A stretch of 64,000 nt of DNA, from NCBI GenBank assembly GCA_943736015.1, contig OX031060.1, positions 17,373,501 to 17,437,500 on the forward strand, read 5' to 3'. Positions 1 through 64,000 of the stretch are shown one piece after another. Each line of letters starts with the position of its first letter. Position 1 is the first letter of the stretch. This DNA is from Tridacna crocea. Its lineage: Eukaryota; Mollusca; Bivalvia; Cardiida; Cardiidae. Both the position numbers and the translations under genes were made by a program. The notes beneath the pieces were generated by a model. It saw nothing but the letters and a program-made list of their open reading frames with translations. It did no database searches and had not been told where the DNA came from.

Positions 1-67
1 TTCTCTCGATAAATAGATTAAGTAATATTGTTTTGAAAGGAACATGCTCTTGAAATGCAACTGCCTC

Positions 68-296
68 TTAACCCATTACCACATAATCCTTACTTTTGAC
101 GCCCCTGAGAAAGAAGCCCTTTGAAAACACTGTGGGAAAAGGAGAAAATGCTGGTGACCAGCATTTTCTCCTTTTCCCACAGTGTTTTCTACACTTCCCA
201 GAACAAATTTCAATTTTTCAGTCACCTTTATTTTGTTGTCTGCAAATGCTTTCAATTTGAACCAGTCTAAAATTTTGTCGTGTGGTAAAGAGTTAA
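68..296 (+). mobile_element. TTAA hairpin MITE, family A (complete)
   Basis: Flanked by TTAA at both ends, with terminal inverted bases CCCATTACCA / GGTAAAGAG. Central hairpin GAAAACACTGTGGG...CCCACAGTGTTTTC around GGTGACC. The CACTGTG variant is present on both arms. Target and ends fit piggyBac-type non-autonomous elements. Confidence 0.85.
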
Positions 297-688
297 AACT
301 GATAATCACTCTGCTGAAGTCTGTCCTTTAAGCACCTGTTCTTTGTATACCCTGTCTTAAAGCTTTTTTATGTCAGTAACTAGACTTTACAATGAGAAGT
401 TAATAGGATATACTAGAGCACTTTATACTTGTGAATGGCATGATCTTTTCATTGTAATGCAAATTTTCCAATTATTGGATACTTATGAAGCACCCAAATA
501 TGTACACCTAGGATTAGACTGCACATTTTGTTGGTCAGATCTTGATATACACTGCCCACAATAGTACCTCAAGGTGCACCAGAGGGATATAGACTGATCC
601 TAACATACATCATAACTTTTTCACATCAATCAGGTCAACAACTTTTTACTGAAAAGGAGCAGTTGCTTTTAACAATATTCCATTTCAG

Positions 689-801
689 GCTGGCTATTAA
701 CAAGATCACCCATGCAACAAGATAGTGTTTTCAACTTGTTTGAACAGCTTTTCCCAGTTTTGTATACAAACCTTATACAGTTTATGGATCCCAAAATGGA
801 T
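689..801 (+). CDS. DNAH8: DNAH8-like exon 1 of window: end of AAA2 region
   Basis: Acceptor CATTTCAG before 689 and donor GTAAGT at 802. Two bases complete a codon from the exon to the left, then 37 codons follow, including [20 protein letters not shown]. The reading enters in phase, so an upstream exon outside the window is required. It joins exon 2 as FMDPKMD-CNYVRQ, matching the family alignment. Confidence 0.85.
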
Positions 802-3800
802 GTAAGTCTTTACATGTGGTGTTTTGGTTTGTTTTTTTTTCCCAGCAGAAAATCTAATGAGAGTCAGTTTAAGCTTTTTCTGGAGACATTACTAATCACA
901 CTTCCTTAACACCAAGTCTTTACCAAGCAACAAAATTTTTATACCTGTCCAATTTGAAAGCATTTGCAGACAACAATTTCAGTGGGGCTCAAATTATGGA
1001 ATTTGTCTATGGTAGGATAGAAAACATTGTGGGAAAAGGAGAAAATGCTGGTAACCAGCATTTTCTCCTTTTCACTCAATGTTTTAGAAAGAATTCTTCC
1101 TAAAGGTGAGTAAAAGTCAGGATTGTGTAGTAAAGAGTTAATAAAAAATGTCCAATTTATAAGGCACAGGATAGCTTTATTTCGGCTTTTAAAGATAAAA
1201 ATTGACAGCTCTTGGCGTTACATTGTCATTATTATAATCAAATGGTAATTGTAGGTATTTTCTCCTTTTTCTACGATTTTTTTTTTCCAAAAGCTGTCTT
1301 TCATAGGGTTTATAAGAAGAAAAATTAAGAGCGAAGAAATAAGAATTGTCATTTTTATTTTGTCATTAAATAGTGCCTTCAGTGCAACTATGTAAGACAG
1401 GCTATTGACCTCCTGGAAGGACTGATACCAAAACGTGATGACAACAAGGAAATTCCCAAAGATCATCTGGAAAAGATTATTATCTTCTCGATCATGTGGT
1501 CTCTCGGTGCATTGTTGGAACAAGGAGACAGGAAAAAGGTATGCAGACATGTCAGACTTTTGAGTGTCTATAAATAAAGATTTGCCATAGATTTTTGAAA
1601 ATTAACAACAGCATTAGCAAATTGTAAATGTTCCACTAGACTAAAAATTGTCTGTGGGCTTTTATAAAAGTAAGATCTAATAGTGTAAATGAGTAATGAT
1701 TTTTTAACTCTTTATGACAAAATTTTAAACTGGTCCAAATTAAAAGGACTAGCAGGCGACAATATAAGCATGGCTCAAAAACTGAAATTTGTTCAGCGCA
1801 AGATAAAAATCACTGTGGGAAAAGGAGAAAATGCTGGTTACCAGCATTTTCTCCTTTTCCCACAATGTTTTCAAAAGGCTTCTCTCAAAGGGTTGTAAAA
1901 ACCAGGGATTGTTTAGTAAAGGGTTAATCTTAATTTTATGTGTTGTAATCAGATACTGTGGGATGTCTACATAGATAATTTTACACAAATAATGACAAAA
2001 TTGTAGGCCTATCAGAATTGAAAGAATTAAATTTTTTGGATGACATGTTATATTGTTATATGTTGGTACAATGATGGAACTTGTCTTTGGAAGGATAGAA
2101 AACATTGTGGTACAAGGTGAAAATGCTGACTACACGCATTTTCTCCATTGCCCACAAAGTTATCAAACACCTTCTTCAAAGGAGTTATGTAAACTCAGAA
2201 CTTTTTCATAAACGGTTAACCCATTTCCACATAATACCTACTTTTGACAACCCTGAGAAAGAAGCCTTTGGAAAACGTAGTGGGAAAAGGAGAAAATGCA
2301 GGTAACCAGTATCTTCTCCTTTTACCACAATCTTCCTTTCTACCCTTCACAAAACAAATGTAAAATTTTCAGTCACTTTTATGTTGTCATCTGCAAATGC
2401 TTTTAATATGGACAAACCTAAAATGTTGTCGTTTTGTAATGAATTCAGTTACATGTATCTAGTTTTCTGATCAAGGGTCACAATACAGTGTGGTTCATAG
2501 TCTCAGAGTATATGACAACCATGATAAATGTTGTAAATTATTGGCCTTGTTTGGTCAAATTCTGATAAATTTGATTAATTTCTTCATGGAAATGAAGTTC
2601 CCCACATTTTCAGGGATACTACAAAATACTTTGTCATCAGAAAACTAGATAAGGTTAAAGTTGCAGCGTTTCTCAACAGCACCTACTGTTGTAGAATTTT
2701 AACCCTTTCCCAAACGACAAACTTTTGGACTAGACCAAATTGAAAGCATTTCCAGACGACAATTCAACTATTGCTGAAAAGATGATTTCTGTCTATGATA
2801 GGGTAGAAAACATTGTGGGAAAAGGAGAAAATGCTGGTTACCAGCATTTTCTCCTTTTCCCACAATGTTTTCAAAAGGCTACTATTCCAGATCCGTAAAA
2901 ACCAGGGATTGTTTCGGAAAGGGTTAATGGTAGTGAGTGAGTTAGAGGACATTCAATAATTTGAACTATTTATTTGCTTAGTTCTCAGCAAAGGTATGTA
3001 CCATATAGAATCCCCCTATTGTTGTACAACATGTACTAAACTTCTATTATAATCCCTAGAATGCGTTGCACAACTTCTGTTATTTTGCAAATAATGTAGA
3101 TCACACTTGGAACGGCTCCACTGCTTAGTATTTCCTAAGATATTTTGACACAAACATCCTTGAGATCGTGAAATCCAAGTGAAATATTCACGAACCATTC
3201 TGACCTGTATTTTCACTCTAATTATTGATTTAGAGATTTACTCCATATTTGTAATGATTAGCTTAACCATTTGGTTTAGCAAAATGGACTAGTCCAAACT
3301 GAAAGCATATTATGCAGATGACAAAATAAATGTTAACCAAAAACTAAAATTTGATTTGAAAAGGGTAGAAAACATTGTGGGAAAAGGAGAAAATGCTGGT
3401 TACCAACATTTTCTCCTTTTCCCACAATGTTTTCTAAAGGCGTCTTTCTCAGGGTCTTCAAAAGTAGGGATTGTGTGGTAATGGGTTAAGCTAATTAGAA
3501 CTTCTGTGACTTTCAACAGTAGAAAATCCTTGAGTGTTACAGTAAGAATGCCAGTGAGAATGGTTTGTCCCAGGTCTTATTCATCAACTGAAATGGCATT
3601 GATATTCTAATGATGACATTGTACCTAGAATGTTTTCATGTGTCAAATTTTGCGTATAAAACATGTTTTAAGCAATTAAGGTGCATTTTGATAGCACGTG
3701 TGCTTATGAAAATCATTACGATGAAAGCATTAATTTTGCTGTATTTCAAAGAATGGCATGACCATTGAAAAATATTAGCCAAAAAAGTGGCCATGTTGTG

Positions 3801-6800
3801 AAGGAAGACTGTGGAATGGCTACACACCTTTATCATAAAGTCATCTGATATAATTATGAAACATGAAAACTTTCTCATACCCCATTAACCCTTAGAACGC
3901 TCAATAAAGAATATCAAAATTTTTATAAGGAAAAGTCATGCAAAAAAACTGACTGCTACTTCAAGGTTGGAACCACCCAGAAAATCTCAATTTAACTCAT
4001 AGTATATATTCAAGATCAGACTATATGTTTTATGTAGTTTGATTTTTTGCTACACTGGCTGCAAAGGAAACAGTTGTTGTGAAAAACACTTTAACCCTTT
4101 ACCACACAATGACGACTTTTAATGCCCAGCTTTTGAAAATATTGACAATATTTTTCTCCCTATCAAAGAAAAACCATTTGATATGAGCCATATTGAAAGT
4201 GTCACCTGCAAATGCTTTCTATTTGGACTGGTCTAGAATTTTGTTTGGTTGTAAAGGGTCAACTCTTTACCAAGTGACAAAATTCTGGATTTGTCCAAAT
4301 TGAAAGCATCTGCAGATGACAAAACATATGTAGATCCAAAATTGAAATTTGATTTGGAAAAGGTAGATAACATTGTGGGAAAAGGAGAAAATGCTGATTA
4401 CCATCATTTTCTCCTTTTCCCACAATGTTTTCAAGGGCTTTCTTTCTCGGGGTCATTAAAATTCGGGATTATGTGGTAAAGAGTCAAGGACAAATCTGTG
4501 GAGTAACAGACTAGATATTCTGTGCTGTCTGATCTTGATCTTCTAAATCCAGAAAAGAGCAAGATGTCCTCAGGGCTTTCAGATAGAATGTAGATCACCA
4601 GCTACTCTCACAGTCTATACTTTACAAATCACAGTGTATTGTCAGCCCTTCACATACCCCTCTACCACATAGCCTGGTATTAAAAACTAACAGTAAACTG
4701 TTAATTCTTTACCAAACATTTTTGGATTTAACAGCCTGAAGGAAAAAGGCTTTTAAACATGTGGAAATAGGTGAAAATGATGGTGACCAGTATTTTCTCC
4801 CTTTTCACAAGGTTTTCTACCAAAATAAAGGCAATTCCACTTTTTTGAGGCATTTATCAATTTCATATGCAAATGAATGTATATCACCACCTAGTATCAC
4901 TGCCTTTATTGCATAAATTGCAGTCTTTATTGCAAGCTTAGCCCCTCACATGCTCCTCCGTCACATAGCCTTGTATTAGAAACTAATAGTAAATTGTGAA
5001 CCCTTCACCAAGCATTCTCTGGTTTTAACAACCTGATGGAAAAAAAAAGCTTTAGAAAACATTGTGGAAACAGGTGTAAATGCTGGTGACCAGCATTTTC
5101 ACCTTTTTCCACAATGTTTCTCTACATGTACCTATTAATAGGCAATACCATTATTTGAATCTCTTATACTCATAATGCAAATGACTTCCGAGTTGAATGA
5201 TTGTACGATTTGCTTAGTTAAGAGTTAACCGTACATAAGTTAACATACTTTTTGGATTCAGGACAACTGACCAAGCTATTGCAGATATAAGTGCATTCAG
5301 GCTGCAGTAATTCTGGTTAATAACCTAAGATGAAATATCAGGTTCCTATTTTGTCATTGTCAAAGTAGGGACTTCTGTTGCGAGTAAACTAATCACTTGC
5401 AGAAATAATTTTTATATTTGGGCATTAGTTGAAGTAAATATTTAAATGTTTATAGAAAATTTGTTGAAACTTAATGAATGTGATAGGGTTTAAAAAAAAA
5501 TGGAATGTGATTGAGAAAAACAAAGAAATGTGTTAGGCTAAATTACTAAAAATAAGAAAGGCTTACAGGAAAGTTGGAACTTGCCAGAATCTTCTGATTC
5601 TTACTCCAACAGATATTGTTATCATTATTGTTGATACTAATTTTATATACTTTAAATGAAGAGTATTTTCAGCACCTTGTCTGCAGTACTTTTTCCTGTA
5701 AATGTTCCAAAAGATTGATTTACATGTGGATGACTTAAATACATTTATGTCTAATAGGCCTGCTTTTCCAGTTGCATATCGAAGTTTTAGTTGTGAGCTT
5801 TTGATTCCTTTACTTCTGTAAATCAGGTGTAGATTATAATTATAATACATGTTTGTTCATACTTGATACAGATTCAAATATGAATGGATAAGTTAGGGAA
5901 CATTACCATCTCAAGTACATAGGCTCTACAGTATTTCAGCTATGTAATAAACAATCCCAAGATTTTTTAGAAAGGGTGTCTTTTTGAAAACATGCAGATA
6001 AAAGGAGAAATTGCCTTTAGCAAGCAATTACCTTTTTTCCACAATGTTTTCTATTGTATCAGAGAAATTTGGCTCATCTTTACTATTTCAATAAGTCATG
6101 TCTGGAGATGCACACAGTCTGGAATATGAAGTGTTTCATTTAGGAAAGGGTTAGATGCTGCATATAGGAAAATTTGTATAGTGGTATCAAAATTTGAAGG
6201 AAAATATATACAGCAGTATCATCATTGCATTATAATTTACCGGTATAAATAAACTCTAAGAACAAAAGTTTGATAAATTATTGGAGGTAGGTTTGCCATC
6301 GTTTACAGTGAATGTCAGAGAGGCAACAATATTATTCTTTTTACAACATATAATCATGAATACATTTATGTACTCATTCTCCACAGCTGGATGAATTGGT
6401 GCGTACCAACAGTTCTGTAACTCTACCTAAATGTGAAGGTGAAGACACTATATTTGAGTACATGGTCAGTGAGACTGGAGATTGGGAACATTGGTCTGGA
6501 CGGGTGAGTAATCTTGTGATATGAACCCATTGCTACACAATTTCTATTTTTGATGACCCTGAGAAAGAGGCCTTTTGAAAACATTGTGGGAAAAGGAGAA
6601 AATGCTGGAAACCAGCATTTTCTCCTTTTCCCACATATGTTTTCTACCCTTCACAAAACAAATTTCAAATTGTCAGTCACTTTTATTTTGCTGTCTGCAA
6701 ATGCTTTCGATTTGGACAAGCCGGAAATATTGTCGTATGGTAAAGAATTAATTATACTCTTTTTTGTTTTATCAGTCAATTTGTCCTAGTTTTACACTGT

Positions 6801-9800
6801 TTTAAATTTTTGTCCACCTATATAGTTACACTCTGTGTGCCCAGTGGATGTTGCCCTTGTAAAAAATTATTTTATTGTCATACCTTGTTTCATATTCACA
6901 AATAGAAATGAATACTGCTTTTTCTTTTCTAAGTGGCTATTTTCTAAATTCTGCAATAATTTATCATGGTATTAAACACAGGTATATGTGCTTTTAACTG
7001 TTTACCGCACAATCCTGACTTTTAACGAGCCTGAGAAAGAAGCCAGCATTTTCTCCTTATTCCACAATGTTTTCTACCATTTCCATATCAAACTTCAATT
7101 GTGATTGATATTTATTTTGTCATCTGCAAATCCTTTCAATTCAGACTAGTCTAAAAATTTGTCGTGTGGTAAAGAGTTAATATATATAAAATGAGATATG
7201 GTACAAGTGGAAATTTGGAATGGGGAAATTTTTTAGCAATTTCATGAATTTGAAAAATTTGCAAACTTTTTTGTTCACCTATTTTTACCACAAGCATACC
7301 AACAAATAATGAGTGTCTTGAATTAACAAAAATGACCATAGGGTAAACATCTGTAATCTGGAAGTTGCAAATTTTTCAACATATATACATGTATATACAG
7401 TAGCATACATGTATAAACATATGAAAAATGTTAGATGTAAAGGTTTTGCTCAGCTGCCTTTAAAATAGATTATCTTTTATGATGACTTCTAAATTTCAAA
7501 GTGGAATGATTGGTGAATTGGCCCACTCTGTTGAGGCTATGAAAATATTTTGGAATTAAAGGACATTACATCTCCAGACCACATTTTTCTGTATAATTTC
7601 AGGTACCGACATATGAATACCCAGAATCTGAGGTTCCAGAATACACAGGTATCCTAGTACCCAATGTGGACAATATCAGAACAGATTTCCTCATTGAGAC
7701 CATTTCCAAACAGGGCAAATGTGTCCTTTTGATTGGTGAACAGGTACATCCATTTACTTCTTTGTGTTAACCCTTTACCAAACAATCCCTGGCTTTTACC
7801 ATCCTGAAGAAGAAGCCTGTTGAAAACATTGTGGGAATAGGGGAAAATACTGGTAACCAGCATTTTCTCCTTTTCCCACAATGTTTCCTACCCTTCGCAA
7901 AAAAAACTTCAATTTTTGAGTCACATTTATTCTGTTGCCTGCGAACACTTTCAATTTGGACAAGTCTAAAATTTTGTTGTTTGGTAAAGAGTTAACCTAA
8001 GAATGACCAGCATTTTCTCCTTTTCCCATAATGTTTTGAAAAGGCTTCTTTCTCAGGGTCGTTAAAATTCGGGATTGTGTGGTAAAGAGTTAATTCAGAT
8101 CCTAATAGAGACTGTATTTTTTTTTTGTAGATCATTGCTTCTCTGGGGGGGGGATTTAGATGAACCCCCTAAATTTTCAGATTTTTTTTTTTTTTGATGG
8201 ACTTCCAACTCATCGGCGACTGATTTGTGCTTTGGGTCCGTGTCTGCATATCTGAGATTGACTGAGTTGAACCCCCCCTGAAGAAATCCTGGATCCGCCC
8301 CTGTTTTTGTTGATAACATTCTGGCAAAAGAAACTACCATGTATTTATCACTAGTAATCACTGTTTCGTGTAGAATAGCCATTTTTTAGCTCACCTTAGC
8401 ACAAAGTGCTAAAGGTGAGCTATTGTGATCGCCCAATGTCCGTCGTCCGTCGTCCGTCAACAATTTCTTTAAACATCTTCTCCTCCTAAACCACTGGGCC
8501 AATCTTCATGAAACTTGGCAGGAATGTTCCTTGGGTGAAGCTCTACCAAAATTGTTCAAAGAATTTAATTCCACCCATAACTCTGGTTGCCATGGCAACA
8601 AAAAAAAAAAAAAAAAAAAAAAACGAAATCTTTGAAAATCTTCTCCTCTGAAAGTAGAAGGGGTAGAGCTTTGATATTTGGTATGTAGCATCTCCCAATG
8701 GACCTCTACCAAGTTTGTTCAAATTATGCCCATAGGGTCAAAACTGGCCCCGCCCCGGGGGATAACGCGTTTTAGCGCGTTTGAGCATAGGAACAAAGAA
8801 GGAAAACTTTAAAAATCTTCTCCTCTGAAACCTGAAGGGGTAGAGCTTTGATATTTGGTATGTAGCATCTCCTAGTGGACCTCTACCAAGTTTGTTCAAA
8901 TTATGTCCCTGGGGTCAAAACTGGCCCCACCCCAGGGGTCACAAGTTTGAGCATAGGAACAAAGAAGGAAAACTTTAAAAATCTTCTCCTCTGAAACTTG
9001 AAGGCGTAGAGCTTTGATATTTAGTATGTGACATCTCCTAATGGACTTCTACCAAGTTTGCTCAAATTATGCCCCTGGGGTCAAAACTGGCCCCACCCCG
9101 GGGGTCACAAGTTTGAGCATAGGAACAAAGAAGGAAAACTTTAAAAATCTTCTCCTCTGAAACTTGAAGGCATAGAGCTTTGATATTTGGTCTGTTGTAT
9201 CTCCTAGTGGACCTCTACCAAGTTTGTTCAAATTATGTCCCTAGGGTCAAAACTGGCCCCACCCCGGGGATCACAAGTTTGAGCATTGGAACAAAGAAGG
9301 AAAACTTTAAAATTCTTTTCCTCAGAAACTAGAAAGCATAGAGCTTTGATATTTGGTCTGTTGTATCTCCTAGTGGACCTCTACCAAGTTTATTCAAATA
9401 ATGTCCCTGGGGTCAAAACTGGCCCCACCCCGGGGGTCACTAGTTTGAACATAGGAACAAAGAAGGAAAACTTTAAATTTCTTCTTCTCTGAAACTAGAT
9501 GGCATAGAGCTTTGATATTTGGTTTGTGGCATCTCCTAGTGGACCTCTACCAAGTTTGTTCAAATCATGCCCGTGGGGTCAAAACTGGCCCTGCCCCGGG
9601 GGTCACAAGTTCGAACATAGGAACAATGAAAGAAAATTTTAGGATTCTTTTTCTCTATAACTAGAAGGCATAGAGCTATGATATTTGGCATGTAGCAACT
9701 CCTAGTGGATCTCTACCAAGTTTGTTCATATTGCGCCCTTGGGGTCAAAACTGGCCCTTCCCCAGGGGGTCACAGGTTGGAACATAGTTGGTATGCAGAA

Positions 9801-12800
9801 TCTTCTAGTGGACCTCTACCAAGTTTGGTCATATGATGTCCCTGGCGTTTAAACCAGCCCTGCCCTGGAGGTCACAGGTTGGAACATAGGAACAAAGAAG
9901 GAAAATTTTAAATTTCTTTTTGTCTTAAACGGGAAGGTGTAGAGCCTTGATATTTGTTATGTAGCATCTTTGAGTGGACCTCTACCAAGTTTGTTCCAAG
10001 GATGCTGCTTTGGTTTAAACTGACCCAGCCCCGGGGACCACAAGTTCGAACATAGGACAAAAAAGGAAAATGTAAAATTTTTCTTTGAAACTGGAAGGTG
10101 TAGAGCTTTATGATATTTGATTGCCCTATGTCCGGCGTCTGTCGCCCGTCAACAATTTCTTTAAACATCTTCTTCTCCTAACCCACTGGGCCAATCTTGA
10201 TGCAACTTGGCAGGGATGTTCCTTGGGTGAAGCTTTACCAAAGTTGCTCAAATAATTGAATTTCACTCATAATCTATAGTCTAAGGTGAGCGTTCCAGGG
10301 CCAATGGCCCTCTTGTTATAAAGATGGTTTTGGTAAATGATAAACATCATGAGAAAAGGAGAAATTGTTTGATATTCAGTGTCTTATTCTTACGGATCGA
10401 AAACCATGGGATTGTTTGGTAAGTGGTTAAGACCTCTTACTCCATAATATTAACTAACGACTTCTACAGGGTACAGCCAAGACAGTGATGATCCAGGGCT
10501 TCTGTAACAAGTATGATCCGGAGCTTCACCTATTCAAGAGCTTCAACTTCTCTAGTGCCACCACACCGTTCATGTTCCAGCGCACAATTGAAGGACTGGT
10601 GGACAAGCGTATGGGTACAACCTACGGTCCACCTGCTGGCAAGAAGATGACAGTGTTTGTGGATGACATCAACATGCCTATTATTAACAACTGGGGAGAT
10701 CAGGTCTGCGCTATTTTACTAATAAAGTACCAAAAAACTGTCAAATTAAATACTATCTTGGTTATTATTTAAATTTTATTTTGGTCTACTGTTTTAATTC
10801 TATACTAAATGACAAAGTTTACGACTTGTTCAAACTGAAAGTTTTAGTAGACAACATTTTAAAGGTTACTCAAACTTCAACTTTTTCTTTCAAAGGATAG
10901 AAAACTTTGTGGGAAAACAAGAAAATGCCGTTTATCAGCATTTTCTTCTTTTCCCACCATGTTTTCAATTGCTTATCTTCTCGGGGTTGTCAAAAGTTGG
11001 AATGAGCTGTAAAGTGTTAAAGCTGTACAAAACTAGACTTTAACCTTTTCAACAGTACTCAGGGAATTTTTAGATTACTGAAATTAACCCTTTCCCAAAC
11101 AGTAAATTTTGGACCAAACTAAATTGAAAGCATTTTGCAAATGACAAATTAACAGTTGCTAAAAAGATGATTTTTCTATATTGTAGGGTAGAAAACACTG
11201 TGGGAAAAGGAGAAAATGCTGGTTACCAGCATTTTCTCCTTTTCCCACAATTTTTTCTAAAAGGCTTCAATTCATGACCCGTAAAAACCAGGGATTGTTT
11301 GGGAAAGGGCTAATCCGAAGCAAGCAAAAAACAGAACATTCAATGGAAAATTGATGTTGATTTTGAATGGTATATCAATGTAAAAAGGAGCAGTTATTTG
11401 GTACGTGACCCTTTACCAGACACTACTGAGTTTTATTGACCCTTAGGAAAATGGTGTTTGAAAACAATGTGGGAAAAGTAGAAAAACACTGGTAATGAGC
11501 ATTTTCTCCTGTTCCCACAATGTTCTCTACCTTATCACATTATTTGAAGATGATATTTAAGATTTTTTCTGCAAATGCTTTTGATTTGGTTGAGTACAAT
11601 TTATATCATTTGATAGAGTTAAGCTGTCAGCTGCAGGACTAAGAAGTTGTATTTGTACAACAGTATGTGAATGTGAAGAGTACAATGCCATTCTCTGTTT
11701 TAGATCACCAATGAGATTACACGTCAGATGATTGAGCAGAAAGGCTTCTTCAACCTGGAGAAGCCCGGTGAATTTACAAACATTGTGGATATCCAGATGA
11801 TGGCTGCCATGATCCACCCTGGTGGAGGTCGTAACGATATCCCACAGCGTCTGAAACGCCATTTCAACATCTTCAACTGCACTCTGCCTTCCAACAACTC
11901 TATTGACAAGATCTTCAGGACCATTGGAAAGGGATACTTTAACAAGGTAATGCAGAATAATATGGCTATGACTTTCAGCAAAGTTGCATTAACTGTTTAC
12001 AACAAAATTTTCTGGTAGATCAGTGTACATGTATCAAGGTTTTTTCCTTTTTTTTAACAAATCATGGGAAACGACATCAAATTTTGAATCAAGCTAAGAC
12101 CTATTTTCTTTACCAGAATTTGTCATTTAATTGCTAACCAATACAGTAAATACAGACCTCTTTAACCCTTTATCCCATAAGGCATTTCTAATGTATCTCT
12201 AATTGACTCTAAATAGCTGCAAGGATGAAGCCTTTTCTTATGTGTATATGACACCTTTTGATAGCACAGAAAACATTGTGACAAAAGGTGAAATTGCTCG
12301 TCACGAGCAATTTCACCTTTTGCCATAATGTTTTCCAAAGGCTACTACAAGCAATGCGTAAAAATGAGTATGAGTATCTTTGGAGTAAAGGGTTAATGAA
12401 AATATTGTTGTAAAATAGGAACAGTCAATGGTTTACAAAATATTCTGAGTTTTAACAATTCTCTGAAAACGTTATGGAAAAAAAGGTGGAAATGCAGGTA
12501 GTCTTACCAAGAAAACAAGAGCCATCTGTATGTGGTTTAGAAGTGGGAGTATTCAAATCACATTTTATTACACAAGATAAGCTATGATGTTTTAACAACA
12601 ATATTTCCTCCTATTTTGCAGACCCGTGGCTTCCCAGAAGATGTGAGAGAAATGATTGAGAACCTTGTCCTGGCAACACGTAAAATCTGGCAAAAGACCA
12701 AAATAAAGATGTTGCCAACGCCAGCCAAGTTCCACTATGTCTTCAACTTGAGAGATTTGAGCAGAATTTGGCAGGTGAGTTTCTCTTACTTGAGATTTTA

Positions 12801-15800
12801 TTAAAAGTGCCTGGATTTATTGCACTGTACTGTGTCATTTTCAATGTGAATAATATTTTACATTCAAACTTGTTTTTCAGCACTTTGACTTTATTTTATC
12901 ACAACAGAATTATTTTATACATGTATAATAACACATACCAAGTGATTATTTACAGAAAGTCTTGAAAATTATTTATAAAATTGATAATGATGATGATGAT
13001 GATTACGATCAAATTTTTTCTCTTGTTTCTTTTCAGGGTATGTTAGTTTGCACCAATGAAATTGTGACAAATCTGGGTGTTTTGATGTCACTATGGAAGC
13101 ATGAGTGTTACCGTGTCATTGTTGACAGGTTTACAGAACAAGCTGACAAGGACTGGTTTGAAAAGAATATTAAACAGGTACATCCAAAATTGTTTATATT
13201 CATAAATAAACCCTTTACCAAACAAATAAACCTTTTACTAAAGAACAAAATCGTACGCTTGTTCAAAATGAAAGGGTTCGAAGATGGAAAACTAAATGTG
13301 GATCAAAAATATAAAATTTGATTTTGATAGGATAGAAAATATATTGGGAAGAGGATCTTCATGGTTCAGTTAAATTTTTTAATTTTGAATCAACAAAATT
13401 GAAAGCATTAAATTTTGTAGACAACTAATTAACGCTTTACCAAGCGACAAAAGTTTAGGGTTGTCAAAATCGAAAGCATTTGCAGACGACAAAATAAAAG
13501 TGATTGAAAATTTGAAATTTGTTTTGTGAAGGGTAGAAAACATTGTGGGGAAAGGAGAAAATGCTGGTTACAAGCATTTTCTCTTTTTCCCACAATGTTT
13601 TCTAAAGGCTTCTTTCTCAGGGTCGTTAAAAGTCGGGATTGTGTGGTAATGGGATAAATGTAGCTCAAATGATATTTTTTATCTGACTGAAAACACTGTG
13701 GGAAAAAGATAAAATGCTGATCACCATTAAGTATTTTCAAAAGTCTTCTCTTTTGGGATTACTAAAATCTCTGGGTTGTGTGGTAGAAAATAAGAATGAA
13801 TAATTATCCTGTAAGCCAAATCTTTTGATTGTTCTCATCTAGAGAGACATTACAATCAAATTTTAAAACCCAGGATCGTTAGGCATGTTCTTGAGTAAAT
13901 ATAGCGGAAAAAGAGAAACTGTTGGTTACAGGCATTTTCTCCTTTTCCTACAGTGATTTTTCAGATTTCTCAAAGACAAAGCTGAATATCTAGCCACATT
14001 AAATTTTTTGTCTGCAAACACCTCAAATTAGATCAGTCTAAAATTTTGTCATCGGGGAAAGGTTTAACTCTTCATAACACAGACAGTGCCAGAAGCTTCT
14101 GTGGACAATGTGGATCAAGATGAGTCTGCACAAAATGTGCAGTCTGATCTCTGATCTGCACTGTTCACTGCTATGCTTTAGATTATGACTGAACTGTCTC
14201 TTGATCTTGCAGAAGAAATGTATTTTTAGCATTTCAGAAATTGCAATTACTTTATTTAGTAGGGAAAGAGTTATCCCTTTACCAAACGATGCCTGGTTTT
14301 TACAACCCAGAGAAAGAAGCCCTTTGAAAACATTGTGAGAAAAGGAGAAATGCTGGTAACCAGCATTTTCTCTTTTTCCCAAAATGTTCTTTCTCTTCTA
14401 GAGTCAAGTTTCATTGATTGAGTCACATTTATTTTGCTGTCTACAAAATTTTAATGCTTTCAATTTGGAAATTTTGAAATTTTCTTGTCTGGTAACGGAA
14501 TAATCTAGTTTGATATATACTGTAGGTTGCTGAAGAAGAATGTGGTGTAGCTGCTGCCACAGAGATGGGCCAGGAACCATATTTTGTAGACTTCCTGAGA
14601 GATGCCCCCGAACCTACAGGTAAAGTACAGAACTTCTACCTTAGATCAGGAAGTTCCTTTGTTTTATGCTCGTGTGCTGCTTTGACAATTCTTTTGCTGA
14701 AAGACTGCAGCCATGTTCTAGGAAAAGGGGGCAGGATGCATTCCCATGAGACATTATTATTAACCCACTACCACACTATCCCTACTTTTGAAGCCCCTGA
14801 GAAAGATGCCTTTAGAAAACATTGTGGGAAAAGGAGAAAATGCTGGTAACCAGCATTTTCTCCTTTTCCCACAATGTTTTCTACCCTTCACAAAACAAAT
14901 TTCAAATTTTCAGTTACTTTTATTTTGTCGTCTGCAAATGCTTTCAGTTTGGACAAGTCTAAAATATTGTCATCAGGTAATGAATTAAAGATACATATAA
15001 TCCATTTTGACATATTGATGAAATCATGAGATCCTTCAACATGCAGAAAATGACAGATGGCCGACAGTTTTGACCCATCTCAGTCTCTGTGGACTTCTCA
15101 GGCTGACAGGGGTGGATATTTTTTAACAAATGCATTCAACTCCCTTTTCATAGAGTATGGCTGATTTCTGCTCCTGGTCTACCTACCAAACATTCAAAAT
15201 GCACTTATCTTTAAGAATTGTCTTAAGTTTTGAAGTAACACAATATTTGGGTTCATAATCACCAACCATTGTTAAAAACATTCTTAGTCATATTTTCCAT
15301 AATTTTCTAACTTTGAAAGTAACGAAATGGTTTAGCCAATCAGATCTTGTGTTACTTTCAAGTTTGGAAACACTTGGAGAATAAGACAGAGAATTTTCTA
15401 AAGAATGGTTGATGAATACAGATCCAGATTTTCTAAACAAGACAATTGGTTCTATTTACATGGTAAGAGTTCTCTATCTACTAATATCTGTAAATTCTTC
15501 TGCTAATAACACATAAACACAAAATTTTTTATGAAAAATTCAAACTATATTATTTACCAAATTTAACTCTTTAACTCTTTACCACACAACAAAAATTTGA
15601 ACTTGTCCAAATTGAAAGCATTTGCAGACGACAAAATAGTTGTGAATTAAAAACTGAAATTTGATTTGGAAAGGGTAGAAAACATTGTGGGAAAAGGAGA
15701 AAATGCTGGTTACCAGCATTTTCTCCTTTTCCTACAATGTATTCAAAGGCTATTTTTCACAGGGTCGTTAAAATTCGGGATTATGTGGTAAAGAGTTAAA

Positions 15801-18800
15801 AAACAACAAAATTATAGACTGTTCTGTATTGAAAGCATTTACAGGGGACAAAAACAGTGTGACAGAAAAATTGAAATTTGCTCTCGGAAGGGAAGAAAAC
15901 ATTGTGGGAAAATGAGAAAATGCTGGTTACCAGCATTTTCTCCTTTTCCACACAATGTTATCAAAAGGCTTTTCTCTCGGATGTTAAATGTTGGGATTGT
16001 GTCATAACAAGTTAATTGAATGTATATAGAAATAAATCAGAAATTAACAGAATAAAAAGATTTTTTAAACATGATGGTAGTAATTTTGGTGGTGAAAAAA
16101 ATTAGACATCTCTCACTGTATCTCATTTTCTTGTCTTTCAAAAGGGTATATTGATTCTTCTTACATGCTTTAACCATTTGAGTGCTAATTACACCATCAG
16201 GTACATTAGCAGATAGTGAAGACAAGAACCAGACAGCACAAAATATGTAATCTGATCTTGAGTCTACCCTTTCTGCTTTTTATTATTTGACATTCTGGCC
16301 AAAAGAGGATTGAAGCCATGGTCTCCTGGTGTTTTAATGTCTATAAAGTTTAGATTGTGCTCTAGGGGGTTAAGCTGTGTTTACTTTCCTCTTTCCTCTA
16401 TATCAGAAATTGGCTTTTGGGTGGTATTCACTAACCATTTTGAACACTGAGTAAATTCTACATATCAAGATAAGTAATTTGATTAGGATAAGCAAAGTGC
16501 CCATGCTAATCAGATGGCTTGTCTTGAATCTTGGAATTACAACTTAAGTTTTTAACATTTAATGCACTGAATAATTATCTGAACCTTTTGTAATGGGAGA
16601 GAACAGCTGGAAATAGTGCTATTTCAAGGTTGTTTACCTTAGTACATAGTACAAGGTTGTGTAAATACCGGTAGTAGCAGATAGTGGAGATCAAAGATCA
16701 GACTTCACATTCTGTGCAGTCTGATCTTGATCTGCACTGTCTGCAAAAACAACTTAAGTCAGTTCTAGGGCTTTAAGAGTAAGTTAGAATTGTTGGTGAA
16801 CATGACCCTCGTATTTTCCTACATGCTCTGTGTTTGTGATCTGTGTTTAAGGATTAATACTTTCTTCAGATAAAAGTTCAGTTCAGGTATGAGCATATAA
16901 AGTAGAGCAGTAAACAGATTTTTTTTACAACATTGTAGTGTCTAGAATAAAAGTTATATCAGTCATATGTCAAACAAACTGCTTACCACTGCAGCAGACC
17001 ACTTTTGAAATAACTATGGCTAATTGAGACATTTTTGTCACTGGGAATATATCCTTCTGTCACCGGTACATGGCATAATTTTTGTTGTTTGTCCATGTTT
17101 TACAAGGATGTTTTCAAGGTTGTGTACAGAAGATTTGTTTCAGGATGTGTTGACCCTCAAAGTAGCCCATTCATTGGTATATTTGCCTTTGCAGCTAGTG
17201 TAGATCAAGATTAGAATGCACAAAACATGCTGTCTGATCTTTACCTACTCTGTCTACAATGCTAAGACATTCTGGACAAGAATAACTGCTATTACTTGGG
17301 TCTTGTTTCTATACTAGAGGTCACAGTTTGGCTAACTGCGTTAAGATGATTTACATAGATATAAGTATTACACAGGTTCTGTTACGACTCAAAGTGATTT
17401 ATTATAGGCTGCCTGTTAACCAAAATCAAAGTATAGATAGTATTAGAATGAATTAGAATACATTTATTTAATTTTAGAATGTTTTGATTGATATTTTTCT
17501 GCCTGTTTACTTCAATAGCAAAATATAGAACAGATGGGGAAATTAGACTTGATTGCTCCATAATTATGTACAGTACATTATGATGCAGTAGACTAGAACA
17601 GTATTAATAAAGATTTTCAAGCGAGTGTAGTGGTAAAGTTATTTTAGCCAAGTTTTTGTCGTGATATAATTTAACTCATTGCCACACGAGACAATTTTGG
17701 ACTGGTCTAAATTGAAAGCATTTGCAGACGACAAAATAAAGGTGACTGAAAAATAGAAATTTGTTCTGGAAAGGGTAGAAAACACTGTGGGAAAAGGAGA
17801 AAATGCTGGTTACCAGCATTTTCTCCTTTCCCCACAGTGTTTTCAAAAGGCTTCTTTCTCAGGGGCGTCAAAAGTAGGGATTGAGTGGTAATGGGTTAAA
17901 TACCGTTGAAAATGAGATCAACTGCCTTTCAAATATATAGGTCCTTGTTAAGTTTCCATGATCTTATCAACTCATTTCCAAACAACAATATTTTAGGCTT
18001 GTCCAAATCGAAAGCATTTTCAGACAACAAAATAAATGTGACTGAAAATGTGAAATTTGTTTTGAGAAGAGCAGAAAACATTTGTAACCAGCATTTTCTC
18101 CTTTTCTCACAATGTTTACTTCCCTTCCTATAACAAATTTAAATTATTTTGTCACATTCATTTTGTCATCTGCAAATGCTTTCAATTTGGACCAGTCTAA
18201 AATTTTGTCGTATAGAAAGTGTCAAACATATTCTGTTCATTTGTACACTTGTATAATGTCAAATACAGAAAAAGCAGGAAAAGGATTTGAACGGAAGCAT
18301 CAAAGTTTGTTTAGTTTCTCTCCCATAAACATTCATGTGGTATAAGAGTTACATACTGGTACTGTCAAATAAGATGAATATGTACCCAAATTTTAAACAG
18401 GTGCAAGCTCATTACTCCTTGCAGATAAGTTTTTTAGCTGCACTGGCCAAAGGCCTGCGAGCTTGAATCCTATAGAATGTTTCATAGTTAACAAAACTTG
18501 TAATACATTGTAACGTATATTACTTAGTGCCAGACAAAGTAACTGAGAAAAAGCCAGGTATAAATTATCCGTCACTCTTTTCCTGATTCTCTCAAACTGA
18601 GAGAGTTTTTAGAAGAAAACATATGAAAGAGGTTCTTTCTAGATCTGATCTGTATTTGATATAAGTTTTATGTTACTTGCAATTCAAAATTAAAAATGGT
18701 GAGATGAAACTTTGCTTGGTTAGCCCTTTACCACATGACAAAATTTTAGCCTAATCGAAATTAAGAGCATTTTGCAGATGACAATTTCAATGTGGCTCAA

Positions 18801-21800
18801 ATGGGGAAGTCTTTCTTTGATAGAGTAGAAAACATTGTGGGAAAAGTAGAAAATGCTGGTTACCAGCATTTTCTACTTTTCCCACAATGTTTTCATTAGG
18901 CTTTCTTCAAAGGGACATTAAAAGTCAGCATTATACGGTAAAGGGTTAAAATATTTTCTAGAAAAAGCAAGTATTTATATACAGGTAGGCTTTTTTTGCC
19001 CAAGTGTAGAAAAAAGACTTGCTGTATAATGCTAGTAATTGCTTTTTGTCATTTACTTTCCCATATCATTCAAATGATTATCATGTTTGTATTCTTACAA
19101 TGCTTGTCCTAGTGAGACATTGATATTTGAAAAAAAAAATAGGCTGGTTTTTAAAGAATTGAAAAGAGAGCTCCGGAAAAGAGTTGATTCAATTGTGTCC
19201 ATCCGTTATTTCTATATTGATTACACCATGTCACTATGTTGTTATACTGTGATGAATGGTTTACAACCGGAATGTTTTAGCATGAATTTTTGATGTTTGA
19301 ATGATTGTTATGTGAATATGCACATGTTTTCCTCATGGTAGATCCAAAAAAATTGTGTTGCATTTTAACTCTTTACCATATGGCAATGTTTTAGACTTGT
19401 CTAAATTTAAACCATTCGTACAATCGAAAGTAAATGTAACTGAAAACTTATACTGCTTTTTGGAAGGGTAGAAAGCATTGTGGGAAAAGGAAAAAAATCC
19501 TGATTATCAGCATTTTCTTGTTTTCCCACAATGTTTTCAAATGTCTAATTTCCCAGGATGATTAAGTCTTGATTGTATGGTAAAGAGTTAAACTGTGAAA
19601 ACCTGATTACTATAATCACGAGGAAAAATAAGTAATGAAAAAAAATGCTTGCATGGCTATATAATTCCAGACTATGGGAATAAAAAGAATTTTTTCAGAG
19701 TAATTGTGTTTTTTTAAGTGTTATCACTAATTATGGTTATGTGCTTGTATGACACAAATTCTTTGCATGACAACAATTTCATCATCTACAGGCTAAGTCC
19801 TCATGCTACTACTACAAAATTCTTAATTCTTTTTTAGTTCATTCATTCTATTCTTTGCCATATTCTAATCTTTTTTTTCTCTTGTAATGTATAAAAATTA
19901 TTGTTAAATATTAGTACATGTATCTAGGATTTAGTAGCATTGTTATCATAGAACTCTTTGCACTATTAGCTACTAGCAGACTTCTGTGCAGAAAGTTTAG
20001 ATATATATTCCCTGCAGTCTGATTTTGAATCTGCGCCATTCAGTTTTATTGTAAAATATTCATATTAAAAAAGGCACAGCTTTGTATTTTCTTTGTCACA
20101 ATTACAAACTGAAATTAAATGTATGTTATCTACTACACAAAGTGTATCACCAAATACTCCTGTCTTTTTATGACCTGGAAGAAAGATTTAGAAATCCTTG
20201 TAGATAAAGGAGAAAATGCTAGTGACCAGCATTTTTTCCCTTTCCAACTATGTTTTCCACCCTGTTACGGATGTTTAACCCTTTCCCAAACAAGCCCTGG
20301 TTTTTACATGTCTGCAGAACAAGTCTTTTGAAAACACTGTGGGAAAAGGAGAAATTGCTCGTAACGAGCAATTTCTCCTTTTCCCACAGTGTTTTCTACC
20401 CTTTAGGAGAACTTTCTACCATTTTCATCAAATTTAAAATTGTTGTCTGCAAACTCTTTCAGTTTGAAAGAGTCTAAAATTTGTCGTTTGGGAAAGGGTT
20501 AATATAATTTGAACCATGTTAAATTTGCCATCTGCAAATGCTTTCAGTTTGGACGAGAATAATTTTTTTTTATCTGGTAAAGATCTTTTGTTCTCAAATC
20601 TATGCAGGAAACATAGTGGAAGAAGAAAAGAGAAATTGCTTATCAGCCACAGAGCAATTTTAAACACTATAATTATTTTTGCTAGATAATTAAAAGAAGA
20701 AGAATATTTTCCGCTACTAAAGCTTGAAAAGCTTTGATGAACTCTTTACCACACAATCCGGTGTTTTAACAACAGTTAGTGATAAAGCTTTTGAAAACAT
20801 TGTGGGAAAAGGTGAAAATGCTGGGAACCAGCATTTTCTCCTTTTCCCACAATGTTTTCTACCCTTTCCAAATCAAGTTTCATTTTTTGGTTCACATTTA
20901 TTTTGTCATCTGCAAATACTTTCATTTTGGACTAGTCCAAAATTTTGTCGTTTGGTACAGAGTTAAGTGGTAAAGCAGTACTAATTGTTGGTTTGTTTCA
21001 CTGATCACAGGTGAGGAGGCAGATGATGCCGACCTCGAGGCCCCCAAAGTCTATGAGCCTGTTGAAACTTTAGACCAACTGGCAGAAAAATTAAATTCTT
21101 ACATGGAACAGTACAATGAAACTGTGAGAGGTGGTAAAATGGACCTGGTGTTCTTCAAGGTAAGTCGACAGAAACCAAACCATTTGACACCTAAACTCTG
21201 TACCGAACATTTCAGAGTTTTAATGACCCTAACAAAATAACCTTTTGAAAACATTTACATACCATGCTCTACACATTCAAGAGCAAATTTTGAATTGTTG
21301 TTCGCAGATTTCGGCAATATCAACTTTTTCTACTAGTTCAATGATGAATTCCATAATTGAAGCTCCTTTTAATTTGGTGTCAGTAAATGATTTCAGTGTG
21401 CACCAGTATGTAGTTTTGTAAAGAGATAAAACTTGGTTTTCATTTGAAGCAAATTGGTCGGAGAACTAAAATCAAAACTAACATTAATAAATATTTTATA
21501 CATAAAAATCTTGCGGAAACATAATGGGAAAAGGAGAAATTGCTTAAAGCAGCATAGATGTTTTCTTGTGTCCCAATGATTTTGCAGATTTTTATGTATT
21601 AGACCTTCATTCATACTGATACATATCTAGGCAAATTTATGTTAATGGAGAAATGAGTTAACCCTTTAACACACAAGTTTTAACAACCTTGAGGATAAGT
21701 CATTATGAAGACTGTGGGAAAAGGAGAAACTGTAGGTATCCTGAGAAAAGGAAAGATTCCAGGTAACCTGCATTTTCTCCTTTTCCCACAATGTTTTTTA

Positions 21801-24800
21801 CCCTTCTCAAATCAGTTTCCAGTTTTATTTAGATCACATTTATTTTGATATCTGCTAATACTTTCACTTTGAAGAAGTCTAAAACTTTGTTTTTAGTAAA
21901 GTCAACCTGTATGCTTGTTTTTCAGGACGCCATGACAAACTTGGTGAAGATTTCACGTGTCATACGTACCCCAAGAGGTCATGCCCTGCTTGTGGGTGTT
22001 GGTGGTTCTGGTAAACAGAGCTTGACAAGACTTGCATCTTTCATTGCAGGCTACAAAACATTCCAGATTACCCTGTCCAGGTGATTTGATTGTTACAATT
22101 CTAACGTTTATTTACTCTTTACCTTCAAGATCTGTACTGTTGAACAGGTTGTAGTTAATTATGACAAAATTATTATGGAATACCCAAATAACATTGAACT
22201 GTTTACCAAACACCATTATACCAGTTAACTCTTTACCACACAATCCCTACTTTTAATGACCCTGAGAAGGAATGCCTTTTAAAACATTGTGGAAAAGGAG
22301 AAAATGCTGGGAGCCAGCATTTTCTCCTTTTTCCACAATGTTTTCTACCCGTTCCAAATAAAATTTCAATGTTTCATTCGCATTTAATTTGTCGTCTGCA
22401 AGTGCTTTCAATTTGGACCAGTCTAAAATTTTCTTGTTCGGTAAATTGCAGCAGTCTGTGCATCTATGCATGCTTTTCTGGAATTTCTGTTTAACAAATA
22501 CTCTCACAATATTCCCCCCAATCTACTCAACAGCCATCCTTCATAACCACTATCAAAACAATGTTTAACCCTTTCCCAAACAATCCCTGGTTTTTACGGG
22601 TCTGGAATAGTAGCCTTTTGAAAACATTGTGGGAAAAGGAGAAAATGCTGGTAACCAGCATTTTCTCCTTTTCCCACAATGTTTTCTACCCTATCATAGA
22701 CAGAAATTATCTTTTCAGCAAGACGTGAATTGTCGTCTGCAAATGCTTTCAATTTGGTCAAGTCCAAAAGTTTGCCGTTTGGGAAAGGGTTAACTTTGGG
22801 GAAGGAATGAATCCTATCAATGTGGCTATCGTCAATTCTTGGAAAGAAATTTGCCGAGCTTTTGGATTCGAAGCAGTGACCTTGTGATTCATTGCCCTGT
22901 ACATTACTGCCTCAAGTATCAGACTGATTGATTCATTGCCCTGTACATTACTGCCTCAAGTATCAGACTGATTGATTCATTGCCCTGTACATTACTGCCT
23001 CAAGTATCAGACTGATTGAACTAAAAGGTGGAAAAAAAAAAACCTTGTTATTATGAGTATGTTTCAGTTGGTCACCCTACTTTCAACAAACATCTACCAA
23101 GCATTTATGCTTTGATCAATGTCAGTCAATTTTTACCAAAATTGAGCTATTGTTTTTACCCTTTTATCACACAAATCCACCTTTTAATGACCCCCCATAG
23201 AAAAGGAATATAGAAAATATTGGGGGGAAAGGAGAAAATGCTGGTAACCAGCATTTTCTCGTTTTCCCACTATGCTTTTCACCTTTTTGAAGATTAAGGT
23301 CCTTCATTGCGCTACATTTAGATTGTCCTGTGCAAAGGCTTCCCATTTGGTCCAGTCTGAAAATTGTTGTTACCGGTAGGTAGAGTTAACTGATTAAGAA
23401 TTTCTTCCTGTGGCGGTGTCCATAGTCGTGAGGTAGAGCATCTTGCCTCGTATCCATAGGTTTCTGAGTTTGATACCCAGGAGTGGGTGTCAGCTGTTGG
23501 ATTTCTCATTGGCCCACACATTGGGCATGGAAACTTGTGTAGTTCCAGGGAAGCAGAATTGAGAGAGATTAGTATAAATTGTAAGAACTTGTTTTTTAAT
23601 CAATGTAAAATAAACATTTAGTAATTTCTAATTGTTTAGGTCCTACAATGTGGGCAACTTAATGGAGGACTTGAAGTTCCTGTATAGAACAGCGGGACAG
23701 CAGGGCCAAGGCATCACTTTCCTGTTCACAGATCAGGAAATTAAAGATGAAGCTTTCCTTGAGTACATCAACAATATTCTGTCCTCAGGAGAGGTGGGTG
23801 ATTTATTTGATGTTTTTTGGGTAATTTCTCAAGAAGTATTGTCATAATTATTACCGTTTGATACTACATGGTTATGACCAGTGAAAATTTTCGATTTTGT
23901 ATATGCTAAATCTTGAATTAACCCTTTCCCTAACGACAAACTTTTGGACTAGACCAAATTGAAAGCATTTGCAGACGACAATTCAACTCTTGCTGAAAAG
24001 ATGATTTCTGTCTATGATAGGGTAGAAAACATTGTGGGAAAAGGAGAAAATGCTGGTTACCAGCATTTTCTCCTTTTCCCACAATGTTTTCAAAAGGCTG
24101 CTATTCCAGACCCGTAAAAATCAGGGATTGTTTAGGAAAGTGTTAAACACATTTGCTTTAATTACATGTTTTAAGGTCACTTAAACATGTGGGATTGATT
24201 TGTCTCCATTTCTTCTGTCACCAGGTGTCAGGTCTGTTTGCCCGTGATGAGATGGATGAAATCACTAATGAACTGATTGGAGTAATGAAGAAAGAGTTTC
24301 CAAGGAGACCACCAACCAATGAGAACTTGTATGACTACTATCTTAGCCGATGTCGTCAGAACCTCCACTTGTGTCTTTGCTTCTCACCAGTTGGAGAGAA
24401 GTTCAGAAACAGATCCCTGAAGTTCCCTGGTCTGATCTCTGGCTGCACCATGAACTGGTTCCAGAGATGGCCAAAGGATGCCCTGATTGCTGTGTCCAAC
24501 CACTTCTTGGCCAGCTATGAAATTGTAGCCACTCCAACTGTGAAAGCTGCAGTGGTCAACACCATGGGTATATTCCAGGACTTGGTCGCTGAATATTGTA
24601 TTGACTATTTCCAGAGGTATCGTCGTCAGACATATGTTACCCCCAAATCTTACCTGTCATTTATCTCAGGTTACAAAGACATTTACGGACAGAAGAGGGG
24701 CGAGATAGGTATTTTAGCAGACAGGATGAACACTGGTTTGAAAAAGCTGGTGGAGGCATCTCACTCTGTTAATGAACTATCAAAAGAACTGGCTGTCAAA

Positions 24801-27800
24801 GAGAAAGAGTTGGCTGTTGCCTCTAAGAAAGCAGATGCTGTATTAGCGGAAGTAACACAAAAGGCTACTGCAGCTGAGAAGGTCAAAGCACAAGTGCAAG
24901 CTGTAAAGGACAAAGCTCAGTCCATTGTAGACTTCATCTCTGTAAGTGTACTTGTACTTGTGCTTTAACCCATTACCAAACGACAATATTTTAGACTCAT
25001 CCAAATTGAAAGCATTTGCAGACGACAAAATAAAAGTGATTGAAAATTTGAAATTTGTTTTGTGAAGGGTACAAAACATTGTGGGAAAAGGAGAAAATGC
25101 TGGTTACCATCATTTTCTCCTTTTCCCAAATTGTTTTCTAAAGGCTTCTTTCTTAGGGGTGCCACAAGTAGGGATTGTGTGGTAATGGGTTAAATAGCTA
25201 CATATCAATCTCTGAGCTAAAAATTTTCTTTGGAGGAGATTCCAATTTTTCCCTTTGCTATCCTTGCAAAGTTTTTAATTTAGGTCGATGATTAGTTTAA
25301 CCCTTTTCCAAGGGACAAATTTTAGACTTTTCCAAACTGAAAGAGTTTGCAGACAACAATTTTAAATTTGATGAAAATGGTAGAAAGTTCTCCTAAAGGG
25401 TAGAAAACACTGTGAGAAAAAGGAGAAATTTCTCCTTTTCCCATAGTGTTTTCAAAAGACTTGTACTGCAGACACGTAAATACCAGGGCTTGTTTGGGAA
25501 AGGGTTAAGGTGAATAAAGTGTGACTGTTCCTGTAATAAAGAAAATACATGTATCAAATTTCCAGAGTTATTTGACTTTGCACATTACATAACAAAAAAA
25601 AATGAGTACTTATCTATAAGCTCACATGACATATGAAACACCATTTTAACCCTTTCCCAAACAATCCCTGGTTTTTACGGGTCAGGAATAGAAGCCTTTT
25701 GAAAACATTGTGGGAAAAGGAGAAAATGCTGGTAACCAGCATTTTCTCCTTCTCCCACAATGTTTTCTATCATCATATAGGAAAATCACCTTTTTAGCAA
25801 CTGTTAATTTGTCATCTGCAAAATGCTTTCAATTTAGTCTGGTCCAAAATTTGCCGTTTGGGAAAGGGTTAAGTGGCACGAAATAACAATTTCGACATAA
25901 ATTGGATGTCTATTGGGATGTAGTGAGAGAAGGAAATTAATCAAAGAGCCATCTAATTCTGATTCACCTCTATTGTTGAATGTTGTTAACAAAGATTGAA
26001 TAAATATGGGACTAATGTTGTGGCTTCCAAAATGCCATATAAAATTAAACTTAAAGATCCTTTCATTTTTTTCTCCCTTTGTATATTTTAGAAAGACAAA
26101 GCTGTGGCAGAGGAGAAACTAGAAGCTGCCAGACCAGCCTTAGAAGAGGCAGAAGCTGCCTTGCAGACCATTAAACCAGCTCATATTGCCACTGGTATAT
26201 ATCTGCCTCTTTGTTTTCAATAGTTATACAGAGTAGTAGAAATTGAATAGTTTATTTTGTTAGTTTGAAATCATTAACCCTCTACCAGTTAAGGAAATAT
26301 TGAACTTGCGCATGTTGAAAGCATGTAATATAGCACAATCACAAAGTGAGGTTTGAATTCTAAAACTTGTAAGTGGCAGAAAATGTTGTTGGGAAAAGGA
26401 GGTTAGCCTAAACATGTTTCTTTATTGGTATTGAAAGATGGGATTGTGTGGTAGTGGGTTAATTATGTGTAAGATGAAATTAATAAAAGACTGGATGACC
26501 AAGAGATTTGTTGAGATCATGCAGACGTGATAGCATGTATGCGTCTTGAGTAAAGATCAGAGATTTTCTGGGATTGAAAGTGCTATGGAAAAGAAGTCTA
26601 TTGCTTAGAATTAGATGAATTAAAAAACAGTAAGTTTATCATATAACAGAACATGTAGCAGTGTAATATTTATGGTAATTACAAAAGAATCATGAAGAAA
26701 GATTATTGTGACATAAGTTAAAAGTTTGTTATTGTAGTACATGAGGTTTCACATTTTCTTGCCTGTAGCCTTGTTGTTTTAATTTTTACAGTGAAGAAAC
26801 TGGCCAAGCCTCCTCATCTGATTATGAGGATTATGGACTGTGTATTGATTCTCTTCCAAAAACGGGTTGACCCTGTTACCATGGACCCAGAGAGACCCTG
26901 TGTCAAACCCTCCTGGAGTGAAGCCCTCAAGCTGATGTCTGGTGGTGGCTTCCTGCCAGGTCTGATGAATTTCCCCAAGGTAATGGCTGGTTATTGATCT
27001 TTGATCCTTTACAGCATCATCCAATGTTAACTCTTTACCAAACAACAAAATTTTTGGCTTGTCCAAATTGAAAGCATTTGCAGACAGCAAAATAAAAAGG
27101 AATGAAAATTTGAAATTTGTTTTGTGAAGGGTAGAAAACATTGTGGGAAAAGGAGAAAATGCTGCTAATACAAGCATTTTCTTCTTTTCCCACAATCTTT
27201 TCTAAAGGTTTCTTTCTCAGGTTCGTCAAAAGTAGGGATTGTGTGGTAATGGGTTAACAGACTTTAAATCTTTACCAGCATTTTCTCCTTTTCCCACAGT
27301 GTTTTCAACAGATTTGTTTCTCAGGGTTGTTAAAAGTCAGGATTGTGTGGTAAAGAGTTAAAGAGGAAGATATTAGAAAATGTTCTTGGAAAAGGAGAAA
27401 ATACTGTAAAAAAGGAAAAACTACTGAAAAAAAAACCCAGAAAATACCGGTAACCACTATCTTCTTTAGGCTCTTGTAAGTTAAATTTTGGTTGCAGTGG
27501 GTGGTGCTAGGTCCTTTAAAGGAGAAATATTAGTTTTCATGGAACAAGAAAAAAGCCATTGCTTGCTATTAGTAATGGCCTTTTTCTCTTCAAAGGTTTG
27601 GGAGGTTGGTCATTGCTGGAGACACACAAAGTTATTGGTTAGATATTGTAAAAATAGTAATCTGTAATGCACAAATCTTCCAATGTTGGCTCCTGAACCA
27701 TATTATTTCAATGGTGACTGTGACATTTGCATCCTAAGTACTAAGTCTAAGAATAGTTTCATATCTCTTACCTTATTTCTTGGTCAACAGGACACAATCA

Positions 27801-30800
27801 ATGCTGAGACTGTTGAATTACTAGCTCCATATTTGTCCATGGAGGACTATAACCTTGAGACTGCAAAGAAGGTGTGTGGTGATGTTGCTGGTCTATGTTC
27901 CTGGACACAGGCCATGAGCTTCTTCTATGGTATCAACAAAGAAGTCCTGCCATTAAAGGTATACTTATATAGTTAGTTCTTGTGACTGGAAAGCCTTTAC
28001 TCATTACCAAACGACAATATTTAAGGCTTGCCCAAAACGAAAGCATTTGCAGATGACAAAATAAAAGTGACTGAAAATTTGAAATTTGTTTTGTGAAGGA
28101 TAGAAAACATTGTGGGAAAGGAGTAAATGCTGGTTACCAGCATTTTGTCCTTTTCCCACAATGTTTTCAAAAGGCTTCTGTCTCAGGGTTGTCAAAAGTA
28201 AATTACGTTTATAATATGTTCTTCATTTAACTCTTTACCACACAATCCCGACTTTTAAGCTTTTGAAAACATTGTGGGGAAAAGGAGAAAACACTGGTAA
28301 CCAGCATTTTCTCCTTTTCCCACAATGTTTTCAACCCTTACAAAGTGAAAATTCAATTTTGGATTCACATATACTTTGACATCTGCAAATGCTTTCAATT
28401 TGGACGAGTCCAAAATTTTGATTTTTGGTAAAGGGTTAATTAGCATTCTAATGCCTCATTCGTATGGCTAGGTTATTGTTATAAACTAAAAATTTCCATA
28501 CCATTAATTTTGCTTTGCAGTATAACAAGAAAAAGATGAGTTGCAAATTGAGATAGTTAAATTTGGTCAATGCTATGAATAAGTCATTCTGATCGTCTTA
28601 ATTTCAGGCCAACTTAGCAGTACAGGAAGCCAAACTTGCACTGGCTATGTCTGACTTAAATGATGCACAAGCTCAACTAGACGAGAAAAACAGAGAACTG
28701 GCAGAAGTGATGGCCATGTATGATGCTGCCATGTCAGAAAAACAGGTAGGCTGATTGTTCCAGTAACAGTTTACTTCCTGCAGACCAGGTTTTTAGTCTA
28801 GCAGCTTACAAAAGCAATACTTGCGAGCCTTGCTCTTATAAAAAGGGCTTAATGCATCTACAAAAAGGATCGACACAGGTTAGTCTGCACGGTCCTGAGC
28901 CAAACTTTTTGCCACTGCTCAATTTCCTGTTGGTTCAAGGGCCAGTCTAACTGGTGATTAAGTTGGTTGTGTAAAAAAAGTGGCTATTATTTATGCATGA
29001 TTATATAATAGCTTGAATGGCATAATGTATTACAAAGATGTATTGCACCCCCCCCCCTTGTTTTAACACAGCACAGCCCATATGAAACTACCGTAATTTG
29101 CGTATATTTTGGGACACCCAAAGAATTGGGACACCATCAAAAATCACGAAAATAATTATTTTTCATGACCCAAAGATTTGGGACATACTAAAAATTGCAA
29201 AGCAAGATCGGTAATTTTTTGTTCCAAAGAATTGGGACAGTGAATATCTTATTTAATTTTCTTTTTTCAATCCGTTGATAGGCCTATCCTTTGCAAATAT
29301 TTATTTCTCGTCGTTTTATTTTTACGCTCGTAACGTCGTAAGCATGCTTCCTAACTCTCCCCATTTCAATAGGAATTACCCGATCCAAGACGAAAAACCC
29401 GATCACCTGATTGTCTAATGTAAACCCCAATTCAAAAAGAAATCCGACGTAACTGTAAAAAGGGTGTGATAAACTTCTATCCAAGATCCATAACATGTAT
29501 AACGTGTGTGTACATCAGGTTAACAGAGTTGACACGCGTGTATTTTACGGTCAATCGAGTTTGTTGTTTAAATAAATAGAAATCTAGGTACACAGTTTTA
29601 CCCAAGGTTTATCGATCGAAGATCGACGAACCAATCAAATTTGAGAACGGTCCGAGCAGGTACTTGTCAAGAGTGCAGTTAACGTCGTTCACCTCGCGTA
29701 CAAGTAAGCAGGTAAAATATGTTGTGAATTTTTTCTACAAACGCAAAATAACGTTTTTATTGATATCCCAAGATGCAAACAAAAATGAGTGAAAAGTTCA
29801 TAATCAAGGAAAATCGCGAGCTCTTAGTGCTCAAACTGATCGGTGGAATTCTAATCAGTCTAAAAATAGACCAACCTGCAAACCTGACATCAATCACGTT
29901 GCAATATTTCAACGTCGGCAATATTCGATGTGTTAGCGGCGAGTGACTTTCACTTTGACAGACCGTCGTGTTTGACCATAAGTTTTGGGACAGCTGACAG
30001 AATAATTATTTTTTGTAGACCAAAGTATTGGGACACGAAAAAAATTAATTATTTTTTGCTGTCCCAAAATTTAAGCATATTACGGTACTTTTTTGGTGGG
30101 AGAAGTTCCTCACATTGAGCTTTAACCCTTTCCCAAACCAAAAAATTCTAGACTGGTCCAAATTGAAAGCACTTGCAGACAACAAAAACAAAAGCAAGTC
30201 AAAATTTAAAATTTGCTTCCAGGCTGGTGGAAAACATTGTGGGAAAAGGAGAAAATGCTGGTTACCACCATTTTCTGCTTTTCCCACAATGTTTTCAAAA
30301 GGCTTCAGACCCGTAAATACCAGGGATTGTTTGGTAAAGGGTTAAATAGTTACCAGATGACCAGTCCAAATTGAAAGCATTTGCATACCACAACATACTG
30401 ATGGATTAAAAAAAAAATTTGTCTTGGGAAGGTTAGAAAACACTGGGGGGAAAGGAGAAAATGCTGGTTACAAGCATTTTCTCCTTTTCCCACAATGTTT
30501 TTGATAAGCTTCTTTCTCAGGGATGTTAAATGTCAGAATTGTGGTAAAGAGTTAATGGGTTTTTTTTCTCTCAAATTGCTTGCTGAAAAACTATTCCTTC
30601 TTTTGCCATCTTGTTTTCTCATGAAGTTTGTCTGTAATAATTAATATTATTCTTTAAAACCTGGAATTGTATGTTTTAACCCTTTACCACACAATTCCCA
30701 CTTGAATGATCCTCAGAAAGAAGCCTTCTGAAAACACTGTGGGAAAAGGAGAAAACCAGCATTTTCTCCTTTCCCCACCATGTTTTCTTCCCTTCCCAAA

Positions 30801-33800
30801 AGAAATTTCAAATTTTCAGTCTCTTTTATTTTGTTGTCTTAACCCTTTACTCCATAGATACTCATTTCTACGCATTGCTTGTATGAGCCTTTGGAAAACA
30901 TTGTGGCAAAAGGTGAAATTGCTTGTGACAAGCAATTTCAACTTTTGCCACAATGTTTTCTACACTATTAAAAAGTGTCATATACACATAAGAAATGGCT
31001 TCATCCTTGCTATTATTTAGGGTCAATTAGAGATACCATAGAATGCCTTAAGGTGTTAAAGGGTTAAAATGCTTTCGATTTAGACCATTCTAAAATTTAG
31101 TTGTTTGGTAAAGAGTTAAGTGTTCTTTACACTGTTTTTCCTTTTCTTTAAAAGGCTTTACTGGATGATGCAGAAGCATGCCGTAGAAAGATGACAAATG
31201 CTACAGCTCTGATTGAAGGTCTTGGCGGTGAGAGAGTCAGATGGACTGCTGCGAGTCAAGGGTTTGAAGCCCAGATTCAGAGACTGGTTGGTGATGTACT
31301 GCTCTGCACAGGATTTTTGTCATATTGTGGACCCTTCAACCAAGAGTTCCGTACTTTACTCAACAAGGGATGGAAGAAAGAAATGGTGGCAGCCAAAATT
31401 CCATTTACAGAGGTTTGCATGTCTTTTACTTATATTTATGTTTTTCAAATCAGTGTGACTCTACCTCTGGAAAAAAAATACCAAAGTGAATGAATTTACA
31501 TAATATTATAAAGAATAAAAGAAAATCAAAACATTTTCAAATAGTTATCAGACATGAACACAACTTGATTCTTATTTCTTGAATCTGCAAAAAGCTTTTG
31601 AAAGTATTGTCAGTAAGAGAAAAGGCCTTGTTCAGATATTTTATGTAATGTAATTAGTGGTATATCTTTTACAGCGTTAAACATATCATACTACAAATTT
31701 AAAGTAACAATAAAGCCCAGGAGTAAACAAAGTGGGTGTTTAAATGCATTTGAATTTATATGTTACCATTTAAAAGTATTGAAATTATTGTGAAGATTAC
31801 AATCTGTCATTGTGCGGTCGGTCCAACTTTTACTTGGGGAAGGCAAGTTTATTTCAAAAATAGGTTAAAACCTGTCAGATAGCTTTTCCTTTTTTTACTT
31901 GTTGCGAGATGTTAAAATGCTTTTTTTTGCCACCAACTAGCATATTACAGAACCACAAGATAACTGACTGTCACTTTCACATTATGTTTTCATCCTTTTA
32001 CATGGTATGATTCAAATTTAAGTGTACTACCTATGTCACCTGCTTTAATTTTCTGGCCTTTAATGTGCTTTTATAGAGGATATGTACTTGAGGAAAAAAA
32101 AGAGAAGCAATGGACAGAAAACAATTTTTTTTTGTTGATTTTATCATATAATAATATATGAAATATATAATCTTATTCTTTTTTCAGGATTTGAATCTAG
32201 TGAGCATGTTGGTGGACAATGCAACCATCAGTGAGTGGAACCTGGAAGGATTGCCCAATGATGATTTGTCCATCCAGAATGGTCTTATTGTAAACAAAGC
32301 TGCCCGTTACCCATTGCTCATTGACCCTCAAGGTCAAGGAAAGATCTGGATCAAGAATAGGGAATTGAAAAATGATATGCAGGTATAGGATTTTCTTCTG
32401 ACAAATTTTTAAATATGTTAAAGAGGACAGTCAGATTCAGTGTGGTTCAAATTATTAAGATTTGTCTTGGAAGGGAAGAAAACATTGTTGGAAAAGGAGC
32501 AAATGCTAGTTACCAGTGTTTGCTCTTTTTACAACAATGTTTTTTAAAACCATCTTCCTCAGGGTTGTTAACCCTTTACTCCATAGATACTCATTTCTAC
32601 ACATGGCTTGTAAGAGCCTTTGGAAAACATTGTAGCAAAAGGTGAAATTGCTCGTGTCGAGCAATTTCACCTTTTGTCACAATGTTTTTTATGCTATCAA
32701 AAGGTGTCGTATACTCATAAGGAACGGCTTCATCCTTGCTGTTATTAGAGTAAATTAGAGATACGTTAGAAATGCCTTATGGGGTAAAGGGTTAAAACAC
32801 CTAGTTAATTGCTAAAAGATTCAGATGTATTATGAAGTATTTTTAATTTTTACTACACTTGGATTTCTCTACATTTCCATAGATCAGAGAAATTGTCCAT
32901 AGAGCCCTCTACTGTCAGTTGTCTGATGTGGTTCGAAGAAAAGTATCTTACAAGTCAATATTGTATTGTTATCCAGGTAACATCATTGAACCACAAGTAC
33001 TTCAGATCTCACCTGGAAGACTGCCTGTCTCTTGGTCGACCACTTCTGATTGAAGATGTTGGAGAAGAGTTGGACCCTGCCCTGGACAATGTACTGGAGA
33101 AGAACTTCATCAAGAGCGGTTCCACTTTCAAGGTACAGTGAGAAGTCTGCATATCTTAACTGACAAACCTATCTCTTCATTTTTGTTTCACATAAACTCT
33201 TTACCACACAATCTTGACTTTCAATCACCCTGAGAAAAAGACCTTTTGAAAACATTGTTGGAAAAGGAGAAAATGCTGGTAGCCAGCATTCTCTCCTTTT
33301 CCCACAATGTTTTCTACCCTTCTCAAACCAAATTGCAATATTTGAGTCACATTTATTTATTGTCTGCAAATGTGTTCAATTTGGACCGGTCTATAATTTG
33401 GTAGAGTTAAAGTGATAAATAAAACTTGTGATACTGATAAATCGACAATAAGGATATCTCTTTACAAAACAGGTAGACAACATTTATGTACATGAAAAGA
33501 GATCAATGGAAAATGAATATACCATAATATTTCAGTAATATGCTTTTGACATTTTGGTTAAATAATGTCCTGTTAAATGACAGATAAAACCATTTAATTC
33601 ATTTTTAGCTCCACTGGCCAAAGGCCAGCGAGCTTATGTCATGGCCCGTTGTCCGTCGTGGGTCCGTCCGTCCATGCGTTAACTTTTTCTTTAAACATCT
33701 TCTTCTCTGAAACTACCCATCCAATTTTGATGAAACTTCACAGAAATGATCCTGCCATGGTCCTCTTCAGAATTTCTTGAAAGAATTTAATTCCTTCAAA

Positions 33801-36800
33801 AACTCTGGTTGCCATGGCAACAAAACTGAAAAAATTTGAAAATCTTCTTGTCTGAAACCGTAAGGCCTAGGGCTACCAAATTTGGCATGTAGCTTTATCT
33901 AGTGGACCTCTACCAAGTTTTTTCAAATTATAGCCCTGGGGTCAAAATTGGCCCCGCCCCTGGGGTCACAAGTTTTGCATGGGCTTATTTAGGGAGAACT
34001 TTAAAACTCCTCTTCTACCTAGGCATAGGGCCTAGGGCTACCAAATTTGGGATGTTGTTTTATCTAATGGACCTCTACCAGGAGTGTCTAAATTATAGCC
34101 CGGGGGTCAAAATTGGCCCCGCCACGGGGGTACCAAGTTTTACATGGGCTTATATAGGGAGAACTTTGAAATTCTTCTTCCACATAGCCATAGGGCCTAG
34201 GGCTACCAAATTTGGCATGTAGCTTTATCTAGTGGACCTCTACAGAGGGTGTCCAACTTATAGCCCAGGGGTCAAAATTGGCCCCGCCCCAGGGGGTAAC
34301 AAATTTCACATGGGCTTATATAGGGAATACTTTCAAAATCTGCTCGCACCTAGCTATAAGGGCTAGGGCTATCAAATTTTGCATGCAGCTTTATCTAGGG
34401 GGTCTCTACCAAGGGTGCCCAAATTATAGCCCTGGGGTCAAATTTAGCCCCGTCACAGGGGGTCACAAGTTTTACATGGGCTTATATAGGGAAACTTTAA
34501 TAATCTACTTGTACATAGCCATAAGGCCTAGGGCTACCAAATTTTGCATGTAGCTTTATCTAATGGGCCTCTAACAAGAGGGCCCAAATTTTAACTTTGG
34601 GGATCAAGTTTGACCCCACCCCAGGGTTCACAAGTTTTACATTGGCTTTATAAACCTGTCTCAAGGGTCAGATATTTTTCAGGGCCTTTTATTGAGCAAA
34701 CTTGTTTTACAGGGCTTTTTATTGGGCAAGATTCAAAAATCTTCGTGTTTATAACCACACATTCTAGTTTCATATTGTAGGTCTGGGGTCAAAATTGGCT
34801 CCATCCAGGGATCACAAGTTTAACATGGGCTTCAAAATATGATCACTTCAATTTAAACATTAATCAAGGGAAATAACTCTTTTTATGAAAGATAAAGTTT
34901 GGTACTATTTACCTCCCTTGATTATCAAACTACATTGATACATGATTGGTGCTAGACATTAAGTTTTTTGATAGAAAATATTCTGTTTTCAAGTGTGATT
35001 CATTTTGATGCTAATAGTTATGCTCACATGAGGTGAATAATAAATTAAAAGTAAGGTTTCTATTATTCAGCTTATTTTTTCCAAGGACTTTACCTTTCAT
35101 GCTAATGAATTAACCTGCTTGTACTGCCTGACAGTGTTCATTGTTTTTGAAGGCCCTCTTTTTCATGGTCATGAACACTTGAATTTGTGTGGTAAAGGGT
35201 TAAAAAGCCAGTGGAGCGATACAGGGCCATCATGGCCCTGTTGTTTATTATACCCCCGCAAAATGGATGTTTTCGGGGGTGTACTGGAATCAGCCTATCA
35301 GTCCATCTTTGTGTCTGACCGTGTGTCTGTCTGTGTATAAAATAGTAGTAGTTACCTGTTTCTGTCAAAGCACTGACGGGGATATTGAGTCACATTCTGT
35401 GACTGCTATAGTTATATTCAGCACTGTAATTTATTCAATGTACAGTGCCATTGATTGTTCTTTTGTGCAAGGCAAGATTTTTATCAACTGAATAAAGTTT
35501 ACCATATGAATAAATGAACTGGAAAAAAAAGAAGAAAGAAAAATTTATTAACCAATAGATCATACAAACCTCAGTATTATGAACCTTACAGGTGAAAGTA
35601 GGTGACAAGGAGGTTGATATCATGAAAGGATTTAAACTGTACATCACCACAAAGCTGGGTAACCCAACCTACACCCCAGAAATCTCTGCCAGGACCTCCA
35701 TTGTAGACTTCACTGTCACCATGAAGGGTCTAGAGGATCAGTTACTGGGTATTGTCATTCTGACAGAGAAACAGGTAAGCACAGATTCCAGACACTTATC
35801 TGTCTGTCTATTTAGATCTCTCCATATCTTAACCCTTTACTCCATAGATACCCATTTCTACGCACTGCTTGTAGGAGCCTTTGGAAAACATTGTGGCAAA
35901 AGGTGAAATTGCTCGTCACGAGCAATTTCACCTTTTGCCACAGTGTTTTCTATGCTATCAAAAGGTGTCATATACACATAAAAAAAACGGCTTCATCCTT
36001 GCTGTTATGTAGGATGAATTAGAGATACCATAGAAATGCCTTATGGGTGAAAGGGTTAACTCTTTGGCTGCTAAGCATGACCAGCTGACCTTTTGTGGAC
36101 AGTGTAGATCAAGATCAGACTTCACAGAACATGCAGTCTGATCTTCGATCTACACTGTCCGATAAGGAGATATTATTCCCCAAACCATAACTTTGAAACA
36201 CCAATATGTAAGCTATTAATATCGAACTGATAATTTAATTTTAGTTATTTTGCTGGATAAGGTTTAACTCATTATGAAACAGTAAATTTTCACATTGGTC
36301 CATATTGGAAACATTTGCAGACAACAATACAAAAGTGGTCCAAATGACAAATTATGTTCTTAATAGGGTAAAAACTTCTACTGGAAAAGGAGGAAATGCT
36401 GGTTACCAGTATTTTATCCTTTTCCAACAATATTTTATTTTCAAATCTTTCTCCTCATTGCCTACAAAAGTTGTGATTATATGATAAAAAAGTTTACTTA
36501 CTGCAATGTCGCAAGATTTACACTTGTCAGTATAGAAATCAAGAACCTAGCCTTGAAAGAGTTAAAAGACATTGTGGCTTTGCAAAGGGACAAAATACTG
36601 GTCAAAGGCATTTCCTTTCCCTACAATGTTTTCAAAAGCTGTCTTTCATAGGGGCATTGAAACTTGGAATGTTTCATCAAGGGTTAGTTTTGTATTCTGA
36701 GCTATAGTATTTTAACACGTTACCACACAACTACATTTAGGACTAGATCAGAAGTTCCTTTCGTTTTTGTTTGTACATGATTATGCTATCATGATTAAAA

Positions 36801-39800
36801 CATTATGCGATGATTTCTTCTCACAAGGAACTTGAACAAGAAAGAACTCACCTGTTGGAAGAGGTCACTGCAAACAAACGTAAGATGCAGGAGCTTGAAG
36901 ATAACCTTCTGTTCAGGTTGACTTCTACTGAAGGGTCCCTTGTGGAGGATGAGTCCCTCATTGAGGTATTGAGGACAACCAAACAGACTGCTGAGGAAGT
37001 CAGTGAGAAATTGAAAATTGCTGCAGAAACAGAGATCAAGATCAACTCGGCTCGTGAGGAATTTAGACCTGGTAAGAGGCTCTTGATTTTATGTCTTCTG
37101 CTTTAAATTTTTGCCAAATGACCAAGTCTAAGACTTGTCCAGATTGAAACCATTTACAGACGACAAAAATAAGTTTGACTCAACAGTTGAGGTTTAGTTC
37201 AGTTTAAATATTTTTATTTTACATTGATTGAGAAACAAGTTCTTACAACTTACACTAATTTCTCTTGATTCCGCTTCCTGGGTACTACAACAGTACTAGT
37301 GGTGAATGTGTGGGCCGATGAAAAATCCCAAAGTTGACACCCACTCACGAGTATCAGACTCAGGACCTTATGGTTGCGAGGCGGATTCTCTACCTCACAA
37401 CCATGTATCAAGTATTCATTATGATAATATTTATTCTTACAAATTTTCAGTATCCTTATAAGTCAGCAAATTTTCAGGATATTACAAGTTTAAGGCCAGT
37501 TCAATTTTTGATAAGGTATCTAAACATTTAAACGTTTATTTTTCTTCTAGTGGCCAATAGGGGCAGCATCGTGTACTTCCTTATCGTCGAGATGAGCATG
37601 GTAAATGTTATGTACCAAACCTCCCTACGTCAGTTCCTTGGACTGTTTGACCTGTCCATGGAACGCTCTCAGAAATCACCCATCACAGGAAAGCGTATCC
37701 AGAACATCATTGACTACCTAACATTTGCAGTATTTGCCTATACTGCCAGAGGCTTGTATGAGAAAGATAAGTTTTTGTTCACGATTTTGATGACACTCAA
37801 GATTGAGATGAACAGTGGACGTCTATCTCACAGTGAATTCCAGTGCTTTATCAAAGGTTGGTATTGTAATTCTGATGGTAGACTCTATAAAAATTGTGTA
37901 GAGTTTATTCTGCTAACTCACTGTCTTCTGTGAACAGATTTTAGCTCTCCCTTTTTTTTTTTTGTGAAAAATAATTAATCCTTTACCACACAGTGACGAC
38001 TTTTAACGCCCTTGAGGAAAAAGCCTTTTGAAAACATTGTGGAAAAAGGAGAAACTACTGGTAACCAGCATTTTCTCCTTTCCCACAAAGTTTTCCACAC
38101 TTTGCATTATTTGAGCCGCTTTTAAATTGTAGTCTGCAAAAGGTTTCAATTTGGATGATTCTAAAATTATCCCATGTGGTAAAGGATTAACTCTTTACCA
38201 CGTGACAAAATTTTAGACTAGTCCAAATTGAAAGCATTTGCAGACGACAAAATAATTGTGACTGAAAAATTGAAATTTGTTCTGGAAAGGGTAGAAAACA
38301 CTGTGGGAAAAGGAGAAAATGCTGGTTACCAGCATTTTCTCCTTTTCCTACAGTGTTTTCAAAAGGCTTCTTTCTCAGGGGTGTCAAAAGTAGGGATTGT
38401 GTGGTAATGGGTTAAGGTATTGGCATAGCTTTATTGTTGTCTGCATGAATCTATTTAGCCTGCAACTCACACAAAGGGACATTGGGACATTGGCATAAAG
38501 TATCTTCTGGGATCAACCTGTGCAGTACGTGTAGGCTAATCCGAAACCACACTTTCTGTTTTATGTTATTTTCTGTTTTTTGCAAGCTCTTCTTTGTAGC
38601 ACAAAATTTAATGTAATCATAAAGTGCCATCATGGATTATCCTGCCTGGACTGCGCAAGCTGATTCAAGACTATACTTTACACAAATGTCCGAACCCCCT
38701 TTTCCCGTATTGCAGGCAATATCTGAACTCTTTACCAAACGACAAAATTTTGGACTAGTTCAAATTGAAAGTATTTGCAGACGACAAAATAAATGTGAAG
38801 CAAAAATTGAAATTTTATTAGGAAAGGGTAGAAAACATTGTGGGAAAAGGAGAAAATGCTGGTTACCAGCATTTTTAGCTCACCTGAGCAGGAAGTGCTC
38901 ATGGTGAGCTTTTGTGATCGCCCAATGTCCGTCGTCCGTCGTCCACAATTTCTTTAAACATCTTCTTCTCCTAACCACTAGGCCAATCTTGATGAAACTT
39001 GGCAGGGATGTTCCTTGGGTGATGCTCTACCAAAGTTGTTCAAGAGATTGAATTCCACCCATAATTCTGGTTGCCATGGCAACCAAAAGGAAAAAAATAG
39101 CAAAATCTTTGAAAATCTTCTTCTCTGAAACTAGAAGGCCTAGAGCTTTGATATTTGGTATGTAGCATCTCCGAGTGGACTTTTACCAAGGTTATTCATA
39201 TGATGCCCCTGGGGTCAAAACTAACCCTGCCCCGGGGGTCACAAGTTTGAAACATAGGAACAAAGAAGGAAAACTTTAAAATTCTTCTTCTCTGAAAGTA
39301 GAAGGTGCAAAGCTTTGATATTTGGTATGTAGCATCTCCTATGACCTCTACCAAGATTGTTCATATGATGCCCCTGGGGTCAAAACTGGCCCCGCCCCGG
39401 GGGTCACAAGTTTTAAACATAGGAACAAAGAAGGAAAACTTTAAAAAAATTCTTCTCTGAAACTAGTGGGTGCAGAGCTTTGATATTTGGTATGTAGCAT
39501 TTCCTAGTTGACCTCTACCAAGGTTGTTCATATGATGTCACTTGGGTCAAAACTGGCCCCGCCCCTGGGGTCACAAATTTGAAACATAGGAACAAAGAAG
39601 GAAAACTTTAAAATTCTTCTTCTCTGAAACTAGTAGGGGCAGGGCTTTGATATTTGATATGTAGCTTCTCCTAGTGGACCTCTACCAAGATTGTTCATAT
39701 GGTGTCCCTGGGGTCAAGTTTGAAACATAGGAACAAATAAGGAAAACTTCAAAATTCTTCTTCTCTGAAACTAGAAGTTTTAGAGCTTTGATATTTGGAA

Positions 39801-42800
39801 TGTAGCATCTCCTTGTGAACCTGTACCAAGATTGTACATTTGTTGCCCCTGGGGTCAAAACTGGCCCCGTCCCGGGGGTCACAAGTTTGAAACATAGAAA
39901 TAAAGAAGGAAAACTTTAAAATTCTTCTTCTCTGAAACTAGAAGATGTAGAGCTTTTATATTTGGTAAGTAGGATGTCCTTGTGGACTTCTACAATGTAT
40001 GTTCATATGATGTCCCTGGGGTCAAAACTGGCCCTTCCCCGTGGGTCATAAGTTCGAAATATAGGAACAGAGAAGGAAAACTTCAATATTCTTCTTCTCT
40101 GAAACTAAGTGGCATAGAGCTTTGATATTTGGTATGCAGCATCTCTTAGTGGACTTCTACAAAGTTTCTTCATACGATGCCCCATGGGTCAAAACTTGCC
40201 CTGCCCCAAGGGTCACAAGTTCGAAATATAGGAACAAAGAAGGAAAACTTCAATATTCTTCTTCTCTGAAACTAGTAGATGGCATAGAGCTTTGATATTT
40301 GGTATGCAGCATCTCTTAGTGGACTTCTACAAAGTTTCTTCATACGATGCCCCATGGGTCAAAACTTGCACTGCCCCATGGGTCACAAGTTCGAAACATA
40401 GGAACAAAGAATAAAAACTTTAAAATTCTACTTCTCTGAAACTAGAATGTGTAGAGCTTTGATATTTTGTAAGTAGCATCTCCTAGTGGACCTCTAGCAA
40501 GTTTCTTTTCTTAGGATGCCCCTGGGATCAAAACTGGCCCTGCCCAGGGGTCACAAGTTTGATTTTACAGCTTAATACTCAGGTGAGCGATATAGGACCA
40601 TCATGGTCCTCTTGTCTCCTTTTCCCACATTGTTTTCAAAGGCTTTCTTTTTCAGGGTCGTTAAAAATCAGGATTGTGTGGTAAAGGGTTAAGGACATGT
40701 AACCCTCAGAAAGATTTTTGTCACAGTAATGCCCTCATGGAAACTTAAAAATGTTTATAATGTTCAACAATTTTTCTTCTAACCATGATTTATTCGCATG
40801 TATTTTTGTAGTAAACAATTATCATAGATTATGTGACTATGCCGCAAGTATGCTTTTGGAGGTATAAAGTTATTATTAAATTTTGTCCATGCATACTTAT
40901 GGTCAATTAAGTTTGTATGTGTTTCTAAAGCTGTTTGTAGATTCAAAATGAGACTAAGTGGTTTTGAAATGAACTATGAGAAATTCCAGAGAGTGCAACA
41001 TGTAGAATCATCTTGCATATACATTAAATTTTTATCTTCATGTACACATTCCAGGTGGTGCTGCTCTGGACTTAAATGCTGTAGAGCCCAAACCTAGGAA
41101 GTGGATTTTGGACCTGACATGGCTTAACTTGGTGGAATTGAGCAAACTACCTCAGTTCTCTCAGATTCTGACACAGATTGCAAGAAATGATAAGGCATGG
41201 AAGGCGTGGTTTGACGAGGATGCTCCTGAAGAATGTCCACTGCCTGATGGGTATTCCACTACCTTGGATACTTTCCGTAAACTGTTGCTCATCAGGAGCT
41301 GGTGTCCTGACAGATGTATACCCATGGCTAGAAAATACATAGCTGAAGCTATGGGTGTCAGAGTAAGTCAATAATGAATAATACGTAGATGTGTATAAGC
41401 TTCTATTACAGTTGATTGTTGTGACATTGAATTGATCAAGATATATTTTATTTCAGTGCCAGATATTGTGTTATACAATAAATGATAATAATAATATAAT
41501 TCTCAAGCTTTTATAGGGATCACTTACATATTTCTGTATGGGTTTATAAGCTACAACAGTTTTGCATAAACTGTTTACTATACTGTAAAACTCTAGATTT
41601 GTCCAAGTTGAAAGCATTTGCTGACCAAAAACTAAATGCAACGTGCACTATGCTGTCTGTAATAGGTCAGCAAACATTGTTGGAAAAGGAGAAAATGCTG
41701 GTATCCAGCATTTTCTCCTTTTCCAACAATGTTTTCCAAAGGCTTCTTTCTCAGTGTCTTTAACAGTTGGCATTGTGAGGTAAAGGCTTAAAGATCCATT
41801 TCCATTGGTCATTTCATTGCTCAGTGTGGCAATGTAACTTATTGTAAAACCATACATGATACATGTCACATATATATTTGGAGTGAATCTTTTAGGGTGA
41901 TTCGTAGCAAATTTTGAGTAGTATAGTTGATGAAGCTCAGACTTATTGTAAGGTATTGATGGTCTCATTAACTACTGTCTGGAAACAAAACAGGTACTTT
42001 TACAATGATTTTTTTTGTTTCAAAGGTTAGCCTGACTGATCACAGTATTCAAACCAGGAACATTTGATTTTTGAGGCTGGCACTTTACTATGATACCACT
42101 GTCCACTAGTAATGCTCAACTCGTCACCAAACAACAAAATGTTGGAATTAATGGGATAAACAGTGTCTGCAGTCGACAAATTAAATGTAGCTTAAATGAT
42201 AACTATATACTGTAGTAGGAATTGTTGAAAAGGGAGAAAATGGTGGTTTACTTGCATTTTCTCCTTTTCCCACAATGATTTCAAAGCCTTCTTCAGGGTT
42301 GTTAAAAACTTCAAATTAGGATAAAGTACATGCATTAATTGCTTAATAAATGGAGAATATTATTGGTAAGTACAGTTGTAATTTGGCTATGAGTAAAATA
42401 ATTATTGGTGAAATTTTCCAACACTTTACAGTTTGCTGAAGCTGTCATTTTGAACATGGAAGAAATGCATGCTGAATCCAACAAGAGGACGCCACTGATC
42501 TGTTTCCTGTCTGTGGGCTCAGATCCGACTGAAAATATCATGTTGCTGGCAAAGAAACTGAATTATCGTGAGTACTATTATTTATAATGGTGTAAAAGGC
42601 TTTAAAGGACAAGCATCATTAAAGACTTTTGGTGCTAAATAAGGGAATTTAGACTTTTAATCCTGTACCAAACGACAGAATTTGAGACTGGTCCAAATTG
42701 AAACCACTTGCAGACGAAAAAATTAACTTAACTCAAAAATTGAAAATTGTTAACTGCAGGGTAGAAAACATCGAGGAAAAAGGAAAATATGCTTGTTACC

Positions 42801-45800
42801 AGCATTTTCTCCTTTTCCCACAATGTTTTCAAAAGGCTTCTATCTCAAGGCTGTAAAAACCAGGGATTGTTTTGTAAAGAGTTAAGCCAAAAGCAAAGGG
42901 CCAAATTCTGTCAATTTAAAGGTAGCGATGTGGAAAAATATGTACTTGTCAGACAGTGTAGATCCAAGATCAGACTGCACATTATGTGCAGTCTGATCTT
43001 GGATCTACATTGTCTGCAAAAGGTCAGTAAGTCACGCTTTGCTGCCTAGGGGTGCACTGGTGCACTGGTGGTTTATGGCTTAAACATGGTCAAATATTGA
43101 ATAGATAATAGATTTATAGACTTCTCAATGTTGAAAGCATTTGTAGATGGCAGTTAACCCTTTACTCCACAGATACTCATTTCTACGCGTTGCTTGTATG
43201 AGCCTTTGGAAAACATTGTGGCAAAAGGTGAAATTGCTTGTGATGAGCAATTTCATCTATTGCCACAATGTTTTCTACATTGTCAAAAGGTGCCATATAC
43301 GCATAAGAAATAGTTTCATCCTTGCTGTTATTAAGGGTCAATTAGACATACTATAGAAATGCCCTAGGGGTAATGGGTTAAATTGGGTTCATATTATAAT
43401 AATGGCTTGCAACACGAAAACACAAAAAAAAAAACCAGGAAAAGGGGCATTCAGACATATATGTAAAGTTTCGTCTCGGATCAGCCTGCAGAGTCCATGC
43501 AGGATAATCCTAAACTACACTTTCCGTTTTTATGTAGTTTTCTGTTTTGTACAAGTCAACTGTGGCACAAAATCTAATGTAGTGGTAAAGTACCATCTCG
43601 GATTAGTCTGCACAGGCTAATCTGAGACGACAGTTTTTGCAAGTATCTAATGTCATTTTAGGGTGTTGCAAGTCATATGATTTGTCTTGAAAGCAAAGAA
43701 AATATTACAAGAAAAGGAAAGAATGCTGATTACCAGCATTTTCTTCTTCTCCACAATGTTTTTAAAAGCTGATTACCACAGAATAGTTATGTGAGAGAGC
43801 ATTTAGCAATCCAGTTCTTACCTTTTATTTCATGACCACAAACATTTCCATTTCAGACTGTAGTGCTATATCTATGGGTCAAGGTCAGGATGTCCATGCC
43901 AGGAGGTTGCTGTCTGTCTCCATGGCAGAGGGAAAATGGGTGCTCCTACAGAACTGTCACTTGGGTCTTGACTTCATGGATGAATTGCTTGAAACAGTAT
44001 GTACTAATGTACTTGTGTCTAGACACATGATATGTATATTAGTATAATATTCATTGCAAAACTGTTTACTCTTTACCACACAATCCCAACCTTTAACTCA
44101 TTACCAAATGACAATATTTTTGGCTTGTCCAATTTGAAAGCATTTGCAGACGACAAAATAAAAGGGACTGAAAATTAAAAATTTGTTTTGTGAAGAGAAG
44201 GAAACGTTGTTGGAAAAGGAGAAAATGCTGGTTACCAGCACTTTCTCCTTTTTCCACAATGTTTTCTTAAGGCTTCTTTCTCAGGGTCGTCAAAAGGAGG
44301 GATTGAGTGGTAATGGGTTAACGACCCTGAGAAAGAAAGCCTTTGAAAACATTGTGGGAAATTTTCTCCTTTTCCCACCATGTTTTGTGCCCTTTCCAAA
44401 TCAAATTTTGATTTTAGACTCACATTTATTTTGTCGTCAGCAAATGCTTTCAATATTTGGACTGGTCCAAAATTTTGTAATTTGGTAATGAGTTAAACCA
44501 TGGCCCATGGTTTTTTAAAACCTTGAATCGGTGTTCAGCTGAGTTTGGGCTCAAACTTTAAATTCTATTTGTGCTTCTTGCAATTAACACAGTGAGAAAG
44601 ACTTTCTTTTAAGAAGAAGAAAAATGAAGCGTGAAAAGTTAAAAAGTTACTCTGTTGGGTTATCAAATTATTTCTGTATATTTGTTAAATTTCATTCTCC
44701 GTGAATTTTTAAGTGGCAAAGGTTTTATAAGCACATACCCTTTAATTTTTCACCAAACAAACTCTACATCTGTCCATTTAGCAAGCTTATGCAGAAACAT
44801 ATTAGATGTGGATCAAAGGAATGGATTTAACATTGAAAGCCTAGAAAACATTGTGAAGTAGGAGAAAATGCATGTCAACCAGAATTTCTCTTTTTGCCTA
44901 TGTACATTCAATAGCATCCTTTCTTAGAACGGTAAAAACATGGTATTATTTGGCCTGCAACATGCGAAAAGGAGCTTTGGGATATTCATGTAAAGTTTTG
45001 TCTGGGATAAGCCTGTGCATTCTACGTGAACTGCGCAGGCTGATCCGATAGGACACTTTACACAAAATTAATGTCCAAATGTCAGTTTTCAAGTGTTGCA
45101 GGCCACAAAATGCAAGAAAGGAATTTTAAAGTATGGGAAAAGTGTACGAAAAGGATAAGAGGAAAGAAAAAGTCAAATGTAAAGTAATCGGTTGTATGAG
45201 AATCGAAGTTGAAACATTGAGGCAAAAGGAGAAATTACTTGGTACTAGTACTTTCTGCTTTTGCTGTAATATGCTGACATATTTAAAGCAGTATTTAATT
45301 TCTCAGGCAGAATAACACAAAGAAAGAAATATGTAGTGAAACAACTCCATTTTGACTTTCTAGGTCACTGGCACTGAGTCAGTCCATGATGGTTTCCGAT
45401 GCTGGCTTACATCAGAGGAGCATGTTAAATTCCCCATAAACCTCCTACAGTCCTCCATCAAGTTCACCAATGAACCTCCTCAAGGAGTGAAAGCTGGGCT
45501 CAAGAGAACTTATGCTCTTGTCACACAGGTTTGTCTTTCTGTCTGTCCCATTTTGTCATGGTTTATTATACAAGCAGTCATTAAGTTTACTGTCTGATCT
45601 TTATCTTCTTTTTACAAAAAGATGACACAGTATTGAACATGTTGTGCTGAGAAAAAAAAAAGATATTTAGGGAAATTCATGGAACAGAAATCATTTAACC
45701 CTTTACCCCATAAGGCATTTCTGTGGTATCTCTAATTGACCCTAAATAACAGCAAGGATGAAACCGTTTTTTATGGGTATATGACACCTTTTGAAAGCAT

Positions 45801-48800
45801 AGAAAAACATTGTGGCGAAAGGTGAAATTGCTCATCATGAGCAATTTCACCTTTTGCCACAATGTTTTCCAAAGGCTCTTACAAGCAATGCGTAGAAATG
45901 AGTATCTATGGAGAAAAGGTTTAAATAAGAAAAAAACTTCCTCTTTCACTAAAGAGTCAGCTCTTCAGGGTTATATTTCAAGAGAAAGATAGCTTGAATC
46001 TATACAGTATCATTCTAAACTATTCTATTTTTGGATACTTTGATTTCGAACAATTCTTTAACTCTTTACTTTGATTGGAAACAATTCTTTAACCCTTTAC
46101 CACACAATGACGACTTTTAACGACCCTGAGGCAGAAGCCTTTTGAAAGCATTGTGGGAAAAGAAGAAAATGCTGGTAACCAGCATTTTCTCCTTTTCCCA
46201 CAAAGTTTTCTAGCTTTCTACCTGTCATCTTAGCCACTAAAAAATTCTTGTCTGTAAATGCTTTGAATTTGGTTCAGTCTAAAGTTTCGCTGTGTGGTAA
46301 AGGTATACTATTTACAACACATTCCTGAATTTTGATGACCTTAGGAAAGATGGCTTTTGGTATAATTGTGGGAAAAGGTGAAAATGCTGGTAATCAACGT
46401 TTTCTGCTTTTCACACCATGTATTCCACCATTTCACAAATTTCATTTTTCAGCCATATTTATGTTGTCTGCAAATGCTTGGACAATTTCCAACTTGAAAG
46501 CATTTGCAGACGACAATTTAAACATGGCTCAAGTAATGGAATTCGTATTTGATAGGAGAGAAAACATTGTGGGAAAAGGAGAAAATGCTGGTTGTCAGCA
46601 TTTTCTCCTTTTCCTACAATGTTTTCAAAAGGATCTTTTCTTGGGATCGTCAAAAGAAGGGATTATGTGGTAAAAAGATAACTAATTGTGTAGATGTATA
46701 TTTGAATTACTACATTCTGTCTACAGGAACAATTGGAATACAGTAACCTTCCACAATGGAAACCTATGTTGTACGGAGTTGCCTTCCTTCATACCACAGT
46801 ACAAGAGAGGAGGAAGTTTGGTCCAATAGGCTGGAACATTCCATATGAGTTCAACCAATCTGATTTCACTGCAACTGTACAGTTTGTGCAAAACCATCTG
46901 GATGACATTGATCCAAAGAAGGTGAGTTTATTCCACCATAGCAGATCGTGAATGACGTTGATATTTTCATGTCTTGTTTGAACACATAATTAACTCTGTA
47001 CCACACAATCCAAACTTTTAATGACCATAAGAAAGAAGCCAATAGAAAACATTGTAGGAAAAGGAGAAAATGCTGGTAACCAGCATTTTCTCCTTTTCCC
47101 ACTATGTTTTCAACCCTTCCCCAATCAAATTTCAATTTTTGAGTCACATCTATTTTGTCATCTGCAAATGCTTACAATTCGGACTAGACCAAAATTTTGT
47201 CATGTGGTAAAGAGTGAAATGTTCACCAAACACTCCTGTGTTTTAATGACCTCCAAAGAAAGAGATTTCTGGAAACATAGTGGGAAAAGGACAAAATGCT
47301 GGTCACCAGCATTTTCTCCTTTTCCAGCAAAATTTTCTAACCTCATGTTTTGATAATATTTTTTTACCATCAGCAAATACTTTCAATTTGAATGAGTTAT
47401 ATGTATAATAATGAGCAAAATTAAATTTTCTTGTAAGTATTATGGGATTGGTTTCTTCTGAAAAGGAAAAACCAAGTTCTGGTTCAGCACTGCAGTATTT
47501 GTTGCTTGACCATTTTTTTTAGCAAAATGTTTGATATACAATGCTCTTTTTCTTTGACTATGATTCTTTAACATTTGAAATTTCTTGAATATCAAATTGC
47601 CATGATATGATTTACATGTAAGTGTTTACAGCCTTTTAACACTAACATTTATGAATTAAATGGATGTACCGATCTTTACAGGGTGTGTCCTGGACCACAG
47701 TCCGTTACATGATTGGTGAGGTACAGTATGGTGGCCGTGTCACAGACGATTATGATAAACGTCTGCTGAACACGTATGCTAAAGTCTGGTTCAGTGAGAA
47801 CATGTTTTTGGATACATTTGCCTTCTATACAGGTGCGTGTTTCCTCTTAACTTTTGTCTAAGAAATAAAGATTATTAGTAGAAAGACCAAAAACAATTAG
47901 AGCCTACATTGCGATTTCGTGTGTATCACTACATTTATTTGTAGTGTTTCCTTAACTCTTTACCTCAACTGAGAAAGAAAGCTTTTGAAAACATTATGGG
48001 AAAAGGAGGAAATGCTGGTAACCAGCATTTTCTCTTTTTCACACAATGTTTTCTACCCTTCCCAAATCAAATCTCACATTTAGTCTGTTGTCTGCAAATG
48101 CTATCAATTTGGACTACTCTTACATTTTGTTGTTTGGCAAATATTATATACCATTATGCATTTATACCAGTTTAAGATCAAGAATGATAATTTTGCTATT
48201 TTGTTACATTATGCTTTACAATTTCATGGTTCTTCTTCAATATTGAAATTGGTTTGATTGACTTGATATCAATTGTAGTTATGCTTTTCATAAGATTAAA
48301 GAGTAAAATCTTCTATGGATTTCAATGTGTGTATTAGTTGCCCAAAAGATGATTGTTCTTGCATTTTCTTGCTATTATAATGAGCTACAATTTGTCCAAA
48401 GATGATTGTTCTTACTTTTTCTTGCTATTGTAATGAGCTAGCGCAAGAAATATGTTCTGTAGTATATATTAACTTGCATGTTTTTCTTCTTTTAATTGTG
48501 ATTTGATAGGCTACAAGATACCGAAATGTAAGACATTAGCAGAGTATGTTTCATACATTGAGAGTCTTCCATTGGCTGACACTCCAGAATGCTTCGGATT
48601 GCATTCAAATGCTGACATAACGTAAGTTGATTACGATTGTGCAAGAGTATGTTTAAACTAAGATATGCCTTTTCATATATAAATTGTTGTTGTTACAATC
48701 TATGCACCCACCTCATGTGTTTTCCTGTGTTTTCAGTTTTGTAATAGACTTGTACAAATTGAAGCATTTGCAGGAGAGAAACTAATTGTTGCTAGAGTGA

Positions 48801-51800
48801 TGGGTAATATGTATACAACGGTTTTTTTTGGAAAAGGAGAAAATGCTGCATACTTGCATTCTTTGCTTTTTTAAGAACATTTTCTGAAGCTCTTTACCAC
48901 AGAGTCACCAAGACATATCAAAATTGTTTGCTGAAGTCTATAATTGTTCTAGATCAGATTGTCATCTAGGAAACATCATCATATGTAACCAGTTTTTGTG
49001 TCCTCAGCTATGTTTAGTTGCAAGGATGTACAGCCAAACCCGTGTTTGCAACTATGGTACTTGATCTCTATAGCCAACAGCACTTAGCATTGACTATTTT
49101 GTGTTTCCAGAATCATAGTTTTTACTCTTTTTAGTGTAAAAGAACCAGTGTTGAATTGATAGTTATTTGTCATTAGAGTTGCACTTAACCCATTACCACA
49201 CAATCCCTACTTTTGACGCCCCTGAGAAAAAAGCTTTTAGAAAACATTGTAGGAAAAGGAGAAAATGCTGGTAACCAGCATTTTCTCCTTTTCCCACAAT
49301 GTTTTCTACCCTTCACAAAACAGATTCCAAATTTTCAGTAACTTTAATTTTGTCGTCTGCAAATGCTTCCAATTTGGGCAGGTCCAAAATATTGTCGTTT
49401 GGTAATGAGTTAAACTGCAAAAATGTGTCACTTGTTTATAGTCATATAATATAATATGGTAACCAGGATTTCCTTCTTTTCCCGCAATATTTTCAAAAGG
49501 CTTCTTTTCCAGGGTCGTAAAAACCAAGGATTGTGTGGGAAAGGGTTAAATCTTGCCAGGTGACAAACTATGGCTGCTAAGCTGGAGTACTGGGGTCCCC
49601 ATCCTTATGAGTGCCATTTATTTATTAGCTTTGTTATGTAAGTTTCTTTTCTATTTCAGCTACTCTACAAACACAGCTAACACTATGTTAGAGACGATTG
49701 TGAACATTCAGCCAAAAGACTCCGGTGGCGGTGGTGGTGAGACTCGTGAGAGTGTAGTGTACCGACTGGCTGATGATATGTTGGAAAAACTACCTAATGA
49801 TTATATAGGATATGAGGTAACTTATTTCTGTATATTGGCTTTCATCTCACATTGAAAAGCTTTGATCAGTTACTATAAAAATATTGTACTAAAAAATTTG
49901 CAAATTTTATTGTTGCTTTTGTCTATAATATTTCAGCAAAGTAGACAATGTAAATTAAAGATCAGACTGTACATTTCTTACAAACTAATCTTGATCTACA
50001 TTAATTGCAGAGGCAGCTTGAATTGTAACAGGTGATTTAGGGTTTAATTCAAATTTTAATTCCTTCCCAAGCCTCCCTGGATCTACAAGTGTAAGCATGA
50101 AATTTTTTAGCATAAACTGTATTAGTGGTACCTTTGTGTTACATTGAAATTTTTGCGATTTCACAAATTTGAAAAATTCGTAAACTTTTCTGTTCACATA
50201 TTTTACCACAAGTATAAGAACAAATAACCAGTGCCTTAAATTCGCAAGCATTTCGGTACCCATGATGGCCATAACTGGTAATTTGCATACTTTTTGACAT
50301 GGGGATATATTCATGTGTACTTTACTGAGTTTTCTGTAAATACACTAGCAACTTGTTGTAAGTGGTCAGCAACGCTGATCTGCAGTAGCAGTATAACATT
50401 ATTTCCCCACTCAACAACCCACATCTCAACCCTGGCTGAGATCTATTTACCAAGTTACACCATTAGTTCCATAGCTTTTTACCACACAATCATGACTAAC
50501 ATCCCTGAGAAAGAGGCCTTTTGAAAACATTGTGGGAAAAGGAGAAAATGCTGTTAACAAGCATTTTCTCCATTTCCCACATTGTTTTTCTATCCTTCCC
50601 CGTATAAGTTTTAATTTCTAAGTCATCTTCATTTTGCCATATGCAAATGCTTTCAGCTTGGTCTTTATAAAATGTCCTTGCTTGGTAATTGGTAAAGGGT
50701 TGATCTCCAGTTATACATGTTTGTGGTCAAACATTCTACAAGCTGCTTATAAGCCCAGAACTATCTGTTACTCTACAGGTTAAAGAGAGACTGAGGAAGA
50801 TGGGTATACTACAGCCCATCAACATTTTCCTGCGTCAGGAAATTGACAGGATGCAGCGTGTCATCACTCGAGTTCGACTTGATCTCAAAGACTTGAAACT
50901 TGCGATAGACGGTACTATAATCATGAGTGAGAACCTGAGAGATGCCCTGGATAACATGTTTGATGCCCGTGTACCAACAACATGGAAGAAGGCAAGTTTT
51001 ATATTTGTTCTTTTTTTCCAAGCAAATATGAGACCAAGTGTCGTATTCACCCACTGTTCTAAACTGATTCTTAAGTCTGATTCTCAAGAAATTTTCTAAA
51101 GTTCAAAGTAATGCATTATCTGATTTCCTAAACCAAACTAAGCAGAAACTATGCTGTATACAAAAGTTTTAACTTTTTACCACACAATTACGACTTTTAA
51201 CAACCCGGAGAAAGAAACCCTTTGAAAACGTTGTGGGAATAGGAGAAAATGCTGGTAACCAGCATTTTTCTCCTATTCCCACAATGTTTTATACTTTCCC
51301 TAAGTAAATTTCAAATTTTTAGTCACATTTATTTTGTCGTCTGCAGATACTTTCAATTAGAACCAGTCTGTAACTTTGTCATTTGCTAAACAGTTAGACT
51401 ACAACAACAATGCAATTTAGAAATCGCCCTAAGAAATCCCGAAAGATTATTTCTCATTCTTATTGTTTTTTTTTCCAAATGACAAAGTTTCAGACATGTC
51501 CAAATTCAACGCATTTGCATAAGCTAAATTAGCGTGACTCAAATGTTGAAGTTTATTTTAGAAAGGGTAGTAAACATTGTGGCAAAAATTGCTTGTATTA
51601 CACACAAGGTAAATAAACAAACAATTGGAAGGTAGTGCATGTCAACAAGAAAGAAAACACTGTAAGAAATGGAATGAATGCTTGTAACAAATTGCTAGTG
51701 TTCTAGTGACATTATGCGCAACTGTCCACAGCAGGGCATGAGGATGTATTTGTTAAACATTTACAAAACTGTCCAGAGTACCGGTATTTATTCTCCTGAG

Positions 51801-54800
51801 GGAGAAAGCTTTAGAAAAGCTTGTGAAAAATATAGAACGTTGGTACCAACATTTTCCCCCTTTCCAACAATGTTTTGTACTCTTTAAGGCCTAAAAAACA
51901 AAACCTGCATTTAGGGTTTCCTAACACTACCTAGAAAATGCTGCCCATCCTAAACTTTTTACCCTGTTGTTGCATTCTGGTTTTTTTTTTCAGGTGCCAT
52001 TGTGGTACATGGTCCATATAAAAAAAATCTGAAAAAACAAGAAACCCATACCTACCCTACCTACAGCATCTTGGACAAAAACCCTAAACACCCATATTAT
52101 TTGTTAGGTCTTATGTAATTACTGTTAATTTGGACAAGTAAAAAATTTTGTCATTCAGTAAAGACTTAAAAATCAATATCTTACCTGCCTATATGTATAT
52201 ATCTGCCTTTATGCTTCTCAAGACCATTGCATCATCTCTTTTTATAATAACCCTCTAAATAATTTCAGATCTCCTGGGAGTCTGCCACTCTTGGATTTTG
52301 GTTTACTGACCTACTAGACCGTAATCAACAGTTCCATACATGGCTGTTTGAGGGACGTCCCAGTACCTTTTGGATGACTGGTTTCTTCAATCCAACTGTG
52401 AGTGGTTGCTTCTGAAAATCTGATATCATTATCTTCTGTAACAATTTCCAGCAGGCAATTTTTAACTCTCCATGAAAATACGAATCCTTAACCCTTTACC
52501 AAACAATCCTGACCTTTGACAACCCTGAGGGAAAAGGTTTTTGAAAACATTGTTGGAAAAGGAGAAAATGCTGGTGACCAGCATTTTCTCCTCTTCCCTC
52601 AATGTTTTCTATCCTGATGAAGACAAATTCCAATATTTAATCTATATTCACTTATTTGCCTTCAATATTGATATATCCATAATTCCATTGTGTTGTAAGG
52701 GGTTAAAATACCTTATACTGTAAAAGAAAAAACACACATTTTAAACTAGAATTCAAAGTGCAATATCAAGGTTACCTTTGTCTAGAATGTCTTGTTGAAA
52801 TTGACAGTGTAGATCAAAGATCACACTTCATGTTCTGTCTAGCCTGATCTTGAGTTACATAAGCCACAAGGGTAAGAAAAGTAATGCAAGAGATATTAAC
52901 CCTTTCCCAAACGACAAAACCTTATACTGGTCCAAATTGAAAGCACTTGCAGATGACAAAATTAACATAACTAAAAAATTGAAATTTGTTTCCAGCAGGG
53001 TAGAAAACATTGTGGGAAAAGGAGAAAATGCTGGTAATGTTTGTTAAAGGGTTGAACTTGTCGACAAAAATGTTATTAAATACTTTTTTATTTCAAATAC
53101 CAATTTATCTTTGAAAGGAACATATTTCTTGTTGCCTAAATAAAATGTTTTAGCTGATCAGTAATCACATGATCGGTGACTAGGATCCCAGTTTTATACA
53201 ATACTTCTATAGGAATTTCTTGCATATTTCAGGGCTTCTTAACAGCTATGAGACAGGAAATCACCCGAGCCCACAAAGGTTGGGCTCTAGACTCTGTGAT
53301 ACTGGATAATGACGTAACCAGGATGATGAAGGAAGATGTACACAGTCCACCAAATGAAGGTTTGTGCAGTTTTACACCATTCCTGCTTTAATTGTGTTAA
53401 CCCTTTACCAAAAGACAAAGTTTTGGACTTGTCAAAATTTAAAGCTTTTGTAAACAACAAATTTTATGTAACTCAGAGTTTGAAGATGAATTTTGATTTT
53501 CTGCTGGTTACCAGCATTTTCTCCTTTTTCCACAATGTTTTCAAAAGGCTTCTTCCTGATGGTCATGAAAACCAGGGATTGTTTGGTGAAGTGGTGTTTT
53601 GCTCTGATCTTGCTTTGCACAGCCAGCATTTTGCTCCAACTTTCAACACTATTCTAGTCAATTAATGGTTATTTTTTTCGTGTTTCCAATTCCAGGCCTG
53701 GGTACCACAGTGCCTACCCTAACGCACTTTGTTTCATGAAGAAATGACTTAATTTCAATCCACTACCACAAAATCTTAGCTTATAAAACAACCTGTAAGA
53801 TAAGAGCCTTTGGAAACATTGCTGGTGACCAGCAGTTTTTACTTTTTCCATAGTGTTTCAGTATATAAACCACTTTAAACCCTTAAAGTCTCTTTCACAA
53901 CTATAATTGCTTTTGTGTCCAGTGTAGATCAGTATCAAACTGCACAAAATGAGTATTCTGATCTTGATCTGCGCTGTCTGCCTTGCTTAGGCATTTTAAG
54001 ACAAAATTAATCTTGACTATGCATGTACTTTGGTCTAATTTCTAGTTTAAAATGTATATAATGTTTATTTCACTAAGGGTTAAACTGTTTTCTTTAACCC
54101 TTTACCCCATAAGACATTTCTATGGTATCTCTAACTGACCCTAAATAACAGCAAGGATGAAGCCATTTATTATATGAATATGACACCTTTTGATAGTGTA
54201 GAAAACACTGTGGCAAAAGGTGAAATTGCTCGTCACGAGCAATTTCACCTTTTGCCACAATGTTTTCCAAAGGCTCTTACAAGCAATGCGTAGAAATGGG
54301 TATCTGTGGAGTAAAGGGTTAACTCTTTCAGCACCAAATAAATAAATTTTACCTCTTTGGACAGCTCTAAATACAATCTTTTGGAAATTACTCAGATTTT
54401 GATGCTATACAATTTACAACACAAGTTGACAATATTGTCTGTCTAGTTTGATCTTGATCTATACTGTCAGCAAAGGTCACTTTATTATATACCTAGCAGT
54501 GAAATCTTGGAATTTTCCAGTGTAATAAATTTTGATATCATCACTAGTGACGATATCAACTTTCACTTTCACTTCCTGCCGTAACTTAGGAACTAAAGAT
54601 ATCCGAAAGGTATATAATAAATAGAGGATATTTGTATTTTTCGGTGAAAGATCAATATTTATTTCATCGAGTGAACAACATCGGTAATATTTTCACGAGT
54701 GACGCAGCCATGAGTGAAAATATTGCCGATGGTGTTCACGAGATGAAATAAATTTCCATCTTTAACCGAAAAAAAAAAAATTTTCTATTTATCTCATGCT

Positions 54801-55641: not shown

Positions 55642-56649
55642 ATCGACAGTATTAGCTAGAGTTTTATTTTGTGATATGACAAAACCAGACTTGTGTATTT
55701 TTATGTTTGTTTAGTTTCTCAGTTTCAAAACTGATACAAGCTATATTTTCTGTGTTAATGTATATTTAAATGAAATGACAGTTTTGGATAAAAAAAAGAC
55801 TTAAAAGTAATTACTCAGAAAATGTTGTTGATACAGAGAATTAGTCTTACTAAATAGTTTCAGTTTTTTCTTTTGCCTTTCAAAATTAAGTGATCCAGGC
55901 ATTGTGTATAAAGTTTTGTTTGAGGTTAAATTTTCTGATTGTGTGATATTTTTGAGTGTCTTTTGGTTGTGCATTTTTTTCCCTTTACAAATTTATGATG
56001 GAGTTGACATGATTTTTTCCCCCCAATTTGTTACAATATTATTGTGTATTTTGATTGGACCAGTCTGTACTCCCCAGGCATTCTAAATTTAATTTTATAA
56101 CTTTTTAACTACAAGGCTAGCCATCTGGTAGACTGAGACCAGATGTGTAAGCAAACTTGTTATATACTTACAAAATAGGTATGATTGTTGAATGCAAAAT
56201 GTGCAGGAACTATAGTCAGTACTCATTTTATTTTTATCTTTTCATGTTTTACTTTCTTGCATAAAAGACCTATTTTTAGCTATGGAAAAAAAAGAGAAGA
56301 CTTATAGATCAGATATTTGAAAACAATTATTACTAATACTATTGAATATTTTTGTAAACATATACTTTTTTCTGGTTTTATTGTGTGTATATAATGTTTG
56401 TTGTTTATTGGAATTTTTTTTTTGTACTTTTGTGATAACACTGTGAGCTAATGGATGAAATTTTGGGGAAAATTTGGCGAGATGATAAACAACTAGGCTG
56501 TAGAATGGAAGACCTAATTCAAAAAAAGTACTGTATCCAAGTTCCACAACTGTTGTAGTTTCCATTGCAGCCAAAGAAGATCAAGATCAGACAGCACAGT
56601 ACATGCAGCCTGATCTTTAACCTTCACTGTTTGCTTTAGTTGGACATAC
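55642..56649 (+). other. 3' flank / probable 3' UTR of the dynein gene
   Basis: AT-rich sequence after the stop with T-runs. I found no AATAAA here; an ATTAAA stands near 57440, beyond two hairpin elements. A D-type palindrome remnant lies at about 56570-56640. The true cleavage site cannot be set from sequence. Confidence 0.4.
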
Positions 56650-56877
56650 TTAACCCTTTCCCAAACAAGTCCTGATTTTTACGTGTCTGCAGTAAAAGTC
56701 TTTGGAAAACACTGTGGGAAAAGGAGAAATTGCTCATGAAAAGCAATTACTCCTTTTCCCACAGTGTTTTCTACCCTTTTAGAGAACTTTCTGCCATTTT
56801 ATCAAAATCTAAAATTGTCGTCTGCTAACTTTCTGATTTTGGAAGAGTCCAAAATTTGTCGTTTGGGAAAAGGTTAA
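56650..56877 (+). mobile_element. TTAA hairpin MITE, subfamily B2 (complete)
   Basis: TTAACCCTTTCCCAAAC to GGGAAAAGGTTAA; stem CACTGTGGGAAAAGGAG, loop GCTCATGAAAAGC. Close to the copy at 20275. Confidence 0.86.
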
Positions 56878-56981
56878 CAAAACAGCCTTGGAATTGCAAT
56901 TATTTATGTCTTATTTGTAGTTTGAGAAATCTGCTGAATTTGTTCTTTGCTCTATGGATTAATTAATGTGTAATCTAAATG

Positions 56982-57210
56982 TTAACCCTTTCCCATACGA
57001 CAAACTTTTGGATTAGACCAATTTGAAAGCATTTGCAGACGACAATTCAAGTCTTGCTGAAATGATGGCTTCTGTCTATGATAGGGTAGAAAACATTGTG
57101 GGAAAAGGAGAAAATGCTGGTTACCACCATTTTCTCCTTTTCACACAGTGTTTTCAAAAGGCTACTATTCCAGACCCCTAAAAACCCGGGATTGTTTTGG
57201 AAAGGGTTAA
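56982..57210 (-). mobile_element. TTAA hairpin MITE, family B (complete)
   Basis: TTAACCCTTTCCCATAC to GGAAAGGGTTAA; hairpin around GGTTACCACC. Confidence 0.85.
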
Positions 57211-57559
57211 AAGACTAGAACAGAAATAATTTACTCTTTCATGAGATCCGTCCACTTTACTTTTGTGATCTATAGTATGCACCTATACAACTTATATTTT
57301 TACTTTTGATTTCTTTGGATGTTTTGTAAAATGAGTGCTCTTTTTGACCTGGTGATATAATCATATACTTTAATATGTTTCTATTTGTAATCAATGTTAC
57401 CTTTCTAATTTGTCTAATCATATTGTTAAACTGGTTTTAATTAAATTTTGAAAATTTAAAGGCTAGAGGGTTTTTTTTTGTCATAAAAAGTCTTTGGAGT
57501 ATTGTTCAACTTGTGGACCAAGACGGCATCATGTGCTATTCAGATTACAGCAGATGCCG

Positions 57560-57908
57560 TTTTCATCTTGAAGCAGACCATTTTTTAAATCAGTGTGACA
57601 CAAGGAGAAAATGTTTGAAAGGAGCAATTTCTCCATTGCCATTTTTTCAGATGTTTTCAGAGAACCCTTACTCAAATTGAACACCCACAAAGAAGAAATT
57701 GCTGGTAACCAGCATTTTCTGCTTTTTGGATGAAAACAGTGTGTGAGAAAAGCAGAAAATGCTGGTAACCAGCATTTTCTGCTTTTCTCGCACACTGTTT
57801 TCTACCCTTTCCAAATCATATCTCAATTTTTGAGTCACATTAATTTTGTCGTCTGCAAATGTTTCAATGTGGAATAATCTAAAATTTTGTTGTTTGGTAA
57901 AGGTTTAA
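57560..57908 (+). mobile_element. Hairpin MITEs, overlapping fragments with a GCAG stem
   Basis: Two or three pieces; the clearest hairpin is 57731-57803 (CAGTGTGTGAGAAAAGCAG and mirror around GGTAACC) with a normal A right arm ending GGTAAAGGTTTAA. A second AGCATTTTCTGC sits just before it. Confidence 0.65.
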
Positions 57909-58084
57909 ACCCCTGCTGTAACATTGACTTGGTTGCCCTCAATATTTTCACCTTGGTGACGAGCTAAAGAAACGTTTGATGTGCAAAATCTTTTGCCGGT
58001 CCACAAAAAATTCAACGTGGCCAAATTGAAAGCGATTCGAGACGATAAAAAAAATCTGGTTCAAAAAAATGTCATAAATTACGA

Positions 58085-58165
58085 GGGAAATATGTGACCA
58101 GTACAGGACTCGGGACCCTTTGCTTACAGAGCGAGTGCTCTACCACTGAGCTTTGCATTCCGTTG
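58085..58165 (-). tRNA. tRNA-like sequence (pseudogene or SINE head)
   Basis: Reverse complement reads AAGCTCAGTGGTAGAGCACTC (D-arm/A box) and GGGTCCCGAGTCC (T-arm/B box). Stems are imperfect, so a functional tRNA is doubtful. Confidence 0.4.
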
Positions 58166-58799
58166 AATTGACAATTGGATACTTAGTACATTTTTGTGAA
58201 TGGTAGAGAGAAAGACATGAGAAGTTGTTGCTTATCACATATTCATGAAAAAAACGAGTCGGAATGTTTGCTGTTTCAATATTATTGACAAATTTTAAAC
58301 TGGGTCATATAGACATATCTTTATTTTTGACCTATCACAAAACACTGTTTATTCATTCTATATCAAACCAAGGAGTAGGTCTAAAGCCAACGCAGTTAGC
58401 TACGCAAAAAAAAAAAACCCAGACATCAACAGAGTTTGTATAATTCTTTTAGGGCATCAAGACCATATTAAGAAAGCCTACCCATCTCTGCACTACCCGC
58501 TTCAGATATTACCTGCTATTGTGTCTAGTTTATTCAGGGCTATCTATACAGCCCTGCTTTTTTGATGCCTCGACTGTTATAAGTTTGCTGAAATATAGAA
58601 TACCTTCCGCAACACCGGAGGCTGACAATGAGTTTGTTTTTCATGTAGAGATTTTCAATTTTAACATTTGTAATGTTGCGAGAATTGGGGCAAATATTTC
58701 CAGAAGTCGTGGTAATCTTTTGAATATCTAAGAAAGGGTCTAGAGAGCAAAAATAAGTAGTTTAATTTAGACCCACTTTGCTGTTGATGCGATGAATTT

Positions 58800-59450
58800 G
58801 TCCAAAAGCGCCCGCGTAGCACTTGCAAATCCAGTTGTGTTATGACATTAGGTACCCGATAAAAAAGTTTCACAGATGTGCGACATGGAGAATACCCGTT
58901 TTTATGATGCTGCAAAAGCTTTAGTCGATAGCCGGCCATATTGAGGAAAAACTTTTGCAGCACGAGAAGAGGGGCTACATAGAAAAAACCTCAACTTGCG
59001 AGCACACGAGATGCAGTTCTTGTAAATATATGCTGCAAAAAGTTAAATGGAGTTGCTCTGGATAACACAGCAAGCTTTTTGCGTTCCGAAAATAATACAC
59101 AGTTGTCGAAATAATGAGTTAAACTTCCTGTCTTCTTCTCTGGTGGTTTTTTTTTTGTGATCGAAATCAAGATTTTTTTTTTGAAAGCTGTTCGGCCTCT
59201 CAATTATCATACCACAGGTAAAATTAAAGACTTTTTTATATGACAAATGGCTCTCTAAGTATTTTTTTCATAGATTGTGTGCTCTTTGACTCTATTTGGA
59301 ATTTGAGTATTTATCAGTATAATCAGTGCACCTTTGCAAGTGTTTCTGATGTTGATTTACCAGTCACAAGGCACCTCATTTTCTTTCACTCTGCCAGCTA
59401 TTCGTCATTTCATTTCAAACCAATGGCTAAATTTCGACAAAGTCGACGCA
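58800..59450 (-). repeat. Left arm of a long diverged inverted repeat
   Basis: Matches the reverse complement of 60340-61050, with shared phrases such as GATTTCGA, AGCTTGCTGTGTTATCC (mirror), GCAAATCCA and GGAGAATACCC. Read on the minus strand it holds a short protein-like stretch with FDHK and a KLAVLSR block, also found in the right arm. Identity unknown; possibly an old mobile or virus-like element, in decayed state. Confidence 0.6.
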
Positions 59451-60339
59451 AAGTTCAGCACGGGTGAATTGTGTGGCACTGAATTTCATTAATAGAAATG
59501 AAAACGAATTTTGCAAACATGTGAGGGAATTTTTCGATAGGTGCACTGAAAGTATCCGAACCATTATAAACAGCCTCTTTAAACGTGTTGTTGCAATTTT
59601 TACTGATCCTTTTACCAAATAATTCCGAGTTTTACATAACGGCCTTACATTATGAGGCCCTAGAAAGCATTATAGGGAAATGAAAAAATACTGATAATCA
59701 TCATCTTTCAATGTGTGTGTGTTTTTTTTTTTTTAATTACCTTTTCACAAAAATATATTAATAAATGTTTCACCTGTTTAACATGGGATCCGTAGCTCAG
59801 TGGAAGAGCATTCGCCTAGAAATCCCGATACATCAAGTTCGAGTCCGCCTGGGGTCATATTTTTTTCTTCCTTGTTTGTGACTTATTTGAACAAGGTTTT
59901 TGTGTTGTTTCCTCCAAATACTTTCAAAGTGGACATCATCATTTTTTATTTTTTTTTGTCGACTGGTGAAGGATTTAGCATACAGAATTCCTCGTTAGCT
60001 TGTCAAAAAAAAAACGTGAAAATTGGAATTATATATCGGGGGCAAACAAGTCGCTAAACCAAAGGAAACGCCTGAAAAGATGAATTGTCACCCTCTTGTA
60101 ACTGAAATACCTTTTAGAAACGGCGAAAAAGAAATCAAGCATACAAACACATCCAATTGTGTAAGTTGGGGAAATGGGGAAAAATTTAGCAGCACTACAC
60201 AAGGAGTTCAGCCGAATCATTTCATGCAACAGACTGTAAACGTCGCAAAAGTTGCAAGACTAAGTCTTTGTTAAAAACCAAGAATTTCTACTTTTCCACA
60301 ATGCTTTCTACCCCTTGAAAGATAAACCTATTCGTGCTA
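59451..60339. other. Spacer between the inverted repeat arms
   Basis: Holds a short family A MITE fragment (about 59604-59710), a tRNA-like sequence and open frames with no recognised match. Confidence 0.4.
59786..59860 (+). tRNA. tRNA-like sequence (probably pseudogene)
   Basis: GGATCCGTAGCTCAGTGG, AAGAGCATTCGCC and AAGTTCGAGTCCGCC give good A and B boxes. The acceptor stem pairs only in part and position 33 is not T, so I do not assign an amino acid. Confidence 0.45.
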
Positions 60340-61050
60340 TCTACTTAGTCGTTTTCTAATAGACCGGTTAAAAAAATTGTCACCTGAAAAAACAGCGAGC
60401 AGTGTGAATGAAAGGACATGCTTTGTGATTGGTAAGCAAGATCAGAAACATATGCAAAGTTGCACTGTTTGTATTTATATTCACGACTCATATTAAAAAT
60501 AAATAGGGTGAAAGACAAGATACAAAAAAGACCAATTACAGGACCATTTGTCACAGAAACCCTCTTTAATTTTACCTAGGGTACGATAATTAAGGGGCCG
60601 AACAGCTTGCACAAAATATTTCTTGATTTCGACCACAAAAACAAGCCACCAGAAAAGGGGACCGAAAGTTTAACTAATTATTTCGACTATTTTAAATCAT
60701 TTTCGGAGCGCCAAAAGCTTGCTGTGTTATCCAGAGTAACTCCAATTAACTTTTGGCAGCATGAAAATACAAGAATTGCATCTCTTGTGCTTGCAAATTG
60801 AGATTTTTCCATGTGGTCCCTCTTTTCGTGCTGCAAAAGTTTTTCTTCAGTATGGCCGTCTATCGGCCAAAACTTTCGCAGCACCTTAAAAGGGGTATTC
60901 TCCTTGTCGCGCATCGGGGTAACTTTTTATCTGGTACCTTTTGTCATGCCGCAATTGGATTTGCACGAGAAGTTTGATATAGGCTTCTCCCTTTTTATTA
61001 GGTGGAGGTATAAATATGTCCTAAAGCGCCCGTGTAGCTCGTGCACATCC
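60340..61050 (+). repeat. Right arm of the long inverted repeat
   Basis: Read on the plus strand it shows the same FDHK.KPPEK and KLAVLSR blocks as the left arm, plus a local hairpin GTGCTGCAAAAGTTTT...GCAGCAC near 60825-60880. Base use is richer in CpG than the dynein introns. Confidence 0.6.
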
Positions 61051-61422
61051 AATTGTCAAAAAGTTGTATACAACATCCGAAACAATCTGCCCTAATCCTA
61101 GCAACATGTATTTCGTTTCCTTTCGGTTCCTCTTCTTCGACGGTTCTTGCTAGTCTGCAGCATATCTACGATTGCAGATGGATTTTTATCCTGTCGTTCT
61201 AGTTCTGACCTTGCTTGAGCCGTTGTTTGATCTGCAGGTAAACCTAACAGTTATGCCAGGGTATTGCCTATCTTCACATCTTTTTGTGTCAACAGGTATA
61301 ATTTGTAACGCCCTACCAGGGCCTGATTGATTTCAAGGATACGTGATAGAAGCCGACAGCATCAAAGAAATCGACCCGTTTTTGCAGATTAGGAACGTAT
61401 AATTTCATCGTTTTCTTTTAAG

Positions 61423-62248
61423 CAAGAGGACCATGATGGTCTTATATCGCTCACCTGAGTACTAAGCAGTAAATGTCTACAATGAAAATTCTTCTTTTCC
61501 GAAAAGATCACCGTATCGTATTTGGTACAGGTCCACTAGAAGATGCTACATAATGAAATATCAATGCTCTTCGATTTCCAGTTTCAGAGAAAAATATTTC
61601 TAAAGTTTTCCTTCTGTGCTACATAATAAATATCAAAGCTCTGCCCCTTCTAGTTTCATACAAAAAGAATTTTAAAGTTTTCCTTCTTTGTTCCTATGTT
61701 CCAAACTTGTGACTCCCGGCGCGGGGTCAGTTTTGACCCCAGGGGCATCATATTAACAATCTTGGTAAAGGTCCACTAGGAGATACTTCATACCAAATAT
61801 CAAAGCTCTGACCCTTCTAGTTTCAGAGAAGAAGATTTTTAAAGTTTTCCTTCTGTGTTCCTATGTTTCAAACTTGTGACCCCCGAGGCATGGCCAGTTT
61901 TGACCCAAGGGGCATCATATGAACAATCTTGGTAGAGGTCCACTAGGAGATGCTACATACCAAATATCAAAGCTCTGACCCTTCCAGTTTCAGAGAAGAT
62001 TTTTAAAGATTTTTGCCATTTTTTTTCTTTTTGGTTGCCATGGCAACCAGAGTTATGGATGGTATTCAATCTTTTGAACAACTTTGGTAGAGCTTTACCC
62101 AAGGAACATCCCTGCCAAGTTTCATCAAGATTGGCCCAGTGGTTTAGGAGGAGAAGATGTTTAAAGAAATTGTGGACGACGCACGACGCACAACATACAA
62201 CGCACGACGGTCGCCGGACATTGAGCACTTTGTGCTGAGGTGAGCTAA
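61423..62248 (-). mobile_element. Helentron/Pearl-like element, reverse copy (L4)
   Basis: On the minus strand starts TTAGCTCACCTCAGC, leader with CGTCGTGCG, about three ~166 bp units (TTGATATTTGG, GGGTCAAAACTGGCC) and ends AGGTGAGCGATA...CATCATGGTCCTCTTG. Shorter array than L1 and L3. Confidence 0.72.
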
Positions 62249-62263
62249 AAATAAGTATGGTTT

Positions 62264-62468
62264 TTAACTCATTACCAAACGACATTACTTTAGGTTTGTC
62301 CCAATCAAAAGCACTTGCAGACGACGAAATAAAAGTGGCTGAAAATTTGAAAATTGTTTTGTGAAGGGTAGAAAACATTGTCGGAAAAGGAGAAAATGCT
62401 GGTTACCAGCATTTTCTTCTTTTCCCGCGATGTTTTCTAAAGGCCTCTTTCTCAGGGTCGTAAAAAGT
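62264..62468 (-). mobile_element. TTAA hairpin MITE, family A, right end lost
   Basis: TTAACTCATTACCAAAC, full hairpin (GTCGGAAAAGG / CTTTTCCCGCG), stops at CAGGGTCGTAAAAAG. Confidence 0.78.
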
Positions 62469-62469
62469 A

Positions 62470-63120
62470 CCTCGTCCTCATTCGTTATATGGATTTCAAA
62501 TTATCTCCCCTAACTTCTTTTGACAGGAACATAGAACGGATTGTCAAATACGTAGTTCCTCTCAGATTTTTTTTTTTCCAATTCCTCCCAGCAATTATAG
62601 TCTTTCTTGTCCGCGAACAATACTTTCCTTGCAAAGATCTGAATATAAAATTATGTAAATATCATCCGATGCCTTAGACTTTGTTTTTTCATTGGAGCTA
62701 AACTGAACTAAATAATGCCACTTTCCAAATCCCCGGTAAAAATAAAAAGGTATATTTAAATGTATTTTAAATTTAAAGGTTTGATTATTCTCAAATTAAG
62801 CTTTGCTCTCATTACTTTGAAGATAGATATATCGATCCACGGCTGTTTACAACAAATTTTCACCGACATCTTTTACCGCATCTGGATTTATCCAGCTATT
62901 AAATGTATTAAGAAATCCTTGTACATGTAACTCGACAAAGCACTGAAGCTTGTTGTTTCGTTTCCTCGTTCCTAGCACTCACTGAATAAACCCACAAACT
63001 GTTCTCGTCTTTATTGACCTTTTGTGACTCAGCCGCGTAAAATAAACCTGTAATATCAACCAAGGTGACCTGATGTTCAAGGCACAGGTTTCAGGCACTG
63101 TAATCAAAGTTCAAAGTTGC
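62470..63120. other. Intergenic stretch, no feature recognised
   Basis: No hairpin element, coding match or RNA gene seen. Confidence 0.5.
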
Positions 63121-63350
63121 TTAACCCTTTTCCAAACAGCAAATTTTGTACAAGACAAAATTGAAAGCATTTTGCAAATGACGAATTAGCAGTTGCTAAA
63201 AAGACGATTTTTCTATATGCTAGGGTAGAAAACACTGTGGGAAAAGGAGAAAATCCTGGTTACCAGCATTTTCTCCTTTTCCCACAATGTTTTCAAAAAG
63301 GCTTCTATTCCTGACACGTAAAAACCAGGAATTGTTTGGGAAAGAATTAA
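63121..63350 (-). mobile_element. TTAA hairpin MITE, family B
   Basis: TTAACCCTTTTCCAAAC to GGGAAAGAATTAA; hairpin with one mismatch (AAATCCTGG). Sister of the copy at 11084. Confidence 0.83.
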
Positions 63351-64000
63351 GTAGTGTCAAAAAGATATCTCTCTAATGTAGTTGTTCGGTGTTGTATTTA
63401 AATCGGGAAGAAGCCATGCATAAAGGAGTGGTCTCAAGTAACAGGCCCTAAAGTGCGATGCCAGAGGAAGCTCTCACATCAGTCACAATAATGGTAACTA
63501 AACAAGGACGAAAGAGAAACGCAGGGTACCATACGAGATATTGAACAAGCTTTGAGTCTCCATACGCAGTCAGTCACTACTTTATTCACTGAGGATGGGA
63601 TAATGTCATTAAGAAGCCATTTTCTAATTTCCTTTTGGCAACACTGAAATGAAATTTCGTCAAAATATTCAAAACTGATCAGTAGTAAACATAAAATAAT
63701 AACTTAGAATTCTCAATAAACTTATACACCTCTAAACTACCTTGAAAGGTTACACTGCGTTTCTTTTTCGTCCTAGTATATTATCAACATGATAAATTAT
63801 GGGAGAAAAAACAAAATTACAACATAATGTAAGTATCAACAATTTAATTTTTTTCATGAATATTTCTGCACATGTCAAAACATCAAAAAACAAAACATTG
63901 TATCTTATTAAAAATGAGCGTAACCTAAATAATATCCATGCAAGTATTCATTTCGCTCCTTTCACACAACCATACTTCTGCAGATAAACTTCTCTAGTGC
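63351..64000. other. Intergenic stretch, no feature recognised
   Basis: No supported gene or repeat; short open frames only. Confidence 0.5.

What the first reader, a model, noticed from the sequence alone, without database searches (positions are those of the whole stretch)
18828..18894. Hairpin arms change together: paired differences between copies
Individual copies differ from the consensus stem at the same place on both arms, so pairing is kept: GTAG/CTAC (18720 copy), GTTGG/CCAAC (41566), GGGAATAGG/CCTATTCCC (51169), GCAG/CTGC with GAG/CTC (57731), GAGCAAA/TTTGCTC (32418), CACTGTG/CACAGTG (68, 17671, 38187) and, in unrelated family D, GATCCAAG/CTTGGATC (42882). Independent point mutation would not do this. 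It suggests arm-to-arm correction (for example copying around the hairpin during replication or repair) or selection for a perfect hairpin during transposition.
Basis: partly seen in the sequence, partly recalled or inferred. Interest (0 to 1): 0.8.

Follow-up and report, generated by a model that had tools for sequence, protein, structure and literature searches.

The report
Transposon hairpin arms mutate in pairs
A very common 228-base mobile element in this genome carries a perfect DNA hairpin whose two arms often carry matching mutations, partly inherited from ancestral copies and partly, it seems, because one arm is occasionally copied onto the other at individual loci.

Summary
The hairpin at 18828-18894 (33+1+33 nt, fully complementary) lies in a ~228-bp TTAA-flanked MITE with an extrapolated 0.6-0.9 million copies. 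In 201 copies with both arms, 108 paired changes occur where independence gives 32. Two causes must be separated. (1) 59 of the 108 are of types that mark lineages: CACTGTG/CACAGTG (68, 17671, 38187) marks a subfamily, and four paired changes mark a sister family with unrelated filler DNA. There, pairing is kept by the spreading lineages. (2) Others recur at single loci. Genome-wide, the 18720 change (pair 20, G:C to T:A) has 114 copies against 5 expected and 9 for a matched unpaired double; the 51169-type change 38 against 6; a paired one-base deletion 17 against about 2.6. Carriers sit in unrelated outer backgrounds, so they are not one master lineage. The 57731 core occurs once in 1.05 Gb. 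The likely cause is rare arm-to-arm copying: for these three changes about 1-6% of mutated hairpins carry the change on both arms. I found no multi-site tract and no loop inversion, which favours short-patch correction. Homogenisation of inverted-repeat arms is known; its scale and countability here are new to me.

The parts
18720..18949 (+). MITE copy holding the finding: TTAG at the left and TTAA at the right end (TTAA-type target duplication), TIRs CCCTTTACC / GGTAAAGGG, internal hairpin
18828..18894 (+). perfect hairpin, 33-nt arms, 1-nt loop; pair 20 changed on both arms (GTAG/CTAC)
   Evidence: it is one of 114 exact genome-wide copies of the paired core
41670..41736 (+). hairpin of the 41566 copy: pair 12 changed on both arms (GTTGG/CCAAC)
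51224..51290 (-). hairpin of the 51169 copy: pair 17 changed on both arms (GGGAATAGG/CCTATTCCC). It has an extra A on one arm, so it is not itself one of the 38 exact genome-wide copies of the paired core
57732..57802 (-). hairpin of the 57731 copy: pairs 8 and 20 plus a 2-nt insertion shared by both arms; its 45-letter paired core (insertion and pair 20) occurs once in the genome
57689..57727 (-). second, shorter hairpin remnant beside the 57732-57802 hairpin; its 5' arm has the same pair-20 C, its 3' arm does not
32478..32544 (+). hairpin of the 32418 copy: pairs 12 and 23 changed on both arms, among several unpaired changes
123..189 (-). hairpin of the inherited 8 C:G subfamily (CACTGTG/CACAGTG)
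17778..17844 (+). hairpin of the inherited 8 C:G subfamily
38294..38360 (+). hairpin of the inherited 8 C:G subfamily
54095..54322 (+). copy of sister family A: same ends and hairpin block, unrelated filler, hairpin consensus differing by four paired changes (14, 21, 26, 31); other window copies at 12163-12396, 30839-31066, 32568-32794, 35829-36058, 43154-43380, 45696-45924
42950..43016 (+). family D hairpin with an extra base on the 3' arm that pairs with the 5' arm; four of five other aligned window copies lack it

Best explanation
The hairpin is the core of a piggyBac-like MITE. Its pairing is kept at two levels. In the lineages that spread, a perfectly paired hairpin is retained (most likely because the element needs it to propagate), so subfamilies differ by paired changes. 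In ordinary, decaying copies each arm mutates on its own, and now and then a one-arm mutation (substitution or small indel) is copied onto the other arm in place. The likely route is a transient hairpin or cruciform in which the mismatched stem pair is repaired in a short patch, or in which the nascent strand briefly uses the other arm as template. Shown: paired excess over matched unpaired doubles, paired deletions, occurrence in unrelated backgrounds, one genome-unique multi-change copy, and clustering of paired changes in the same copies. Inferred: that the change happens in place, the physical repair step, and the need for the hairpin in transposition.
For: Exact 39-mer counts in the whole genome: consensus 152335; pair 20: 5'-only 835, 3'-only 919, both 114, independence 5.0, matched unpaired double 9; pair 17: 5'-only 1076, both 38, matched unpaired double 6; one-base deletion in the AAAA/TTTT run: 5'-only 626, both arms 17, about 2.6 expected if the unmeasured 3'-only count equals the 5'-only count. 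Ancestry test on outer sequence (mean residual from an additive distance fit; negative means more related): 0.0013 for 17TA (38 of 38 copies), -0.0050 for 20TA (40 of 114), against -0.030 for 8 C:G (12 copies) and -1.24 for family A (8 copies), which are real lineages. 57731 paired core: 1 genome match. Other paired changes at stem pairs 1-14, 8 C:G cells left out: 31 paired vs 162 unpaired in 95 paired-change copies, 2 vs 71 in 55 control copies, Fisher p 0.003. Family A against main consensus: all four stem differences are paired while the filler is unrelated.
Against: Correction is rare: 828 one-arm cells against 108 paired in the sample; in the six closest copy pairs 10 one-arm and 0 two-arm differences. 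No loop inversion in paired copies: centre A in 8 of 95 against 5 of 55 controls. No correction tract: in the 27 paired-change copies with a further paired change, unpaired changes are as common between co-corrected pairs (13 of 112 cells) as outside (30 of 233). Automatic alignment found no real shared indel in 185 sampled copies; the 57731 insertion was seen only by reading. The 20TA group has a slight excess relatedness (fraction of shuffles at or below it 0.014), as have the deletion group (0.054) and the control doubles (0.028), and 3 of 9 neighbour comparisons among listed 20TA places are duplicated segments. The paired copies are not clearly older (p 0.047 against consensus, 0.15 against one-arm copies, 0.08 against control doubles). 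The clustering of paired changes could partly reflect copy age.
Confidence: 0.75

Rival explanations
1. All paired variants were inherited from a few master copies; nothing happens at individual loci.
For: True for 8 C:G and for the 14/21/26/31 set: the copies share outer sequence; 59 of 108 paired cells are of such types.
Against: 17TA and 20TA copies show almost no excess relatedness; among 17 of the first 20 17TA copies no two are closer than 17% in the outer sequence; the 57731 paired core is unique.
Confidence: 0.1
2. Hairpin-to-hairpin gene conversion between copies spreads paired variants into unrelated backgrounds.
For: Would explain rare paired alleles in unrelated outer sequences and the slower divergence of the hairpin between copies (0.032 and 0.049 for the two arms against 0.064-0.139 in other blocks for pairs 0.06-0.10 apart).
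Against: The private mutation rate in the hairpin is about 0.3-1.0 of the outer rate (my division of the counts), so replacement by the common consensus hairpin is limited; a rare allele (114 beside 152335) could hardly spread this way; one-arm variants at pair 17 (1076) and 20 (835 and 919) persist; 17TA occurs with and without 8 C:G and with other private changes.
Confidence: 0.1
3. Selection for a perfect hairpin, at each locus or in source copies (two independent point mutations, the second favoured).
For: Between families all four stem differences are paired while filler is unrelated; the hairpin differs less between copies than the other blocks.
Against: For scattered decayed copies, selection locus by locus on some 600000 hairpins is implausible, and source-lineage selection predicts clusters of relatives, which are not seen for pairs 17 and 20. 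It remains the best account of the changes between families.
Confidence: 0.15
4. Chance double mutation plus unequal copy ages.
For: Many sampled copies with a paired change also hold several unpaired ones; 22.9 of the 49 non-lineage paired cells are expected by chance.
Against: Matched unpaired doubles at neighbouring positions are 6 and 9, against 38 and 114. The matched positions may differ somewhat in mutability; their own one-arm counts were not measured.
Confidence: 0.03

Closest known systems
Template-switch mutations that fix hairpin stems (Monttinen and Loytynoja 2022, PMC8794818; outline, abstract and passages seen)
   Same: A change in one stem half is copied to the other, giving compensatory pairs in one event.
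   Different: There RNA genes with ancestral reconstruction; here a DNA transposon hairpin with 152,335 identical cores; no multi-site tract or loop inversion found here.
Inverted-repeat arm homogenisation by template switching in yeast (Abraham and Hazkani-Covo 2021, PMC8604942; outline, abstract and passages seen)
   Same: Imperfect inverted repeats become perfect; the same event can recur independently.
   Different: Yeast events were detected as multinucleotide changes, with some spacer inversions; here the changes counted are single-site, and inversion of the 1-nt loop is not enriched.
Quasipalindrome correction (Ripley model, seen as a citation in PMC8794818; experiments in E. coli and yeast seen in a search listing only, PMC7202029, PMC3820800)
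   Same: Family D copy 42950 and the 57731 copy look like an imperfect palindrome made perfect, indel included.
   Different: No parental sequence to compare with here.
piggyBac-type MITEs (their ends are recalled, not from a call)
   Same: TTAA at both ends, TIRs starting CYCTTTACC, ~228 bp, very many copies.
   Different: A long perfect internal hairpin more conserved than the filler; no transposase was sought.

Membership tests
Inverted-repeat arm homogenisation (template switch / quasipalindrome correction) | Excess of complementary double changes over matched unpaired doubles | tested here: met
   114 vs 9 and 38 vs 6
Inverted-repeat arm homogenisation (template switch / quasipalindrome correction) | Indels transferred as well as substitutions | tested here: met
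   17 paired deletions vs about 2.6 expected under equal arms; 57731 shared 2-nt insertion
Inverted-repeat arm homogenisation (template switch / quasipalindrome correction) | Locus-specific, recurrent origin | tested here: met
   Almost no shared ancestry of carriers; unique 57731 core
Inverted-repeat arm homogenisation (template switch / quasipalindrome correction) | Contiguous copied tract covering several sites | tested here: inconclusive
   Paired changes cluster in the same copies (31:162 vs 2:71) but unpaired changes are not depleted between them (13/112 vs 30/233)
Inverted-repeat arm homogenisation (template switch / quasipalindrome correction) | Spacer inversion (expected for intermolecular switching only) | tested here: not met
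   Centre A in 8 of 95 paired copies vs 5 of 55 controls
Inverted-repeat arm homogenisation (template switch / quasipalindrome correction) | Change in one step from an imperfect parent | not testable with these tools
   No orthologous genomes at hand; the tool states that this genome has no relatives here
piggyBac-like MITE | TTAA target duplication | tested here: met
   Alignment of 24 copies with flanks; family A likewise
piggyBac-like MITE | Short TIRs, small size, high copy number | tested here: met
   228 columns with TIRs; 170 hits in 200 kb, 117 with the whole hairpin
piggyBac-like MITE | Mobilised by a piggyBac transposase with matching ends | not tested
   No autonomous partner was sought

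The most novel reading that the evidence does not exclude
The genome keeps proofreading hairpin DNA against itself: extruded stems in hundreds of thousands of decayed transposon copies undergo single-site mismatch correction (no tract, no loop inversion), a general mutational process that produces apparent compensatory evolution without selection, at a countable rate of a few percent of one-arm mutations.
Probability: 0.35. Interest if true: 0.75.

Novelty: new variant of a known kind. Interest (0 to 1): 0.52.

Why it matters
Paired substitutions in stems are normally read as a sign of selection on a structure. Here they arise repeatedly in scattered, decayed transposon copies, where selection is implausible, and the 152,335 identical hairpin cores make the rate countable in one genome. 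This is a natural assay for how often, at what distance from the loop and in which direction inverted-repeat arms correct each other, and a caution for finding RNA genes by covariation in repeat-derived hairpins.

Tried and rejected
Rfam: no match at gathering threshold. Hairpin protected from mutation in place: suggested by ten-column conservation means of 0.90-0.94 inside the hairpin against 0.63-0.89 elsewhere and by pairwise differences, but the private rate is about 0.3-1.0 of the outer rate depending on the bin, so much of the contrast is variation between source lineages. One-event tract copying: not supported. Loop inversion: not enriched. Shared indels by automatic alignment: two entries in 185 copies, both from truncated arms, not real. 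Taxon: another repeat in the sampled stretches reminded me of bivalve genomes; this is recall only and was not tested. Literature on this MITE: nothing found with the searches (open-licence library only). Limits of the counts: the 3'-only numbers for pair 17 and for the deletion were not measured and are taken as equal to the 5'-only numbers; control doubles lack their own one-arm counts; the 40 20TA copies were picked from the first 100 listed of 114; the 20 consensus copies come from the first 1.6 Mb of C1 and the 20 one-arm copies from C1 and C2; pair 31 T:A was counted among the lineage types although only one of its carriers listed is in family A.

Full report
What is there. The finding's coordinates hold a perfect inverted repeat, arms 18828-18860 and 18862-18894 with one base between. 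It is the centre of a ~228-bp element with TTAA at its ends and inverted termini CYCTTTACC / GGTAAAGRG. The window is part of a 1.05-Gb genome. A profile of the element gives 282 deduplicated hits in the 64-kb window plus 20 stretches of 10 kb: 112 in the window (about 32% of its bases) and 170 in the 200 kb (about 14%); 84 and 117 hold the whole hairpin. Scaled up, that is some 0.6 million copies with a hairpin and 0.9 million hits; the 20 stretches were set by coordinate, not drawn at random. Exact copies of the 39-nt hairpin core number 152,335.

Is the pairing more than chance? In the 201 copies with both arms, 6,633 pair cells split into 5,049 consensus, 828 with one arm changed, 108 changed on both arms and complementary, 61 changed on both and not complementary, 587 gapped; independent arms predict 32 complementary. 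Double-changed cells number 169 in register and 68-81 when the partner is slid by 1-3 columns.

Two origins. 59 of the 108 paired cells are of types that mark lineages. The 8 C:G change (68, 17671, 38187 and others) is carried by copies with related outer sequence (residual -0.030 for 12 copies; 8 of 500 random draws as low), and the 14/21/26/31 set by eight copies that form a separate family (-1.24; 0 of 500). That family, A, has the same ends and the same hairpin block as the main family but filler between them that does not align beyond chance by eye (mean outer distance 0.54), and its hairpin consensus differs from the main one by four stem changes, all four paired. So in lineages that spread, the ends and a paired hairpin are kept while the filler is free. 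I infer that the hairpin matters for propagation. The other 49 paired cells exceed the 22.9 expected.

Genome-wide test of single changes. With all other core bases fixed, pair 20 G:C to T:A (the 18720 copy) has 835 copies changed on the 5' arm only, 919 on the 3' arm only and 114 on both; independence gives 835*919/152335 = 5.0, and a matched double in which the 3' change sits one pair over has 9. Pair 17 A:T to T:A (the change of the 51169 copy, which itself has an extra base and is not among the exact matches): 1,076 5'-only, 38 both, matched control 6. A one-base deletion in AAAA/TTTT: 626 5'-only, 17 both, 2.6 expected if both arms mutate equally. The share of mutated hairpins that carry the change on both arms is 6% for pair 20 and, taking 3'-only as equal to 5'-only, near 2% for pair 17 and 1% for the deletion.

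Are these master lineages? I fetched all 38 of the 17TA copies, 40 of the 114 20TA copies, all 17 paired deletions, all 15 control doubles, and 20 each of one-arm and consensus copies. Outer distances fit an additive star model with little group structure: mean within-group residual 0.0013 for 17TA, -0.0050 for 20TA (fraction of shuffles at or below it 0.014), -0.0102 for deletions (0.054) and -0.0126 for the control doubles (0.028). The same kind of test finds the two real lineages. Some 20TA places lie close together; 3 of 9 neighbour comparisons are duplicated segments, the others are not, so a few of the 114 are not independent. The 57731 copy shares two substitutions and a 2-nt insertion between its arms; the 45-letter part of this paired core that holds the insertion and pair 20 occurs once in the genome. 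So paired changes arise repeatedly at single loci.

How it might work. Paired changes gather in the same copies: in the stem outside the fixed core, 31 paired to 162 unpaired in the 95 paired-change copies, 2 to 71 in the 55 controls, Fisher p 0.003; an effect of copy age is not excluded. Yet unpaired changes are not depleted between co-corrected pairs (13 of 112 cells against 30 of 233, in 27 copies), and the loop base is not inverted more often (8 of 95 against 5 of 55). A long template-switch tract predicts the first and an intermolecular switch across the loop the second. I therefore favour short-patch correction in a folded stem, with brief nascent-strand switching as the close alternative. 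Age does not separate the groups well (p 0.047 against consensus, 0.15 against one-arm, 0.08 against control doubles).

What limits the claim. Most mutations are not corrected: in the six closest copy pairs there are 10 one-arm and no two-arm differences; in the next 80 pairs 184 one-arm and 12 two-arm differences, all 12 paired in both copies, some of them probably the 8 C:G lineage. The hairpin differs less between copies than its flanks, but its private rate, judged against unanimous neighbours, is about 0.3-1.0 of the outer rate, so in-place protection is at most partial. Unbiased arm correction would not lower divergence anyway. No orthologues were at hand, so a one-step change was not seen, and 'in place' is an inference from the scattered backgrounds.

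Comparison with print. Arm homogenisation of inverted repeats by template switching has been described in bacteria and yeast and proposed to maintain RNA stems (PMC8604942 and PMC8794818: outlines, abstracts and passages seen). I found no account of it in a MITE family in the searches, which cover open-licence papers only and which I judged from their listings. A bivalve transposon survey was checked by passages for MITEs; its main text has no occurrence of words beginning with hairpin or palindrom (PMC10294476).

Noticed in passing
window 12163-12396, 30839-31066, 32568-32794, 35829-36058, 43154-43380, 45696-45924, 54095-54322: A sister MITE family with the same TTAA ends and hairpin block but unrelated filler between them; all four consensus stem differences from the main family are paired.
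   Followed up: partly
window 57689-57802: Two hairpins side by side in one element copy, sharing the pair-20 change on the 5' arms; may be a local re-copying event.
   Followed up: partly
window 24189-24968: ORF matching the dynein motor region D4 (Pfam AAA_8, E 2.7e-43); part of the window's MITEs may sit in introns of a dynein heavy-chain gene.
   Followed up: partly
window 42950-43016; L025:8465-8533; L014:5253-5321: Family D hairpins: the L025 and L014 copies have the same 5' CCAAGATC but a 3' arm one base shorter than the 42950 copy.
   Followed up: partly
L014:8188-8252, L014:5583-5649, L018:3081-3139, L025:6596-6662: Another hairpin family (GTCAGCCTGCGCA / GATTAGCCTGCGC) whose arms also differ in matched fashion between copies by eye.
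   Followed up: no
hairpin arms, element columns 107-139 and 141-173: In copy pairs 0.06-0.18 apart the 3' (pyrimidine-rich) arm differs more than the 5' arm (0.049 vs 0.032, 0.073 vs 0.054, 0.095 vs 0.066); not explained, and the pairs are not independent.
   Followed up: no
L194/L195, L196/L197, L181/L182: Segments identical over 401 bp at places 85 kb apart (C1) and 113 kb apart (C13): recent segmental duplication or assembly redundancy.
   Followed up: no
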